Below, piece after piece: positions 1 through 64,000 of a stretch of 64,000 nt of DNA. The notes beneath the pieces were generated by a model that worked only from the letters and a program-made list of their open reading frames with translations, had not been told where the DNA came from and ran no database searches. Position numbers and translations under genes: made by a program. The stretch is from contig NZ_CP054698.1 in NCBI RefSeq assembly GCF_014023275.1, positions 6,719,001 through 6,783,000 on the forward strand. Direction: 5' to 3'. This stretch comes from Nostoc edaphicum CCNP1411 (GTDB lineage: Bacteria; Cyanobacteriota; Cyanobacteriia; Cyanobacteriales; Nostocaceae). How positions within the stretch are numbered: the stretch's first letter is position 1; each line of letters starts with the position of its first letter.

Positions 1-408
1 CCTAAAGGCATCCATAACTTCGCGACGAAAGTGAGGCCAATTGTCTAAATCGTGCCAGTACATCCACAGCACCGCAGTTTGATCAACGTGGGCGTAAGCC
101 TGGAGTGTGAATGGTGATTGAGCAACAATTTCAAATGGCTGTCCCGCTCCCACAAAACCCAAGAACGCTTCTTCTGGAGTTCTGTTGATTCGTCGAGACG
201 TTAGCTGACTAGCAGTCGCACTAACTTGTGCGGTTCCTACCATACGGATCGCACCCCTTTGCACCAAATACAGCAATCCAGGCCGGGCTGGAATGCGCTC
301 ATCTTTGCTAAAGGTGCGGCAGCGGTAGTGTTCTTGAGCCCAGTCAAGAATGCGTTGCCAAGTCAAAAAAGGCCGTGATGCCTCAGAAAAGGAGGATGGA
401 GATTGCAT
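1..408 (-). CDS. Crp/Fnr-like cyclic-nucleotide-binding-domain regulator, C-terminus outside the window
   Basis: A reading frame opens at an ATG at 408 and stays open for 136 codons to the window edge. The visible part has the layout of a cNMP-binding beta-roll seen in cyanobacterial Crp/Fnr-type regulators: an early effector-domain strand (RPGLLYLVQRGAIRM), a middle segment with EEAFLGFVGAGQPFEI, and a late segment (QAYAHVDQTAVLWMYW). A C-terminal helix-turn-helix would lie outside. It could be a stand-alone effector domain. The family is inferred from this layout only and no ligand can be assigned. Confidence 0.6.
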   Translation of the reverse strand, partial: MQSPSSFSEASRPFLTWQRILDWAQEHYRCRTFSKDERIPARPGLLYLVQRGAIRMVGTAQVSATASQLTSRRINRTPEEAFLGFVGAGQPFEIVAQSPFTLQAYAHVDQTAVLWMYWHDLDNWPHFRREVMDAFR

Positions 409-720
409 AGGTAACAAAGAGCGTTCGGCTGAAGACAAAGACGTAAATAAAAGGGTGCAAGGAGTGTCTTTGTGTTGGCGAGGCAGGCTTAACGCCTAAC
501 AGCGCCAGCCAATCCAAAGAATAGAAAGCAAATTACTCTCTACTCTTTTGTTATACTTCCTACTGTACAATGATGGTAGTAAAGTTTACTTACTATTTAT
601 CGATTATTCATCAAATTTTATCCTCTTCTCATTTTTCTTCATCTAAATTAAATTTATACCGCAAGATAGATGACAGAAATGTAACAAATATATCTTACAT
701 GATGATTTAAGAAATATTAC
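409..720. other. AT-rich intergenic region between divergent genes
   Basis: This stretch separates the minus-strand regulator from the plus-strand DALR-domain gene and probably holds both promoters. It becomes strongly AT-rich after about 530. No hairpin terminator, tRNA or clear protein-coding potential is seen. Confidence 0.4.
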
Positions 721-1713
721 GTGCATTATAAATTACCAGTTAGCAGATATACGTCAATCAAGCAGCTAGTCTACAGTTATCTAATAAAATCACTAAGCAT
801 TGATACTTATAAAGCAGAAAATCAATGCATAAAAGATGAGAAAATTCCTCTACATAAAGGTAGAGATGATCATAGAGTTTTATACACCTCAAGTGTGTCC
901 CTACGACTATCAAAATCTCAGAATCGAAAAGCGATGGAGCTTGCCAGTGCGATCGCCTCAGATATATCAGAGATTTGTGGCGACGTTTTTAGCATCCAAA
1001 CAGTTCCCCCTGGTTGGATACATTTTGAATTAACTCACTCAACCTTAGCGACTTGGTTACAAAGTCTCGCAGTGGGGAGTTCGGGGAAAGAGGGGGAGAT
1101 CGGGGGCAGGGAGCAGGGAGCAGGGGGAGAAATCAATTCAAAATTCAAAATTCAAAATTCAAAATTAAAGAACTTCTGCCTTCTACCTTCTGCCTCCTCC
1201 CTCCTGCCGACGCTTGCGGACTCGCTACCGCTGCGCTATCCTGCCTCCTCAGTGCCCAATTCTTTGTTTGCTGTTCAATATGCTCACGCACGCTGCTGTT
1301 CCCTAGTGCTTTTGGCTCATCGAGAGGGGTTGATTAAACTTAGAGAACCAGTTCCAAATACTAGTTCAGCTTGTTGGGATGTTATCTCTCCTAACCCTCT
1401 ACCTTGGCTTAATTGTGACGGAACACTGCGGTTAAATCACCCAGATGAGCGTCAGCTAATTGGTGAGTTAATACAAGTGATAGACGATATTGAGTGCCCT
1501 GATGTTAACGGTTCTGTAAAATGGGAAAAAGTGGCGCTGAATTTGAGCCAAGCTTTTGAAAAGTTCTGGTCTAATTGCCGGATTTGGGGTGAGGTAAAAA
1601 TTAAATCACCAGAGCTAGCCCAAGCCAGACTCGGATTGCTCATGGCTACTCAGTCAGTATTAAGATTTGTCCTAGAGGAAAACCTGGGTGTTTTTGCGCC
1701 TTTGGAGTTATAA
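721..1713 (+). CDS. DALR anticodon-binding-domain protein (ArgS-like, lacking the catalytic core)
   Basis: A 330-residue protein from a GTG start. The C-terminal ~65 residues (NLSQAFEKFWSNC... AQARLGLLMATQSVLRFVL) look like the DALR anticodon-binding helical bundle of arginyl-tRNA synthetase. The N-terminal half resembles the ArgS N-terminal additional domain. The HIGH and KMSKS catalytic signatures are absent, so it is not a synthetase; proteins of this type occur in cyanobacteria with unknown role. Residues about 121-180 are low-complexity and are encoded by imported repeat DNA (GGGAGCA units, AATTCAAA units and a CTTCTGCC tract) that has kept the frame open. This segment is probably an insertion into an older gene. 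The start is weakly supported because no good Shine-Dalgarno sequence is visible. Confidence 0.6.
   Translation: MHYKLPVSRYTSIKQLVYSYLIKSLSIDTYKAENQCIKDEKIPLHKGRDDHRVLYTSSVSLRLSKSQNRKAMELASAIASDISEICGDVFSIQTVPPGWIHFELTHSTLATWLQSLAVGSSGKEGEIGGREQGAGGEINSKFKIQNSKLKNFCLLPSASSLLPTLADSLPLRYPASSVPNSLFAVQYAHARCCSLVLLAHREGLIKLREPVPNTSSACWDVISPNPLPWLNCDGTLRLNHPDERQLIGELIQVIDDIECPDVNGSVKWEKVALNLSQAFEKFWSNCRIWGEVKIKSPELAQARLGLLMATQSVLRFVLEENLGVFAPLEL
1075..1255. repeat. Repeat DNA inserted in frame inside the DALR-domain gene
   Basis: Three kinds of repetitive DNA follow each other: GGGAGCA-type heptamers, three AATTCAAA-type units, and a pyrimidine-rich CTTCTGCC/CCTCC tract ending in a GACTCGCTACCGCTGCGCTATC element. 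Related motifs occur in intergenic DNA elsewhere in the window, for example near 24420. Here they lie inside an open reading frame without breaking it. Confidence 0.7.
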
Positions 1714-1766
1714 ATCGGTAATGTCGCTTAGGTAAAAATAAAAACTTTAATATAGCTATTGACTCA

Positions 1767-1853
1767 ATGCACCACCTCGGCTACATTAGCAGGTGTGTGA
1801 GGAGCGAACCAGCTAGGGCACCGAGACGAAACACGGCCAGTCGTCGGTGTCCT
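1767..1853 (-). other. Two-hairpin intergenic structure with a CTCCTCACAC core (possible small RNA)
   Basis: On the minus strand a hairpin (1819-1849) is followed by an unpaired stretch containing GCTCCTCACAC (1795-1805) and a second hairpin (1773-1795, CACCT pairing with AGGTG). A single-stranded ACUCCUCACAC flanked by two stem-loops is the hallmark of the cyanobacterial small RNA Yfr1; this copy differs at the first base and lacks a T-run after the second hairpin. The region lies outside all recognised genes, downstream of the HAD gene on the same strand. It may be a Yfr1-like RNA, a decayed copy, or coincidence. Confidence 0.25.
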
Positions 1854-1892
1854 TTCTGATTTATATGGGTTAGGTTTAAAAAAGTGCCCTCA

Positions 1893-2762
1893 CTACAGCA
1901 AAAACTTTTCAATTGCGACTGCTGCCCCATCTTCTTCTACGCTAGGAGCTACCCACCTAGCGATCGCTTGTACTGCTGCTGGTGCGTTGCCCATAGCTAC
2001 ACCAAGTCCAACATACTCCAGCATTTCCACATCATTGAAGTTATCGCCAATGGCCATAACATTGGCTAACTGTAATCCTAATAATTCTTCGGCTAGGTAA
2101 CGTACAGCCGTCCCCTTATTCACAGAGGCGTTCGTTGCTTCAAAAAAGGTAGCAACAGATGTTGTCAGATAAAGTTCAGCGGGTGTGTATTGGCGGCGCA
2201 AATTTCCTAATAGCTTGTCGATTACGTCAGTGTCATCACACAAAGCAAGAATTTTTGTCGGTTCATTCGTTAAGGCTTGACGCAAATCACCCACAGGAAT
2301 CGGCGTAATACCAGAACGTTCTGCATACATTTGGGTTTCTCTGGTTAACTCACGGACGTATAGCTGATCATTGATGTAAAAGTGAACAGATAGAAGCGAT
2401 CGCAACTCAGGCTTTTCAAAATAGTCGAGTAACTGGTGGGCTATTTCCCTGGAAACAACCCAATGACGATGAATTTTTTGGGTGATCGGGTCTTGAATCC
2501 AGGCTCCCTGATAGGCCATTAATGGTAGTGTAGAGCCGATGTCTTGGTGAAAGTGTAAAGCTGAACGATACATTCGACCGGTAGCGATCGCCACTTGAAT
2601 TCCTCGTGCTTGCGCCGCAATAATAGCTTGCTTAACACCTGCACTAATGGTGTTAGAGTGTCCGGCGATCGTGCCATCTATATCCAAAACTAGTAGTTTA
2701 ATGTCTTTTGCAACAGCCTGATGATCGGTAGATGCCAAATGTGTGGCAGATGCTTTCTGCAT
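1893..2762 (-). CDS. Cof-type HAD-superfamily phosphatase
   Basis: A 289-residue HAD hydrolase. The nucleophile motif I is near residue 27 (LVLDIDGTIAG, DxDGT), motif II follows as AIATGR, and motifs III/IV sit near the C-terminus (NKGTAVRYLAEELLG, then AIGDNFNDVEMLEYVG). The large cap between motifs II and III is of the Cof/type IIB kind. Such enzymes dephosphorylate small phosphometabolites such as sugar phosphates or nucleotides in the cytoplasm; the substrate cannot be told from sequence. It stands alone, without operon partners. The N-terminal ~20 residues are poorly conserved in character, so the start could be somewhat further in. Confidence 0.85.
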   Translation of the reverse strand: MQKASATHLASTDHQAVAKDIKLLVLDIDGTIAGHSNTISAGVKQAIIAAQARGIQVAIATGRMYRSALHFHQDIGSTLPLMAYQGAWIQDPITQKIHRHWVVSREIAHQLLDYFEKPELRSLLSVHFYINDQLYVRELTRETQMYAERSGITPIPVGDLRQALTNEPTKILALCDDTDVIDKLLGNLRRQYTPAELYLTTSVATFFEATNASVNKGTAVRYLAEELLGLQLANVMAIGDNFNDVEMLEYVGLGVAMGNAPAAVQAIARWVAPSVEEDGAAVAIEKFLL

Positions 2763-2920
2763 AATTTCCTAGATTTTAAGTTCCAGTAAGAGGTTAACAG
2801 GCTCTAGCGACCAGTGGGGAATAGTAGAAAAAATTGGCTTCTCTAGTCAACCAAATTTCCGTACTGTGAGGATGCTGTGTTAGACAATTAAATTGTTAAA
2901 ATTCTCGCTAATAGACGCAA

Positions 2921-2949
2921 TAAAAAACCCGATTCTCGAAAAAATCGGG
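2921..2949 (-). terminator. Rho-independent terminator of the PEP-CTERM gene
   Basis: A 7-bp inverted repeat, CCCGATT (2928-2934) and AATCGGG (2943-2949), is followed on the minus strand by a run of six T. It lies about 70 bases past the stop of the PEP-CTERM gene. Confidence 0.75.
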
Positions 2950-3017
2950 CATTTTCATTTAAATTAAATAGACTGACTGATAGATGGGATAGGAAAAACC
3001 TACCTATTCAAAAAAAT

Positions 3018-3725
3018 CTATGAATTAGGCATCTTGAGCCAGCTTTTTTTGCGTTGTGACAACAGACAAAGCCCAGCAATTAAACCAACTCCAAGAGTAG
3101 CAGAGGGTTCTGGTACCGATTTCACATCATCATAGTTATAAGTTACTTTGATACCTGCTTTGGCGTATGTATCAACATAGGATCTAATGTTGCCCGATCC
3201 TGTAACTACTGATTCAGCTAGAGCTGTGAACAAAAAGTCTATGTTGCCATTACCAATGAAAGACTGTAAGAATTGCGTATTAGTGGAAGATTGGGTAGCA
3301 GATTGTGTGGCAGTTAAGTTAGAAACAGTCTTTCCAGAGGTGCCACTATAATCAGTGCTCCCATCATATTTAGCGGTTTGGTAACTGTAACTATATTCTG
3401 GATTCAGTGCCAATAAAGACTGATTATTTAGTTGTAAGCTGAATTCACTGGTGAGATTTAATGTCACCAGACTCGCAGTTTGACTCCTGTTTTCAAAACC
3501 TGCATTTCCAAGGATATCGCCAGTAAATTCTATTGTTACACCTTGAAGTGTGCCTAAAGATGAGTCAAACTTTTGGACGCTCAGTGGTGCTTCAATGATA
3601 TCTGTCAATTCGTAATTAATGGAACTACTGTAGGAGAGAGAAGCTGCATTAGCTACTCCAGAAGTCGCAACGATTCCTGCCAAAGTTGTGGCAGCAGCTA
3701 GAGTGTTGAATAGTTTTGTTGTCAT
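3018..3725 (-). CDS. Secreted PEP-CTERM sorting-domain protein
   Basis: From the ATG at 3725 the product has a signal peptide (MTTKLFNTLAAATTLAG... ending near GVANAASL) and, at the C-terminus, the PEP-CTERM tripartite signal: SVPEPSATLGVG, a hydrophobic stretch, then RKK. Proteins of this class are exported and processed or anchored by an exosortase-type system, often in strains making exopolysaccharide. The body is rich in serine, threonine and asparagine with beta-strand character and no enzymatic motif. An in-frame upstream ATG at 3755 would add ten residues ahead of the signal peptide and is less likely. A terminator follows and an 18-bp palindrome lies upstream. Confidence 0.8.
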   Translation of the reverse strand: MTTKLFNTLAAATTLAGIVATSGVANAASLSYSSSINYELTDIIEAPLSVQKFDSSLGTLQGVTIEFTGDILGNAGFENRSQTASLVTLNLTSEFSLQLNNQSLLALNPEYSYSYQTAKYDGSTDYSGTSGKTVSNLTATQSATQSSTNTQFLQSFIGNGNIDFLFTALAESVVTGSGNIRSYVDTYAKAGIKVTYNYDDVKSVPEPSATLGVGLIAGLCLLSQRKKSWLKMPNS

Positions 3726-3816
3726 GATCGGAGATGCTTTTCTGAAACGAATCATTACGGGATTACTAACTTATTTCTAACTCTGAAAATTTGCTTGTAG
3801 TCTTGATAAATACACG

Positions 3817-3834
3817 TAACTTTATGTAAAGTTA
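3817..3834. promoter_or_regulatory. Perfect 18-bp palindrome upstream of the PEP-CTERM gene
   Basis: TAACTTTATGTAAAGTTA is a perfect palindrome about 90 bases upstream of the start at 3725, in an AT-rich region where a promoter is expected. A regulator-binding site is plausible but no family could be assigned. Confidence 0.35.
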
Positions 3835-4004
3835 TTATGTTTAAGTTCCTTCCATAAATAGACTTTTTGATTGGTATATATAAAGTTTTGTTAAGGCAAA
3901 GAGGCTTTGATAGGGTAATATTATGTCGAAAGATTAAGCTAGTTTTTGTTGGTTCCTGAGATGTAAGCTAGGTCACCCTAATTAAACATAAAAGGTTCAG
4001 GAGA

Positions 4005-4040
4005 TAGATCCCCGACTTATCACCAGAAGTCGGGGATCTA
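4005..4040. repeat. Perfect 14-bp stem hairpin (small dispersed repeat type)
   Basis: TAGATCCCCGACTT (4005-4018) and its exact reverse complement (4027-4040) flank an 8-base loop. There is no T-run and it is not next to a gene end, so a small palindromic dispersed repeat is more likely than a terminator. Confidence 0.6.
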
Positions 4041-4276
4041 GTTACTATCTGGTTAGTATGTTTATACTCACGTACTTAATTAGGCTAGTATCGCTGCTAA
4101 AAGTTGGTTCTACTTGGCTTCCGTACTAACGCTATAAATGCGTAGACATTGCTTTGTCTAAAATGATATGTAAGAGCAATTGGTACGTAAAAATTGAGCT
4201 ATTGTCGCCAAAGCCAAGCTAAACGAGCATCTGAAATTGCTAACTATGTGACAAGGCTTCTGGCTAAAATAGGGCT

Positions 4277-7222
4277 ATGTCTGAAACTTTCACTTCTGCA
4301 ACTGCAACACGCCCCACGTTCATCCTCGTAGATGGACACTCCTTGGCTTATCGTTCATACTTTGCTTTCGCCAAAGGGCGAGATGGAGGATTGCGTACCA
4401 AAACGGGGATTCCTACCAGTATATGTTTTGGTTTTGTGAAGTGCCTGTTAGAGGTAATGGCAACACAACAGCCCGAAGCAATGGCGATCGCTTTTGATTT
4501 GGCTGAGGCAACTTTTCGCCACGAAGCTGACGAGACTTATAAAGCCGATCGCCCGGAAACGCCAGAAGACTTCATTCCCGACTTAGAAAACCTGCATGAG
4601 TTGCTGAATGGCTTCAATCTACCCTTTTTCACTGCCCCTGGTTTTGAGGCTGATGATGTTTTAGGAACCTTAGCACAGAGAGTAACTGCTGCTGGGTATA
4701 GGGTAAAGATACTGACTGGCGATCGCGATTTATTTCAACTAATCGACTCTGACAAAGAAATCACTGTTCTGAATTTTAGTCCAGATGCCTTAAAACGCTC
4801 TACAAATAGCATCACGGAATTTGAATCAGAACAAGTAAAAGAGAAGATGGGCGTTTTACCTTCACAAATTGTTGATTTCAAAGCTCTTTGTGGTGATAAA
4901 TCAGATAATATTCCTGGTGTCAAGGGAATTGGGGAAAAAACAGCAGTGCAGCTGCTAAATACCTATGGTTCTCTTGAGAATGTTTATGCTGCGTTAGATG
5001 AAATTAAAGGTGCAACTCAGAAAAAACTGGCAGCGGGTAAAGAAGATGCCGAGAAGTCTCGCTATTTGGCAACCATAGTTTTAGATGTTCCTATAGAATT
5101 TGATTTAGAAGATTGCAAATTAAAAGGCTTTGATACAAGTGTCTTATCACCAATTTTAGAAAAATTAGAGTTCAAGTCTTTTTTAGGCAGGATAAACGAC
5201 CTTCAAAAGCGTTTTGGTGGCAAAGTTGAAGAAAAGCAAGAAGCTAAAACAGACGTAAGCAATTCCAAGTTTATTAACTCAGAATTCAGCGCTGATGAAG
5301 ATAATGATTTGTGGTTTTTCAGTGCTAGTGATACAGCAGCAGTTCCACAACAATCGACTTCCCCAATTACACCACATATCATCAATACCGAAGCTAAATT
5401 AACTGAGTTAGTGAAAATTTTGCAAAAATTCACTAATCCAGAAACACCCGTTGCTTGGGACACTGAAACCACGGATTTAGAACCAAGAGATGCTGAGTTA
5501 GTAGGAATTGGTTGCTGTTGGGGAACGCAACCAGATGAAGTAGCTTATATTCCTGTGGGGCACAAAACTGGGGAAAATTTGCATAAAGATTTGGTGCTAG
5601 AAGTATTACGCCCAATTCTCGAAAGTGCCGATTATCCCAAGGCTTTACAGAATGCCAAATTTGACCGCTTAGTTCTCAGGTGTCAAGGAATTAAATTGGC
5701 GGGAGTGGTGTTTGATCCCATGCTGGCAAGTTACATTTTAAATCCAGATTCAAGTCATAATTTGATGGATTTGTCGCAGCGATATTTGGGATTGATAGCT
5801 AAAAGTTACTTAGATTTAGTTCCTAAAGGTAAAACTATCGCTGATATAGATATTCCCGCCGTCGCAGATTACTGCGGTATGGATGCTTATTCTACCTTTG
5901 GTTTAGTAGCAAAATTGCGTGAGGAACTGGATAACTTTCCAGCTTTGTCTAAGCTATTAGTGGAAGTGGAACAGCCACTAGAAGCGGTTTTAGCCCAAAT
6001 GGAATACACGGGTGTTCGGATTAATTCAGCTTATTTGCAAGAACTTTCGCAGCATTTAGAAACAGAGTTAGCTAGGTTAAAAGAGCAAGCAACTGAAATA
6101 GCTGGGGAAAATTTTAACTTAGGTTCTCCTAAACAATTGAGCCAAATATTGTTTGAAAAGCTGGGGTTAAGCACCAAACATTCTCGTAAAATACAAACGG
6201 GCTTCTCTACAGACGCAGCAACACTAGAAAGACTTCAAGAAGATGATAATACTGGGTTTGTTGAGGCGATCATTGAGTATCGCACTCTATCCAAATTAAA
6301 GTCTACTTATGTTGATGCATTACCTGCATTAGTGCGTCCAGATACGCAGCGGGTGCATACTGATTTTAATCAAGCAGCAACATCAACTGGTAGGTTATCT
6401 TCTTCTAATCCGAATTTACAAAATATTCCTATTCGTACAGCATTTAGTCGCCAAATTCGTAAGGCGTTTTTACCAGAAGCGGGTTGGTTAATGGTGGCTG
6501 CTGATTACTCACAAATTGAATTACGAATATTGGCTCATTTGAGTCAAGAGCCGATATTAGTGCAAGCATATCAGCAAAATGAAGATGTTCACACTGTTAC
6601 CGCGCGATTAGTTTTTGAGAAAGAAAATATAACCTCGGAAGAACGAGGGATGGCAAAAACTATCAATTTTGGCGTGATTTATGGAATGGGTTCTCTCAGG
6701 TTTTCGCGCTCAACTGGGATAGATAAGAACATTGCCAACGAGTTCATTAAGCGGTTTAATGAACGATATCCAAAAGTTTTTGGATATTTGGAGCGAGTCA
6801 AAAAAGAAGCGATCGCTCTGGGTTATGTAGAAACTATTTTCGGTCGCCGTCGTTATTTTGACTTTACTAATAACAGTTTACGCAAATTAAAAGGCAGTAA
6901 CCCAGAAGATATTGATCTGAGCAAGTTGAAGAATTTGGGTGCTTTTGATGCGGGTTTATTACGCTCTGCTGCTAATGCACCAATTCAAGGTTCCAACGCT
7001 GATATTATCAAAATTGCAATGGTAAGATTGCATGAGGTTTTGAAGAACTATCAGGCGCGTTTGTTATTGCAAGTTCACGATGAATTAGTGTTTGAAATTC
7101 CCCCTGATGAGTGGGAAGAATTACAACTGCAAATTAAGTCGGTGATGGAAAATGCAGTCCAGTTGAGTGTGCCTTTGCTGGTGGATGCACGTGTCGGTGA
7201 AAATTGGATGGAGACGAAGTAA
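4277..7222 (+). CDS. polA: DNA polymerase I with 5' nuclease, proofreading and polymerase domains
   Basis: A 981-residue family A polymerase. The N-terminal ~310 residues are the 5'-3' nuclease (FILVDGHSLAYRSYFA, GFEADDVLG, TGDRDLFQL, GDKSDNIPGV). The middle third holds a 3'-5' exonuclease with all three motifs present: DTET (Exo I), NAKFDRL (Exo II) and YCGMDAY (Exo III), so proofreading is likely active. The polymerase motifs are A (VAADYSQIELRILAHLS), B (RGMAKTINFGVIYGMG) and C (LLLQVHDELVFEIP). It replaces RNA primers and fills repair gaps. The ATG start fits the expected N-terminus. The protein is somewhat longer than the E. coli enzyme, with a variable linker near residues 315-370. Confidence 0.97.
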   Translation: MSETFTSATATRPTFILVDGHSLAYRSYFAFAKGRDGGLRTKTGIPTSICFGFVKCLLEVMATQQPEAMAIAFDLAEATFRHEADETYKADRPETPEDFIPDLENLHELLNGFNLPFFTAPGFEADDVLGTLAQRVTAAGYRVKILTGDRDLFQLIDSDKEITVLNFSPDALKRSTNSITEFESEQVKEKMGVLPSQIVDFKALCGDKSDNIPGVKGIGEKTAVQLLNTYGSLENVYAALDEIKGATQKKLAAGKEDAEKSRYLATIVLDVPIEFDLEDCKLKGFDTSVLSPILEKLEFKSFLGRINDLQKRFGGKVEEKQEAKTDVSNSKFINSEFSADEDNDLWFFSASDTAAVPQQSTSPITPHIINTEAKLTELVKILQKFTNPETPVAWDTETTDLEPRDAELVGIGCCWGTQPDEVAYIPVGHKTGENLHKDLVLEVLRPILESADYPKALQNAKFDRLVLRCQGIKLAGVVFDPMLASYILNPDSSHNLMDLSQRYLGLIAKSYLDLVPKGKTIADIDIPAVADYCGMDAYSTFGLVAKLREELDNFPALSKLLVEVEQPLEAVLAQMEYTGVRINSAYLQELSQHLETELARLKEQATEIAGENFNLGSPKQLSQILFEKLGLSTKHSRKIQTGFSTDAATLERLQEDDNTGFVEAIIEYRTLSKLKSTYVDALPALVRPDTQRVHTDFNQAATSTGRLSSSNPNLQNIPIRTAFSRQIRKAFLPEAGWLMVAADYSQIELRILAHLSQEPILVQAYQQNEDVHTVTARLVFEKENITSEERGMAKTINFGVIYGMGSLRFSRSTGIDKNIANEFIKRFNERYPKVFGYLERVKKEAIALGYVETIFGRRRYFDFTNNSLRKLKGSNPEDIDLSKLKNLGAFDAGLLRSAANAPIQGSNADIIKIAMVRLHEVLKNYQARLLLQVHDELVFEIPPDEWEELQLQIKSVMENAVQLSVPLLVDARVGENWMETK

Positions 7223-7343
7223 GTTTAACTTGGGATTGGAAGAATTACATTACTAATTCGTAATTCAACTGATAGCGTCATTCGTAATTACGAATGACGA
7301 ATGCTAATGTTATACCATTCTTACTCATATAAGGAATTTTAAT

Positions 7344-8270
7344 ATGCTTCGTCGCTGGCTCGTATCTACTTTAGCAATTTTGTTGAGTATAGTTTTAGTT
7401 GCTTGCACCACTGCAAATACTCAGCAACCACAAACCAAAGTGGAAAATACCACTGAGGCGACTAACACGAACTCTCAGCAATTACCAAAAGGTTCTGCGA
7501 AAAGAGTGGTTGCTCTTTCTTCTCTATCGGCTGATATTATCTCTCGACTAGATAAAACAAAAATTGTTGGAATCACTGGTAGTAAATTATTTAATAATGA
7601 CTCCAGATTTAAGGATATTCCCCGCGTTAGCGAAGGTCAAAGTCCGCCAAATTTAGAAAAAGTGGTAGCACTCAAACCAGATTTAGTTATTGGTGCTGAA
7701 GGTTTTTCTAATATCCCAATTCAAAGACTTCAGCAACTAGGAATTCCTACTTTGCTCACTAAGGTGAATAGCTGGGAATCTCTAGAAGAAGTTACTAAAA
7801 CACTTGCTAAATCAATTAATGCTGATCCTCAGCCTTTGTTAAATCGTTACAAAACTTTCTTGCCAGAAAAGCCAACTCAGAGTTTTTCTACTCTAGCACT
7901 GGTTAGTCGTCAACCAATTTTAGCGCCGAATAAAAACAGTTGGGCAGGGGATTTGCTAGTAAAATTTCAAGCGAAAAATATAGCAGCAGATTTACAAGGA
8001 AAAAGCCCAGTTGGTGGCTACGTGACGCTTTCGGCTGAGAAGGTTTTAGAAGCAAATCCAGAGGTGATAATTTTAGTTAATCCTCCACAAGGAAATTCTG
8101 AAGTAGCGCTTTTAGATTCTTTGAAAAAGGAACCTTTTTGGCAGCAATTGCAAGCAACTAAAAATAAGAGAGTTTATGTGTTTGATTATTTTGGTCTGGT
8201 GAATCCAGGTAGTATAGATGCAATTGAAAAGGCTTGTGAGCAGCTTAAGCAAGTGTTGTTTGCACCATAG
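7344..8270 (+). CDS. Periplasmic metal/siderophore ABC-transporter binding lipoprotein (BtuF/FecB-like)
   Basis: A 308-residue lipoprotein. The N-terminus has a basic start, a hydrophobic run and a lipobox ending in VLVAC. The mature part has the helical-backbone binding fold of cobalamin/iron-complex binding proteins: RVVALSSLSADIISRL at the start, a DLVIGAEGF segment, and a C-terminal SAEKVLEANPEVIILVNPP segment. It would deliver an iron chelate or cobalamin to an ABC importer, but no permease or ATPase lies next to it. Its neighbours, convergent with it, are FTR1 and other iron-related genes, which favours an iron ligand. This assignment rests on context. Confidence 0.75.
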   Translation: MLRRWLVSTLAILLSIVLVACTTANTQQPQTKVENTTEATNTNSQQLPKGSAKRVVALSSLSADIISRLDKTKIVGITGSKLFNNDSRFKDIPRVSEGQSPPNLEKVVALKPDLVIGAEGFSNIPIQRLQQLGIPTLLTKVNSWESLEEVTKTLAKSINADPQPLLNRYKTFLPEKPTQSFSTLALVSRQPILAPNKNSWAGDLLVKFQAKNIAADLQGKSPVGGYVTLSAEKVLEANPEVIILVNPPQGNSEVALLDSLKKEPFWQQLQATKNKRVYVFDYFGLVNPGSIDAIEKACEQLKQVLFAP

Positions 8271-8363
8271 GGCACTTAGCTCAATAAATATAATTTAAAA
8301 TCTTGTTTTAGGTTCTGTTTTGAAATGCTTGTCATTAGGGGAAGCGGAGCCTCCCAATAGGAA

Positions 8364-8384
8364 TTCCCAGTTAGAGACTGGGAA
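8364..8384. terminator. Hairpin between convergent genes, possible bidirectional terminator
   Basis: TTCCCAGT (8364-8371) pairs with ACTGGGAA (8377-8384) around a 5-base loop. It sits between the stops of the binding lipoprotein (plus) and FTR1 (minus). No T-run follows, so its termination role is uncertain. Confidence 0.4.
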
Positions 8385-8415
8385 CTAGGCAAGAAATATA
8401 AAATTGATTGTGCTT

Positions 8416-9384
8416 TTAATCTTTTGCAGGACTAATTGGTTTTTGACCAAAGGGGATATTCTTTTTACCTTCAGGAGAAACACCCCCAAGGCTGCGGAAA
8501 TATAGTCCTCCAATGGTGAGTAAAAATGTCACATATCCCAGTGCTTGCACAAGATAGAGATTGTCTCTATAGCCGAATAAAGACTTCAGAATAATCCCAG
8601 GAAACTGTTCATCAGGCAAAATTGTGGAAGTATTGGAAACCATTGGCCCCAAAATACAGGAGTGGACTTTTGTAAAACGTTCGTAATAGAAACAAAGGTT
8701 TTCTGTCGCACGACTGCTAAGAGCATAGTTCGCTACTGCTTCGTCAAAATGTTTCAATGCCGAAACTACCAATCCAGCCACAATTAACACCAATAAAACG
8801 CCCATTACCTGGAAAAACTGGCGGATGTTAATTTTAACACCCCATTTAAATAGCAGCACCCCAATGGCGGATGCCGTTACCAAACCAGCAATAGCGCCCA
8901 ACGCTGGCATTAATCCCTGTTGAAAATTAGCTGCAACGAAGAGAACAGTTTCAAAGCCTTCGCGGACAACGGCAATTAAAATTAAAGTAAAAACACCCCA
9001 ACCAGCATTTGAGTTTTGTGTCAGCGCTTCTGTCACTGCTCCCTCAACTGTAGCTTTCATGAATCTGGCTTGTTTAGTCATCCAGATTAGCATCCAACTG
9101 AGCATTGCGATCGCTAATACACTAAACACACCTTCTAGCGCTGGCTCAACTACGGTGGTGTATTGAGGATTCGCTGCTCCCAGTACTTGAATTATCCAAC
9201 TGAATAACACACCTATTAAGGCACTCACGACAATGCCAACGCCGACACCAGCATATACCCAAGAGTTGAGTCGAGATTGTTTAGCTTTTTTTAGCAAAGC
9301 TAGCACAATGCCAACAACAAGGGCAGCTTCCACTCCTTCTCGCAGTGTGATTACAAAAGTAGGTAGAGCAGTACTAAAATTCAT
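8416..9384 (-). CDS. FTR1-family high-affinity iron permease
   Basis: A 322-residue membrane protein with about seven hydrophobic segments. It carries the two iron-binding REGxE-type motifs of the FTR1/EfeU family: LREGVEAALVVG near residue 15 and VREGFETVLFVA near residue 140. In this family iron is oxidised by a partner ferroxidase while being passed through the permease in the plasma membrane. A two-domain multicopper oxidase at 11395-12420 on the same strand is a candidate partner. The gene is the last of four minus-strand iron-related genes; the spacers of 100-270 bases are filled with short repeats, so co-transcription is likely but not proven. Confidence 0.88.
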   Translation of the reverse strand: MNFSTALPTFVITLREGVEAALVVGIVLALLKKAKQSRLNSWVYAGVGVGIVVSALIGVLFSWIIQVLGAANPQYTTVVEPALEGVFSVLAIAMLSWMLIWMTKQARFMKATVEGAVTEALTQNSNAGWGVFTLILIAVVREGFETVLFVAANFQQGLMPALGAIAGLVTASAIGVLLFKWGVKINIRQFFQVMGVLLVLIVAGLVVSALKHFDEAVANYALSSRATENLCFYYERFTKVHSCILGPMVSNTSTILPDEQFPGIILKSLFGYRDNLYLVQALGYVTFLLTIGGLYFRSLGGVSPEGKKNIPFGQKPISPAKD

Positions 9385-9485
9385 CTTTTGTCCTTTGTCT
9401 TTTATCCTTAGTCATTAGTCCTTTGTTCTTTGTCATCTGTCCTTTGTCCTTTGAATTTGTTTTTGACTAATGACTAAGGACTAAT
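9385..9485. repeat. Tandem heptamer tract (TCCTTTG / TAATGAC type)
   Basis: Repeated TCCTTTG, TCATTAG and GACTAAT units form short imperfect tandem arrays in the spacer, typical of heterocystous cyanobacterial STRR sequences. The two ends are roughly inverted (TCATTAGTC... and GACTAATGA). Confidence 0.75.
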
Positions 9486-9490
9486 GACTA

Positions 9491-9925
9491 TTAACTAAAA
9501 TCGCGTAGCATCTTTTTCAGTTCGAGATTATGCATCTCTTCTTGTCCAATCATACCGCGAGCGAATTCTTCAAGATAAATGCTGGCATTGGTGACAGTTT
9601 CGAGCAATTTTTTATAAAGTTCCAATGCCTTTTTTTCATGGGATAAGCTTTCTTCCAAGATATCCTTGACTTTATGCTGGTAGGTTTCTTCCATTGGGGC
9701 AATTTTCAGGGAGGGATGCCCATCTAAACCGGTGAGAATTTCTCCTACTTGTTCGGCATGAAGTAAAGACTCACTTGCCTGTGCTTTGAAAAAAGCCACG
9801 ATTGGAATACGGTTAGGGCCAGTTACCATCAAAGAATAATGTGTGTAGCGCACTACCCCTGCTAGTTCAAATTCCATGATGGCGTTCAGCAGGTCAATGG
9901 TCTTTTTATGGTCAAGTTCTTGCAT
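9491..9925 (-). CDS. Ferritin-like (bacterioferritin-type) protein
   Basis: A 144-residue all-helical protein with the four-helix-bundle di-iron pattern: an E in helix 1 (MEFELAGVVRYTHY), an ExxH pair in helix 2 (ASESLLHAEQVGEIL), an E in helix 3 (EESLSHEKKALELYKKLL) and ExxH in helix 4 (GMIGQEEMHNLELKKML). It probably stores or oxidises iron. At 144 residues it is slightly shorter than typical bacterioferritin, and a haem-ligand methionine cannot be assigned confidently. Its place between FTR1 and the multicopper oxidase supports an iron role. Confidence 0.82.
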   Translation of the reverse strand: MQELDHKKTIDLLNAIMEFELAGVVRYTHYSLMVTGPNRIPIVAFFKAQASESLLHAEQVGEILTGLDGHPSLKIAPMEETYQHKVKDILEESLSHEKKALELYKKLLETVTNASIYLEEFARGMIGQEEMHNLELKKMLRDFS

Positions 9926-9949
9926 CAGTTGTTAGTTCAAGTAATGAAT

Positions 9950-10060
9950 GGAGTGTAATTAGTTAGGAGTTAGAAGTGAGGAGTTGGAAGTTAGGAGTTA
10001 GCAGTTCGGTATTCATAACTCATAATTCATAACTCCTAACTCTTAACTATTTTAAACTCC
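9950..10060. repeat. Tandem heptamer tract (GTTAGGA / AACTCAT type)
   Basis: Runs of GTTAGGAGTTAG-type units are followed by AACTCATAATTCAT and CTCCTAACTC units, which are nearly the reverse complement of the first part, so the spacer could fold into a long imperfect hairpin. Confidence 0.7.
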
Positions 10061-10090
10061 TTAACCTATACTTACCATTAAATTAAAGTG

Positions 10091-11128
10091 TTATCGCTGT
10101 TCTTGGGTATTGGATTTGTCAACGACTTTTTGAGAGTTTTCCTCAATGGTTTTCACGAGTTTGGTAACATCATTAGGTGTTTTGACTGCTTTTGCTGGTG
10201 GGATGGCGGTGGGCCAAACTTTTATGAGTTCAGCGAAACTAGCATCGATCGCTTTGTGTGCTTCGGGATCTGCTTGAGCTACTTGACTAGAAATTCCTTT
10301 GTATAAATCATTGGCGTAAACGACAAAACCACGGGAGTCTTGATACTCAATTGGTGCGGTTATTTTACCATCTGCGATCGCAGCGCCATATTCGGAGTTA
10401 GCTGAATCTAGCAATTCGTTAATTACCTGTAGCACAAAAGCTGGTTTTGAGCGTTCGTCTGCTGGCAAAGCTGCGATCGCTCCGTCAACTGCTTGCACTG
10501 AAGAAGTAAAATTAGTTTTAACTTTGCTATCCTTCGGACTAGATTTCACTAAATCTTGCAAACTCACCAAAGTTGTCTTAAATTCTTTAACTTTGCGCTC
10601 ATTCAATTGTTCTTCTACATCAACGTAAATTTCTTCAACCGGATGTCCTATATGAGGTTCTGCTTGCTTCGGCTGATTCTGATCTAGAAGTTCTTGTGCT
10701 ACCAAAAGATGCCCTTTCATTAAGCCTAATTTAGACATATAGTCAACATCTTTTGCCTCACCTGTGAGTACAACTTCTTGAACACCAACCTGGTCTTTAA
10801 TTTGGTCGAACTGCTCTTGAGTAATTACTTTTTTAGTAACTAAATCTTCTGGACTCCCATAAGGACGACTTGCCTGGATTTTGTTCGATAATGCCGGAAC
10901 ACCTAGCTTGGCTTCAAACTTATCCAATTCTGACAAGATGGCAGTGTTAATGTTTATTTTTTCTTTGCCACCGTGACCACTATGACTGTTACTACTTACT
11001 GCCTCTGTAGCTTGCGGACTAGTAACTGGTGCTGATGGGTTTTCTGCGGTTGGTGTACTACTACAGGAACTCAAGGTAACTATTAAGGTTGCTGCCGCTG
11101 TTAAACAGATATAACGAAGTTTTATCAT
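10091..11128 (-). CDS. Helix-hairpin-helix lipoprotein of an iron-associated cluster
   Basis: A 345-residue lipoprotein (hydrophobic N-terminus ending in a TLSSC lipobox). A histidine-rich linker (SHSGHGG) precedes a ComEA-like helix-hairpin-helix segment of about 55 residues (ININTAILSELDKFEAKLG... EDLVTKKVITQEQF). The larger C-terminal region is helical and includes GHPVEEIY, an HxxE motif like that of the M75/imelysin domain of EfeO/EfeM periplasmic iron-uptake proteins. That similarity is only motif-level. Lying between a ferritin-like gene and a multicopper oxidase, it is more likely an envelope partner in iron handling than a DNA-uptake protein, although the helix-hairpin-helix alone would suggest ComEA. 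The function is unproven. Confidence 0.65.
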   Translation of the reverse strand: MIKLRYICLTAAATLIVTLSSCSSTPTAENPSAPVTSPQATEAVSSNSHSGHGGKEKININTAILSELDKFEAKLGVPALSNKIQASRPYGSPEDLVTKKVITQEQFDQIKDQVGVQEVVLTGEAKDVDYMSKLGLMKGHLLVAQELLDQNQPKQAEPHIGHPVEEIYVDVEEQLNERKVKEFKTTLVSLQDLVKSSPKDSKVKTNFTSSVQAVDGAIAALPADERSKPAFVLQVINELLDSANSEYGAAIADGKITAPIEYQDSRGFVVYANDLYKGISSQVAQADPEAHKAIDASFAELIKVWPTAIPPAKAVKTPNDVTKLVKTIEENSQKVVDKSNTQEQR

Positions 11129-11182
11129 TTTTGCTTCTCACACAACTTAAAAGGTATTAATTGAAAAATTTCAAACTATTAC

Positions 11183-11280
11183 TAGTTGTCTGTCAAATTC
11201 ATTTTGATGGTTAGAGAGACGCGATAAATCGCCGTCTCTACAGGGAATTAATCCATCAATTATTTATTGACAGACTACTA
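11183..11280. mobile_element. 98-bp MITE-like element with terminal inverted repeats
   Basis: The ends are TAGTTGTCTGTCAA (11183-11196) and TTGACAGACTACTA (11267-11280), inverted repeats matching at 13 of 14 positions. The interior contains a GAGACG...CGTCTC palindrome around GCGATAAATCGC. A second, partial copy matching 69 bp (11211-11279) is found at 54184-54252. There is no coding capacity. Confidence 0.6.
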
Positions 11281-11394
11281 GGATCTAGTTTGTTTGACAG
11301 ATTGTCATAGATTTTACTGTTGCATATAATGATATTTTTTATCAACTATTCTCTAAAACTTTCATGAATTAATTACGAATACTAAATAATATTG

Positions 11395-12420
11395 TCAGGA
11401 ATTTTTCACAGGATTTTGGGAGATCCTCTCAGTAAGTACGTCAAATTGACCCATACAACCGTTTTCTGCGATCGCATCTTGATGGGGATGGAACATATAC
11501 TTACCTGGATAGCGAAAAGCAAATTCTAAGATGTGCCTTTCTGCTACACCCATCGTAATCACATCAGTTTTCTCACTAGGAGTCATAGTCATGCCGTAGC
11601 GATAGACATCAAAGAAGTTGGCGTGGAGATGAAACGTCACTGCCGGATCGTATTCAATGATGTTGAGGACATACAGCCGAATCAACTGATCTTTGTAAAT
11701 CCCAATGGGATGATGCATGTAATAGTGAGGCAGACCATTGAAGGCGTAATAGTCATTATGGCTATCATCATTCACGTCATACCCGCCCATCACTAATACA
11801 ATTTCATCAGCCGGGGGACGGGGAGTAGGTGGATCGATGATGAACATTCCGTACAGCCCCTTAGCGATGTGGCGGGTGACTGGTTCAATATGGCAGTGGT
11901 ATAGGTGAACGCCATAAGGTTCAGCATCAAATTCATAAATCGTGGCTTTGCCGTTGCTGATTGGGCGAACACCATCCATTTCTGCTGGATGAACGCCATG
12001 AAAATGCAAAGAGTGAGAATGTCCCGCGTTGTTGAGAAATAGTACTCGGATGCGATCGCCCTGTTTTGCCCGTAGCGTTGGCCCTGGTATCCGACCGTTT
12101 AAATCCCAGATGTTGTAAGAGACAGCAGTATTGAGCTTTATGATGGAAGTACCCGCAGTTAACTGAAATTCCCGGATAGTCCGCCCATTTTCTTGCTTCA
12201 CCGTCCCATAATCAAAATCCCTTAACATCCTCATCGGATTAGTAACGTCGTCTGGTGCTTCTATATTGAGCGGTGGCACTTTGACGATTGTCTGACTTTG
12301 TAGATTGAGCATCTGCCAAAGTCCAGCTGCACCAGTTACTCCAGCACCTGCTAGGCCCAGCTTCATTAATTGACGGCGGCTCCACGGTTTTCCGTTACCC
12401 AGAGCGGAGTTGTTGGGCAT
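11395..12420 (-). CDS. Two-domain multicopper oxidase (putative ferroxidase) with Tat signal
   Basis: A 341-residue exported cupredoxin protein. The twin-arginine signal is at residues 14-25 (RRQLMKLGLAGAG), so it is probably exported folded. Copper motifs in order are LHFHG (domain 1), YHCHIEPVTRHIAKGLYGM (HCH plus downstream H and M, a type 1 copper site), FHLHANFF and HPHQD (domain 2). The type 1 cysteine is in domain 1, while domain 2 has HPH where a three-domain oxidase has HCH. This matches two-domain oxidases that form trimers with trinuclear copper sites between subunits. With FTR1 and a ferritin-like gene downstream, iron(II) oxidation for uptake is the likeliest role; a laccase-type or nitrite-reductase-like role is possible. 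It is first in the cluster and has a strong promoter. Confidence 0.85.
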   Translation of the reverse strand: MPNNSALGNGKPWSRRQLMKLGLAGAGVTGAAGLWQMLNLQSQTIVKVPPLNIEAPDDVTNPMRMLRDFDYGTVKQENGRTIREFQLTAGTSIIKLNTAVSYNIWDLNGRIPGPTLRAKQGDRIRVLFLNNAGHSHSLHFHGVHPAEMDGVRPISNGKATIYEFDAEPYGVHLYHCHIEPVTRHIAKGLYGMFIIDPPTPRPPADEIVLVMGGYDVNDDSHNDYYAFNGLPHYYMHHPIGIYKDQLIRLYVLNIIEYDPAVTFHLHANFFDVYRYGMTMTPSEKTDVITMGVAERHILEFAFRYPGKYMFHPHQDAIAENGCMGQFDVLTERISQNPVKNS

Positions 12421-12480
12421 GACATTTAGTTACGGTTAGCGCCAAACAAAGAATTGCAAAAGATTTTCAATTGCTTTTAA

Positions 12481-12509
12481 ATATTAGAGGAATTAATAAT
12501 AATTGTCAA
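12481..12509 (-). promoter_or_regulatory. Sigma-70-type promoter of the multicopper oxidase gene
   Basis: Reading on the minus strand, TTGACA (12509-12504) and TAATAT (12486-12481) are spaced by exactly 17 bases, and the start codon is about 60 bases downstream of the -10 box. An imperfect 7-1-7 inverted repeat (ATAATTG and CAATAAT) overlaps the -35 box and could be a Fur-type operator. That last point is inference. Confidence 0.65.
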
Positions 12510-13038
12510 TAATTTTATAGTGTTTCAAAATTGCTACTGAAGTTATTAAATCTAGGTAAAGTGAGAATCAGTAAGTGAAAAATCCAGCCAATTTTTCGTA
12601 ATCTTAACGGTATTAATACGTCATTTTATGTATAAAAAATACCGAGAGAAAACTAACATTTTCATGCTTTTTGTTAATCTATTTATTACTTTATCATTAC
12701 TTAGAGTACAGACAATGAGTATAACAGCACCTTGGATATAAACTCCAGCAAGTAACTGTTGGTAATTTGTAGCGTATTAAATTGGCTTAGAGACAATATC
12801 AATCGCGTTTAAAAGAATTTTGGATGCTTGGCAACATGAGCATTCTTAGTTGTTATTAAAAAAATATTTAATACTAGTTTCGCCGACAATTTGGTGAGAT
12901 TTTAAAACAATATTTATCGTTAACATAGAATCTCATTCATACTGAATTATGACCGGAGCTTTCGGAGTCTCCGGCTCCGCTCCTGAGTTCTGAATTATTG
13001 TTGATAAAATTAAGATTTACTCAGAAATTAAGAAAGTA
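12510..13038. other. AT-rich intergenic region, no gene seen
   Basis: The region between the divergent oxidase and cofH genes is AT-rich, with a short GC-rich patch at about 12955-12990 made of GGAGTCTCCGGCTCCGC-type repeats. No coding potential, tRNA or clear hairpin terminator was found. Confidence 0.4.
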
Positions 13039-14184
13039 ATGCTCACAAAAATTGCTGTTGAAAAGATTCTGGAACGTGCCTTGATGGGGTACGACTTATC
13101 TCCTGAAGAGGGAGTGGTATTGTTACAACAAACTGACCCGGAGGCGATCGCAGCAATACGTACTACATCCGATACACTCCGCCAAATACAGGCAGGCGAT
13201 ACTGTCACCTATATAATTAACCGTAATATCAACTTTACTAACATTTGTGAGCAGCACTGTAGTTTTTGTGCTTTTCGTCGAGATGATGGTGATACCGATG
13301 CATACTGGTTAGATTCGGCGCAAATTTTGGAAAAAGCAACAGATGCGGTGCGGCGAGGTGCGACGGAAATCTGTATGCAAGGGGGATTAAATCCGCAAGC
13401 ACTGATAAATGGCAAATCTTTGCCCTATTATGTCAAGGTTGTAGAAACAATTAAACAGGAATTTCCCCAGATACATCTCCACGCATTCTCTCCCCAGGAA
13501 GTGCAATTTATCGCCAGACTTGACGGACTTGAGTATGCTGATGTGATTACTGCTTTGCGCGATGCTGGTGTTGGCTCAATGCCGGGAACAGCAGCGGAAG
13601 TGTTAGACGATGAAGTAAGACGAATACTATGTCCAGAGAAGATTAATACAGCCACTTGGCTAGAAATTGTCAGCACCGCTCATAAATTAGGATTGCATAC
13701 CACTAGCACCATGTTATCTGGGCATATTGAAACCCACGAACAGCAAATCGGGCATTTAGAAAAATTGCGATCGCTCCAAAAAACCGCCATCAATCAGGGA
13801 TATCCAGCAAGGATCACAGAGTTTATTTTATTACCCTTCGTTGGGCAAGAAGCGCCCAAATCCTTACGTCGCCGTGTGGGACGCGATCAACCAGTTTTGA
13901 GTGATGCACTACTCTTAGGGGCTGTGGCGCGGATTTACTTAGGTAATTGGATTCCCAACCATCAGCAGAGTTGGGTAAAACTGGGGCTTGCAGGTGCGAC
14001 GGAAGCCTTAGTTTGGGGTTGCAACGATATCGGTGGCACATTGATGGAGGAACACATCACCACAATGGCCGGTGCTTTGGGTGGTACGTGTATGGAAGTG
14101 GAAACTTTGGAAACTGCGATCGCATCTTTAGGACGACCTTACCAACAACGGGAGACTCTTTATCAAAAAGTCATTAGTCATTAG
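13039..14184 (+). CDS. cofH: FO synthase subunit 2, radical SAM (5-deazaflavin synthesis)
   Basis: A 381-residue radical SAM enzyme with the CxxxCxxC cluster motif CEQHCSFC near residue 73, preceded by the typical [10 protein letters not shown] segment. Downstream CofH features include HAFSPQEV, the [17 protein letters not shown] segment and [13 protein letters not shown]. With CofG it joins tyrosine to 5-amino-6-ribitylaminouracil to make 7,8-didemethyl-8-hydroxy-5-deazariboflavin, which cyanobacteria use as the antenna chromophore of photolyase. No cofG is adjacent; it is usually elsewhere in cyanobacterial genomes. The length is normal for the family. Confidence 0.93.
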
Positions 14185-14308
14185 TTATTAGTCATTTGTC
14201 TCCCCTATCTCCCCACTCCCTACTCAGCACTCAGCACTCAATTGATCCCCAAGTTACCAATCCAAGATAGGATGGACGTTGATTTACGTATTCTTTTACT
14301 TAATGCAT

Positions 14309-14707
14309 ATGAAGCGCTATTGGTCGCGTTTGCTTGCACTGGTTTTGGTTGTAGCTATCGGCTTAATGGGCTGTTCTGGTAGTCCAGATAGTTTAAGTGG
14401 AGATTATCGCCAAGACACCTTGGCTGTAGTCAATATCATGAGACAAGCTTTAGAACTATCAGAAGATTCGCCAGACAAAGCAGCAATTCAAGCAGAAGCG
14501 CGTCAAAAAATAAATGACTTTTCAGCTCGTTACCAACGGGCTAACTCTGTTTCTGGTCTTGGCTCCTTTACAACCATACGAACAGCCCTCAATTCCCTGG
14601 CTGGACATTACAGTTCTTACCCAAACCGTCCCGTACCCGAAAAACTCAAAAATCGTCTAGAGAAAGAGTTACAGCAGGTAGAGACGGCACTGAATCGTGG
14701 CGGCTAA
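14309..14707 (+). CDS. psb27: Photosystem II assembly lipoprotein Psb27
   Basis: A 132-residue lipoprotein from the ATG at 14309 (another in-frame ATG lies two codons upstream). A hydrophobic signal ends in the lipobox VAIGLMGC. The mature part is the four-helix Psb27 domain: GDYRQDTLAVVNIMRQALEL, then an ARQKINDFSARYQR segment, LNSLAGHYSSYPNRPVPEKLKNRL and a final acidic helix. Psb27 binds lumenal CP43 in photosystem II assembly intermediates and delays binding of the manganese-cluster proteins until repair is complete. It lies behind cofH after a short spacer of heptamer repeats and is probably separately expressed. Confidence 0.93.
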   Translation: MKRYWSRLLALVLVVAIGLMGCSGSPDSLSGDYRQDTLAVVNIMRQALELSEDSPDKAAIQAEARQKINDFSARYQRANSVSGLGSFTTIRTALNSLAGHYSSYPNRPVPEKLKNRLEKELQQVETALNRGG

Positions 14708-14743
14708 CTATTAACCATTGCCTACTCAATCATCAAGAGTCAG

Positions 14744-14762
14744 GAGTCAAAAGTTTTGACTC
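14744..14762. repeat. Perfect 9-1-9 inverted repeat downstream of psb27
   Basis: GAGTCAAAA and TTTTGACTC flank one base, inside a larger imperfect palindrome (about 14727-14778) with ATCATC and GATGAT arms. It may terminate psb27 transcription, but no T-run follows. Confidence 0.4.
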
Positions 14763-14778
14763 TTGATCCCTGATGATG

Positions 14779-15412
14779 AAGTACTTTGTCAACTTGATAT
14801 AAACCTGAATTTTAGATTTTTCACTAATTTTCACTAAATTAATTGACACTCTCTTAGCTAGAACCAGGATATTCTTGGTTAAAAATATTACTCGTTTTGA
14901 TATATTTTCACTAACTAAGGTAAAAGCATTACTTACCCAATAGCAGACTAAACTTACTCTATATTCAGGTTTTTTATACTGCCATTTATGCATTTACCAA
15001 ACTTAGCGATGAGTGCTGAGTGAATCTAAGAAGTACTTAATACTTGGTAAGAGCAACTCTCCTTGTGGGCGTTCCTTGAACTCAGCATTGGCTCAACGCA
15101 CCGCTACCGCTAACAGCACTTTTCATGTTTTTCCATAAAAATACGGCAACACAAATAGGCCTTTGGGAGTCTTGAAAAAATAGGTTTCAAAACCCTTACA
15201 ACTTAATTATAGAACTCCTATTTGATTTTTGAAATATATGTAGGGTAGGCTTTACGTACCAAAACCTGGATATGTGAAGCACAGTCATATCTAACATTAC
15301 TTAAAATTTTTCACATATCATTTAGGATTCTTATATATAATTTGATACACGTTGCCCCTAATTGTCTGGGTTGGGGTCAATGATTAATTATTGTGTTCAT
15401 CTACTGGTAGGT
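14779..15412. other. AT-rich intergenic region, no convincing gene
   Basis: A short minus-strand reading frame (14733-14993) covers part of this stretch, but its composition is AT-driven and it has no ribosome-binding site or domain, so it is not called. A patch at 15060-15120 contains CGCTACCGCTAACAG, a motif found in repeats elsewhere in the window. The promoter of the next gene is probably in the last 150 bases. Confidence 0.35.
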
Positions 15413-16915
15413 ATGTCTAACCGTCCCTTGAACGTTGGAAGATCAACATTATTATTTTGGCGGCGCCTATTCGCTGTTGTTTTTACTAGTAGTTCTTTGC
15501 TTCCCAACTTTGGGAGTCAACCAGCAAGGGCGCAAGTAACTGAGTATTGTCAGTTATCATCAGCGGCGGCGCAAGAAAAAGAAAACTTACGTTTATCAGC
15601 CCTCAAAGGCAACCAAAATGCTCAAACGCGTTACCAAAATATATTACAAAAACAAGCACAGGAATTAAAGAATTGCCGCACTCGGACTTGGCCGCAAGTC
15701 CAAGCCCTCTGGTTGCGCTTGTATCCTTGTGACATTCAGCCAGGAGCAATTGATCAGGTTATGGATCGGATTGTTAACCGTGGCTATAACCAAGTTTATT
15801 TAGAAGTATTTTACGACGGTCAGGTATTATTACCAGCAACAGCTAACCCAACAGCTTGGCCTTCTGTGATTCGCACTCCAGGAGCAGAAAACATCGATAT
15901 ACTCGCCACAGCAATTAAAAAAGGTCGGGAACGTGGTTTAAAAGTCTACGCCTGGATGTTTACCAATAATTTCGGCTATACTTACGCCCAGCGTCCAGAT
16001 AGAGAAGAAGCGATCGCTCGTAATGGCAAAGGTCAAACGAGCCTATATGTCGTAGATAACGGTTCTCAACTATTTATCGACCCCTACAACACGCAAGCGA
16101 AACGCGATTACTACCAATTAGTACAAGAAGTTTTGCGTCGTCGCCCAGATGGCTTGCTATTGGACTACGTGCGTTATCCCCGACAAGCTGGAAGTGATTC
16201 TATCGCCACCAAAGTTTCAGATTTATGGCTCTTTAGTCCAGCAATCCAAGAAGCTTTATTTAAACGGGCACAAAATTATAAAGGGTTGGACTTAATTCGC
16301 CGCTTTTTGAGGAAGGGATTCGTCACTGGCACAGATATCACGGAAGTCGATAAACTTTATCCCCAGGAAGGAGAACCCCTCTGGCAAGGACGTATTACCA
16401 CACCAGCGCAAAAATCAATCCAGTCTGCAACCGATAGACAACCAATTTTACAATGGGAGTTGTGGCAGCTTACCGTTGCCCACGCTATGCAAGGAATTCT
16501 AGATTTTGTCACCATAGCTAGTTACCCAGCAAAGCAGCAAGGTGTTTCCACAGGAGTGGTGTTTTTCCCCGATGGCAATCAAACTGTAGGACAAGGGTAT
16601 GATTCCCGTTTGCAGCCTTGGGATCGATTCCCTACTACATTAGAGTGGCATCCAATGTCTTATGGAACTTGCGGTAACGTTAGTTGTATTGTGGCGCAAG
16701 TACAGCGAGTTTTGAGTATGACTAAACCGGGTACTCAAGTCATCCCAGCTTTAGCCGGCAAATGGGGAGAATCGATCAGCAATCGTCCATCCCTGGAAGC
16801 GCAAATGCAGGCACTTCGCAAATTTTCTCCCCAATTAAAGGGAGTCAGCCATTTTGCCTATTCTTGGCAATACCCTCAGCATGATAACGATCGCAAATTC
16901 TGTCGAGTCAAGTAG
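15413..16915 (+). CDS. Exported family 10-like glycosyl hydrolase (GHL10/DUF187 type)
   Basis: From the ATG at 15413 the protein is 500 residues with a Sec signal peptide (RSTLLFWRRLFAVVFTSSSLLP... cleaved near PARAQ). The catalytic TIM-barrel part has segments typical of GHL10 proteins: QVYLEVFYDGQVLLP, GLKVYAWMFTNNFG, FIDPYNTQAKRDYYQLVQEVLRR, then LLDYVRYPR. The substrate is unknown; relatives act on cell-wall or exopolysaccharide glycans outside the cell. Alternative starts at 15380 (ATG) and 15362 (TTG) would add residues before a normal signal peptide, so the inner ATG is preferred, though without a strong ribosome-binding site. Confidence 0.85.
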   Translation: MSNRPLNVGRSTLLFWRRLFAVVFTSSSLLPNFGSQPARAQVTEYCQLSSAAAQEKENLRLSALKGNQNAQTRYQNILQKQAQELKNCRTRTWPQVQALWLRLYPCDIQPGAIDQVMDRIVNRGYNQVYLEVFYDGQVLLPATANPTAWPSVIRTPGAENIDILATAIKKGRERGLKVYAWMFTNNFGYTYAQRPDREEAIARNGKGQTSLYVVDNGSQLFIDPYNTQAKRDYYQLVQEVLRRRPDGLLLDYVRYPRQAGSDSIATKVSDLWLFSPAIQEALFKRAQNYKGLDLIRRFLRKGFVTGTDITEVDKLYPQEGEPLWQGRITTPAQKSIQSATDRQPILQWELWQLTVAHAMQGILDFVTIASYPAKQQGVSTGVVFFPDGNQTVGQGYDSRLQPWDRFPTTLEWHPMSYGTCGNVSCIVAQVQRVLSMTKPGTQVIPALAGKWGESISNRPSLEAQMQALRKFSPQLKGVSHFAYSWQYPQHDNDRKFCRVK

Positions 16916-16965
16916 ATTCTTTGCAGAAGTAGTGAAAAGGGAGTAAACACAGTCATAACTACAGC

Positions 16966-17592
16966 TTAAGTATAGTGTGCAGTAAGTCGTTGGAATGCCG
17001 ACGGTGATGGACTATCTGCGAGGTGCTGGCGTATCACTTCGGCACACGCACCCGAACTCAACAACGAGGTATCAACTTCAAGGTCATAGATGCCAGGGAT
17101 GTGGACTTCATCTTGCCATAACTGAACCGGATGTGGTGTGGGGGAGTCGGCTGTATTTCCCAGCTTCCACCCCGTGTTTTGTCGTCGTTCCATAATGATC
17201 TCGATGGGGCAGTGAACGCCTACGAATAAGACCGGCAATCCGTTTAAACGCCGGGCACTATCGTCCAGAATCCTCCGAGGAATTGCGTAGGCGTCATGGT
17301 GTCCAACATCAACCACGACATTCAGACCCAAGCGGCTGTGGGCGGCGATGGACTCATACATAGCGCTGTACAGAATGGGAACGAAGGGTTCGATGTCCTG
17401 GCGTTCTCCCCCTGGCCGCAGACCGATCCCAGGCAGGTATCGTGCGGGAGTCATTTGCATAAACCTATCAACACCCAAGTTCATCCACAGACCATCAAAT
17501 GTCTCCTGGATGACTGCGACAATGCTTGATTTACCTGATCGCGGGACACCATTCAGGATGATAATCTGTCCTAGCTCCTGTGTCTGCACCAT
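16966..17592 (-). CDS. Chloramphenicol-phosphotransferase-like (CPT family) small-molecule kinase
   Basis: A 208-residue P-loop protein. The Walker A motif is at residues 12-19 (NGVPRSGKSS), followed by a segment like that of CPT (LWMNLGVDRFMQMTP) and VVVDVGHHD with a catalytic-type aspartate; the C-terminal part includes FVGVHCPIEIIMERR. The CPT family phosphorylates a hydroxyl of small antibiotics, and the fold is shared with zeta-toxin kinases. The actual substrate here is unknown. The start is set by an excellent Shine-Dalgarno sequence (AAGGAGG at 17603-17597) five bases before the ATG at 17592. The next upstream ATG would be inside that site. Confidence 0.75.
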   Translation of the reverse strand: MVQTQELGQIIILNGVPRSGKSSIVAVIQETFDGLWMNLGVDRFMQMTPARYLPGIGLRPGGERQDIEPFVPILYSAMYESIAAHSRLGLNVVVDVGHHDAYAIPRRILDDSARRLNGLPVLFVGVHCPIEIIMERRQNTGWKLGNTADSPTPHPVQLWQDEVHIPGIYDLEVDTSLLSSGACAEVIRQHLADSPSPSAFQRLTAHYT

Positions 17593-17783
17593 GATTCCTC
17601 CTTGCATCGTTTATAGCTATAGTTAGCAGTTCCACGTTAGGGCTAAAACTTTGAATAGGCAAGAATTCAGGAGTCAGAATTCTGAATTCTGAATCAAGAC
17701 GCTGTGCGTAGATCATCCCCAAAATGACTTTATTATCAAAGTTTCGGCAGGTTCAGTTCACGATTAAATCCCCAGTTACCAAC

Positions 17784-18380
17784 TCAATTTAAAGCCAAGT
17801 CCTCTGGTGTATTACAGTTAAATAGCATTTCGGGTTCTGCTAAGGGCAAAACTTCTACAGGATATTGCCGAAGCCACTGTTGAAACGATCGCCCCCCTTG
17901 GTTGATAAACTCTTGGAGTTGTGGCAAACAGCGACAGCGATAAAAACCACACAAAGGTTCCCAGCCTTTAGGATGACAAGCTAAAGCTGCGATCGCATTA
18001 TCTCCCACGCTATCAAGTCGAGTTACCCAATCTTGCAAAACTTCAGCCCGCAATCTCGGTAAATCGCAAGCTAGCAGTAATACCCATTCTGTTTGCACTT
18101 CAGCTAGTCCTTGAGCAAAACCAACTAAAGGCCCGTGGGCTAGAGATTCTCCAGATAAAGGTATTTCCCGAATAAATTGGCAACCAGGCAAAAGTAAGTT
18201 TTGATAGCGTTCCGGCCAGGGAGTCACTACATAAACAACATCAGCACAGCCTTGAGCAATACTACAAACTCGCTGTAACAATGGCATCCCTTGAATGGGA
18301 ATCAAGGCTTTATCTTGACCCATCCGAGAACTTTTACCGCCAGCTAACACAATAGCTGTTAATTCATTTCGGGTCGTCAT
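17784..18380 (-). CDS. mobA: Molybdenum cofactor guanylyltransferase MobA
   Basis: A 198-residue nucleotidyltransferase. Near the N-terminus is the GTP-binding signature LAGGKSSRMGQDKA; the metal-binding LLACDLP follows near residue 100. Other family segments are PLVGFAQGL and the C-terminal FNCNTPEDL. MobA attaches GMP to molybdopterin to make the guanine dinucleotide form of the cofactor. The ATG at 18380 begins exactly where a transposon target duplication lies: an ISAs1-type remnant ends 9 bases upstream at 18389, so the native promoter and ribosome-binding site are displaced. Expression must now come from the element or from readthrough. Confidence 0.9.
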   Translation of the reverse strand: MTTRNELTAIVLAGGKSSRMGQDKALIPIQGMPLLQRVCSIAQGCADVVYVVTPWPERYQNLLLPGCQFIREIPLSGESLAHGPLVGFAQGLAEVQTEWVLLLACDLPRLRAEVLQDWVTRLDSVGDNAIAALACHPKGWEPLCGFYRCRCLPQLQEFINQGGRSFQQWLRQYPVEVLPLAEPEMLFNCNTPEDLALN

Positions 18381-18388
18381 ATTTATAT
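18379..18388. repeat. Left copy of the 10-bp target-site duplication
   Basis: ATATTTATAT here is repeated exactly at 19019-19028 on the other side of the ISAs1-type element. It includes two bases of the mobA start codon. Confidence 0.9.
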
Positions 18389-19018
18389 CAGGGTTAGCGC
18401 GTCTCAAACCCTATTGACAGGTGGATTCTAGGAGAGTGCTGAGTTTGGGAGAGCCGCTGCCAAGACAGAAACCATATACTGATCATTCATCGCGGCTCGC
18501 CGTGATTTTTGGCGAATACTGCGATGAAAAGATGTTTCTCGTTCTAAGGCATTGAGAGCAATCCGACGTAGTAAAGCAAAATTCTGTGGGCTGTGCAGAG
18601 AACGAATCCGACATTCATCCTCACCGAAAGTGACATCCAATGTCCAATGAATAGAATTTTCTATTCCCCAATGCTGTCGAATTGCACTACCAAACCTTCT
18701 GCACCTGCTATTACTGCCAAAATCGCTATGGTGATGATCTCGGTGAGTAAATGATATCTCGTCCTTTCTACTCTGGGGTCTTTTATTTCTGTGAAGTATT
18801 CCTGAAACTGAGCGGTAATCTCAAAGCTGTCTATGAAGGGTGTAAAAGATGCTTTGGTTTTACTTTTCTTGTTCTTAAATCCTGCTGGCATTACTCGAAC
18901 CTTGGGGCTATATGGATTAAATCTTACCCTAGCCTGGATAGTGGTACTTTGTTTCTAACTTGACTGCTCTGATCAGGTAAGTCCGCTTGTCAATAGGGTT
19001 TGAGACGCGCTAACCCTG
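18389..19018. mobile_element. 630-bp internally deleted ISAs1-type insertion sequence
   Basis: The ends are perfect inverted repeats of more than 30 bp beginning CAGGGTTAGCGCGTCTCAAA and ending with its reverse complement. A 10-bp direct repeat (ATATTTATAT) flanks the element, in line with the 8-10 bp duplications of the ISAs1 family. Full-length elements of this family are about 1.2-1.3 kb, so roughly half is missing, all from the centre of the transposase gene. Intact ends mean it could still be moved by a transposase supplied from elsewhere. Confidence 0.88.
18428..18891 (-). pseudogene. ISAs1-family transposase with large internal deletion
   Basis: The first part (ATG at 18891) has the family N-terminal domain (FQEYFTEIKDPRVERTRYH, then ITIAILAVIAGAEG). 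It runs out of frame into the family C-terminus, which reads HWGIENSIHW then DVTFGEDECRIR in another frame to a stop at 18428. The junction is at about 18680-18700. The central region with most of the catalytic DDE residues is absent, so the product cannot be active. Confidence 0.88.
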
Positions 19019-19028
19019 ATATTTATAT
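19019..19028. repeat. Right copy of the 10-bp target-site duplication
   Basis: ATATTTATAT, identical to 18379-18388. Confidence 0.9.
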
Positions 19029-19048
19029 ATCGAATTAGGTTCTGGGGA

Positions 19049-19171
19049 CTAGTGGTTTATCGCATTAAATATCATGAGTTTGTAGTAAGCACTTCAGTGC
19101 TTAAAAATCCAGGACTAAAGTCCTTACTACGAACTTATTCATCCCTCGTAACTAATGCGATAGACCACTAG
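19049..19171. mobile_element. 123-bp MITE-like element
   Basis: The ends are 19-bp inverted repeats with one mismatch (CTAGTGGTTTATCGCATTA at 19049-19067; complement at 19153-19171). The interior is another imperfect palindrome built from GTAGTAAG...CTTACTAC arms, giving a long cruciform. It has no coding capacity. It lies 30 bases from the ISAs1-type remnant, so this spot has been hit twice. Confidence 0.7.
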
Positions 19172-19235
19172 GAACTGGGGATTAGACACTAGAGAAGAGA
19201 ATAACCAATGCCCAATGCCCCATCTCTTTTAAAAA

Positions 19236-21293
19236 TCATCCCCTATTTTGACTTTTCTCGACTTGCTGCAATAAATGCTCTACACTTTCCGCTGGTGCAA
19301 GACACTTCAAACCTTGGCAAACTAACCCCACGCTTCCCTCTGGTAAATCAGATGTGATGGCAAACACAGCCACCGGCAGAAACTTGGGGATCAAAGAGTT
19401 TATTTGCTCAGTGGTGCTGCGAATCAAAGTAGAGTTACGATACCAATCCAAAGCTGTAAACAAGCTGGGACAAGCTTGAGGAGCGCGATGCATTACACTC
19501 TTAAAAGCTTTCAAACCAAGTTCCGCTAAATCTAAATAATCTAGATTATCAGTGAGTAGGGTGAGACGGACAAGATTAGCGATCGCAATTCCATTAGCTG
19601 ATGGTGTAGCATTATCCGCGTAACTGCGCTCTCTGACAATTAAATCTTGACTAGAATCGCTTGATGTGTTATAATAACCCCCTAACTCTACACTCCAGAG
19701 AAATTCGTTAAATTCATCTTGGATAGCGATCGCACTTTCTAACCATTGCTTCTGCTCAGGGTTGGAAGCTTGTAAATCTAGCAGAGCTTTAATAAACAAA
19801 GCATAATCTTCAGACTGAGCTAAAACGGTCGCTTCTCCTTGATAGTTAAGTCTCTGGAAACGCCCATCTACAAACTGATTTTCCAAGATAAAATTCGCGG
19901 CTCGTGCTGCTAATTCTAGATACAACGGTTGTCGGAACACTCCACCAGCCCTAGCCAGCCCAGAAATCATCAAGCTATTCCAGGCGACAATCATCTTCGT
20001 ATCTGTCACCGAGGGAATGCGACCTGTCCAGTTAGTGGTTTTCGCTTCCTGGTTGTTACGAGCTGGGGGAAAAGTTTCTAGTGACTCAGAACTAACGCCA
20101 TAACGAACTGTAAACAGCTTTTTCAGTGCCGCTTCCAGTGTTGCACTCAGTTGACCTGTATGGCGTCTTTGCAAAACATTACGTCCTTCAAAGTTACCGT
20201 TAGGCGTCACTGTAAACTGCTGTTCTAATTCCGTTAATTCTTCAGGCGTTAATAGTTGTTGTAGTTCGCTGTAACTCCAGACATAAAAAGTTCCTTCTTC
20301 TGGTTCTACCGCCGTGGGTTCAGTGAAGCTGTCGGCATCTTGAGCAGCATAGAAGTAACCTTCAGGCGCGGTCATTTCCCGCTTCAGCCATTGTACAGTA
20401 CCAGCAACCGCCCTCTCAAAAGCTGGCTCTTGTACTCCCGTACTCCACAAAGAAGCTAAATACTCGACAATCTGTCCATTGTCGTAGAGCATCTTTTCAA
20501 AGTGGGGAACTGTCCAAGTCGGGTCAACAGTATAGCGATGAAAACCACCGGCTACATGGTCATAAATGCCTCCCAGCGCTAAGTCTAGTCCCCGTTGGGT
20601 ACAAACTTGCTTGCCATCATAGCGAGATTCAAAATTAAATCGATTTCCCCGCAGTGCTAATTCTGTATAGGGAATCATCGGAAAACTATTACCGGATTGA
20701 CTAGGGGCAATTACACCCGTACTGGTTTCCCAACCTTGGCGGAGTAATTCATGGTCTTCAAACTCCGCTGTTGTATCGTCTTGCAACACCGCAGACGTGA
20801 GCAGAGACTCAATAATTAAGGCTTTGCGTTGCTGTAAATCTTCTTTTTCTGTATCGTAATAACGGCGAAGGGCTTGCAACACCTGTAAAAATCCTGGACG
20901 ACCATAACGCGGGTCTACAGGGAAATAAGTACCAGCGTAAAACGGCACTAAATCTTCTGGGGAAAGAAAAATATTTAAAGGCCAACCCCCTTGACCGCTC
21001 ATCATCTGCAAAGCTTGCATATAGATGCTATCAAGGTCAGGTCTTTCTTCCCTGTCTACTTTGATGGGAAGATAATTGGTATTCATGTAGTCAGCGATCG
21101 CAATATCAGAAAAAGCCTCGCCTTCCATGACAGTACACCAGTGGCAACTAGAGTAGCCAATGGAGAGAAAAATCGGTTTATTTTGCGCCCTTGCAGTTGC
21201 AAGCGCTTCGTCACACCAAGGCCACCAATCAATGGGGTTTTCGGCGTGTTTGCGGAGATAGAGGCTCTTAGCTTCAGCAAGGCGATTAGTCAT
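19236..21293 (-). CDS. DUF255 thioredoxin-domain protein (YyaL / spermatogenesis-associated protein 20 family)
   Basis: From the ATG at 21293 the protein is 685 residues. The N-terminal ~160 residues are the DUF255 thioredoxin-like domain with [24 protein letters not shown] and the conserved CHWC motif ([14 protein letters not shown]). The rest has the (alpha/alpha)6-barrel character of the family, with [20 protein letters not shown] and [13 protein letters not shown]. The biochemical role of these soluble proteins is not established; a redox role and a cellobiose-epimerase-like barrel have been proposed. It stands alone. Confidence 0.9.
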
Positions 21294-21519
21294 GTTCAAA
21301 TGCAAGTAGTTGCCTTCTTTGCTCAGTCTATCCTGTTCCCAGGATTGTTAGCCGAGACGGCTATGTACATAAGCAAGAAACCCTACGCGCAAATTACCCC
21401 TTGGGTAGGAGGTAGCAATGCATCTTTTTGATATCGCCTAAATAAGTTGGTGTAAAAAATTATATGACTAGGTTTATTTACACTGACTTACTTACACCTG
21501 TGCAACTTATGAAACATTG

Positions 21520-21675
21520 TTATTGAAAAGATCGCAATAGCAAGCTAACAATATTTGGTGGCGTTTCTCGTATAGGTGATGCTGTTTTTGTCTGAATTAA
21601 AGTATTTGGGCTAAGTCCTGCTATCAGGTGGAGCAAGAAGGTGATGATGGCGGCTTGTATAAGTTTTTCCAGCAT
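21520..21675 (-). CDS. Hypothetical 51-residue membrane-type peptide
   Basis: From the ATG at 21675 the peptide starts with one hydrophobic helix (LIQAAIITFLLHLIAGLS) followed by a polar tail. A purine-rich AGAGAGAG sequence precedes the start. A single-span small protein is plausible, but nothing else supports it; an upstream ATG at 21708 is also possible. Confidence 0.3.
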   Translation of the reverse strand: MLEKLIQAAIITFLLHLIAGLSPNTLIQTKTASPIRETPPNIVSLLLRSFQ

Positions 21676-21907
21676 GGCACGTCTCTCTCTGAGTGGATAG
21701 CATTTCAAGTAGGACTGGTTATTCTAAATACACCTCGTACTATCGATTTACCGAATCTAACAAAAATAACTTGATAATTGCTGAGGGAAATTATAAAAAA
21801 ATGTTTAAAATGTTACTGAATATTTAATATAATTCCCTAAGCAAGTCGGATTTCGGTTATCGGTCTAATCACACACATCGCCAAGGTTGTGCAGCAAAGG
21901 CCGAAAC

Positions 21908-22006
21908 ATGAGATGGCGAGAGTTGGAGTTTTTTAATCAGTTCTTCCCTAAACCGGGATATTCTCTTAGACAGCTTTTAAGACTAAAAAGTGCCCTTAAA
22001 GGTTGA
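21908..22006 (+). CDS. Possible 32-residue basic small protein
   Basis: ATG to TGA encodes 32 residues starting MRWRELEFFNQFFPKPGYS, with a basic tail RQLLRLKSALKG. An AAGG ribosome-binding site sits seven bases before the ATG. The peptide is cationic and aromatic, without a membrane span. It is short enough to be chance. Confidence 0.25.
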   Translation: MRWRELEFFNQFFPKPGYSLRQLLRLKSALKG

Positions 22007-22154
22007 ATCTATTGCAAAATGTGCTTTTGCTCCCTTGTTTGATCAAGCAGAATACGAAAGATTTGCTTCTATCTAGCTGAGAACAGTAGAGATAAACCCC
22101 AGTTTCGTGCTGTCACCGATAAAATGTATTTAAAGTAGCCACAAACACGCTTCC

Positions 22155-22766
22155 ATGATTCCTATCGTTATTGAACAATCGGGTCGAGGTGAACGCGCCT
22201 TTGACATCTACTCACGGCTGTTACGTGAGCGCATCATCTTTTTGGGACAACAGGTTGACAACAACATTGCTAACTTGATTGTTGCCCAACTGCTGTATTT
22301 GGATGCTGAAGACCCGGAGAAAGACATTTATATGTACATCAATTCTCCCGGTGGTTCGGTGACGGCTGGTATGGGCATTTTTGACACTATGAAACACATT
22401 CGCCCTGATGTCTGTACAATTTGTACCGGATTGGCGGCGAGTATGGGCGCTTTCCTCCTCAGTGCAGGTGCTAAGGGTAAACGAATGAGTCTACCCCATT
22501 CTCGGATTATGATTCATCAACCTTTAGGGGGTGCTCAAGGACAGGCGACTGATATTGAAATTCAGGCGCGGGAAATTCTCTACCACAAGAAGCGGCTAAA
22601 CGACTATTTAGCTGAACATACAGGTCAACCAATTGAGCGGATTGCTGAAGATACTGAACGTGACTTTTTTATGTCGCCAGAAGAAGCCAGGGATTATGGC
22701 TTAATTGACCAAGTGATTGACCGTCACGCCGCTGGTAGCCGCCCAGCAGTTGCTGCTGTTAATTAA
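22155..22766 (+). CDS. clpP: ATP-dependent Clp protease proteolytic subunit
   Basis: A 203-residue serine protease subunit. The catalytic serine is in [11 protein letters not shown] (near residue 99), the histidine in [13 protein letters not shown] (near 124) and the aspartate in the [11 protein letters not shown] region (near 172). [12 protein letters not shown] forms the oxyanion loop. Fourteen subunits form the chamber that degrades proteins unfolded by ClpC or ClpX. Cyanobacteria have several clpP copies and this one has the full triad. No clpX or clpR lies next to it. A strong terminator follows. Confidence 0.95.
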
Positions 22767-22814
22767 TAATCACGATTAAATGGTGATTTACCACTTTTAA
22801 TTCCCTTAAACCCT

Positions 22815-22855
22815 AAAAATAACCCCTCTTCTAGTTATGAAGAGGGGTTATTTTT
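22815..22855 (+). terminator. Rho-independent terminator of clpP
   Basis: A perfect 16-bp inverted repeat (AAAAATAACCCCTCTT with its complement) around a 9-base loop ends in a T-run, 50 bases past the clpP stop. The A/T tails on both sides would let it work in both directions. Confidence 0.9.
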
Positions 22856-22920
22856 GAAATGGGTGGCCTGCTCAAGTACTTAATACCGATTTGAACAAAT
22901 GACAAATGACAAATGACTAA

Positions 22921-23808
22921 TCAAAATCCCGCTATTGGGTCTGGCTCAGATTGAAGGAATTTGAGGAATCCGTGTAATTCTTCTTCAGTTAGCAAAGTGC
23001 GCCCTCGCTTACCGTAAGTTTTAATCAGATGCTCCCGTCCCTGTTCTGGTGTCCAGCCTAGACGCTGAAGTTCGACATCTGTTTTAGCAATGACATCCGA
23101 TAAATCCACGGGTTCAGCTTTCTTCTTTCTCTTTCCTGTTCCTGAAGGGGTAGGGACATCCTCTTGAGGGCTGTAACTCCGGGGTGTAAATGGTGTGACA
23201 TTATTAGCAGAAATTGCTGGAAAGGTTTGATTTTCCACCTGGTTATCAAAGGTTATTTCCAATTTCTCAACTGGAGGATCAAATTCTAGCTCCCGAATGG
23301 GGGTAACAGGAAAGTTTTGATTTAAATCCTGGCTATAGGTATCGCTTGTTAGGGGTGCAGTATTGCTGTACTCGTACTGTTCGTTACTGCTTGTTACTAC
23401 TTCTGGTTTAATGTTCCGTCCTTTGGAAGGCGGTATAGATATTTCTTTGTCGTTACCTGCTGGCCACTGACTACTAACAAAATCTCCATCTTTTGCGGGA
23501 GAATAGGCAGCAGGCTCATTCAATCCACCTTTGGGGTTCAAGGGAGGGTTTTGTTGTACCGGGGAAATTGGACTTGAGGTAAATGCCACTGATTCTGGTG
23601 GCGCATTTGTAATACCCAAAACTATCAGCGCCCTAGTTCTGGCTTGGTCTTCTGCTGCTTCTACTGTTTCTGCCGCTGCCATACCCGTAGCACGGGTTAC
23701 GCCTTCAATTTGCACGCTTACCCGGACAATATATTTTCCTTGAAAAATCTGTACTAATTCAGAAATCAAACTGCCCTTGGGATACAAGCTCTGGAATTGA
23801 GCCAACAT
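22921..23808 (-). CDS. Conserved cyanobacterial-type hypothetical protein, two small domains joined by a disordered linker
   Basis: A 295-residue protein I do not recognise by name. Residues 1-70 form a compact alpha/beta segment (SELVQIFQGKYIVRVSVQIEGV... AAEDQARTRALIVLGI), reminiscent of small RNA- or DNA-binding folds. The middle 150 residues are proline-, serine- and asparagine-rich and look disordered. The C-terminal 60 residues are helical and basic (LQRLGWTPEQGREHLIKTYGKRGR). The two-ended architecture could suit nucleic acid binding, but this is a guess. The gene is convergent with clpP. Confidence 0.75.
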   Translation of the reverse strand: MLAQFQSLYPKGSLISELVQIFQGKYIVRVSVQIEGVTRATGMAAAETVEAAEDQARTRALIVLGITNAPPESVAFTSSPISPVQQNPPLNPKGGLNEPAAYSPAKDGDFVSSQWPAGNDKEISIPPSKGRNIKPEVVTSSNEQYEYSNTAPLTSDTYSQDLNQNFPVTPIRELEFDPPVEKLEITFDNQVENQTFPAISANNVTPFTPRSYSPQEDVPTPSGTGKRKKKAEPVDLSDVIAKTDVELQRLGWTPEQGREHLIKTYGKRGRTLLTEEELHGFLKFLQSEPDPIAGF

Positions 23809-23833
23809 AATACTGCTACCAATCTAAATCTTT

Positions 23834-23967
23834 TGGGGACTGGGGACTGGGGACTGGGGACTGGGGATTTGGGGATTGGGGACTGGGGACTGGGAAAGAA
23901 TTATTTTAATCCTAATCCCTAGTCTCTAATACTTAATCCCTAATCACCAATCCCTAATCCCCAGTCC
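23834..23967. repeat. GGGGACT tandem heptamer array with inverted counterpart
   Basis: About nine imperfect GGGGACT/GGGGATT units (23834-23893) are followed by AATCCCT/AATCCCC units on the same strand (23908-23967), nearly the reverse complement. The pair could form a long hairpin. Confidence 0.8.
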
Positions 23968-24870
23968 CTTTTAAAGTAATATTTTTGCTTTGCCTTGTGT
24001 CCCAATTGTAGCAGTAGCTCTTTTTTGACGAAAATTTTGGCTAGTGCTAACTTACCTGGGTAGTCTTGCCTGCAATGCTATACTGATGACCCAACTCATT
24101 ATCTAGAACTATTTTCTGGAAGTGCGCTCTAAATCTACAATAATGAAGATAAGGTTCGCCCTCACTGCTTATTAAGCTGCTCACCTAATTGTTACCGATT
24201 CTACATGTGGGACAATTGGGTTCACGGCAGTTCCTCCTAGTTAAAAATCAGAGTCTAATGGCGTAAAATTACCTTCACTCTAGACAATCAAACACCTGTA
24301 GTTTCCACGCCACTTGACGGCAGTTGCTCCACTTGGGGTGACCCCAAGACCGCACTGCCTCCTCCACTTGGGGTGACCCCAAGACCCTTCTGGTTTGATA
24401 GTCCCCCAGACGCTCGATAACTCGCTAACGCTGCGCTATCGATGGAAACGCCAAGACGGGGGCTGCCTCACCGCAGTGGCTCCCCTGCATAGCGCTTTTG
24501 GGCAGCATGGATTCTCTAAACCCAGCTTCTCAAAAACCCGTCGCGTAATTACCTAGCGGGGCTAAATTTGAATCAGGCGTGCAATCTTAAGTTTGGTTAG
24601 GTGAAGGGATTTAAACGCAGGCGAATTCTGAGAGCATCGTGCAGTGAGAAGTTCGTAGACGCCCAGAGTTGTGCGTGGGTCGGCTTCCTTTGCTCGGAAC
24701 TGCGGGAGTAGTTTCCCACTCTTGCTGGGTCGGGCTTCCTTTCCTTGGAACTTAGGAAGCCTTGCCTCTGGGCAATTCGTTTCCAATTTGTTTCTGTAAG
24801 CCGTGAGGGTATACAGAAAAGAACCAGATTAAACAAAAAATGATGTTTTGACCAAAGGTCGGTTCACTGC
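23968..24870. other. 900-bp intergenic region rich in short repeats
   Basis: No gene is convincing here. The stretch holds a 25-bp direct repeat (24327-24351 and 24362-24386), a CGATAACTCGCTAACGCTGCGCTATCG palindrome-like element near 24414-24440, and a GGCTTCCTTT...GGAACT duplicated segment at about 24680-24760. Short minus-strand reading frames at 24562-24836 overlap those repeats and look non-coding. Confidence 0.45.
24327..24386. repeat. 25-bp direct repeat containing a GGGGTGACCCC palindrome
   Basis: CTCCACTTGGGGTGACCCC followed by AAGACC occurs twice with a period of 35 bp. Each copy contains the self-complementary core CTTGGGGTGACCCCAAG. Confidence 0.8.
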
Positions 24871-27225
24871 ATGGAATTTTCAATCGCTACACTCCTTGCC
24901 AATTTCACCGATGATAAATTGGTAGCTCGGAAGGTTTTAGAAAAGAAACTTGGCTGTGAAGATGAAAAAAGTTTACAAAAACTTCACATTGCCTTAGATG
25001 TTCTTGAAAAAATCGGTATTTTAGTGAAGGAACGGGGCAAGTACCGCCGTATATCAGAAGACGGAATCATTGAGGCAAAACTCCGTTGTTCTAGTAAAGG
25101 CTTTTGCTTTGCTATTCAAGATGTGGAAGGAGCTGAGGATATTTACATCCGCGAAAGTCATCTGAGTAATGCTTGGAATGGCGATCGCGTTTTGGTTAGA
25201 GTTCTCAAGGAAGGCAGTCGCCGTCGCTCTCCCGAAGGGGAGGTGAAGCTGATTCTCGAACGTTCTAACCACACTTTACTGGCACGAATTAAGCAGGTGG
25301 AAACTGGTTTCCGAGCTGTGCCTTTAGATGATCGATTGCTGTTTGAACTCAAGATTCAACCTAATGAGGCAAAGCTGGAAGAAGCGATCGATCACCTGGT
25401 TCATGTCGAAGTTTTGCGTTACCCGTTGGCACAATATCCTCCCCTTGGTCGAGTGGTGCAAATTCTCGGCAGCGATGCCGAAGCTGCTGCTGATATAGAT
25501 TTAGTTACGTGCAAACACGACCTTTCCCGGACTTTTCCAGATAATGTCCTCGAAGCAGCTACCAGGTTGCCCAAAAAGCTGCTCAAAGCAGACCTAAAAA
25601 ATCGGCTAGATTTGCGTAATTTGTTTACTCTCACCATTGAAGGGGTAAATGGCGATACCAAAGTTATAGAAAACGCTTTTAGTTTAGAAAAAAACTTAGC
25701 CGGAAATTGGCTGTTGGGCGTTCATATCACTGATGTTTCCCACTATGTCCAACCTGACGAAGCTCTAGATAGAGAAGCTCTCAAACGGGGTAAATCAGTG
25801 TATCTGGGAGAATTAGTGCTGCCAATTTTGCCACCACTGGTGGCAGAACGCTGTTCTTTAGTACCTGGGAGCGATCGCTTAACCATCTCTTTTTTAATTA
25901 CCATTGATCCCCAATCGGGAGAAGTGCTGGAGTGGGAAATTCAGCCCAGCGTAATTAACGTAGAGACTGCACTGACTACAGAACAAGCTCAAGCAATTCT
26001 CACAGGTGAAGCTCAAGATAAATCATCACAGGTTTCCCAAATCCTGCAAGACCTCCAAGCCTTGCAAATAGCCGTCAAACAGGTACGGTTGAATCGTGGT
26101 AGCCTCCAGTTAAATCTGCCGCCTAGCCAAAACGCCTATTATGATGAGGGGATTTTAGGCGCTGTGGTGGTGAATGATTTACCAGTGCGATCGCTACTCA
26201 CGGAGTTAGTGCTGCTAGTTAACCAACTGTTCGCAACTCACTTAAATGCCCTTGGTGTTCCCGCTATCTGGCGAGTCCAAGGTACACCCGATGTTGAAGA
26301 TGTTCAGGAAATGCTGAAATTGGCAGTCAATTTAGGCGTTGACCTCACATTAGATGCAGAAGTCGATATCCAACCCTTAGATTATCAACATTTGACCACA
26401 GCTTTTGCCGAATCTCCTTCTGAGCAAGTTCTTACTTACTTATTACAAGATACACTTAAGCCGTCTGCGTACAGTACCACCAAAGGATCTCACTTTGGTC
26501 TAGCACTACCGCAATATGTCCACTTTAGCGCTCCCTTGCGGCGTTACCCAGATTTGCTGATGCAAAGAGTGTATTACACGCTACTCGAAAACGGACGCGA
26601 TCGCCGCAATACCCGTGTCAGAGAACGCGTTAACCTGCGTCACTCCTCCAGCCACGAGGAAATTAACTGGAACGTTTTACCCCCAGAATTGCAACAAGAA
26701 CTCCAAAGCGATTTAACTAGGGTAATTGTCCAAATCAACGACCGAGAAAAAGAAGTCCAAGAAGCTGAAGCTGATTTAGCTGGACTGCAAAAAGCCCAAC
26801 TGATGAAGCAACGCATCGGTCAGGTATTTCAAGGCGTGATTACCGGGGTTCAATCCTACGGTTTCTTTGTGGAAATTGAAGTACCAGCCGCCGAGGTAGA
26901 ATCCAGCAGTAATCCTGGTGTGCCTTTGAGGGTGGAAGGATTGGTACACGTCAGTTCTCTCAAAGATGATTGGTACGAATATCGCGCCAGACAACAGGCA
27001 CTCTTTGGGCGCAAAAATCGCGCTTCTTATAGATTAGGCGATCGCGTTGCTGTGCAAGTTAAAAGTGTCGATTACTACCGTCAACAAATTGATTTGGTAA
27101 CAGTCGGCAGCGATGGTGTCGCCAAAGGTTTGACTGGCAATGATTCTCGTGAGGAGCTTTCAGACCTCTACTTACCAAATGACATTGATCCTGATGACCT
27201 AGACCCTTACTCCGAGGATGAGTAA
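24871..27225 (+). CDS. RNB-domain (RNase II/R superfamily) protein with degenerate catalytic motif, Zam-like
   Basis: A 784-residue protein with an N-terminal winged-helix/cold-shock region, a central RNB domain (residues about 245-590) and a C-terminal S1 RNA-binding domain (about 650-760, GVITGVQSYGFFVEI). Outer RNB features are conserved (LLGVHITDVSHYV, the SAPLRRYPDLLMQR segment near residue 556). The motif that supplies four metal-binding aspartates in RNase R (GEDARDFDDA) reads GVNGDTKVIENAF here, so most or all catalytic aspartates are lost. Cyanobacteria encode a divergent RNB protein, Zam, linked to acetazolamide resistance, and this may be it. It may bind RNA without degrading it. 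ubiX follows after 16 bases, suggesting co-transcription. Confidence 0.85.
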   Translation: MEFSIATLLANFTDDKLVARKVLEKKLGCEDEKSLQKLHIALDVLEKIGILVKERGKYRRISEDGIIEAKLRCSSKGFCFAIQDVEGAEDIYIRESHLSNAWNGDRVLVRVLKEGSRRRSPEGEVKLILERSNHTLLARIKQVETGFRAVPLDDRLLFELKIQPNEAKLEEAIDHLVHVEVLRYPLAQYPPLGRVVQILGSDAEAAADIDLVTCKHDLSRTFPDNVLEAATRLPKKLLKADLKNRLDLRNLFTLTIEGVNGDTKVIENAFSLEKNLAGNWLLGVHITDVSHYVQPDEALDREALKRGKSVYLGELVLPILPPLVAERCSLVPGSDRLTISFLITIDPQSGEVLEWEIQPSVINVETALTTEQAQAILTGEAQDKSSQVSQILQDLQALQIAVKQVRLNRGSLQLNLPPSQNAYYDEGILGAVVVNDLPVRSLLTELVLLVNQLFATHLNALGVPAIWRVQGTPDVEDVQEMLKLAVNLGVDLTLDAEVDIQPLDYQHLTTAFAESPSEQVLTYLLQDTLKPSAYSTTKGSHFGLALPQYVHFSAPLRRYPDLLMQRVYYTLLENGRDRRNTRVRERVNLRHSSSHEEINWNVLPPELQQELQSDLTRVIVQINDREKEVQEAEADLAGLQKAQLMKQRIGQVFQGVITGVQSYGFFVEIEVPAAEVESSSNPGVPLRVEGLVHVSSLKDDWYEYRARQQALFGRKNRASYRLGDRVAVQVKSVDYYRQQIDLVTVGSDGVAKGLTGNDSREELSDLYLPNDIDPDDLDPYSEDE

Positions 27226-27241
27226 AATTAACTAAACTTAC

Positions 27242-27862
27242 GTGTCAAATAACACCAAGCCTTTAATTTTGGGCGTATCGGGCGCATCTGGTCTGATTTA
27301 CGCTGTTCGCGCGATCAAATTTTTGCTAGAAGCGGAGTATCGTATTGAATTGGTTGCCTCTAAATCAACTTACATGGTTTGGCAGTCAGAACAGGAAATT
27401 CGGATGCCACCAGAGCCAACTCAACAAGAACAATTCTGGCGAGAGCAAGCTGGAGTTGAACTTTCGGGTAAACTCCGCTGCCATCCTTGGAGTGATGTCG
27501 GTGCCGGAATTGCCAGTGGTTCCTTTGCCACTCTGGGGATGATGATCATTCCATGCAGCATGAGTACAGTGGCAAAGCTAGCAGTTGGCTTGAGTTCCGA
27601 TTTACTAGAACGGGCGGCGGATGTCCAACTCAAAGAAGGGCGAAAGCTGGTCATTGTCCCGCGTGAAACGCCTTTTAGCCTCATCCACCTGCGGAACTTA
27701 ACCTCTTTAGCAGAAGTTGGAGTTAGAATTGTTCCCGCTATTCCTGCCTGGTATCATAATCCCCAAACCATCGAAGATTTAGTTGATTTTGTAGTTGCCC
27801 GTGCTTTAGATCAACTAGATATTGACTGCATCCCAATTCAGCGGTGGGAAGGTCGTCGCTAA
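27242..27862 (+). CDS. ubiX: Flavin prenyltransferase UbiX
   Basis: A 206-residue flavoprotein from a GTG start 16 bases after the RNB gene. Family signatures are GVSGASGLIYAVRAI at the N-terminus (flavin/phosphate binding), GSFATLGMMIIPCSMSTVAKLAVGLSSDL in the middle, and VPRETPFSLIHLRNL near residue 140. UbiX joins dimethylallyl phosphate to reduced FMN to make the prenylated flavin cofactor of UbiD decarboxylases, used in plastoquinone synthesis in cyanobacteria. The length and motifs are complete. Confidence 0.95.
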   Translation: MSNNTKPLILGVSGASGLIYAVRAIKFLLEAEYRIELVASKSTYMVWQSEQEIRMPPEPTQQEQFWREQAGVELSGKLRCHPWSDVGAGIASGSFATLGMMIIPCSMSTVAKLAVGLSSDLLERAADVQLKEGRKLVIVPRETPFSLIHLRNLTSLAEVGVRIVPAIPAWYHNPQTIEDLVDFVVARALDQLDIDCIPIQRWEGRR

Positions 27863-27970
27863 CGCCCTCAGTGGACTTATCGGAAATTTCACAATAGTCC
27901 TAAAAGGGTAATGATAGAGATGGCTGATAGTGTCAGTAGTCGGTTAACGGTAATTAGTGAAGAGTAATCA

Positions 27971-28029
27971 GACTGATAACTGACAACTGACCACTGACAA
28001 CTAACCACTGACAACTGACAACTGACAAA
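27971..28029. repeat. CTGACAA tandem heptamer array
   Basis: About eight imperfect ACTGACA/ACTGACC units fill the spacer just before the next start codon. Confidence 0.8.
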
Positions 28030-28035
28030 ATTGCT

Positions 28036-28731
28036 ATGGCTGTAATTCGCTTAATTCTATTGGTGGCAGTACTGGGAGGACTAACACTGTTGTTAGTCCA
28101 AAATTTCTCACCTGCCCTATCGCTAGTATTTTTGGGCGTGCGAACTCAACCATTACCACTAGCGATATGGATTTTTTTCAGTACTGCCACTGGTGCTTTC
28201 ACATCTGTATTGATTGCTACCTTGTTTAAATTATCTAGTTATTTTGCAGGAGGACAACGCCAAACTCCTAACAGAGTAACTGCAACTTCAACGCGTGCAA
28301 AGGCAACCCGGAGAGAAGAACCTACATCTCGTCCTGCCACTCCTCCACCAGCGAGTAAGAAAGAAGAGGCTAGCAGTGATGTATTTGATGATTGGGAGAC
28401 AAATGGTAGAGATGATGAGTGGAACTTTGATGAAAATTCAGAGGAAGCGCCTACCCCCAATCCTCAAGCTCAACAGCCTAGAGAGCCTAAAACTTACGAA
28501 CGTCAATCAGAAGCCAAAAGCAGTTCTCAGTCTGGTTCAGTTTATTCTTACAGCTACCGTGAACCAAAAAATACAGCTGCGGGAAAAACTGAATCTGTTT
28601 ACGATGCTGATTACCGAGTAATCATCCCCCCTTATCAGCCACCGACTACCAATCAAGCCGATGATGATGATTGGGAATTTTTTGAGGATGATGATGATTT
28701 TGAGGATGATGATAAACGCCCCCGTCGGTGA
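28036..28731 (+). CDS. LapA-like (DUF1049) membrane protein with long acidic tail
   Basis: A 231-residue protein. The first ~75 residues hold two membrane helices (VIRLILLVAVLGGLTLLLVQN and LPLAIWIFFSTATGAFTSVLIATLF) with the conserved QNF/FLGVRTQPLPL loop of LapA/DUF1049 proteins. The remaining 150 residues are predicted disordered, rich in E, D, S and P, and end in dense acidic runs (DDDDWEFFEDDDDFEDDD) closed by a basic tail. LapA relatives are linked to lipopolysaccharide assembly in proteobacteria; the cyanobacterial role is unknown. Confidence 0.75.
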   Translation: MAVIRLILLVAVLGGLTLLLVQNFSPALSLVFLGVRTQPLPLAIWIFFSTATGAFTSVLIATLFKLSSYFAGGQRQTPNRVTATSTRAKATRREEPTSRPATPPPASKKEEASSDVFDDWETNGRDDEWNFDENSEEAPTPNPQAQQPREPKTYERQSEAKSSSQSGSVYSYSYREPKNTAAGKTESVYDADYRVIIPPYQPPTTNQADDDDWEFFEDDDDFEDDDKRPRR

Positions 28732-28750
28732 GATGTAGTAGGCTACGTCT

Positions 28751-28948
28751 CTACTTGTTAATGCCACACTGCTCTCTAGACTCCTGCTTGACCTTACCAG
28801 TCATGGCAGCTTCCTGCAAAGTCATGAAAGCATTAAAATCTTCTAAGTCATATCGGGTAGTCAACAGTTGTCGTAATTGATCTTCAGCTTCCACTGTCAA
28901 ATAGCCAGTTGCTAAAGCTCTTTGTACAACGTCACGAATTCGAGTCAT
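28751..28948 (-). CDS. Small hypothetical helical protein
   Basis: From the ATG at 28948 the product is 65 residues, helical and soluble (MTRIRDVVQRALATGYLTVEAEDQLRQLL in outline, split around residue 20). The pattern of a small helical protein ending with ...ESREQCG suggests a real gene, and similar small proteins occur in Nostoc-type genomes. I cannot assign a function. An ATG at 28981 would add eleven residues. Confidence 0.55.
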   Translation of the reverse strand: MTRIRDVVQRALATGYLTVEAEDQLRQLLTTRYDLEDFNAFMTLQEAAMTGKVKQESREQCGINK

Positions 28949-29709
28949 GGTTGACACCTCATTCATACTATATTTATTCATTCAGGCTTATTGGGGTGAA
29001 ATATGCAGTATTCTTTGTGCCGAAATTTCAACTTTGCAAAGTTTTTTTTAGCGATCGCAACAAATAAGTCATCATTTACACCTTTATAAGAAACATTTAA
29101 TGGAGCGGGGCTTGTTATAACTGAACTTTTAGAATAACGACCCTGTGCTGTTAGGAACACAGTATTGTGTATACTTAAAATTACCTATCAGGGTAAAAAT
29201 CCTGATTATTTAGATAGACAGATATTGTTTGGATAAAGTTTCAAACAAGCTATATTAATTTTTTGGTTAAGTAGAGCGATCGCTATGCAGCAATTACCAA
29301 GTTACTTCCGGGAATTTACTACATTCCTGACAAATTCGTAATTTATTACTTATAGTAATTTCACAGAAGAATCTTTAATTGATTGCCTAAGTTACTTTAA
29401 ATACATTAATAACGGTAATGACCACAGTTGATTCATAGTAAATAGAAGGTGAATCTGTAGAAGTTAAAAATAATTGAAAGTTAGAAAACTTATACGTAAA
29501 TTTGATATCCGCAGAAAGAAAAGCCTTGACATCAGTTGAAAATAAATTTCTTGGAGATTTACAAACAATTTGATTTTTCATTTTTTCTGGTTTAAGAACT
29601 TCCCAGATTAAAACCTGATTAGTGATTGCCTTTGTGACTACCCATAGTGCGATCGCTTTTCCATTCTCATACAGCTTTTATGTGATACTATATATGATAC
29701 TATCGCTCC
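28949..29709. other. AT-rich intergenic region without a convincing gene
   Basis: Two short minus-strand reading frames (28978-29160 and 29387-29581) lie here, but neither has a ribosome-binding site or domain character. The last 30 bases contain a TGATACTATATATGATACTAT direct repeat that may be the hicAB promoter or operator. Confidence 0.4.
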
Positions 29710-29986
29710 ATGAGTAAACTCAAAAAATTAGTGGAGCAATTTCTCAAGCAGCCTCCAGAAGTTCGGTTTCAGGACGTGCGCTATTTATTGTCAGCTTTTG
29801 GCTTTGAAGAAAATAAGGTCTAAAGGTAGCCATCATAGTTTTCGAGACTCCCAAGGTAGAACGATTACTGTACCCAAAATAGGGGGACAAAAAGTTAAAG
29901 GAGTTTATGTACAGCAAATAGTTGAACTATTAAATTTAGAAGAGTGGATTGATGAAGACACTGAATCAGAAGAACAAGCAGATTGA
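29710..29986 (+). pseudogene. hicA: HicA-type toxin, frameshifted
   Basis: The ATG at 29710 opens a HicA-like frame (LKKLVEQFLKQPPEVRFQDV... LLSAFGFEE) that ends at a stop at 29821. The rest of the toxin (RSKGSHHSFRDSQGR, then VPKIGGQKVKGVYVQQIV, LLNLEEW) continues in the +1 frame to 29986. Removing one A from the A-run at 29810-29813 restores one 91-residue protein including the catalytic-type histidines of GSHH. HicA toxins are dsRNA-binding-fold mRNA interferases. This is a recent loss, a sequencing error, or a slippage site. Confidence 0.8.
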
Positions 29987-30332
29987 GAAGCCGTCCCTAG
30001 AATATTATTTAAAGCTTCAGTACCCTGTAACACTTTACCCCGATTCACAGGGAGGATATGTAGCTCAAATTAAAGATTTACCAGGATGTCTCACCCAAGG
30101 CGAAACTCTAAAAGAGACAATGGCAAACATTAATGAGGCGCGAGAATTATGGATTGAAACAGCTTACGAAGCTAGCGATGATATTCCTTTACCGAGTAGT
30201 GATAATAGCTATAGTGGTAAGTTTTTAGTGCGGATACCAAAATCTCTACATCGTCGTTTAGCTGAAACTGCTGAACGCGAAGGTGTAAGTCTAAATCAGT
30301 ATATTGTGTCTTTGTTGAGTGCAGTAGCTTAA
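29952..30332 (+). CDS. hicB: HicB-family antitoxin
   Basis: A 126-residue antitoxin starting at the ATG at 29952, overlapping the 3' end of hicA by 35 bases. The N-terminal domain has the partially degraded RNase H fold of HicB (YPVTLYPDSQGGYVAQIKDLPGC... ETLKETMANINEARELWIETAYE). The C-terminus is a ribbon-helix-helix DNA-binding segment (FLVRIPKSLHRRLAETAERE, GVSLNQYIVSLLS). It would neutralise HicA and repress the operon. It appears intact although its toxin is frameshifted. Confidence 0.88.
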   Translation: MKTLNQKNKQIEKPSLEYYLKLQYPVTLYPDSQGGYVAQIKDLPGCLTQGETLKETMANINEARELWIETAYEASDDIPLPSSDNSYSGKFLVRIPKSLHRRLAETAEREGVSLNQYIVSLLSAVA

Positions 30333-30462
30333 TTAGAAATCAAGTAATTTTATCTGGTTGCGAGATAGATGCAAAACTCCGTATTTTTAAATACTAGATT
30401 GAGTCATTGAGTTTATAATTTTAAACTGTGATTCAGAACTCATAATTGGAGCGAAGTAACTG

Positions 30463-31008
30463 GTGAGCAGCTTATTACAAGGAGTCAACCTGTACTTAAT
30501 TGGGATGATGGGCGTTGGTAAGACGACAGTAGGGCGCTTACTGGCAAAGGAACTGGGTTATGGGTTTGTGGATACTGATCATGTCATTGCCCAAGCAACA
30601 GGTAAATCTATCAATCAGTTATTTGCCCAAGAAGGTGAAGCAGGATTTCGTCAGCTAGAAAGCGACGTACTTTCACAAGTCTGTGCTTTTACAAAGTTGA
30701 CTATAGCAACTGGTGGGGGCATTGTACTGCGGCGAGAAAACTGGGGTTACTTGCACCACGGGTTGATAGTGTGGCTAGATGCGCCAGTGGAGCTAATTTA
30801 CAGTCGTTTAGCTGAGGATACCACAAGACCGCTTTTAGAAGATGTTGATCCTCAAGGTAAATTGCGATCGCTCCTCGAACAACGAACACCACTTTACTCT
30901 CAAGCCGATTTGCACATCACTGAGCGAGAGGGGGATACACCTGAAGACATTGCCAAGCGAATACTTGAGGGAATTCCTGGCATCCTGAAAAAAGCTGTTT
31001 CTCATTAA
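30463..31008 (+). CDS. aroK: Shikimate kinase
   Basis: A 181-residue P-loop kinase from a GTG start. Walker A is GMMGVGKTTVG near residue 17, the shikimate-binding DTDHVIAQ follows near 38, then FRQLE near 62 and ATGGGIVLR near 83; the lid is RPLL near 125. It makes shikimate 3-phosphate in aromatic amino acid synthesis. The stop codon TAA overlaps the start ATG of xisH (TAATG), so xisH is translationally coupled to it. Two decayed pieces matching its 3' end lie downstream (31769-31823 and 32745-32798), suggesting that the present 3' end was replaced during an insertion. Confidence 0.95.
   Translation: MSSLLQGVNLYLIGMMGVGKTTVGRLLAKELGYGFVDTDHVIAQATGKSINQLFAQEGEAGFRQLESDVLSQVCAFTKLTIATGGGIVLRRENWGYLHHGLIVWLDAPVELIYSRLAEDTTRPLLEDVDPQGKLRSLLEQRTPLYSQADLHITEREGDTPEDIAKRILEGIPGILKKAVSH
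30863..30917 (+). repeat. aroK internal segment duplicated downstream of xisI (copy 1)
   Basis: This 55-base segment encodes RSLLEQRTPLYSQADLH of AroK. It recurs at 31769-31823 with only three mismatches. The pair flanks the aroK tail plus xisH-xisI. Confidence 0.92.
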
Positions 31009-31445
31009 TGGGGAATATTAATCTAACTGTGTCTGCAAAAGATATTTTTCATGAATCAGTTAAAAAAGCTTTGCAAAAAGAACAATGGATAATTACAAGC
31101 GATCCATTAAAATTCAAATTTGGGGAAGTCAACTTCCAAATTGATTTAGGTGCAGAGAAAATAATTGCCGCAGAAAAAGGAAATGAAAAAATAGCAATTG
31201 AAATCAAAAGTTTTTTAAACCCCTCTGCAATTACAGATTTTTATTCCGCCTTGGGACAATTCCTGAGTTACCGTCTAGCGTTAGCAGGATATGAACCAGA
31301 GCGAGTATTATACTTAGCAGTTCCATTGGATACGTACAAAACATTTTTTCAACTTGAATTTACTAAAACTGCGATAAAACAGTATCAGGTCTTGTTAATT
31401 GTTTATGAGCCGGAAAATGAGGTGATTGTACAGTGGACAAATTAG
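31008..31445 (+). CDS. xisH: XisH, fdxN-element excision controlling factor
   Basis: A 145-residue protein of the XisH family: AKDIFHESVKKALQKEQWII at the N-terminus, then DLGAEKIIAAEKGNEKIAIEIKSF (a PD-(D/E)XK-like pattern with EIK) and FYSALGQFLSYRLAL. XisH and XisI were found as accessory factors for XisF-driven excision of the fdxN element during heterocyst formation, but pairs are scattered through cyanobacterial genomes far from that element. The ATG overlaps the aroK stop, and the 3' end overlaps xisI by 13 bases, so the three genes form one translational unit. Confidence 0.9.
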   Translation: MGNINLTVSAKDIFHESVKKALQKEQWIITSDPLKFKFGEVNFQIDLGAEKIIAAEKGNEKIAIEIKSFLNPSAITDFYSALGQFLSYRLALAGYEPERVLYLAVPLDTYKTFFQLEFTKTAIKQYQVLLIVYEPENEVIVQWTN

Positions 31446-31768
31446 CCAAATATCAAGAATTGGTGAAAACATTGTTGACAAACTATGTCAGTGATGACAT
31501 CTCAGATAACGATGTCGAAGTCCAACTCATTTTAGACACAGAACGCAATCATTATCAATGGATGAATGTAGGTTGGCAAGGATTTAATCGTATTTATCGA
31601 TGCGTGATGCATTTTGATATTAAAGATGGCAAAATCTGGCTACAACAGAATTTAACTGATCGCAATCCGGCAGAGGAATTAGTGATGATGGGAGTACCAC
31701 GAGAGGATATTGTCTTGGGTTTGCAAGCTCCATATAAGCGTCAGTATACAGATTATGGCGTAGCGTAG
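31433..31768 (+). CDS. xisI: XisI, fdxN-element excision controlling factor
   Basis: A 111-residue XisI-family protein from a GTG inside the xisH 3' end. Conserved segments are YQELVKTLLTNY, a VQLILDTERNHYQWMNVGWQ strand pair, RIYRCVMHFDIKDGKIWLQQN and the C-terminal PAEELVMMGVPREDIVLGLQ. The length is normal for the family. XisI acts together with XisH; the biochemical role is not known. Immediately after its stop begins the duplicated aroK segment. Confidence 0.92.
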   Translation: MDKLAKYQELVKTLLTNYVSDDISDNDVEVQLILDTERNHYQWMNVGWQGFNRIYRCVMHFDIKDGKIWLQQNLTDRNPAEELVMMGVPREDIVLGLQAPYKRQYTDYGVA

Positions 31769-31823
31769 TGCGATCGCACCTCGAACAACGAACACCACTA
31801 TACTCCCAAGCCGATTTGCACAT
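31769..31823 (+). repeat. aroK internal segment duplicated downstream of xisI (copy 2)
   Basis: Identical to 30863-30917 at 52 of 55 positions. In frame it would encode RSHLEQRTPLYSQADLH, then diverges completely after the CACAT. It is not part of an intact gene. Confidence 0.92.
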
Positions 31824-31835
31824 GAAAATAGTCCG

Positions 31836-32147
31836 TTAATCACCAAGATCGCTAGATAAATCAGAAGATTTAATCTCTCTAGATGAATGGAAAATAGTTA
31901 AAATATTTACCAGATTGTTACTTACTAAATAAACAATGCGATAACTACCAAAGATAATCTCTCTAATATTATCTTGATTAATTTCTGGTACTATACGTCC
32001 TGAATATGGAAAGTTTTCTAAACGTTCTACAGATAAAAATACTCTATTCACAAATACCTGAGCAAAACTTGGTGCATCTCGTGAAATAAAGTCACCTATT
32101 GCTTCTAAATCAGCTAAAGCTTGATTTGTCCAGTTTATTTGTGCCAT
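31836..32147 (-). CDS. RelE/ParE-family toxin
   Basis: A 103-residue toxin-fold protein: WTNQALADLEAIGDFISRDAP, then VERLENFPYSGRIVPEI and the C-terminal strands REIIFGSYRIVYLVSN... ILTIFHSSRE. This is the ParE/RelE plasmid-stabilisation pattern. It is translated from the end of the antitoxin gene (13-base overlap). ParE members inhibit gyrase and RelE members cut mRNA; which applies here cannot be told. The pair lies inside the disrupted aroK-tail region. Confidence 0.9.
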   Translation of the reverse strand: MAQINWTNQALADLEAIGDFISRDAPSFAQVFVNRVFLSVERLENFPYSGRIVPEINQDNIREIIFGSYRIVYLVSNNLVNILTIFHSSREIKSSDLSSDLGD

Positions 32148-32329
32148 GTCTTGATTTGCTTTTTGGCTTCTTCATGTGACACAATATTATCAGCATCGAC
32201 TTGTTGTAAACCTTGATTCACTTTATATAAAAAATAAAGACGCTCCATAACTTCTTCAAACGTAACATTCTGTGGCATTTCTTCCACTGCCTTGAGAACT
32301 TGATATTTTACAGTAGTATTTGCTGTCAT
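32135..32329 (-). CDS. Antitoxin partner of the RelE/ParE toxin
   Basis: A 64-residue acidic helical protein (YQVLKAVEEMPQNVTFEEVMERLYFL) located directly upstream of, and overlapping, the toxin gene. Size, charge and arrangement fit an antitoxin of the type usually paired with ParE-like toxins; the ending HEEAKKQIKTW resembles such antitoxins. There is no obvious ribbon-helix-helix. Confidence 0.8.
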   Translation of the reverse strand: MTANTTVKYQVLKAVEEMPQNVTFEEVMERLYFLYKVNQGLQQVDADNIVSHEEAKKQIKTWHK

Positions 32330-32608
32330 TTCGATTACCTACGAAAATTAATATTTATCTTGGAGTCTAATGCAGCGATATATTCATTTGCTCATCCTGC
32401 ATTTTTACTACCACCATCTTAAGATTTTAGCAATTTTCTAGATGTTATGCCACTTGCATCTTAGTATGTGTTACGGAGTATTGAGTTTCATTACATCAAA
32501 TAGGTGCATCCACTTTTGGAATAATAAAAAAGACTATCTGCCAAAACCGGATGCTCTCCATAAAACCAACAAAAATATTTGGCGATCGCACTTGATTGCT
32601 ACTATTAT
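32330..32608. other. Spacer between antitoxin and xisH fragment
   Basis: A non-coding-looking AT-rich segment. It probably contains the promoter of the minus-strand toxin-antitoxin pair. A plus-strand run near 32514-32570 (WNNKKDYLPKPDALHKTNK) may be decayed coding sequence of unknown origin. Confidence 0.3.
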
Positions 32609-32746
32609 CTGAAAGATATTTACCACAACACTGTAAAATTTGCCTTGCAGAAAGATGCTTGGAAAATTCCCCACGATCCCTTTCCATTGCAAATAGGTGA
32701 AAAGCGTCTATTGGAAGATTTGGATGTCGAAACAGAAACTTACTAA
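32609..32746 (+). pseudogene. N-terminal fragment of a second xisH
   Basis: The plus strand encodes KDIYHNTVKFALQKDAWKI, then PHDPFPLQIGEKRLLEDLDVE and a stop. This matches the first ~45 residues of XisH (compare KDIFHESVKKALQKEQWII in the intact gene). There is no start codon and the rest is missing, so it is a decayed remnant different from the intact xisH nearby. Confidence 0.75.
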
Positions 32747-32798
32747 GCGACTACTTGAGGCAATTACTAATGTACTCAAAACACAAGTTTCTCATTAG
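32745..32798 (+). pseudogene. Remnant of an aroK 3' end
   Basis: The plus strand encodes KRLLEAITNVLKTQVSH and a stop, aligning without gaps to the AroK C-terminus KRILEGIPGILKKAVSH (10 of 17 identical). The DNA agrees at about 40 of 54 bases including the last ten before the stop. It directly follows the xisH fragment. Confidence 0.7.
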
Positions 32799-32809
32799 GA
32801 AGACTCAAA

Positions 32810-33418
32810 TTACCAAATTTTGCTCATCCGTAGGATAAATCCTGGTAATTCTGGATTGCCACTAATTACTTCGGGATTATCCAAAATTTCAACTTCTCGA
32901 GTCGGACGGTAAATGTAGACTTTTCGATTCTGCCGATCAATTAACCAGCCTAGTGATGCACCGTTATCGATGTACTCCTGCATTTTGTCTTGTAATTTTA
33001 TCAGGCGATCACTCAAGGAGCGTAACTCAATCACAAAGCTTGGACAAATTGGTGCAAATGAAGCTTTTTGTGCATCTGTTAAGGCGTTCCAGCGCTCCAG
33101 TTCAATCCAAGAAGCATCAGGGGAACGCATCGCTCCATTGGGTAGCGTAAAACCTGTACTGGAGTCAAAGCCTATGCCAGTGCCATCTTGTTCAGTCCAA
33201 TTCCCAAGCTGTGCAGCAATGTTAAAGTTACGGTTGCCCGTATCTGAAAAAGCTGGTGGCATAATGATGACTTCCCCATTAGCAGTACGCTCAATTCGCA
33301 AATCTCCATTGGCTTGGCAAAATTCGTAGAACTGCTCATTTGTCATCTGTACAAGGGAGGGGAAATTTACCGTTAGGGGTGTGCTTTCAGTTTGAATTAG
33401 CAGCGTGGTCATTTTCAT
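32810..33418 (-). CDS. Uma2-family (DUF820) putative endonuclease
   Basis: A 202-residue Uma2 protein with a PD-(D/E)XK-type fold. Typical segments are MTNEQFYEFCQANGDLRIERTANGEVIIMPP at the start, SPDASWIELERW in the middle (catalytic-type D), FVIELRSLSDRLIKLQDKMQEYIDNGASLGWLID (E and K positions) and the C-terminal strands with YRPTREVEIL. Cyanobacteria carry dozens of such genes; their function is not established, and a mobile-element or restriction link is suggested by the fold. It closes the aroK-xisHI accessory patch. Confidence 0.88.
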   Translation of the reverse strand: MKMTTLLIQTESTPLTVNFPSLVQMTNEQFYEFCQANGDLRIERTANGEVIIMPPAFSDTGNRNFNIAAQLGNWTEQDGTGIGFDSSTGFTLPNGAMRSPDASWIELERWNALTDAQKASFAPICPSFVIELRSLSDRLIKLQDKMQEYIDNGASLGWLIDRQNRKVYIYRPTREVEILDNPEVISGNPELPGFILRMSKIW

Positions 33419-33516
33419 TCCCTAGCTTCAGCCGAATGATTTCAATTCTAGAGGTTTGAAGGAGCGATCGCTTGCTTGTTGTGTCGGGTAATCTGGCAAC
33501 AGTGATTTATTTAGTA

Positions 33517-35217
33517 TCAGTTATTCCGAACACTACCATCAGGCATAATAGTTTTACAGAATATTGCTCCTTCCAGATTTGCACCATCTAAAATCGCACC
33601 TTCCAAATTGGTATTAGTTAGATTAGCATTACTGAGATTTGCATAACTTAGGTCAATATACTTTAAAATTGAATTACTTAAGTTTGTGTTAGATAAATTA
33701 ACTCTACTTAAATTAATTTTTGTGAAAAAGATATTAGATAGATTTGCACCCGAATCAAGATATATAGCTTTTGATAAATCACTACCATTAGGAAAAACAG
33801 TTTGCGAATTATAAAATGCTCCTACTAAATTAGTATTAGTCATGATGCTATAGCTAAGATCAGCATTACTTAAATTAGCACCACCTAAATAAGCCTTAGC
33901 AAGGTTAGCACCTATTAAACTTGCACCTTTTAAATTGGCATCACTTAAATGAGTATTGCTAAGATTGGATTCATTAAGGTTTGCACCACTCAAATTAACA
34001 TGATTCATGTAAAGACCGCTTAAGTTAGCTCTACTTAAATTAAGAGAGTGTAAATCTCTGCAAGATAAAAGATATTTGTGATGTCCAGATAAATCTACTC
34101 CAGAGGTAATTGGGATAGCTTGAGATAAATCAACGTTTGCAGGAAAAATTGTTTCTGAACAGTAAACTGCTTCAGTAAAATCAACTCCAGTTAAGTTAGC
34201 TTCGCTGAAATTGGCACGCATTAAATCAGTCTTACTTAGATTTGCATTTATTAATTTAGCTCTAGTAAAATTAGCTTTACTTACTATAGCTCTTGCTAAA
34301 TTGGCATTAATTAAATTAGCTTCCGTGAAGTCTGCATCTGTTAAGTTTGTTAAAGCAGAACCATGTTCAGCCACGTCGAATTTAGCACCTTTTAAGTTTG
34401 CTCTTCTTAAATTAGTTGATTTAAAAGATGAGCTGCTCAAGTTGCTTTCTTCAAGATTAATACCTTCTAAGTTGGCATTTTGGAAAAAAATATCAATTAA
34501 CCAAGCACCGCTCAAATTTGCATTACTTAGATTTACGTCTTCTAAAAGACCATTCCATAGTTTTATACCAGGAAGCTGTACACTACTTAAATCGGCTCCT
34601 CGCAAATCAGAAAGCCTTAATTCAACATAACTGAAATTATTTGTAAAATCTCGTTCTCCTAATGCGTAACGTTGCAACAAAATATCTTTAATCGCAGCAG
34701 GATTACAATTGTCGTTGCAAATATGACCACTTGGCATAATCGTGTTGCATAAAATAGCCAACCTTAATTCTGGAGAACCACTTGTTTTCGCAATCTCAGC
34801 ATTACTTAAATTAGCGTTTTTAAGATTTGTATCCTCAAAACTTGTATCAACTATTTCTGCATTTTCTAAATTTGCGCCTTCTAAATTTGCACCTTCTAAA
34901 CTGCTTTCCAAGATTTTACAGTTTGTTAATTTTGCTCTTTTTAAGCTGGCATATTGGAAATTGCATTCAGTTAAATCGACATTACTCAAATCTGCTTCAT
35001 CTAGCATTGCGTAACGTAGGTTTGCTCTCTCTAAATCAACTCCTTTAAAAATAGCTCGTTGAAGATTAGCTCCATGTAACTCCGCATTTCTTAAATTAGA
35101 GTTGCTTAAATTAGCCCTGCTCAGGTTAATACCTATTAAGTTGGCATTCTTTAAACTAATGCCAATAAAATTTCTTTCCCCAGAGGCATACTGTCTGAGT
35201 AATTCTTTAATATCCAT
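33517..35217 (-). CDS. Pentapeptide-repeat protein, 566 residues
   Basis: Nearly the whole protein consists of A(N/D)LSN-type pentapeptide repeats, which fold into a right-handed quadrilateral beta-helix. Repeat blocks are interrupted at intervals of roughly 110-170 residues by short segments such as LLQRYALGERDFTNN and by NSQTVFPNGSDLSKA-type insertions, suggesting several separate coils. The N-terminus (KELLRQYASGERNF) is a helical cap common in cyanobacterial members. No catalytic or membrane domain is attached. Function is unknown; some relatives mimic DNA and protect gyrase. Confidence 0.92.
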   Translation of the reverse strand: MDIKELLRQYASGERNFIGISLKNANLIGINLSRANLSNSNLRNAELHGANLQRAIFKGVDLERANLRYAMLDEADLSNVDLTECNFQYASLKRAKLTNCKILESSLEGANLEGANLENAEIVDTSFEDTNLKNANLSNAEIAKTSGSPELRLAILCNTIMPSGHICNDNCNPAAIKDILLQRYALGERDFTNNFSYVELRLSDLRGADLSSVQLPGIKLWNGLLEDVNLSNANLSGAWLIDIFFQNANLEGINLEESNLSSSSFKSTNLRRANLKGAKFDVAEHGSALTNLTDADFTEANLINANLARAIVSKANFTRAKLINANLSKTDLMRANFSEANLTGVDFTEAVYCSETIFPANVDLSQAIPITSGVDLSGHHKYLLSCRDLHSLNLSRANLSGLYMNHVNLSGANLNESNLSNTHLSDANLKGASLIGANLAKAYLGGANLSNADLSYSIMTNTNLVGAFYNSQTVFPNGSDLSKAIYLDSGANLSNIFFTKINLSRVNLSNTNLSNSILKYIDLSYANLSNANLTNTNLEGAILDGANLEGAIFCKTIMPDGSVRNN

Positions 35218-35457
35218 AACTCAAATAAAGCGCTTCTTAACACCACTAACAATATCTCCTTGTAAAATAGATACTGCTACCATTACTGTTATTGCTGTGT
35301 TATCTACACAACAAGCAATCATATTTTTACAAATTCAATCAGATTGCTAGAGTCATTTTAGTACAAATATACTCGACTTTGGCATCAGAGATTGTGAGGA
35401 GTTACAAAGTCTTCTACACTGACTGAAATAGGTTTTAACTCTCAACGGCGGCTCCTC

Positions 35458-36354
35458 ATGACGGTCAACGATTCTGAATACATCAGACAAACTGAAGCCA
35501 CTCGTGTGCGTGTACTAAGCGAAGCACTACCTTATATTCAACAATTCGCCGGTCGCACAGTTGTTGTCAAATATGGTGGCGCAGCGATGAAAGATAGCAC
35601 ACTCAAAGACAAAGTTATCCGCGACATTGTATTCTTATCCTGCGTGGGCTTGCGTCCGATTGTAGTCCACGGCGGTGGCCCAGAAATTAACAGTTGGTTA
35701 GATAAGCTAGGCATCGAACCACAATTTAAGAATGGTCTGCGAGTCACTGATGCCGCCACAATGGATGTGGTGGAAATGGTTTTAGTTGGTCGAGTTAATA
35801 AAGAAATTGTCGCGCTAATTAATCAAGCTGGTGGATTGGCTGTAGGACTTTGCGGTAAAGACGGTAATCTATTTACAGCCCGTCCCCAAGGTCAAGAAGG
35901 CATCGGTTTTGTGGGGGAAGTCAGCAATGTTAACATCAAGATTTTGGACACCCTCGCTAGCAATGGCTATATTCCGGTAGTGTCCAGCGTCGCCGCAGAC
36001 GAAACGGGACAAGCTTATAACATTAATGCTGATACTGTAGCCGGAGAAATAGCCGCAGCATTAGGAGCAGAAAAGTTAATTTTATTGACCGACACCAGTG
36101 GAATTTTAAAAGATTACAAAGACCAATCTACTTTAATTCCGAAAGTAGATATCCGCGAAGCCCGCCAGTTGATTGCTGATGGTATTGTTAGCGGTGGGAT
36201 GATTCCCAAAGTAAGTTGTTGTGTGCGATCGCTTGCTCAAGGAGTCCGTGCTGCACACATCATTGATGGTCGCATTCCCCACGCCCTATTACTGGAAATC
36301 TTTACTGATGTTGGGATTGGGACAATGATTCTGGGTTCGCAGTTTACCTCTTAG
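35458..36354 (+). CDS. argB: N-acetylglutamate kinase
   Basis: A 298-residue amino-acid kinase: VVKYGGAAM near residue 38, [11 protein letters not shown] near 68, [17 protein letters not shown] near 92, and [25 protein letters not shown] near 180. It phosphorylates N-acetylglutamate, the controlled step of arginine synthesis. The N-terminal helix ([25 protein letters not shown]) is the extension found in arginine-sensitive hexameric enzymes regulated by the PII protein in cyanobacteria. The start ATG is at 35458; there are no operon partners. Confidence 0.97.
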
Positions 36355-36440
<86 letters not shown>

Positions 36441-36477
36441 GTAAAAAGTTCTCCTACTGCTCACCCACTTCCCTAGC

Positions 36478-36634
36478 CTACGGTGTATACACAAGTTTAC
36501 TCACTTGGTTTATGCGTCAGTTTTACCCCACCCTAACCCTCCCCTTGCAAAGGGGAGGGAACAAGATTTTCCGGTTTCCCCCCAATACATCGGGGGGATT
36601 AAGGGGGGTAATTCAACTTGTGTATACACGGTAG
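36478..36634. mobile_element. 157-bp MITE with 20-bp inverted ends and 10-bp target duplication
   Basis: The ends are CTACGGTGTATACACAAGTT and the reverse complement of CTACCGTGTATACACAAGTT (one mismatch). The element is flanked by the direct repeat CTTCCCTAGC (36468-36477 and 36635-36644). The interior has a CCCTCCCCTTGCAAAGGGGAGGG hairpin and a CCCCCC...GGGGGG palindrome. The right copy of the duplication overlaps the stop codon of the minus-strand gene that follows. Confidence 0.85.
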
Positions 36635-36639
36635 CTTCC

Positions 36640-37053
36640 CTAGCGGGGATAGGTAATAATAATCCGCGATCGCCGCCCGCCACTAAATGGTGTCCGACGC
36701 CATGAATTATTGATAATCACCGGATTAACTATGGTTGAGTCTCGAATTGACGGATTAACCAGAGTTGGATTAATCAGGGTGGAATTTCTCACATTTTGCC
36801 TGAATTGGGGATAGGAATAATCGCGGAAATGATTGCGTTGTGGCATTAATCCTGTTGCTGGGTCTACAGGCATAGGTGTAGGAATCGGACTACCATAAAT
36901 AAAGGAACCGACAGATGGCGATTGCCTAACTCCATAACCGCCATCAATCACGATCGCACGCTGGGCGGAAGCTGGAGCAATGGTTACACCCATCACTGCT
37001 AAAGTCATACCTGCTAGGAGCCAATTCAGTTGTGAATGCTTGATTTTCAACAT
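36640..37053 (-). CDS. Exported hypothetical protein
   Basis: A 137-residue protein with a Sec signal peptide (HSQLNWLLAGMTLAVMGVTIAPASAQ). The mature part is rich in proline, asparagine and arginine, with a NSTLINPTLVNPSIRDSTIVNP near-repeat (split at about residue 100) and a basic end. No domain was recognised. The stop codon (36642-36640) lies inside the target duplication of the adjacent MITE, so the insertion fell at the very end of the gene without altering the protein. Confidence 0.65.
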   Translation of the reverse strand: MLKIKHSQLNWLLAGMTLAVMGVTIAPASAQRAIVIDGGYGVRQSPSVGSFIYGSPIPTPMPVDPATGLMPQRNHFRDYSYPQFRQNVRNSTLINPTLVNPSIRDSTIVNPVIINNSWRRTPFSGGRRSRIIITYPR

Positions 37054-37222
37054 ATTTTGCTCACCCGCATAAGATACCGGAATTTTTAATCAGAAAATAG
37101 TCGCAGCTACTTACTTAAAATTTTAGAAGTTTATCCACTTTCAGATTGCCAGCTTTTGAAAAGATTCCAAAAAGATTGCTGGCATTGGCAAAATGAAAAT
37201 AGTGCTAATTTTTGTATAAGAC

Positions 37223-37765
37223 GTGAGTGCAGAAAGTTTAGAAATTGCTAAAACCCACTACCAGACTGGAAAAATTGCCTTTGAAAATGGGCAATACCGC
37301 GAAGCTGTAGAAAATTTAGAAAAGGCCAGCGCCCTTTTAGCTCGTAATTCTCGGCTTGGGGGCGAAGTAGAAATTTATCTGGTGACAGCTTATGAAGCAG
37401 CTGGACGCACCGATGATGCGATCGCTCTTTGCGAAAGACTCAAACGCCATCCCTATTTTGAAACCAGCAAACAAGCGCGACGGATGCTTTACATCTTAAA
37501 AGCACCAAAGCTGAAAAGACCCAGCGAATGGATGACCGAAATCCCTGATTTGGCCGCACTACCCGATAATGAACTTAAAATTTCTGTAGCTGCTAAGTCC
37601 ACTAAATCTTCTGTTAAGCAAAAACCTAAACCTACGGAGCCAGAATTCGTTGATCTCAGTCAGGTCAATACCAGAGATAATCGCTTTATCTGGGTGGCGC
37701 TAATTGCCATTGGTTTAACCATCTCGTACTTGCTTTGGTTGAATTTCTCTGGAACCCCTAGCTGA
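37223..37765 (+). CDS. TPR protein with C-terminal membrane anchor
   Basis: A 180-residue protein from a GTG start. Residues 5-90 form about two tetratricopeptide repeats (AKTHYQTGKIAFENGQYREAVENLEKA, then EIYLVTAYEAAGRTDDAIALCERL). A proline/lysine-rich linker leads to a single C-terminal membrane helix (FIWVALIAIGLTISYLLWL). It is probably a tail-anchored scaffold protein. It resembles conserved cyanobacterial TPR proteins, but the partner is unknown. DUF3153 follows on the same strand after about 300 bases. Confidence 0.82.
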   Translation: MSAESLEIAKTHYQTGKIAFENGQYREAVENLEKASALLARNSRLGGEVEIYLVTAYEAAGRTDDAIALCERLKRHPYFETSKQARRMLYILKAPKLKRPSEWMTEIPDLAALPDNELKISVAAKSTKSSVKQKPKPTEPEFVDLSQVNTRDNRFIWVALIAIGLTISYLLWLNFSGTPS

Positions 37766-37785
37766 TATCAATTTTGGATTTTGGA

Positions 37786-38011
37786 TTGAATTGGGGATTG
37801 GGGACTAGGGACTGGGTACTGGGAAGATTTGAATGAGGATTCAGACGCAAACCAAATTCTTACTCATATTTTCTTCCCCAGTACCCAGAGTGACCAAAAT
37901 GGTGTTCCAGGAAGTTCAAACAATACTAAGAAGTCAAGATTGGTTAAAAAGTTTGACTTTTGAGGAGATTTATAGTTATGAATTTTTCAACTTTCGGAAA
38001 GATTTTTTTGT
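37786..38011. other. Spacer with a GGGGACT-type tract
   Basis: Contains a short GGGGATTGGGGACTAGGGACTGGG tract (37793-37820) and an AT-rich remainder. A short reading frame at 37833-38030 has no supporting features. Confidence 0.4.
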
Positions 38012-38077
38012 GGTTCATCAGACCATTTAGTTTTGTATTGAGAAATATGAAACTAAATGGTCGAAATCGAATGAACC
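38012..38077. repeat. Long inverted repeat in the leader of the DUF3153 gene
   Basis: GGTTCAT (38012-38018) pairs with ATGAACC (38071-38077), and GACCATTTAGTTT (38021-38033) pairs with AAACTAAATGGTC (38050-38062). The structure includes the proposed start codon, so it could hide or expose the start, or be a small palindromic insertion. Confidence 0.6.
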
Positions 38078-38868
38078 GCGTCTTTCCCATGCGAAGCCCT
38101 ATTCTGTGGCTAGTGCTGTTAACATCCCTACTACTTTCTGGCTGTGTAAAGTACGATGTGGGGGTTAATTTTGATAATTCAAATAGTGGTGAACTAGTAC
38201 AGCATATTAAGTTGGGAGAACGATTAACTAGTTTTAGTGGCGATTCTGTATACGAATGGTTAAACAGCATAGAACGCCGCGCCCGTCAACTTGAGGGCAA
38301 AGCGCAACGAGTTTCCCAAGAAGAAATTATTGTCACTATTCCTTTTAGTAGTGGTAGGGAATTGCAAGAAAAGTTCAACGACTTTTTTAACTCCCATGCG
38401 AACCAACCCTCTGAGCCTGTGCAGAGCAAATCTGACTCAGAACTGCCGAAAATTGAATCAAACGTCCTCTTAGAGGAGAACAATTTTTTACTTTTAGTCC
38501 GAAATCGGTTGATTTATGATTTGGATTTGCGATCGCTATCTCTAATTGCCAGCAAAGGTAACGTCTTGACTAATGCTGGTTCAATTCTGGATTTGGAATT
38601 TAGCTTGAAGACTCCTTGGGGAGCCAAAAACATTCAACTAACTGAAACTGCCATAGAGCCAGAAAAAAATGGCAATCAACTAGTGTGGAAACTCCAGCCT
38701 GGCGAGCTAAACCACATAGAGGCTGTTTTCTGGCTTCCTAGTCCTCTTGGTATTGGTGCGTTGTTAATTATCTTGTTTGTCTGGGGAGGATTGTACTTGA
38801 GATACAATTTCATGCCAGATCCCAGAATTCAATTTCCTCCCAAAGCAGCAGCGATACAGGAACAGTAG
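38071..38868 (+). CDS. DUF3153 membrane lipoprotein
   Basis: From the ATG at 38071 the protein is 265 residues. A hydrophobic N-terminus ends in a lipobox (LLTSLLLSGC), and the C-terminus has another membrane helix (PLGIGALLIILFVWGGLYL). The central domain (VKYDVGVNFDNSNSGELVQHIKLGERL) is characteristic of DUF3153 proteins, conserved in cyanobacteria and plastids with unknown role. Frames extending upstream to 37960 would run through the inverted repeat and place an extra hydrophobic segment before the signal, so the inner start is preferred; the true start remains uncertain. Confidence 0.8.
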   Translation: MNRVFPMRSPILWLVLLTSLLLSGCVKYDVGVNFDNSNSGELVQHIKLGERLTSFSGDSVYEWLNSIERRARQLEGKAQRVSQEEIIVTIPFSSGRELQEKFNDFFNSHANQPSEPVQSKSDSELPKIESNVLLEENNFLLLVRNRLIYDLDLRSLSLIASKGNVLTNAGSILDLEFSLKTPWGAKNIQLTETAIEPEKNGNQLVWKLQPGELNHIEAVFWLPSPLGIGALLIILFVWGGLYLRYNFMPDPRIQFPPKAAAIQEQ

Positions 38869-38874
38869 ACTATA

Positions 38875-39270
38875 TCATCTGTTAAATTTTGTTAGCGAAG
38901 CCGATGGAGAATGCATCGGCTTTTTTAATTTACATTCAGACTGTTGTTCGCTACCATACCAACGTTCAGCAAGTGCATTGAGTTGATGAAGCACATCAAT
39001 TAATTCTTGGCCGCGTTCTGTAAGACCGTAAGTGACTTGAGGTGGGATAGTTGGTTCATACTGGCGATAAATAATTTCTGCTGCCTCAAGCATTCTGAGT
39101 CTTTCCGTCAGCATTTTGGTTGAGATGCCCTCGACTTGGCGCTTCAATGCACCAAAGCGAGTAGGTCCACTATTACCCAACACCCAGAGTATATACATTG
39201 TCCAGGGCCCTGATAATAAGGACATCAAAATACTTATTGGGCAAGCATCAGGATTTTTAGAAGCAGACAT
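38875..39270 (-). CDS. HxlR-family transcriptional regulator
   Basis: A 131-residue winged-helix regulator. CPISILMSLLSGPWTMYILWVLGN begins with the conserved cysteine near residue 9, followed by RFGALKRQVEGISTKMLTERLRMLE (recognition helix) and a YGLTERGQEL wing. The conserved cysteine is used by relatives such as YodB and HypR to sense quinones and other electrophiles. The gene is divergent from azoR, and operator-like palindromes lie between them, so it probably controls azoR and itself. Confidence 0.9.
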   Translation of the reverse strand: MSASKNPDACPISILMSLLSGPWTMYILWVLGNSGPTRFGALKRQVEGISTKMLTERLRMLEAAEIIYRQYEPTIPPQVTYGLTERGQELIDVLHQLNALAERWYGSEQQSECKLKKPMHSPSASLTKFNR

Positions 39271-39295
39271 CGATAAATTAGCCAAAATTATCCGG

Positions 39296-39338
39296 TAGTT
39301 ACTTTATGGTAACTACTTTACTTTAGTAACTAGTTACT
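39296..39338. promoter_or_regulatory. Operator-like palindromes between HxlR regulator and azoR
   Basis: Two inverted repeats share the half-site TAGTTAC/GTAACTA: TAGTTAC-N6-GTAACTA at 39296-39315 and the perfect palindrome AGTAACTAGTTACT at 39325-39338. Their placement and repeated half-site suggest binding sites for the HxlR-type regulator. Confidence 0.65.
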
Positions 39339-39419
39339 TTTAGTATCTAATGTAATGCTTTGAAATAAAGACTCAAAAAAAGTAAAAGCAGTAAATTCTA
39401 GCTAATCAGGAGATATTTG

Positions 39420-40037
39420 GTGGTAAACATTCTACATATTGATTCCAGCCCCCGTGCTGAACGATCGCACTCAAGAGAACTATCTAAGGAATTTGTCAGT
39501 GCTTGGAAAGCAAAGCATCCTGAAGATGCGATCGTCTATCGAGATTTAGGGCATTACCCAGTTCCTCACGTTGATGAAGCTTGGATTGCGGCGGCATTTT
39601 CCCCACCAGAAACCCATACCCCAGAATTAACTCAGGCAATTAGGATTTCTGACGAACTGGTTGATGAGTTTTTGGCAGCAGATCGCTACGTCTTTGGAGT
39701 GCCAATGTACAACTTTAATATACCTTCCACTTTTAAGGCTTATATCGACCAAATCGTTCGCATTAACCGGACTGTTGCTTTAGAAGCTCAAGGTTTTAGA
39801 GGGTTAGTCGAGGGTAAAAAGGCAGTTATCATCACAGCCCGCGGTGGTGACTTTAGCCCGACATCTCCTGCTTCTGCATACGACTTCCAAGAACCCTACC
39901 TGCGGACGATTTTCGGTTTTATTGGGATTACAGACATTCAATTTATTAACGCTAACAGCCTGAATGAGGGTGATGCCCGTACCCAATCTTTATCAGAAGC
40001 ACGGGCAGCAATTCAAGATGCGATCGCCCAGTGGTAA
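39420..40037 (+). CDS. azoR: FMN-dependent NADH-azoreductase
   Basis: A 205-residue flavodoxin-like quinone/azo reductase. The FMN phosphate-binding loop is near the N-terminus (HIDSSPRAERSHSREL), with VFGVPMYNFNIPSTFKAYIDQIVR and ITARGGDFSP as further family segments. It reduces quinones by two electrons, and azo dyes, with NADH. The GTG at 39420 is preferred because AGGAG lies seven bases ahead; a TTG at 39417 is also in frame. The divergent HxlR regulator suggests induction by quinone or electrophile stress. Confidence 0.92.
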   Translation: MVNILHIDSSPRAERSHSRELSKEFVSAWKAKHPEDAIVYRDLGHYPVPHVDEAWIAAAFSPPETHTPELTQAIRISDELVDEFLAADRYVFGVPMYNFNIPSTFKAYIDQIVRINRTVALEAQGFRGLVEGKKAVIITARGGDFSPTSPASAYDFQEPYLRTIFGFIGITDIQFINANSLNEGDARTQSLSEARAAIQDAIAQW

Positions 40038-40043
40038 TGTGAT

Positions 40044-40183
40044 GCGGGGCATTGGGCATTGGGCATTGGGCATTGGGCATGGTGCATGATGAGTTATTCT
40101 TCCCCTCTCTCTTCCTCCCCTGCCTCCCCTGCCTCCCCTGCTCCCCCTACTCCCTACTCCCTACTCCCCACTCCCTCATCCCC
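40044..40183. repeat. GGGCATT and CTCCCCTGC / CTCCCTA tandem tracts
   Basis: Five GCATTGG units (40044-40081) are followed by CCTCCCCTG repeats and ACTCCCT heptamers up to the pdxH stop. Confidence 0.85.
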
Positions 40184-40828
40184 TCAAGGAGACAATCGCT
40201 CAATATTCCAAGTGCCATTATCTAAACGCCTGTAGAGTAAGCGATCGTGCAGACGGCTAGGGCGTCCTTGCCAAAACTCAATTTCTGTGGGTATCACTCG
40301 TAAGCCTCCCCAATGGGGCGGTCGGGGGATTTCCTCATTTTCATATTTGCTATTAAACTCTTGCAAGCGCCGCTCTAAGACTTCTCGGCTTTCTATCACC
40401 TCGCTTTGATTAGATACCCACGCACCCAAGCGACTCTTACCAGGGCGACTTTCAAAATACTGGTCAGACTCAGTTTCGGAAACTTTCTCCACATACCCCA
40501 CAATTCTGACTTGACGTTCCAGTTCTGCCCACCAGAAGACTAAAGCCGCCTGGGGATTTTCTGCCAGTTCTTGCCCTTTATGACTGTTGTAGTTGGTGAA
40601 GAAGGCAAAGCCCCGTTCATCAAAATCCTTAAGTAAAACCATTCTGGCAGAGGGCTTACCATCTGGTGTGGCAGTGGCAATGGTCATGGCATTGGGTTCA
40701 GGAAGTTGTGCTGCGATTGCCTGATCGAACCATTTTTTAAATTGGATAAAAGGATTGAGGTCTACTTCGAGTTCGCTCAAACCTTCCAAGGTGTAGTCCT
40801 TACGAAGATCAGCTACGGTTTTGTCCAT
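40184..40828 (-). CDS. pdxH: Pyridoxamine 5'-phosphate oxidase
   Basis: A 214-residue FMN enzyme with the expected order: a [27 protein letters not shown]-terminus, [33 protein letters not shown] (FMN and substrate binding), a [19 protein letters not shown] segment, [13 protein letters not shown], and the C-terminal signature [15 protein letters not shown]. It makes pyridoxal 5'-phosphate from pyridoxine or pyridoxamine phosphate. Length and motifs are complete. Confidence 0.96.
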
Positions 40829-40943
40829 TATGATTTGTTTCCTTACTATCAGATACGCTTATATATATCTTTGTTAAAAATATCTATCATGATGATCAGT
40901 GCCATCATGAATTTTACAGAATATCTAAAATAGGTTGCATCAG

Positions 40944-42029
40944 ATGCGCCGTTCGGCCTCCCTTCAACGCCTGTTAATTTATGGTCTGAGTGGCCCAATT
41001 ATCGCCCTTAATGTCTGGCTGCTGTCTGTGCTTTTTCGCTATTTTCAGCATCCCATTACTGTCTTGAGCATTGCGACGATTCTGGCTTTTCTCCTAAATT
41101 ACCCGGTTCAGTTCTTTGAACGTGCCCGGATCACCCGCACTCAGGCGGTGATCATAGTTTTACTTGCAACATTAACCCTGTTTGGGATTCTGGGCGTCAC
41201 CCTAGTGCCGTTGATCATTGACCAAACAATCCAACTGTTAAATAAGATCCCTGATTGGTTAACCGCCAGTCAAGCAAACCTAGAGCAGTTTGAGATCCTG
41301 GCAAAGCAACGACGCTTGCCAATTGATCTGAGAGTTATAAGCAGCCAAATCAATGCCAACATTCAGAATTTGGTACAACAGCTAGCTTCTGGTGCAGTGG
41401 GATTTGCTGGGACATTGCTCTCAGGATTACTTGACATAGTGTTAGTGATTGTGCTTGCCTTTTATATGCTTTTATATGGCGATCGCGTCTGGTATGGTCT
41501 GATCAATCTTTTACCCTCTCATATTGGAGATCCCCTCACTACATCCTTACGCCTAAATTTCCAGAACTTCTTCCTCAGCCAGTTGTTGCTAGGTCTATTC
41601 ATGGTGGTAACTCTAACACCTATTTTCTTAGTGATGAAGGTACCCTTTGCCCTGTTGTTTGCCATATTAATCGGTATCTCAGAACTCATTCCCTTTATCG
41701 GGGCGTTTCTCGGCATTGGTCTGGTGACGATTTTAGTACTGTTGCAAAATTGGTGGTTAGCAGTTGAAGTTGCTGTGGCGGCAATTCTCATGCAGCAGGT
41801 TAAAGATAACCTCTTAGCTCCCAGGTTACTCGGCAACTTTATTGGACTCAATCCCATTTGGATTTTTGTAGCTATTTTGATGGGATTTGAGATTGCTGGG
41901 TTGTTGGGAACGCTTGTTGCTGTTCCCATTGCTGGTACTATTAAAGGCACTTTTGATGCGATCAAGAGCGGTAAGTCGGGTGACTTTGTATCAACTGTCA
42001 CTATTCCCCATGACTCGCCTCCAGATTAA
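40944..42029 (+). CDS. AI-2E family transporter (PerM/YdiK type)
   Basis: A 361-residue membrane protein with about eight hydrophobic helices: one early pair (IIALNVWLLSVLF, ITVLSIATILAFLLNYPVQFF), a long soluble stretch near residues 95-155, then a C-terminal cluster with family segments PFALLFAILIGISELIPFIGAFLGI and VKDNLLAPRLLGNFIGLNPIWIFVAIL. Members were first linked to autoinducer-2 export, but many act as ion exchangers or unknown transporters. An upstream TTG at 40935 adds three residues. Confidence 0.9.
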   Translation: MRRSASLQRLLIYGLSGPIIALNVWLLSVLFRYFQHPITVLSIATILAFLLNYPVQFFERARITRTQAVIIVLLATLTLFGILGVTLVPLIIDQTIQLLNKIPDWLTASQANLEQFEILAKQRRLPIDLRVISSQINANIQNLVQQLASGAVGFAGTLLSGLLDIVLVIVLAFYMLLYGDRVWYGLINLLPSHIGDPLTTSLRLNFQNFFLSQLLLGLFMVVTLTPIFLVMKVPFALLFAILIGISELIPFIGAFLGIGLVTILVLLQNWWLAVEVAVAAILMQQVKDNLLAPRLLGNFIGLNPIWIFVAILMGFEIAGLLGTLVAVPIAGTIKGTFDAIKSGKSGDFVSTVTIPHDSPPD

Positions 42030-42225
42030 TGTCAAAAGTTGCACATTCTGATCTCACAATTCACAATAGTGATTGATTACAAATTTCAGAAGATACTGCC
42101 AGCAGGCAATTCTGATTAAAAGAAGTGCAAGCTAATGTATGAACTACACGCTTTGCCAATAGTCAATGAGTTTACTGTTGAATTTAAAGTCTTTTGATTC
42201 TCATTAATTAATTTAGAACCTGTTG

Positions 42226-43056
42226 ATGGAAGCTTCCGAGCTATTAGAAACAATCACACTCCTGATTTACCAAGCTGAACAGGGAGAAATTGACCCTTGG
42301 GATGTCCAAGTGATTGAGGTGATTGACCGTTACTTAGAACTTATGGCACCGGAGTCAATAGGAAGAGGCTATGAAGCGGACTTGTCTCAATCTGGACAAG
42401 CATTTTTGTCAGCATCAATGCTGGTATTATTCAAAGCCAATACCTTGATGCAATTGTCAACAGTAGGAGATGTCCAAGATGGTATAGAAGATGATGCCCT
42501 ATTGGAAGGTGAAGATGGTTTATCACATCAGGGTCATCGTCTACCATTAGAACGGCAATTGCGTCGTCGTCCATCGGCAATGCCGCCACCAAAGCGCCGG
42601 GTGACTCTGCAAGAGCTAATCAAGCAATTGCAGATTATGGCGAACCAGCTAAAACTAGTAGAAAAAGTCCCTAAACCGATCCGTCCCAGACGGCAGCCTA
42701 GCGTCCAAAGTATGCGGGAGGCTCTGGAGTTAGCTCACCAGGAAAATCTGACAGAAGTAGCTGGGGAACTGGAGCAGGTGTTGAACTTATCAGCAAGAGA
42801 GCTTAATGCAGAACAAAATTGGTTGAATTTAGAACAACTTGTAGATTTGTGGACTAAAACAAAGCTTCTCAAGCAAAATGGGTCTGGACATGAGACTAAA
42901 CACAGTAATTTAGTTAGCGTTTTTTGGGCGCTACTATTACTTTCGGCTCAATCCAAAGTAGAGCTATTTCAAGAGGAGTTTTACCATGAGATTAAAGTTC
43001 GTCTACTTACAGATTCAGCTAAGACCTGTAAACCTTTTGAGCAATCTATGAACTAA
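42226..43056 (+). CDS. scpA: Segregation and condensation protein A
   Basis: A 276-residue kleisin. The N-terminal segment LLIYQAEQGEIDPWDVQVIEVIDRYLEL and the following QAFLSASMLVLFKANTLM are characteristic of ScpA; the C-terminal ~65 residues form the winged-helix end (WLNLEQLVDLWTK, then SVFWALLLLSAQSKVELFQEE). ScpA joins Smc heads with ScpB for chromosome compaction. It is not next to scpB or smc, which is common in cyanobacteria. The ATG at 42226 is preferred over the preceding TTG. Confidence 0.9.
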   Translation: MEASELLETITLLIYQAEQGEIDPWDVQVIEVIDRYLELMAPESIGRGYEADLSQSGQAFLSASMLVLFKANTLMQLSTVGDVQDGIEDDALLEGEDGLSHQGHRLPLERQLRRRPSAMPPPKRRVTLQELIKQLQIMANQLKLVEKVPKPIRPRRQPSVQSMREALELAHQENLTEVAGELEQVLNLSARELNAEQNWLNLEQLVDLWTKTKLLKQNGSGHETKHSNLVSVFWALLLLSAQSKVELFQEEFYHEIKVRLLTDSAKTCKPFEQSMN

Positions 43057-43287
43057 GAAAATCAAAAGTCGCCCTACAGATAATTTACGGATTTTTGATT
43101 CAGTTCCAAAATCCGAGTAAATTGAAAAGATAAGCGATCGCTTGTCATCTAAGTATACCGATGGTTGTAATAACCACTAAATTCCTGTTATTCCTATTTT
43201 GAAGGATAACTTACAGCAGAAATAAAAACTGATGATTAAGTATCACTCGATGAAAGTAAACTGGCTTGTGGTTGAGGAATAAATTTT

Positions 43288-44457
43288 ATGAAAGCGATGA
43301 TTCTCGCGGCTGGTAAGGGTACTCGCGTGCGTCCGATTACCTATACAATTCCCAAACCGATGATTCCCATCCTGCAAAAGCCAGTGATGGAGTTCTTGCT
43401 GGAACTATTACGCCAACATGGATTTGACCAGATTATGGTCAACGTTAGTCATTTGGCTGAGGAAATAGAAAACTATTTCCGTGACGGCCAGCGGTTTGGG
43501 GTACAGATTGCCTATTCCTTTGAAGGGAAAATTGATGACGACGGTAAACTGGAGGGGGAAGCAATTGGTTCAGCGGGAGGAATGCGCCGCATTCAAGACT
43601 TCTCACCGTTTTTTGATGATACCTTTGTGGTTTTGTGCGGTGATGCCTTAATTGACCTGGATTTAACAGCGGCGGTTAAATGGCATAAAGAGAAAGGAGC
43701 GATCGCTACTATTATCACGAAATCTGTTCCCAAGGAAGAAGTTTCTAGCTACGGTGTGGTTGTGACTGACGAAGATGGTCGTGTCAAAGCTTTCCAAGAA
43801 AAACCTTCAACTGAAGAAGCTCTCAGCACTAACATCAACACAGGTATTTACATCTTTGAGCCAGAGGTTTTTAACTATATTCCCTCTGATGTGGAATATG
43901 ACATTGGTAGCCAATTGTTTCCCAAATTGGTAGAAATCAAAGCCCCGTTTTATGCCATTCCTATGGACTTTGAATGGGTAGATATTGGTAAAGTCCCAGA
44001 CTATTGGCGGGCGATTCGTGGTGTACTGTTGGGTGAAATCAAAAATGTGCAAATTCCTGGTCATGAAGTCGCCCCTGGCATCTACACTGGCTTAAATGTC
44101 GCTGTAAATTGGGACAAAGTGGATATTACAGGCCCAGTTTATATTGGCGGTATGACGAGAATAGAAGACGGAGCTAAAATTGTTGGGCCAGCGATGATTG
44201 GCCCCAATTGTTGGATTTGTAGTGGCGCAACAGTAGAAAACAGCGTGATTTTTGAATGGTCGCGCCTGGGCCCCGGAGTTCGGTTAGTCGATAAGCTGGT
44301 ATTTGGACGTTATTGCGTAGATAAAACTGGTGCTGCAATCGATGTTCAAGCCGCTGCTTTAGACTGGCTAATTACCGATGCTCGTCAGACACCACCATCT
44401 CATACCCCTGTTGAACGACAAGCGATAGAGGAATTGTTGGGGACGAACGTAAATTAG
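43288..44457 (+). CDS. Sugar-phosphate nucleotidyltransferase (GCD1/RfbA type) with left-handed beta-helix
   Basis: A 389-residue protein. The N-terminal ~235 residues are a nucleotidyltransferase fold: AMILAAGKGTRVRPITYTIPKPMIP (nucleotide binding), VVLCGDALIDLDL (metal-binding aspartate), NTGIYIFEPEVF and FEWVDIGKVPDYWRA. The C-terminal half has hexapeptide-type repeats (GPVYIGGMTRIEDGAKIVGPAMIG, split around residue 290) of a left-handed beta-helix. Related enzymes make GDP-mannose or NDP-glucose for polysaccharides; in longer cyanobacterial relatives a phosphomannomutase domain follows, absent here. The exact sugar is unknown. Confidence 0.88.
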   Translation: MKAMILAAGKGTRVRPITYTIPKPMIPILQKPVMEFLLELLRQHGFDQIMVNVSHLAEEIENYFRDGQRFGVQIAYSFEGKIDDDGKLEGEAIGSAGGMRRIQDFSPFFDDTFVVLCGDALIDLDLTAAVKWHKEKGAIATIITKSVPKEEVSSYGVVVTDEDGRVKAFQEKPSTEEALSTNINTGIYIFEPEVFNYIPSDVEYDIGSQLFPKLVEIKAPFYAIPMDFEWVDIGKVPDYWRAIRGVLLGEIKNVQIPGHEVAPGIYTGLNVAVNWDKVDITGPVYIGGMTRIEDGAKIVGPAMIGPNCWICSGATVENSVIFEWSRLGPGVRLVDKLVFGRYCVDKTGAAIDVQAAALDWLITDARQTPPSHTPVERQAIEELLGTNVN

Positions 44458-44545
44458 GGAATGGGGAATAGGGAATAGGGATACAAGGGGGACAAGTTAA
44501 ATAATCAATGCCCAATGCCCAATTCCCCATTCCCAATCCCCAATC
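44458..44545. repeat. GGGAATA / AATGCCC short tandem tracts
   Basis: GGGAATG and GGGAATA units (44458-44483) face AATGCCC and CCCCAAT units (44505-44545), roughly inverted relative to each other, between convergent genes. Confidence 0.75.
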
Positions 44546-46561
44546 CTAACTATTTAAGTAGGTATATCTTCTGAGACTCTGCTCGTAGGTTTGCAGTAGT
44601 CGCTGAGATTCCGCTAGGGTGATGCGTTTTTCTTCTAATGCTTTCTCACAACGCTGGCGAATGTTTTCCACCATATCTTCGGAGTCATACTGGACGTAGC
44701 TGACCACTTCACTCATGGTGTCACCTTTGACTATGTGTTCAATCTGGTAGCCTTTGGGCGTCAATTGGATGTGAACGGCGTTGGTGTCGCCAAATAGGTT
44801 GTGCAAATTGCCCATGATTTCTTGGTAAGCTCCATTCAAGAACATCCCCAAATAATAGGGTTCTCCGGGCTTGTGGGTGTGCAATTCTAAAACCGATTTG
44901 ACATCGCGCAGGTCAATAAAACGGTCGATTTTACCATCACTGTCGCAGGTTAAGTCTGCTAGAATTCCTCGCCGCGTTGGTTCTTCATCTAAGCGGTGGA
45001 TTGGCATGATCGGGAATAGCTGATCGATCGCCCAGCAATCTGGTGCCGATTGAAACACTGACATATTAACGTAGTAGATGGAAGCCATGATTTTCTCTAG
45101 GTCTTCCAGTTCATCGGGTACGTATTCTTGCTGTCTAGTGATGTTAAGAATTTTTTGGCAACACGCCCAGTAGAGGCGTTCGGCTTTGGCTCTTTCTCTG
45201 AGGCGTAAAATTCCTAAGTTGAAGCGGCTGATGGCTTCTTCTTTGAATTGTGCCGCATCGTGGTACAACTCTTGGTAATTCTCTTGGTTGATGGATTGGT
45301 AGCTTTCCCAAAGATAATTAATAATTGGAGACTCTCCCTCTTGTGGAGGTTCTGGTGAGTCGAGTGGGACATCGCTGGTACTAAGAACATCAAAAATCAG
45401 CACCGACTGATGGGAAGCGATCGCTCGTCCACTTTCACTAATCAGTGTTGGTACGGGAATCTGCCGCTCTGCACAGGTATCTTTTAACTCTGCCACGATG
45501 TCGTTGGCATAGTTCTGCATGTTGTAATTTTTCGATGCATAGAAGTTGGTTTGGGAGCCATCATAATCTACGCCCAAGCCACCACCGACATCAAGATATT
45601 TCATGTCTGCCCCCAGCATTGCCAATTCCACATAAATGCGGCTGGCTTCTTGGATAGCATCTTTAATCACATTAATGGCAGAGATTTGTGACCCGATATG
45701 GAAGTGCATCAACTGCAAAGAATCGAGCAGGTTAGCTTCCCGTAACTTGTCAACAGCCTCAATGACTTCAGGCATTGTCAAACCAAATTTAGCGCGATCG
45801 CCGCTTGAAGCTCCCCAACGTCCCATACCTTGGGTACTGAGTTTAGCACGAACACCTAATATCGGTTTAATACCTAACTGGCGATTGGCATCAATTACCA
45901 AATCAACTTCTTCAATTTGTTCTAAGACGATAATTGGTGTTTGCCCTAGTCTTTGGGCTAACATTGCCGTTTCGATGTATTCTCGGTCTTTGTAGCCGTT
46001 GCAAACTAACAATGCTCCTGGTGTATCCAATACAGCCAAGGCAATCATTAATTCTGGCTTGGAACCGGCTTCTAATCCAAATTGATGTGGTTTGCCAAAT
46101 TTCACCAAATCCTCAATCAAATGCCGCTCTTGGTTGCATTTGACGGGAAACACGCCACGGTAGACGCCAGGGTAATTGTAGCGAGCGATCGCTTTATTAA
46201 AACAAGCGTTCAACCGCTCAATCCGGTCTTCCAAAATATCAGAAAAGCGAATCAACATGGGAAGTCCCAAGTTGCGCTGTTTCATGGAGTTGACCAATTC
46301 AAACAAGTCAAGAGAACCCCCGCGATCGCCCTTGGGTGACACGGTAACGTGACCGGCAGCGCTAATGGAAAAATAAGGTTGTCCCCATCCTTCAATACGG
46401 TACAAGGCTTCGCTATCCTCAATTTTCCAGGAGCGAGGTAAATCTCCTGTGGTAGGACTCGGTGGTAACAGTTTTTTGTGCTTATGATTTTTCACTTCTT
46501 TTTGTCCATTGGACGGTACTTGTACCACCTCGTCAGATGTAGCAGTTGACTCAACACCCAT
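44546..46561 (-). CDS. speA: Biosynthetic arginine decarboxylase
   Basis: A 671-residue PLP enzyme of the alanine-racemase-fold decarboxylase class. The PLP lysine lies in YRGVFPVKCNQERHLIEDL near residue 140; later motifs are FGLEAGSKPELMIALA, QLMHFHIGSQIS, YLDVGGGLGVDYDGS, ISESGRAIASHQSVL, and SAPDCWAIDQLFPIMPIHRL toward the C-terminus. It converts arginine to agmatine, the first step of polyamine synthesis. The length is normal. The ~50 N-terminal residues are variable, as in other cyanobacterial SpeA proteins. Confidence 0.96.
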   Translation of the reverse strand: MGVESTATSDEVVQVPSNGQKEVKNHKHKKLLPPSPTTGDLPRSWKIEDSEALYRIEGWGQPYFSISAAGHVTVSPKGDRGGSLDLFELVNSMKQRNLGLPMLIRFSDILEDRIERLNACFNKAIARYNYPGVYRGVFPVKCNQERHLIEDLVKFGKPHQFGLEAGSKPELMIALAVLDTPGALLVCNGYKDREYIETAMLAQRLGQTPIIVLEQIEEVDLVIDANRQLGIKPILGVRAKLSTQGMGRWGASSGDRAKFGLTMPEVIEAVDKLREANLLDSLQLMHFHIGSQISAINVIKDAIQEASRIYVELAMLGADMKYLDVGGGLGVDYDGSQTNFYASKNYNMQNYANDIVAELKDTCAERQIPVPTLISESGRAIASHQSVLIFDVLSTSDVPLDSPEPPQEGESPIINYLWESYQSINQENYQELYHDAAQFKEEAISRFNLGILRLRERAKAERLYWACCQKILNITRQQEYVPDELEDLEKIMASIYYVNMSVFQSAPDCWAIDQLFPIMPIHRLDEEPTRRGILADLTCDSDGKIDRFIDLRDVKSVLELHTHKPGEPYYLGMFLNGAYQEIMGNLHNLFGDTNAVHIQLTPKGYQIEHIVKGDTMSEVVSYVQYDSEDMVENIRQRCEKALEEKRITLAESQRLLQTYEQSLRRYTYLNS

Positions 46562-46668
46562 TTCTTCCTAACCTCTGTTTTTCACCCACGAGTTAACAAT
46601 TTAACGCATTCATCTGGGAACGTATATGCACCCAAGGATAATTTCTGAGATAAACTCTGATTGGTCAA

Positions 46669-46722
46669 GAGTCATTGGTCAAGAGTCATTGGTCATTGGT
46701 CATTAGTCATTAGTGCAAAACC
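46669..46722. repeat. TCATTGG tandem heptamer array
   Basis: Repeated TCATTGG/TCAAGAG units occur between the divergent speA and ndk genes, followed by GGACAAAGG units to 46752. Confidence 0.85.
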
Positions 46723-46792
46723 TTTGGACAAAGGACAAAGGGCAAAGGACAATTGACTAGATAAAAACTTTATTAAGCTTTGGGAGATAGCA

Positions 46793-47242
46793 ATGGAGCG
46801 CACATTTTTAGCAATTAAGCCTGATGGAGTCCAGCGGGGATTAGTAGGTGAAATTATCCGTCGCTTTGAAACCAAAGGTTTTACTCTAGTTGGTTTAAAG
46901 TTACTGAATGTCAGTCGGGAGTTGGCTGAACAACACTATGGTGTTCATCGGGAACGTCCCTTTTTTGGTGGTCTAGTGGAATTTATCACTTCTAGCCCAG
47001 TAGTAGCGATGGTATGGGAAGGTGATGGCGTGATTGCATCTGCCAGAAAAATTATTGGTGCGACAAATCCATTAACAGCAGAGCCGGGAACGATTCGCGG
47101 CGATTTTGGCCTGAATATTGGTCGCAACTTAATCCACGGTTCTGATGCTCCAGAAACCGCGCAACAAGAAGTGGCCTTATGGTTTAAGGATGAAGAATTA
47201 GTCAGTTGGCAACCACACTTAACGCCTTGGTTGCACGAGTAA
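46793..47242 (+). CDS. ndk: Nucleoside diphosphate kinase
   Basis: A 149-residue kinase with [20 protein letters not shown] at the start and the active-site histidine in [20 protein letters not shown] (near residue 116). It transfers the gamma-phosphate from ATP to other nucleoside diphosphates through a phosphohistidine. TTTGGGAGATAGCAATG gives a GGGAG ribosome-binding site ahead of the ATG. Complete length. Confidence 0.97.
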
Positions 47243-47245
47243 GAC

Positions 47246-47353
47246 ATTAGGGAGTGGGGAATGGGGCATTGGGAATTGGGAATTGAAAAGAGGCAGAGGG
47301 GAAAATTAATCTCCCTGCTCCCTGCTTCCTGCCCCCTGCTCCCTGCCCCCCGC
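47246..47353. repeat. GGGAATTG and CTCCCTG tandem tracts
   Basis: GGGCATT/GGGAATT units (47258-47287) and CCCTGCTCCCTGC units (47312-47353) lie between the convergent ndk and terC genes. Confidence 0.8.
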
Positions 47354-47358
47354 TCTTT

Positions 47359-48081
47359 TTATTTAGATGCTTCGCTCTTTTCCGGTTCTACTTGGGGTAA
47401 TTCAGTGCCAACACGCTTGGAAAATCCCCAGCCTAAAATCAGGAAGATGGCAGCAATCATGATCCATTCTGGTGGAACTAAACTATCGTTCACTACTTTC
47501 AACAACAGGCGCAAACCCACGAACGCTACAGTTATATAGCCTGCGTCTTCTAGGTTTACATATTCGTCTAGCCAACGGATAAACAATCCTGCCATGAATC
47601 GCAGTGTGATAATACCAATTGTTGCACCCGTTAGCACCAGCCATTTTTCTTGAGAAACTGCGATCGCAGTTGTCACGCTATCCAAAGAAAATGCCAAATC
47701 TGTAAATGCAATCACGGGTATTGCTTGCAACAACGAATTAAAGCGCGGCCCGTGATGGTGATCGTCCTTTGATTCTTCCGAGGTAAAGTGTTGAAATACC
47801 AACCACAGCAGATAAGCAGCGCCCAATAATTCAAATTGCCAGAATTGTTGTACCCAAGTGGCAGTGAGAATCAGGGTGATTCGCAGTACATAAGCAACGA
47901 CTAAACCAAAGTTTAAAGCTCTACGCTCAAGTTCTTTGTCTTCCAGCCCGCGAGCGATCGCAGCCAGAGCGATCGCATTGTCGGCAGATAACAGCGCCTC
48001 TAAAAGCACCAGGATCACCAGAACTATAAGGGCTTCAAGGCTGAAATGAAAGTCGAGGTAATCAAAAATTCGGTCTAGCAT
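47359..48081 (-). CDS. TerC-family integral membrane protein
   Basis: A 240-residue protein with about seven membrane helices. It has the two TerC metal-site motifs: LLEALLSADNAIALAAIARG near residue 28 and VIAFTDLAFSLDSVTTAIAVS near residue 127, each with paired acidic residues in a membrane helix. A histidine-rich loop (DDHHHG) precedes the second. Family members export manganese or help secreted-metalloenzyme metallation; in chloroplasts a TerC protein helps thylakoid insertion. The role here is not known. Confidence 0.92.
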   Translation of the reverse strand: MLDRIFDYLDFHFSLEALIVLVILVLLEALLSADNAIALAAIARGLEDKELERRALNFGLVVAYVLRITLILTATWVQQFWQFELLGAAYLLWLVFQHFTSEESKDDHHHGPRFNSLLQAIPVIAFTDLAFSLDSVTTAIAVSQEKWLVLTGATIGIITLRFMAGLFIRWLDEYVNLEDAGYITVAFVGLRLLLKVVNDSLVPPEWIMIAAIFLILGWGFSKRVGTELPQVEPEKSEASK

Positions 48082-48352
48082 TCCGGGTTTCTCAAGCAGA
48101 AAAAATTAAAATTTGACAGGAACAGAGATTTGTATGTTAAAAAGCGCAATAATTTGTCTCTCTAATTCAGCTTAACGTGCTTGTGGTGCATTTTGAAGAG
48201 GGTTGAATGTGTGCGATCGCAGTGCGAGTGGGGTAATTTGCGTATAAGTCAATACACCCAAAGTTTTAACATTTAGTGAATGCGATCGCAATGGACTGCT
48301 GTCAGTTCGCATCTAAAATTAGAAGATGAGAACAAAAATATGGTAGTAACTT

Positions 48353-48622
48353 ATGAATATTTCTTTAACAACCGAGCTTGAGCAGTTCATTCAAGGTCAA
48401 GTTGCAAGCGGGAAGTACACCTCAAATGAGGAAGTGATTCTTGCTGGTATTAGGCTGTTAGAAGAACGGGAACGTATTTACAAGGGTCGGTTTGAGGAAC
48501 TGCAAAGAGAAATTGCGATCGGGGTTGAGCAACTCGATCGCGGAGAACGACTCGACGGTAGAGAAGTAATCGAGCAACTACGTCAAAAGAACCAAGCTTT
48601 GAGAAGGACTCAGGGGCAATAA
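48353..48622 (+). CDS. ParD-type antitoxin (ribbon-helix-helix)
   Basis: An 89-residue protein starting NISLTTELEQFIQGQVASGKYTSNEEVILAGIRLLEERE, the ribbon-helix-helix pattern of ParD/CC2985 antitoxins, followed by a helical toxin-binding tail (FEELQREIAIGVEQLDRGE). The stop overlaps the toxin start by one base (TAATG), a classical antitoxin-toxin coupling. Confidence 0.93.
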   Translation: MNISLTTELEQFIQGQVASGKYTSNEEVILAGIRLLEERERIYKGRFEELQREIAIGVEQLDRGERLDGREVIEQLRQKNQALRRTQGQ

Positions 48623-48927
48623 TGAGTTTATATTTTCTATCGCCTCAAGCTACCCAAGACTTACAAGAAATTAACGATTACCTGTTTGCTGGAAATCCAG
48701 ATTCCGCAGATAGGTTGCTCACACTCATTAATCAAAAGTTGGATACTTTGGCACAGTTTCCCAGTATGGGACGCAGACGGGATGAACTTTTAACTGCGTT
48801 GCGAAGCTTTCCAGTTGATGATTATTTGATATTTTATCGCCCCATTACAGAGGGGATTGAAGTTGTGCGAATAGTGAGTGGCTATCGTGATTTAGAGACG
48901 CTGTTTTTAGATGATGATTCACGGTAA
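48622..48927 (+). CDS. ParE-type toxin
   Basis: A 101-residue RelE/ParE-fold protein: LSPQATQDLQEINDYLFAGNPDSADRLL, PSMGRRRDELLTALRSFPVDDYLIFYRP, and a final IEVVRIVSGYRDLETLF, all characteristic of ParE. It is likely a gyrase inhibitor neutralised by the preceding antitoxin. It converges with the Zorya-like operon, ending 7 bases from the ZorC-like stop, exactly where a zorD gene would be expected in a complete type I operon. Confidence 0.93.
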   Translation: MSLYFLSPQATQDLQEINDYLFAGNPDSADRLLTLINQKLDTLAQFPSMGRRRDELLTALRSFPVDDYLIFYRPITEGIEVVRIVSGYRDLETLFLDDDSR

Positions 48928-48933
48928 TAATTT

Positions 48934-50343
48934 TTAGTCTATTAGAAAACAAATCTTGTTACAGTAAGCTTTAGCTTCCCTTTCTAGACGTTCAATCTCT
49001 CTTTGCCACCGCTCAAGCCTGTTTTCTCGCTGTTGTAAATTATCTGCTGTAGGGTTTCCAGAAGGGTGGGTATCTGGATTAGGCAAAATTCCATTATTTG
49101 CAAGCCAGATGCGGGAAAATACCTGCCAAAGAAATTCATGATCGTGCTTATCACCACCCAGACAGCGAATCTGTTTGACTGAAAGTGTTGATTCACCGAA
49201 AAGGATTTGCTGATTTCTAGGATTTTTAGGAAACAGGCGCGTCTCACTACCTCTTCCACGAAAGAATTCGACTACAAACCACTCACCAAAATCGAATATA
49301 CAAACCTCTGTTGGGTCGCTACCATCATCTTCTAGTAAATCAACATCACCTTGGATTTGATATCCTATGGCAATTTGTGATGTCTTAGGTAACAAGATGC
49401 GAAACCTTTCAAAACGATTACTATAATCAGCCCAAAAGTCTCTGCGTCTACATAGCCGATTTGACTCAAAGTCTTGTAAATCCAGCTTGTTCAATATGAG
49501 ATTTACTAACTTTTGGAAATCACCATAATTGATACCTCCAATCCACTCTCTAAGTCTTTGCCTTGCTGGATCTGAAAGTTTATACCAATTTTCACCATTT
49601 CTATAGTTATCTCTCAACCAATCAATTAGTAAAGAATGATTGCTTGCTATATCATTGGAAACATTAGTTAGCAAATGATTAACAGCTTTTATTTGCTGAC
49701 TCTCTGACATTTCATCCAAACAACTTAACAACCATTTTACTTGCTGCTGATTTGGAGAGCGGATTGTAGTAAAATAGGGGCTTATATCTTCTATAAATCT
49801 GCTGAATAATGGAATCCAAATAGGTAAATGTTCTTTGATTATGTTTAGTAATTCAGTTCGATTAATACGCTGTTCACAAGCAATTTTTGCTAATTCTCTA
49901 CCTGCTTGTTTATTGCAAAGCGCCCCGATAATTTGAACTGGTAGCAGGTGACTAACTAAGTTAGAATTAGCAAAGATATCAAAAGATTCAGCTAGAGACT
50001 TTGCTAACACCTGTTTTTGATGACCACTATAATAAAGAGCTAAACGCCACAATAGCTGATGTTGCAACCATGAGTTATAAATTGCTACTTTCCAGATAGC
50101 TGCTGATGTTTTCCCGGATCTGTCAATATTTTGCTGATCCCACTGTGCTTTAGCATGAATGCAGTAAACCCAGTCCAACTTACTTACTTTATCAGCTTTA
50201 CCCTGTTCAATAGTTTCCAATATTTTATCAACACTTGGTATTGATATTGTTGCATCTGGTAAGTTACTTGCAAGCTGAATAAGTTGATTAGGACTACACT
50301 TGAGAGTTTCAGGTAGGGAAGGAATAGAAAACTGATAATTCAA
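48934..50343 (-). CDS. zorC: ZorC-like EH-signature-domain protein
   Basis: A 469-residue protein with a largely helical N-terminal two thirds (HEAT-like or solenoid character) and a C-terminal domain like the EH-signature domain of ZorC: RFERFRILLPKTSQIAIGY, GEWFVVEFFRGRGSETRLF (the E), and LGGDKHDHEFLWQVFSRI (the H), ending in a basic helix. In type I Zorya, ZorC is a cytosolic DNA-binding component recruited after the ZorAB motor senses phage entry and works with the ZorD helicase-nuclease. It starts 13 bases after zorB on the same strand. No ZorD follows; the next gene is a convergent parE. It is somewhat shorter than typical ZorC. Confidence 0.75.
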   Translation of the reverse strand: MNYQFSIPSLPETLKCSPNQLIQLASNLPDATISIPSVDKILETIEQGKADKVSKLDWVYCIHAKAQWDQQNIDRSGKTSAAIWKVAIYNSWLQHQLLWRLALYYSGHQKQVLAKSLAESFDIFANSNLVSHLLPVQIIGALCNKQAGRELAKIACEQRINRTELLNIIKEHLPIWIPLFSRFIEDISPYFTTIRSPNQQQVKWLLSCLDEMSESQQIKAVNHLLTNVSNDIASNHSLLIDWLRDNYRNGENWYKLSDPARQRLREWIGGINYGDFQKLVNLILNKLDLQDFESNRLCRRRDFWADYSNRFERFRILLPKTSQIAIGYQIQGDVDLLEDDGSDPTEVCIFDFGEWFVVEFFRGRGSETRLFPKNPRNQQILFGESTLSVKQIRCLGGDKHDHEFLWQVFSRIWLANNGILPNPDTHPSGNPTADNLQQRENRLERWQREIERLEREAKAYCNKICFLID

Positions 50344-50356
50344 AGTTGTAGCTCCT

Positions 50357-51010
50357 TTAGAGAGAGGTTTTTACGATATCTTTTTTTAACTCATCACTGC
50401 GAAACTGAAATCGGAAAACTACCTTGCGATCGCCTGGATTATCAAGTTTCTTATCAGATTCAATTTCTCCCCGACCAGCAGCCAATATTTTCTGGCTTAA
50501 AGGTGCTTTGGTAGGGAAATTCATATCATAAAAAATGTAGTTGTACACTGATGATGATCGCAACAAGCTTAGTTGTAGATTAGTTTTATCGTCTCCATCT
50601 GAGCTAGTATGACCTTCTATAACTACGCGGCTAATTTCCTGCTCAAATTCTGATTTTGAGAAAATAACCCCACTGTAAACAGGAATAAAGCGGCGTAGGA
50701 AGGCTTTACCTTCTGGTTTAAGTTCTGTACTTCCCTTAGCAAAAAGAATTGATTCTTGGATACTGACATCCCCAGTTTCCGGGTTGACTTTGACATTTAT
50801 ATTGTTGCTTTTCATCTGTCCCACAACATTACCAATTACTACCCGTTTTGGTACATCCTTTTGTGCAAGCTGGAGTAGTGCAGTAATAAATAGCAAAGCA
50901 AAAAACATTAGTAAACCAGACATCAGATCGCCAATAGACAGATAGATACTAGAGTCATCATCCTCTATAGTCTCTGTATCAATTTCACTTCTGATAAAAT
51001 CATCCATCAT
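50357..51010 (-). CDS. zorB: ZorB-like MotB/OmpA-domain protein
   Basis: A 217-residue protein with the MotB plan: a short acidic N-terminus, one membrane helix beginning GDLMSGLLMFFALLFITALL with the likely ion-carrying aspartate at residue 28, and a C-terminal OmpA-type peptidoglycan-binding domain (FAKGSTELKPEGKAFLRR, VVIEGHTSSDGD, LSLLRSSSVYNYI). It should form the peptidoglycan-anchored dimer inside a ZorA pentamer. The ATG at 51010 (or 51007) overlaps the zorA stop, fitting translational coupling and stoichiometric production. Earlier ATGs would lie deep in zorA. Confidence 0.88.
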   Translation of the reverse strand: MMDDFIRSEIDTETIEDDDSSIYLSIGDLMSGLLMFFALLFITALLQLAQKDVPKRVVIGNVVGQMKSNNINVKVNPETGDVSIQESILFAKGSTELKPEGKAFLRRFIPVYSGVIFSKSEFEQEISRVVIEGHTSSDGDDKTNLQLSLLRSSSVYNYIFYDMNFPTKAPLSQKILAAGRGEIESDKKLDNPGDRKVVFRFQFRSDELKKDIVKTSL

Positions 51011-53519
51011 TGCTTCCACTATTACCAAATTGGCGGTTATCATGTGCAGCAACTAGAACTCTTGCTGTCTCTAGTAAATCTCCGCAAACTCTAGCCATAG
51101 AAGTATCTGCTTGTTGGAAAAAGCTTTCCTGTAAGTCAACAGTTCTTTGCATAGAACTTTCAAGGTGACTCTGCCAAGACTCAAGACTATTGTGAAATGT
51201 TTTATTCAAACTTATGTATGAATTATCTACTATTTGCACTTGCTGACCAATTCCGCTTGCAAGCTTTTCTAGTTGAATTAGTCGTTGTGCATCATTTAAT
51301 CCAGCCGCACTAACTAATTTGTTAATTTGTTCGACAGATGTCTGAATTTTAGTCATACTTTTGTCTACCTCTTGAGTCAATTCACTACGCCTTTGAGATT
51401 CTTCCCGAAAGACTTGATCAAGATTATTCACAATCCCCGATAATCCATCTCGTTGTTTGCCTAGAGTCTCCTCAAGTAAGTTGTTTTGCTGTTGAAAGAA
51501 TGTCTGTAAATTTGTTTGATATTCTTCCCTAAATCTTGTCAAATCGTCTTCTACTGTATGGCGAGTTGCTGTGAGTATTGCGTCGATATTTCCTAAAGTA
51601 GCCAGAAGATTATCTTTTGCATCATTCATCAATCCAGAAGCTTGATTACCCAATGTTTGTAGAGTATTAGTTTGCTCATGAAAGGTTTTATTTGCTTGGG
51701 TGAGAATTTGGATAATTCCAGTCTTAGTAGCTTGAAGCATCTGCTGTTCTACTGCTGCGCGTTCTTGTAGAGCTGTCTGAAGTTCCTCTCGAATTCCTCG
51801 GAAGGTAGCAGCAGCTTGCACTGCGCTTGCTTCAAAAGCACTTCGCTGGGCTGTCATTCCTTCGATACTCTGAACTACCGCTCGATTAATTTCGTGAGAT
51901 GTTTGTTGTATAACTCCCGTAGTTTCAGTTTGGAATTGACTCAAAGTTTGCCCCATATTGTTAGCAAATCCTTGAAGCATCTGCTGTTCAACTGTTGCGC
52001 GTTCTTGTAGCGCTGTTTGAAGTTCCTCTCGAATTCCCCGGAAGGTAGCAGCCGCTTGCACTGCACTTGCTTCAAAAGCACTTCTTTGGGCTGTCATTCC
52101 TTCGATACTCTGAACTACCGCTCGATTAATTTCGTGAGATGTTTGTTGTATAACTCCCGTAGTTTCAGTTTGGAATTGACTCAAAGTTTGCCCCATATTG
52201 TTAGCAAATCCTTGAAGCATCTGCTGTTCAACTGTTGCGCGTTCTTGTAGCGCTGTTTGAAGTTCCTCTCGAATTCCCCGGAAGGTAGCAGCCGCTTGCA
52301 CTGCACTTGCTTCAAAAGCACTTCTTTGGGCTGTCATTCCTTGGATACTTTGGTTTACGGCTCTATTAATTTCGTCGGCTGTTAGTTGTAAAACACCTTT
52401 TGTATCTGTTTGAAATTGATTGAGAGTGTCTCCCAAATTTTTAGCAAATCCTTGGAGTTCGACCAGAGTTTCTTTTTGAAAGTTCTGAATTGTCAAGATG
52501 GAACTTGCCAAACTTTGAGATATACCACCCAATTCTCTATGCAGACTCAGCACAGCTTCGGAAGCTTGTTGAGTTAACTCCGCACTTTTATCTAGCCGAT
52601 CTGCAATCGGCTCAAGTACCTGAATTCGCAAATCTTTGATGAGTTCTTCTAAAACTCTCTGTCCCTGATTTTCTTGAATTTCTCGGAGTTTTTTCTGTTC
52701 TTTGAATATTTCTCCCAAGGCTGGCTTAATCTGCTGACCTACAGCTTGACCTATAGCTTGGGCTGACAACTGATTTAAACCTGCGAATTGTTCTGCAATA
52801 CTCCTACCTACAGCTTGACCAATGCCTTCTGCATTTAGCTGCTTTAGTCCGGTCAAGTTTTTTGCTACAAGACTAAGTGCTTCAGCTACTTCACGGTTGT
52901 CGTTCTCTGCCGTTTTCAAATTTGCGATCGCCTTCAATTTCTGACGCAAACTATCGCGCCGTTTCTGCCTTAGCGAATCACACCCAAACAAAACTAAAGT
53001 AAACAAGCTACCAGAACCAAGCCCCATCAGGGAAGTGGAGAAAGCTGTTTTCATTCCTACCAGTAGCCCTTTACTGGCAGTCATCAGTTCTTTGGTATCT
53101 TCTGTAGATAAATTGATTCCTTGGAGTCCCTGTTGTATACCATAAAAGGTTCCTAAAACGCCAATGGCAGTACACAAGGTTGTCACGAAGCGTAGGGAAC
53201 TACGAGGTATGGGGTGGGCTAAGACAGATGGATACTTTATAAGTATGAAATTACCATCTTTTTGTCTAAATCTACTAGAGTCATCAGTTCCTAAATGATC
53301 TTTTAACCATTGGCGAACTTCGTTTGAAAGCTTTACATTTTTACCATTTTTCAAATTACTCAAAAATTTAATAGAGGCTCCAGTTGTGCCACACTCTGAG
53401 CGCCAATATTGCAATAATGTACAAAGCTCGACAATAATTGCGGCTATTAAGACAAAAGCAATTGCCCAATGAAAAGGTTCGTTATCCCAAATAATGTCCC
53501 AAACTTTTGCTATTTCCAC
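51000..53519 (-). CDS. zorA: ZorA-like MotA/TolQ/ExbB motor protein with long coiled-coil tail
   Basis: An 839-residue protein. The first ~210 residues form a MotA/ExbB-type ion-channel unit with three hydrophobic segments (HWAIAFVLIAAIIVELC; SLRFVTTLCTAIGVLGTFYGIQQGL; KTAFSTSLMGLGSGSLFTLVLFG). The remaining ~620 residues are glutamine- and alanine-rich coiled coil, as in ZorA whose cytoplasmic tail forms a long signal-transmitting tube. Residues about 357-597 consist of near-identical 80-residue repeats. With ZorB it would be an ion-driven envelope motor sensing phage entry. A chemotaxis MotA or a gliding-type ExbB is unlikely given the tail and the EH-signature partner. Confidence 0.88.
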   Translation of the reverse strand: MEIAKVWDIIWDNEPFHWAIAFVLIAAIIVELCTLLQYWRSECGTTGASIKFLSNLKNGKNVKLSNEVRQWLKDHLGTDDSSRFRQKDGNFILIKYPSVLAHPIPRSSLRFVTTLCTAIGVLGTFYGIQQGLQGINLSTEDTKELMTASKGLLVGMKTAFSTSLMGLGSGSLFTLVLFGCDSLRQKRRDSLRQKLKAIANLKTAENDNREVAEALSLVAKNLTGLKQLNAEGIGQAVGRSIAEQFAGLNQLSAQAIGQAVGQQIKPALGEIFKEQKKLREIQENQGQRVLEELIKDLRIQVLEPIADRLDKSAELTQQASEAVLSLHRELGGISQSLASSILTIQNFQKETLVELQGFAKNLGDTLNQFQTDTKGVLQLTADEINRAVNQSIQGMTAQRSAFEASAVQAAATFRGIREELQTALQERATVEQQMLQGFANNMGQTLSQFQTETTGVIQQTSHEINRAVVQSIEGMTAQRSAFEASAVQAAATFRGIREELQTALQERATVEQQMLQGFANNMGQTLSQFQTETTGVIQQTSHEINRAVVQSIEGMTAQRSAFEASAVQAAATFRGIREELQTALQERAAVEQQMLQATKTGIIQILTQANKTFHEQTNTLQTLGNQASGLMNDAKDNLLATLGNIDAILTATRHTVEDDLTRFREEYQTNLQTFFQQQNNLLEETLGKQRDGLSGIVNNLDQVFREESQRRSELTQEVDKSMTKIQTSVEQINKLVSAAGLNDAQRLIQLEKLASGIGQQVQIVDNSYISLNKTFHNSLESWQSHLESSMQRTVDLQESFFQQADTSMARVCGDLLETARVLVAAHDNRQFGNSGSNDG
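51730..52449. repeat. 240-bp tandem repeats inside the ZorA-like tail
   Basis: Three copies of a 240-bp unit (80 codons) lie end to end. The overlap between successive units is nearly perfect over roughly 51800-52200 versus 52040-52440, while the outer edges diverge. Each encodes a block such as FANNMGQTLSQFQTETTGVI followed by AQRSAFEASAVQAAATFRGI. Confidence 0.95.
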
Positions 53520-53544
53520 ACTGCACCCCTCTTGTTTCTCTTGG

Positions 53545-53892
53545 TTATATCTTTTTGAATTTATCTAATTCTTTATCCGCAAAAACTTCTTGAGCTATCC
53601 GCATTGGGAGATGTTCTGCATATAGGCGTTCTCCTATAGGTTCTCGGAGACGTAAGCTATAAAGTGGTTCACCTTCTGATTCTTTATCCTCAATTAAATA
53701 AACCTGTTCTGGTGCATAGCTTCGCAACAAACGCACCTGCAAACAGGTTTTTAAATCCCGTGAAGAAATAGATAGGGGTGAATCTTGTCCAAATAATTCA
53801 CAAGCCACTTTCCAAGCGTGGTTAACCGCCACAATTTCTTTAACCAATTTCTCCACCGAGGGGTAAAGTAGTTTTGCGGTTTCACTAATCAA
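53545..53892 (-). CDS. Unknown 115-residue protein heading the Zorya-like operon
   Basis: A 115-residue acidic/basic mixed soluble protein that I do not recognise. It starts MISETAKLLYPSVEKLVKE (helical) and contains a beta-rich middle (RSYAPEQVYLIEDKESEGEPLYSLRLRE) and a helical end (IAQEVFADKELDKFKK). It ends 25 bases before the zorA start on the same strand, so it is almost certainly co-transcribed. It is not a standard Zorya component. It may be an accessory or regulatory subunit, or an unrelated gene sharing the promoter. Confidence 0.75.
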   Translation of the reverse strand: MISETAKLLYPSVEKLVKEIVAVNHAWKVACELFGQDSPLSISSRDLKTCLQVRLLRSYAPEQVYLIEDKESEGEPLYSLRLREPIGERLYAEHLPMRIAQEVFADKELDKFKKI

Positions 53893-54183
53893 TATTTTTG
53901 ACCTACCTGCTTGAGCTTCAATAGGTCTATAATTCCCAAAATGGGAACTTTTATTTAACTTTTATTAGTAAATCTATTTTGATAAAAGTAGTTTTTGATA
54001 CTAAACCACTCTTTGGGCGTTGAAAAAATGTAGAGTGTGTTATTGCTGTTACTGTGTTAACGTAACCAAAAACCTGAATAAGTACACACACAAACAAGTC
54101 ACCAGCTTTATCCCAATACGCTTGAGATAAGCCAGAAACCCCTCATGTAGAGACGCGATTTATCGCGTCTAAAAACTGACACG

Positions 54184-54252
54184 TTAGAGAGACGCGATAA
54201 ATCGCCGTCTCTACAAAGAATGTACTCGTCAATTATTCTTTGACAGACTACT
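54184..54252. repeat. Second copy of the 11183-type MITE (right part)
   Basis: This 69-bp segment has the same length as, and matches closely, 11211-11279: the GAGACGCGATAAATCGCCGT palindrome, CAATTATT and the terminal TTGACAGACTACT are shared. Confidence 0.8.
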
Positions 54253-54316
54253 CCGACTTGTCTGTACACCGTAGCCTTACTAACCAGAGGGATGTCTGAT
54301 AGGACAGGGTGAGGTT

Positions 54317-54362
54317 TTTACTGTAAAATCAAACAGCGATCGCTCTCCTAAATGCTGTCTTA
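54317..54362. repeat. 46-bp duplicate of an internal piece of the next gene
   Basis: It matches 54635-54680 at 44 of 46 positions, in the same orientation. It lies 120 bases beyond the stop codon of that gene and is not part of an open frame. Confidence 0.9.
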
Positions 54363-54480
54363 TAGTAAAAATTAGATAAAATGATGCGATCGCTACTATT
54401 ATCTTTTAGTAGCTCAACATTACCATTGCGAATTCAATACTTTAAGGGCAATTGAATTTACTACTACTCAACTAAAAATC

Positions 54481-54993
54481 TCACAAAATCTCTGCCAACT
54501 TTACCACCAGAGTATTTGCTAAATCCAAGAACCTGATATCATCAGTATCAATACTATTTCCTTCACCAGCTAATAAGCTTCTCACAGCAGATAACCTGTC
54601 ATCTACTTCAGAAATTCTCCAAGATTGTTCTAAGTTTACTGCGAAATCAAACAGCGATCGCTCTCCTAAATGCTGTCTTACCCTAACAGCTACACTATCA
54701 TTACTTACCAAAAACTCTTTAATAGTATCTAATTGAAAATTACCTAATATTTCTTCATGTCCCCACGTCTCTAGCCAGTCTCCATCGACATCTTCAACGT
54801 AAATATTGACAAAATCAACGCCGTAAGTTAGCCAGTTCTGCTGCATTTGTCGCGCTGTTGCTAAAGCTTCAGCAAATGTATCTACTTGATTGTTGCAGTG
54901 AGTTTCTCTTTTGTTAGCCATAAAAGCCGTAATTAGCACGTAAGTATATAGGCTAGAACACAAACCTTGAGTATCGAATTCCAGAAGTTTCAC
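54481..54993 (-). CDS. Hypothetical protein, second gene of a two-gene unit
   Basis: A 170-residue protein, soluble and acidic, that I do not recognise. It starts at a GTG whose first bases overlap the stop of the upstream gene (GTGA), showing translational coupling. Visible features are a helix with FAEALATARQMQQNWLTYG, a VNIYVEDVDGDWLETWG strand pair, and a helical C-terminus (DIRFLDLANTLVVKLAEIL). An internal ATG at 54921 would give a shorter form. It could be the immunity or partner subunit of the PD-(D/E)XK-like protein upstream; this is inference from coupling. Confidence 0.65.
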   Translation of the reverse strand: MKLLEFDTQGLCSSLYTYVLITAFMANKRETHCNNQVDTFAEALATARQMQQNWLTYGVDFVNIYVEDVDGDWLETWGHEEILGNFQLDTIKEFLVSNDSVAVRVRQHLGERSLFDFAVNLEQSWRISEVDDRLSAVRSLLAGEGNSIDTDDIRFLDLANTLVVKLAEIL

Positions 54994-55679
54994 GAAAATT
55001 TTAAATATTTGCCACCAGAAAGGTAATCACTGTTATACAGGGCCACGTTGACTAACTGGTTGACAAAATTAGCGTCCTTGGGATTGTAACTTAAGAACAG
55101 TCCTCTTTCTATTTCCCACGATCGCAGTGTATTTTGCCAAGCTTGGTACTTTTGATAATTAAGTTCTTCAGATACACTAGTTACTTGAATGCACAGTGGT
55201 TGATTGTTACGACTACTTACAATTAGGTCTGTTGCCATCGATAGGTCGGCGATATAACGCTGCCAAAAACTACCTTCTCGACTGACGACATCTTGGGCTA
55301 TTGATTTAATGATATCATCATCAACCTGATTAAATTCGCCTGCCATCAATTTTTGTTTCCAAATATAAAACTTGGAGTCACTTGCATTAATCCATCTAGG
55401 AAAGAGATAACCATACCAATATCTCTCAATGGGTGTCATTTGCTCGAACTTTGCTTTTTGTTCTTCCAAAGGTAAGGATTTGATGATCAGCCAAATGGTA
55501 GAATCCGTAATCACCTCTAAGAGAAAGGCAATGACAAAGGGTTTTGCAGTCAGAGAACCTGGCTTGATATTCTTTACCCAACGATTAATTTCATCTAATT
55601 TTTTCGCTAAATTATGATCTATCGAGGAGGCTTGCTCGATAAGGGACTTTAGCTTATCCTTAATCTCTTTTGCTTGCAA
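54990..55679 (-). CDS. Hypothetical protein with PD-(D/E)XK-like segment
   Basis: A 229-residue protein. The N-terminal ~100 residues are helical. Residues about 145-190 (YIADLSMATDLIVSSRNNQPLCIQVTSVSEEL, split by a turn) have the D...(strand)...xIQV layout of a restriction-endonuclease-like core in which Q replaces the usual E, followed by a helix and ERGLFLSYNPKDANFV. The final strands are hydrophobic. It may be a divergent nuclease or a fold-only relative. It is translationally coupled to the next gene and lies beside a Zorya-like operon, which suggests a defence cassette. Confidence 0.6.
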   Translation of the reverse strand: MQAKEIKDKLKSLIEQASSIDHNLAKKLDEINRWVKNIKPGSLTAKPFVIAFLLEVITDSTIWLIIKSLPLEEQKAKFEQMTPIERYWYGYLFPRWINASDSKFYIWKQKLMAGEFNQVDDDIIKSIAQDVVSREGSFWQRYIADLSMATDLIVSSRNNQPLCIQVTSVSEELNYQKYQAWQNTLRSWEIERGLFLSYNPKDANFVNQLVNVALYNSDYLSGGKYLKFS

Positions 55680-55770
55680 ACGATGCCCTACTTTCAGAAG
55701 ATAACTCTTTTTTACACACTTATAACTAAATCTTAACTTGAAAATGTACTTAATTAATTTCCTGATGTCA

Positions 55771-56619
55771 TTAAATATTCTCTAGGTTGATGCCCTGTGT
55801 ACGTAAAACCTCCCGTAGTCGAGCAATTTCTTGCTCTGCCTGTTGGGCGCGTCTTTCTGCCTGGTCAGCACGTAAACGTTCTTGTTCAGCCAATTCTTCT
55901 GATGATAGTATCAATTGATTTTCAGTAGTGAAGAATCTTAATTTACCTTCATAAACTCCCAAATAAAGTTCTAACTGCTGACTCCACAAACGTCCATCAG
56001 TGGTTACTTGGATTTCTTGATACTTACCATCAACTAAATGAAATCCCTGAAGTTCCATTGTTACAGGATCAAACCAGAAATAGTCTGGTGTACGGAAGGT
56101 ATCTTGATAAACTTGTTTTTTTAAACCTTTATCAACGGCTGTCGTTGAACTTGACAAAATTTCCACAATCAGGTTGGGATATTTGCCGTCTTCTTGCCAA
56201 ACTACCCAACTTTTACGGTCTTTTTTCTCGGTTCCCAAAACTACAAAAAAGTCTGGGCCGCGGAAATGTTCTGATTTTTTCTGGTTAGGACTGTAATGAA
56301 GAGTGCTGAGTTCCGAGTGCTGAGTGCTGAGTTAAAAACTGCCCACACTCTTGCGGGGCTTTTACCCAGTGCGAAAGTACTGAGTACTCAACTTCAAAAC
56401 TCAGCACTGAGTCTTGTAAATCGTCAAATTGCCAGAAGCATAGAAATCTTGCCTTTCTCGCCACCATAATTTAAGTATGCGAATCAGCAAATCGATTTCT
56501 TCTCGGTGTAGGTCACTTTCTAAGGGTAGTTCGCTACTCAGTATATCGCCAGGAGGAAAAATAACTTCCTCCTCTGAAATATTATCAGAGATAAATTCTA
56601 GGGTAGCAGGTTCAGACAT
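55771..56619 (-). pseudogene. Uma2-family gene interrupted by repeat DNA
   Basis: The N-terminal part (56619 to about 56412; FISDNISEEEVIFPPGDILSSELPLES, RQDFYASGNLTIY) and the C-terminal part (from about 56297; YSPNQKKSEHFRGPDFFVVLG, then YPNLIVEILSSSTTAVDKG, and an EQERLRADQAERRAQQAEQ coiled-coil tail) together make one normal Uma2 protein. They are separated by ~115 bases of GAGTGCT-type heptamers and related DNA containing in-frame stops. The C-terminal part could still be translated from an internal ATG at 56238. Confidence 0.85.
56297..56411. repeat. Heptamer-repeat insertion disrupting the Uma2 gene
   Basis: Both ends of the insert carry GAGTGCTGAGT-type units in inverted orientation (GTGCTGAGT at the low end, ACTCAGCAC at the high end) around a unique centre, giving a hairpin-forming insert of about 115 bp. 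Confidence 0.7.
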
Positions 56620-56649
56620 TAGCGATCGCCCCGCAATTCTACGTTTATT

Positions 56650-57294
56650 TTACTGAAAATTCGGTAACTTACAAATGGCTTTGAAAACTTGCAATAATTC
56701 AATTGCATCTGGAGATTGAATCAAATTTAATAATGGCATTAACTCATAAGTTGACTGGTTGTCATGTCTTAGATAAACAAATTGATAAAGCTGTCCATTA
56801 GTTACCAAACCCCAAACTGATGGTTGTTGATCTAAACTTTTAAAAGCATAAGTGAGTAATTGAGGTAAACCTTCAATCACATTGACCGAACTATTTTTTG
56901 TTTCAATCACTAGAACCCAAAATGGCGGCGCAATATTACTTTGAGGACTGTTGATTGCTAAAATATCCATCCGTCCGGTAATTCTTCTGTCTTCATCCTC
57001 AACTGCGATCGCAATGCTATCTTCCATTGTCAACCGAATCGGCACATCGTAAAATCCAGCTAGCCTCATTAATGGTGCGATCGTTAAGAATTTAACCAAC
57101 CCTTCAGAAATTTTCCCTGCGCTTAAATAACGATCAAAGTCGTTTCTGATTCGTAATAAATCCTGCTGTTCAAACTCAGAGAGTGGTTCTAGAGTTAAGA
57201 AGTCTGTAAATGCAGCATTTGAAAGCTTTTCTAGTTTAAGAAAGCGATGAACATCGTTGAGAGATAAACTGCTGGCTTCAACGGTAAGCGTCAT
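56650..57294 (-). CDS. Putative PD-(D/E)XK restriction-endonuclease-like protein
   Basis: A 214-residue protein. The N-terminal half is helical (LNDVHRFLKLEKLSNAAFTDF, RIRNDFDRYLSAGKISEGLVKF). The catalytic-type core follows: an E in the helix near residue 62 (ISEGLVKFL), RITGRMDILAI near residue 105 (the D) and FWVLVIETKN near residue 125 (ExK). The end, QLLTYAFKS... SVWGLVTNGQLYQFVYL, is the pattern found in HsdR N-terminal-like domains. It is probably a stand-alone nuclease of a type common in cyanobacteria; there are no methylase or specificity genes nearby. Confidence 0.8.
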   Translation of the reverse strand: MTLTVEASSLSLNDVHRFLKLEKLSNAAFTDFLTLEPLSEFEQQDLLRIRNDFDRYLSAGKISEGLVKFLTIAPLMRLAGFYDVPIRLTMEDSIAIAVEDEDRRITGRMDILAINSPQSNIAPPFWVLVIETKNSSVNVIEGLPQLLTYAFKSLDQQPSVWGLVTNGQLYQFVYLRHDNQSTYELMPLLNLIQSPDAIELLQVFKAICKLPNFQ

Positions 57295-57520
57295 AATTTC
57301 AGCCTTTGTTTGTCAATACTACTTACAATATTGCAACATTCCTGGTAGATAGGTTGTAAAACGTCTTTAAATTTTTTAATCGCTTGCTTTCGGTAGATGA
57401 AAATGAATGTAAACTAAATAACTCGGCAATTTCTACCTAGCTTAACGAAAATCTAAACACCGTCTAGCACAACTAAACTAAAAATAGTTTTCAGTAACAA
57501 TACCGTTTGTAAATGTAATC
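57295..57520. other. Intergenic region with divergent promoters
   Basis: An AT-rich spacer between the divergent nuclease-like gene and acs. No repeats or hairpins of note were seen. Confidence 0.35.
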
Positions 57521-59494
57521 ATGTCTCAACCAACTATAGAATCAATCCTACAAGAGAATCGTCTCTTTCACCCTAGCTCGGAATTCTCACAAAACGCCCA
57601 TATCAAAAGCTTGGATGACTATCAGCGCCTCTACAACAAAGCCAAAGCTGATCCGCAGCAATTTTGGGCAGATTTGGCTGGAACAGAACTAGAATGGTTC
57701 CAAAAATGGGATACAGTATTAGACTGGCAGCCACCTTTTGCTAAGTGGTTTGTTGGCGGTAAGATGAATATTTCTTACAACTGCCTTGACAGACATCTCA
57801 CTACTTGGCGCAAAAATAAAGCAGCATTGATTTGGGAAGGAGAACCAGGGGATTCGCGTACTCTCACATACTCCCAACTGCACCGGGAAGTTTGCCAGTT
57901 TGCTAATGTATTGAAGCAACTGGGTGTCCAAAAAGGCGATCGCGTTGGTATATATATGCCAATGATTCCCGAAGCTGCGATCGCCATGTTAGCCTGTGCC
58001 AGAATTGGCGCACCTCATAGTGTGGTATTTGGTGGTTTTAGTGCCGAAGCTTTGCGCGATCGCTTAATCGATGCCACAGCTAAACTAGTAATTACGGCTG
58101 ATGGTGGTTGGCGCAAAGATGCGATCGTTCCTCTCAAGGAACAGGTAGACAAAGCCTTAGCTGATGGTGCTGTTCCCAGTGTCGAAAATGTCCTAGTTGT
58201 CAAACGCACCGGACAAGAAACTGATATGCAGTTGGGCGGACGCGATCATTGGTGGCATGATTTGCAAAAAGGAGTATCAGCAGATTGTCCCGCCGAACCG
58301 ATGGACAGTGAAGATATGCTGTTTGTCCTCTACACTTCCGGCAGCACGGGCAAACCGAAGGGTGTAGTCCATACAACTGCTGGTTATAATCTGTATACCC
58401 ATATCACCACCAAGTGGATCTTTGACCTGCAAGATACGGATGTATATTGGTGTACCGCCGATGTGGGTTGGATTACGGGACACAGCTACATTGTTTACGG
58501 CCCCCTTTCCAACGGTGCAACCACGGTGATGTATGAAGGTGCGCCTCGTGCTTCTAATCCTGGCTGTTTCTGGGATGTAATTGAAAAATACGGCGTTAAT
58601 ATTTTTTATACCGCACCTACGGCAATTCGGGCATTCATTAAGATGGGTGAACAACATCCGAATGCGCGAAACCTCTCTTCGTTGCGTTTGCTGGGAACCG
58701 TCGGCGAACCAATTAACCCAGAGGCTTGGATGTGGTATCACAAAGTAATTGGTGGCGATCGCTGTCCAATCGTTGATACTTGGTGGCAAACAGAAACTGG
58801 CGGTATCATGATTACACCATTACCAGGGGCGATTCCCACCAAACCCGGTTCCGCAACTCTTCCCTTCCCTGGAATTATCGCAGATGTTGTGGATTTGGAA
58901 GGAAACACTGTACCCAATAACGAAGGCGGTTATCTAGCAGTCCGCCATCCTTGGCCAGGAATGATGCGGACAGTTTACGGCGATCCAGAACGCTTCCGCC
59001 GCACCTACTGGGAACACATTCCACCCCAAGATGGTAAATATACTTACTTTGCTGGTGATGGCGCAAGACAAGATGAAGACGGCTACTTTTGGGTAATGGG
59101 TCGTGTGGATGACGTACTGAATGTATCAGGACACCGACTTGGGACAATGGAAGTAGAATCAGCCTTGGTTTCTCACCCAGCAGTTGCAGAAGCGGCGGTA
59201 GTGGGTAAACCTGATGATCTTAAGGGTGAAGAAGTAGTTGCTTTTGTGACTCTAGAAGGCACTTATCAGGGAAGTGAGGAACTGATTAAAGAACTCAAAC
59301 TGCACGTTGTTAAAGAAATAGGTGCGATCGCACGTCCGGGAGAAATCCGCTTTACCGATGCTTTGCCCAAAACGCGATCGGGTAAGATTATGCGGCGCTT
59401 GCTGCGGAATCTAGCTGCCGGTCAAGAGGTATCTGGAGATACTTCGACATTGGAAGACAGAAGCGTGTTGGATAAATTACGGGAAGGCGCATGA
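57521..59494 (+). CDS. acs: Acetyl-CoA synthetase
   Basis: A 657-residue AMP-forming synthetase. The adenylation P-loop is [22 protein letters not shown] near residue 268; other signatures are [33 protein letters not shown] near residue 417 (acyl and AMP binding), [31 protein letters not shown] (hinge, split near residue 515) and the C-terminal acetylation-site lysine in [11 protein letters not shown]. It converts acetate, ATP and CoA to acetyl-CoA. It is complete, with an ATG start and no operon partners. Confidence 0.97.
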
Positions 59495-59542
59495 AGAGTT
59501 AAAAGTTAAAAGGGCGGTTAGAAACCGTGTCTACACAAACAA

Positions 59543-59599
59543 AACCCACCTCCGTGGGTTTCAAACCCTCAATTTTTTCTTAGTCCGCCTCTGCGGACT
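59543..59599 (+). terminator. Two hairpins downstream of acs
   Basis: AACCCAC-CTCC-GTGGGTT (59543-59560) is followed 12 bases later by a T-run (59573-59578), fitting a terminator for acs. A second hairpin, AGTCCGC...GCGGACT (59582-59599), and a GCGAATTCTATTCGC palindrome (59614-59628) follow and look like dispersed palindromic repeats. Confidence 0.6.
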
Positions 59600-59740
59600 T
59601 TGCCTGTGTAGCCGCGAATTCTATTCGCTCTGGCTCTCATTTATATATGCGACCCTTACCGGTCTGTCTTGTGACGCATTACGCGCTAACACACGCCAAT
59701 TTATCATAAAGATAAGAACATTATTGAGGCACTTAGGGCC

Positions 59741-60421
59741 ATGAAGGTGAAGCACAAACCCAAATCAGCATTTGTTCAATCTTTTAGCGGCATGATGCTG
59801 AGTATCATAACTGTAGTTGGTCTATCACCATTAGTATTAGCGGTTCCTGCCAAAGTTTCTTTGCATACGCCAGAACAGAATGCACAGAAACAACCACAAA
59901 AACTAGCACAGTTTTCCGATACAGGGCCATCAGAGCGATCGCAACTCCTGCAACAAGCCAATGCTTTGTTGAACCAGGGAGACTTGACAGGTGCGGAGGA
60001 AAATTTACGCAAATTAATTAAACAATTCCCAAAAGATACCTTTGGACACTTTCAACTAGGAAATGTGCTTTTTCGCCAAAAGAAACCAGAAGAAGCAATT
60101 AGCGCCTATCAAGAAGCCATTCGCCTCCAGCCAAAATACGCTCTAGCTCACAATGCGATCGGTATGGTTTATGCAAGCCAAAGTCGCTGGGAAGAAGCCA
60201 TTGCTGAATATAAAAAAGCTCTAGACATTAATCCTAATTATGCCGAGGGGCTGACTAATTTTGCACTGGCATTGTGGCAAACAAATAAAAAAGATGAGGC
60301 ACTATCTTCTTTAGAAAAAGCTTTAAATATTTTCAAAGAACAAAATAGAGGTGAAAAAGTTAACCAAGTAGAACGAATTTTGAAAGAGATCAAAACTGCT
60401 GATGATCCTGGTATTTCGTGA
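59741..60421 (+). CDS. Exported TPR protein
   Basis: A 226-residue protein with a signal peptide (SGMMLSIITVVGLSPLVLAVPA) and three to four tetratricopeptide repeats at about residues 68-205: LLQQANALLNQGDLTGAEENLRKL, FQLGNVLFRQKKPEEAISAYQEAIRLQP, IGMVYASQSRWEEAIAEYKKALDINP, and NFALALWQTNKKDEALSSLEKAL. It is probably a periplasmic or lumenal scaffold; its partner is unknown. Confidence 0.88.
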   Translation: MKVKHKPKSAFVQSFSGMMLSIITVVGLSPLVLAVPAKVSLHTPEQNAQKQPQKLAQFSDTGPSERSQLLQQANALLNQGDLTGAEENLRKLIKQFPKDTFGHFQLGNVLFRQKKPEEAISAYQEAIRLQPKYALAHNAIGMVYASQSRWEEAIAEYKKALDINPNYAEGLTNFALALWQTNKKDEALSSLEKALNIFKEQNRGEKVNQVERILKEIKTADDPGIS

Positions 60422-60637
60422 GAATCACATTATTCAGTGGATAAAAGCTAAAAAGAGTTGTTGCAATCGGCTTTAAGGATAGGCGTGTCTGAGATAACTT
60501 GCGGAAAGGAGGATAAGGATAGTTTCACGCAAAGGCGCAAAGGTTTTTAGAAACTTTGCGTCCTGCAATAAAAATGTAAAAATGAATTATGAAAATAGAT
60601 AGGTAATAAGGTATCATTGCGGTTATATTTTAAGCTT

Positions 60638-62434
60638 TCACCTAAAGAGATTGTAAACCGCAGCAGTTTGCCCACCAGATACTTCTTGTGGTTTTTTCTC
60701 ATGTCCATCACGAATATAAAGCTTGTCTCCATACCATACAGGCTCATTACCAGCTTTAATCTCAATCATTAATACTGTATGTTCCATATATGTTAGCGGA
60801 GTTAAACTTGTATTAACTGCTGTCTTTAACCATTCTGGTAATTTTGAATCGCGAATTTTTCTGCTGATAGAAAGAATGTAATCATCAAGGCTAATATCTT
60901 TTAAACGTGCTTCTCGCTCTAAACCCACAATACCAAATGTAAAAAAACGAGGAGCAGTAATATTGTCCAACTTTTCAATGCGTTGAGTATCTTGTTCTTT
61001 ATCAGTAACACCAATAAATATATATCCCTTTTTTCCTTTTCCTAAATTTGCTATTGCAGCAATATTTTGTATAATTTTTTCTAAGTTTTGCTCATCAAAT
61101 CTTCTATTTTTCTCTTCTAAAGTATACAGTCCCTGTTTGAAATCATAATTAGGTGCTTCTGTTTTTGAACGTCTCAAGTAATTTTCAAAATCAATAGCAT
61201 ATGATCCACTACTGCGAGTTGGACTATTGGAATGCTTAAAATAATTTTGAATCAATCCTTTAGTAAGACCAATATTGTCGATTCTATTTTCCGTCTTAAC
61301 AGTAGGACTCATTTTAATTTTGGTTATTAAATTTTGAACAGCAGCAAAAACTTTTTCGTACTCAAAAGGCTCCTTAGATTCTTTGATAAGAAGTTCATAA
61401 AAAGACATAAATAATGTATAAAAAGGCTCTTTTACTGGATTACTTCCTCCAGACTTACGGCTTAAAATATTTCTTAAAAAGTTATTTTGTTTTGATATAT
61501 TAACAGCATTGATAGCATTTATTATATGAGATAAAACTGTTTTTATATCTTGTTGAAGATTATCTTCTCCATATTTAGCAATAGCCAATTCTATTTTATC
61601 TGATTTATTATTATCACCTTTTCCATAGTAAGCATCAAAGTTTTCTTTGCTAGCTGCGAAAGGTTCTCCTAGTGCTATAGAAAGTATTATATCTGCTAGT
61701 AACTGTTCATCCTCACTATCTCGAAGACCAGAAATACGTAGTATTCCTTGATTGCACCAAAATGTATCTTCTGCATAAACTCCATATCCAAGATCAATAG
61801 ATTTGGCATCAATACTAATCTCAGGCATCTCAGTGAGAGGAAGTTCTTCTCGTGAGACATCCCCACGAATTTCAGCTGCAAGAAACCTAACCAAAGTTGA
61901 AAACTTTGTCGTGACTCCAGCTTGTCTTACTTCTTGAGGTGATAGATGTTTACCATTTGAATTGATTCGATTGAAAATATCCTCAATTTCATCAATTAAA
62001 TTGGCTCTGTATATTGTTACTGCAACGGAATACTCTAAGAACTTTGCACAAATATCAGAATCCCAACAAGTGTATTTAGTAGCATCTACTGGCTTAAATA
62101 CTTTTGCTTGACTCAACTCGTATGCAAAAGGATGTTTGGTAACATCAAAATATTTTTCTTGGACAGAAAACTCATTTTCTATGAAACTAAATATTGCATT
62201 AAGTCTTTGCATACCATCAATTATTTCATATACCTCTTCTCCATCACTATCATTAAAGACTCCCAATAATATTAATGGAATAGGATAATTAAGTAATAAG
62301 CTTTCAATAAGACGAGTTTTTTCACTTTTTGTCCAAACAAGCTTACGTTGATATCTACGATTGACAATTAACTTTTCTGTTCTATAAAGACGATATAATT
62401 CTAGTACGCTTGTACCTTTCGGAGTAATGCTCAT
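60638..62434 (-). CDS. DUF262 - AlbA_2 (Schlafen-like) fusion protein, candidate defence gene
   Basis: A 598-residue protein. Residues about 10-200 are a DUF262 (GmrSD N-terminal, ParB/Srx-like) domain: NRRYQRKLVWTKSEKTRLIESLLLNYPIPLILL (split), EVYEIIDGMQRLNAIFSF, and FNRINSNGKHLSPQEVRQA. A helical linker (200-420) follows. Residues about 425-560 are an AlbA_2/Schlafen AlbA-like domain: NYDFKQGLYTLEEKNRRF, IIQNIAAIANLGKGKKGYIFIGVTDK, and a closing VLMIEIKAGNEPVWYGDKLYIRDG. DUF262 proteins are nucleotide-dependent nucleases in type IV restriction and other defence systems; AlbA_2 domains bind nucleic acids and in Schlafen proteins cut RNA. A fused form suggests a one-protein defence effector; no partner gene is adjacent. 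Confidence 0.8.
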   Translation of the reverse strand: MSITPKGTSVLELYRLYRTEKLIVNRRYQRKLVWTKSEKTRLIESLLLNYPIPLILLGVFNDSDGEEVYEIIDGMQRLNAIFSFIENEFSVQEKYFDVTKHPFAYELSQAKVFKPVDATKYTCWDSDICAKFLEYSVAVTIYRANLIDEIEDIFNRINSNGKHLSPQEVRQAGVTTKFSTLVRFLAAEIRGDVSREELPLTEMPEISIDAKSIDLGYGVYAEDTFWCNQGILRISGLRDSEDEQLLADIILSIALGEPFAASKENFDAYYGKGDNNKSDKIELAIAKYGEDNLQQDIKTVLSHIINAINAVNISKQNNFLRNILSRKSGGSNPVKEPFYTLFMSFYELLIKESKEPFEYEKVFAAVQNLITKIKMSPTVKTENRIDNIGLTKGLIQNYFKHSNSPTRSSGSYAIDFENYLRRSKTEAPNYDFKQGLYTLEEKNRRFDEQNLEKIIQNIAAIANLGKGKKGYIFIGVTDKEQDTQRIEKLDNITAPRFFTFGIVGLEREARLKDISLDDYILSISRKIRDSKLPEWLKTAVNTSLTPLTYMEHTVLMIEIKAGNEPVWYGDKLYIRDGHEKKPQEVSGGQTAAVYNLFR

Positions 62435-62693
62435 AATATTTTTTCTACTTTGATTTAGATTAAAAATTTTTGACTGTAATTAAAACAGGGTCGATACCTA
62501 TTTCATCGCTTGCTCTTAGCTTTAAGGCTTTTTGTATAATATAGCACAGAAAATTAGATCGTAACCTGTTAATATGCAGTTACTTTGATTGCATTTATAA
62601 CAAAACTCGTTATTGTAACTGATGCAATCATCCAAAACAGTCCAGTTGCCTATCTACAATAAGATTTAGAGGCAATCTTGACCACTCTTATTT
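62435..62693. other. AT-rich spacer between the DUF262 gene and Uma2
   Basis: Probable divergent promoters. No repeats or terminators were recognised. Confidence 0.3.
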
Positions 62694-63452
62694 ATGACTT
62701 TCTTATCAGCATTAACTTTACCTGATCACACCCAGTTACCAGACTCAGATGGTACATTTGTGAAAAATCTTCAGGAGCATCCACAAAGTATTTTAATCAC
62801 AGATTCAATTAAACCTGTTCTAGAGAAACTTCATCCTGATAGTCAATATTGTATTGGACAAGATTCTGGCATCTACTGGGGATTGACAGATCCTCCTGAA
62901 AAGGGCGCTGAAGCACCAGACTGGTTTTATGTACCCAATGTACCACCGACACTTAACGGTAAAATGCGCCGTTCTTATGTGCTGTGGAAGGAATATATTG
63001 CACCCTTGATTGTGCTGGAATTTGTCTCTGGAGATGGTTCAGAAGAACGAGATAACACACCACCATCTCAAGGGGAAGGTGGAAATGTTGGGAAGTTTTG
63101 GGTTTACGAGCAGGCTATTCGAGTGCCTTATTATGGGATTTATGAAGTAGCAAAAGCGCAAGTGGAAGTTTACCACTTAGTCGATAATAGTTATCAACTG
63201 ATGAAACCCAATGAACGGGGACATTACCCAATTGTTCCTATGGATGTAGAGTTAGGAATCTGGCAAGGATTTTATCAGAATGCAGAGTTACCTTGGTTGC
63301 GCTGGTGGGATGCACAAGGAAATTTACTGCTAACGGGTGAGGAACGTGCTGTGATTGAGCGACAAAAGCGGGAGAGAATTGTAGAGAAATTGCGTACTCT
63401 CTCTACTGAACAACTCAACGCTTTAGGAATTGACCCAGAAATGCTAGATTAG
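62694..63452 (+). CDS. Uma2-family (DUF820) protein, long form
   Basis: A 252-residue Uma2-type protein: SDGTFVKNLQEHPQSILITDSIKPVLEKLHP at the start, DWFYVPNVPP (catalytic-type D), WKEYIAPLIVLEFVSGDGSEERD (E position), FWVYEQAIRVPYYGIYEVAKAQVEVYHL, and a C-terminal basic helix (ERAVIERQKRERIVEKLRTLS). This longer subfamily is common in Nostoc-type genomes. Its last four bases overlap the convergent Uma2 gene. Confidence 0.88.
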   Translation: MTFLSALTLPDHTQLPDSDGTFVKNLQEHPQSILITDSIKPVLEKLHPDSQYCIGQDSGIYWGLTDPPEKGAEAPDWFYVPNVPPTLNGKMRRSYVLWKEYIAPLIVLEFVSGDGSEERDNTPPSQGEGGNVGKFWVYEQAIRVPYYGIYEVAKAQVEVYHLVDNSYQLMKPNERGHYPIVPMDVELGIWQGFYQNAELPWLRWWDAQGNLLLTGEERAVIERQKRERIVEKLRTLSTEQLNALGIDPEMLD

Positions 63453-64000
63453 GAAATATTCTCATCTATCAAAGTTACATCTTCGTATATTTCTGCGATC
63501 GCACAACGAAAATCAACGCTAGCTAAATGCACTTCTTCCCCTTTTTCATAAGGGTAAAGTACCCAATGTCCTTCGTCATTGCGGCGGAAGCATTCTACAC
63601 TCATTCGGTCTGGTGAAATTAGCACATATTCTTGTAGTGATTCTAAGTGTCGGTAACTAGCAAATTTCTTCCCTCTGTCATAGCCTTCTGTTGACTCAGA
63701 AAGCACTTCGATAATTAAGCAAGGATAACACTTAAAATATTCAAATTCTTTATCTCGTATATCGCAAGTCACCATTGCATCTGGATAAAAATAGCGGTTG
63801 ATGACATCAATTTGTGCTTTCATATCTAACATATAGACACGGCATCCACTACCCCGGAGATGGTTACGCAGCAGCATAGATACATTTAGGCTAACTGTAA
63901 CATGAGCGTCACTTGCTCCTGCCATTGCGTAGACTTGACCATCAATATATTCGTGTTTGATTTCACTAAATTTCTCGCCCTCTAAATATTCTTCTGGGGA
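63449..64000 (-). CDS. Uma2-family (DUF820) protein, N-terminus outside the window
   Basis: The frame is open to the window edge. The encoded part begins SPEEYLEGEKFSEIKHEYIDG and continues QVYAMAGASDAHVTVSLNVSMLLRNHL, the canonical Uma2 N-terminal pattern, then YFYPDAMVTCD (D), YPCLIIEVLSESTEGYDRGKKFASYRHLESLQEYVLIS (E and K) and a normal C-terminus. Only about the first 5-12 residues are missing. An internal ATG at 63925 would omit conserved sequence, so the gene surely starts beyond 64000. Confidence 0.9.
   Translation of the reverse strand, partial: SPEEYLEGEKFSEIKHEYIDGQVYAMAGASDAHVTVSLNVSMLLRNHLRGSGCRVYMLDMKAQIDVINRYFYPDAMVTCDIRDKEFEYFKCYPCLIIEVLSESTEGYDRGKKFASYRHLESLQEYVLISPDRMSVECFRRNDEGHWVLYPYEKGEEVHLASVDFRCAIAEIYEDVTLIDENIS

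Follow-up and report, generated by a model that had tools for sequence, protein, structure and literature searches.

The zor operon in this window (the whole 64-kb stretch that was analysed) very probably represents a separate cyanobacterial subtype of Zorya, composed of p115, ZorA, ZorB and ZorC and devoid of ZorD. The features read directly from the sequences are a conserved four-gene unit, conserved motor residues, the absence of ZorD, the lack of the C-terminal segment of canonical ZorC and purifying selection, together with a ZorC fold that appears similar to the solved one. We use the subtype label since the tested core features of Zorya were found, whereas type I does not apply, there being no ZorD, and the operon region has no type II or type III subunit. 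The carrier genome has 8.3 Mb and the nearest named loci are from Nostoc. The features of the locus are as follows.

48353-48927, parD-parE toxin-antitoxin pair, tail to tail with zorC.
48934..50343, minus strand, zorC, EH_Signature protein without the C-terminal segment of canonical ZorC; PADLOC ZorC1 614 bits.
50357..51052, minus strand, zorB, MotB/OmpA-type subunit; PADLOC ZorB1 242 bits, OmpA PF00691 42.2 bits.
51000..53519, minus strand, zorA, MotA/ExbB-type motor subunit of 839 aa with a long coiled-coil tail; PADLOC ZorA1 1140 bits.
51731..52454, no strand assigned, tandem repeat in the zorA tail, in-frame, 240 bp (80 aa), three copies; TRF, 92% matches.
53545..53892, minus strand, p115, conserved fourth component of 115 aa; no named family in Pfam, PADLOC or NCBIfam.

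The earlier note had read zorA, zorB and zorC from the letters of the sequence. All three are present where it placed them, on one strand, and PADLOC and Pfam bear out their families. The search with the ZorA to ZorE profiles which the note had proposed returned the PADLOC scores listed above. A mismatch of the 48934-50343 product with the EH-signature profile had been named as a refutation; the protein passes Pfam PF15611 (EH_Signature) with 136 bits at a cut-off of 27.5. ZorA remains under the cut-off of Pfam MotA_ExbB (18.7 bits, cut-off 22.9), and the matches to the NCBIfam models ZorB1, ZorB2 and ZorA_2 are far under their cut-offs, as expected of a divergent group. The p115 gene ends 25 nt before zorA. 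The zorB reading frame is perhaps over-extended, with its true start at 51010, and the resulting 217-aa form is the open reading frame in a number of relatives. The convergent parE beside zorC is there as described, with a spacing of 6 bases (gene ends at 48927 and 48934) instead of 7. Of the loci compared, L003 and L004 alone have ParD-like open reading frames as well, and L023 alone has a ParE-like one. An Uma2 reading frame at 55771-56238 looks truncated: it encodes 155 aa and matches the second half of the profile only, and its counterpart in L018 has 242 aa.

Whole-genome searches with the ZorD profile PDLC00628 and a ZorD protein found no ZorD-like gene in the 64-kb window, and by PADLOC and Pfam none of the ten reading frames scanned there (48353-57294) is a ZorD, ZorE, ZorF or ZorG. 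The claim that no helicase gene lies within 15 kb therefore holds for ZorD-like helicases, the kind searched across the window. Neither in the window nor in the fetched zor loci was a ZorD helicase-nuclease (SNF2 plus Mrr_cat) encountered next to zorC with PDLC00628 or the whole ZorD protein. By profile, protein and neighbourhood comparison, zorD is also missing at the equivalent place in near and far relatives, so the second refutation named in the note, a zorD-like gene there in close relatives, failed as well. On the strength of the genome surveys we rejected a one-off deletion of zorD in this genome.

Could a nuclease be supplied in trans from an unlinked gene, for example an SNF2 helicase elsewhere in the genome? 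We consider this quite improbable. The ZorD protein query (1259 aa; SNF2 594-901, Helicase_C 924-1041, Mrr_cat 1116-1233) does find SNF2-type matches in 29 of 29 genomes, the strong ones in frames of about 1000-1600 aa, but the strong matches comprise the helicase part only, and none of the matches begins before position 566 or extends past 1128. PDLC00628 matches all 25 EH_Signature genomes, its strong matches spanning only about 429-1010 of 1171, yet it also matches 10 of 14 control genomes, none of which is matched by EH_Signature (0/14). Weak matches to its part from about 982 to 1143 are confined to three genomes (G354, G203, G039), where the frames of 161 aa contain a stop. Linkage is lacking as well: where zor genes and matches to the ZorD query share a contig, even the closest pair is some 65 kb apart (G197; coordinates compared by eye). 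We take the genome-wide matches to be general helicases.

A 949-aa helicase adjoins zorC in Nostoc LEGE 06077 (L012) and on a plasmid of Nostoc sp. HK-01 (L032), the only two loci where this was seen, and their ZorC proteins are nearly identical. We rejected it as a ZorD; the best match of the L032 copy is DpdE/DrmD, and it lies inside a DISARM/Druantia-like cluster (25 of 49 families listed). Downstream of zorC this plasmid encodes, at 13861-25386, a DpdE/DrmD-like helicase, a DrmMI-like methylase and a DruE-like helicase. When 145 of 168 neighbouring reading frames from 22 of 25 chosen loci were scanned with PADLOC, no ZorD appeared among the 25 of 75 families listed. The defence families PbeA, viperin, Cas6, methyltransferase and DpdE/DrmD are present among these neighbours, which speaks of presence and not of enrichment.

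Several genes had been proposed in the earlier note as substitutes for the missing effector. Of these, the 115-aa protein is the one that keeps company with zorABC. The gene at 54990 (p229), which had been suggested to be PD-(D/E)XK-like, is sparse and unmatched in Pfam, PADLOC and NCBIfam: it is found in 8 of 30 loci from named genomes and in 2 of 24 fetched survey loci (L057-L080, pieces included). The gene at 54481 (p170) is similarly rare (10 of 30 and 2 of 24 in the same two sets, pieces included). Since most loci lack them and they match no family, we rejected p229 and p170 as effectors. As the p229-bearing loci moreover have an ACS and/or TerC flank in common, both genes look like mere neighbours.

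The association of p115 with the zor genes is close. We found 128 homologues of p115. Among 386 genomes of the phylum EH_Signature occurs in 25 (24 above the cut-off) and the p115 profile in 24, each p115 copy having zor genes, or a remnant of them, as neighbours. Both are found together in 20 genomes (hypergeometric 4e-25 for 25 and 24 in 386, kinship ignored). The three genes zorA, zorB and zorC are present in 21 of the 25 EH_Signature genomes, some with broken frames, and p115 adjoins zorA or zorC within 284 nt in 20 of these 21, including one (G207) with the operon divided between two contig ends. In the remaining genome (G121) zorABC is present and no p115 was detected with the profile in six frames. 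The other four EH_Signature genomes have an orphan zorC (three, of one genus) or a zorC remnant (one). Conversely, four genomes contain p115 and no EH_Signature match: G022 and G305 with zorAB and a broken or short zorC, G382 with p115-zorA and a zorC remnant, and G155 with a deletion at which part of p115 and 114 bp of zorA are left side by side.

A set of 30 loci from named genomes, which may overlap with the survey in genomes, gives the same picture. Wherever the contig includes zorA and the DNA ahead of it, p115 is there too (23 of 23 loci); three others run into contig ends (L010, L014, L028) and four consist of a zorC piece only (L021, L027, L030 and L031, the last at a contig end). In most loci p115 precedes zorA. 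In five it follows zorC (L071, L072, L076, L079, L116), with a gap of 14-39 nt in four and of 97 nt in the fifth; in the ZorC tree a single clade unites the four of them whose ZorC is full-length, and the p115 tree requires two changes of the place of p115. With two profiles in six frames (best E 2.9) no p115 was found in four canonical type I loci, where zorD is present, or in two plasmid loci with ZorAB and HNH (L123, L124). As a positive control the six-frame search recovered p115 at E 1.5e-45 and 2.7e-49. The four flanking genes tested (6PGD, RlaP, AI-2E transporter, Iso_dh) vary between lineages, which helps to bound the unit.

According to the names attached to 120 of 128 and 120 of 350 matches listed, many of which are nameless, the p115 homologues are cyanobacterial save for one metagenome-assembled genome labelled Tatlockia. 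Viral contigs yielded nothing that could be confirmed as related to ZorC, ZorB or p115, and among plasmids cyanobacterial ZorC was found on a single one, from Nostoc. Three species of one genus (L073, L074, L078) carry a full-length orphan zorC with scanned neighbours of the housekeeping kind, and zorA, zorB and p115 are not found in the surrounding 20 kb.

Decayed copies of the locus were observed in L021, L027, L030, L080, L117/L128 and L119. The forms of decay comprise zorC pieces alone, loss of zorB and most of zorC, and deletion of zorABC with zorA and p115 pieces left. Such copies would fit the idea that the whole locus is the relic of a type I system that has lost ZorD and the C-terminus of ZorC. 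We regard this as very unlikely indeed, as the unit without ZorD is kept together with a fixed extra gene in many families of the phylum and is under purifying selection. Against relatives, dN/dS lies between 0.12 and 0.31 in six comparisons of p115, between 0.11 and 0.18 in five of zorB and between 0.22 and 0.32 in six of zorC; as judged from these 17 sequence comparisons (0.11-0.32), purifying selection on the three genes is shown.

What could p115 do? In an alignment of 57 sequences the residues N24, W27, K28, K48, Q52, R54, L56, L66, E75, H94, P96 and R98 are invariant. At most two of the 57 sequences match any one Pfam family (E 0.01 at best), and no PDB sequence matches at E 10. The structural model (pLDDT 95.0, pTM 0.86) has a helical hairpin (13-34, 39-59), three strands (64-69, 77-86, 89-96) and short helices, and has no significant match among the PDB folds listed. 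Judged by this model p115 is without a recognised catalytic or DNA-binding fold. Its resemblance to the helical hairpin of CP12 is structural only and inside the noise; kinship with CP12 was rejected, as 27 of 100 shuffles equal or surpass the profile comparison and 0 of 57 members match Pfam CP12. Nor did hhalign give any sign that p115 is a split-off piece of ZorC or ZorD, which is a weak test with single sequences as targets.

In one alternative p115 would take the place of ZorD: brought in by ZorC, it would itself act as the effector, as a small enzyme whose fold is not recognised. It is the near-constant partner of zorABC and the sole extra gene of the unit, and N24, K28, K48, Q52, R54, E75, H94 and R98 are polar as well as invariant. 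However, it has just 115 aa and matches no nuclease by sequence or fold, and we consider this role rather unlikely. The simplest reading of the sequence data is that p115 partners ZorC.

The motor subunits retain the Zorya core, that is, a long-tailed MotA/ExbB-type ZorA and a ZorB with a membrane aspartate and an OmpA-like domain. ZorA T117 and S163 are invariant in seven of seven aligned ZorA proteins, four of them canonical, and ZorB D42 in 16 of 16 and 7 of 7 sequences of two alignments; these are the presumed ion-path residues. The 80-aa repeat of the ZorA tail occurs in zero to three copies among 41 ZorA proteins, so that the tail length varies by whole units among close relatives. Canonical ZorC has about 560-606 aa including the C-terminal segment. 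A profile of this segment, built from four sequences and hence small and of limited reach, matches all four canonical ZorC, from which it was made, and none of the 48 cyanobacterial ZorC, that of the window included. In the ZorC tree the cyanobacterial (48 rows) and canonical (4) proteins are split by a branch with 100% SH-aLRT, the program warning of long branches and odd letter make-up. The modelled ZorC fold appears to resemble the solved ZorC; the VIA alignment with 8r68 has an rmsd of 9.9, and with Foldseek 8r68 is not among the best 50 matches and nothing is found at E 0.001.

The locus thus has in common with type I (ZorABCD) the order ZorA, ZorB, ZorC, the presumed ion-path residues, the probable ZorC fold and EH_Signature, but differs in lacking ZorD and the C-terminal segment of ZorC, in the added p115 and in the distance of its ZorC from the canonical ones. 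With type II (ZorABE) it shares the ZorAB core, but the ten window reading frames contain no HNH ZorE and an EH_Signature ZorC is present. The same core is found in type III (ZorABFG; DUF3348, DUF2894), as given in parts of PMC11890865 and PMC8565338, but ZorF and ZorG are absent from these ten frames. In all, the zorD-less unit in relatives, the EH_Signature ZorC and the p115 that accompanies zorABC support the suggestion of the earlier note that a distinct Zorya-like type may be present here.

For types I and II, parts of PMC11890865 describe a ZorA5B2 motor, a peptidoglycan-binding ZorB, a required ZorA tail and a recruited nuclease module; a passage of PMC12904381 summarises type I in like manner. 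Type II Zorya has been described in Synechococcus (in part of PMC10696648), so cyanobacteria may contain other Zorya types. In the part of the literature that was searched we found neither a ZorD-less cyanobacterial Zorya nor a fourth Zorya type described, and no paper joining Zorya and Nostoc.

We suggest that the putative defence would proceed in the following steps. ZorA5B2 would form an ion-driven motor in the inner membrane, and ZorB would detect the disturbance of peptidoglycan caused by the phage. The motion could then travel along the ZorA tail to soluble ZorC and p115, p115 being the binding partner that would complete ZorC. The ZorC-p115 pair would hold or block the incoming DNA, or bring a host nuclease to it, with no hand-over to a dedicated ZorD. 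This course from the motor via ZorC-p115 to the DNA is the most likely of several, and we put it forward tentatively. Subtype and ZorC-p115 mechanism taken together are our best joint explanation, one that we hold to be somewhat probable. Counted against it are the published deletion of ZorD from type I described below, the orphan ZorC genomes, G121 without p115, the broken and decayed loci, the p115 without recognised fold, the comparison with 8r68 (rmsd and Foldseek) and the warnings for the ZorC tree.

Alternatively, the ZorAB motor itself would be the effector: on infection it would let ions flow, which would depolarise the membrane and halt the cell, with ZorC and p115 as sensors or gates. 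The invariance of the presumed ion-path residues (ZorB D42, ZorA T117 and S163) is in line with this, and membrane depolarisation via ZorAB ion flow is an earlier proposal reported in a part of PMC8565338. However, PMC11890865 assigns the damage in types I and II to nuclease subunits, and we judge a motor effector improbable. For type I deprived of ZorD (ZorABC), the Fig. 2 legend of the same paper marks no significant protection, so it is not evident that a set lacking ZorD suffices. This deletion result points to a needed contribution from p115 or to a different way of working here; the unit may also need a host factor.

In current Zorya models the motor recruits a nuclease as the last step. 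A conserved ZorABC lineage without ZorD and with a near-constant small partner offers a direct way to study the role of the motor apart from the nuclease. With p115 as the fourth gene, such loci would be missed by finders based on ZorD. The missing DNA-cutting part and the constant presence of p115 suggest a separate Zorya type, which may stop phages by some other mechanism. It is even conceivable, at somewhat less than an even chance, that this is a nuclease-free Zorya in which p115 replaces ZorD as the true effector or recruiter of the effector; if true, a rotary membrane motor would defend the cell by a route new to types I to III.
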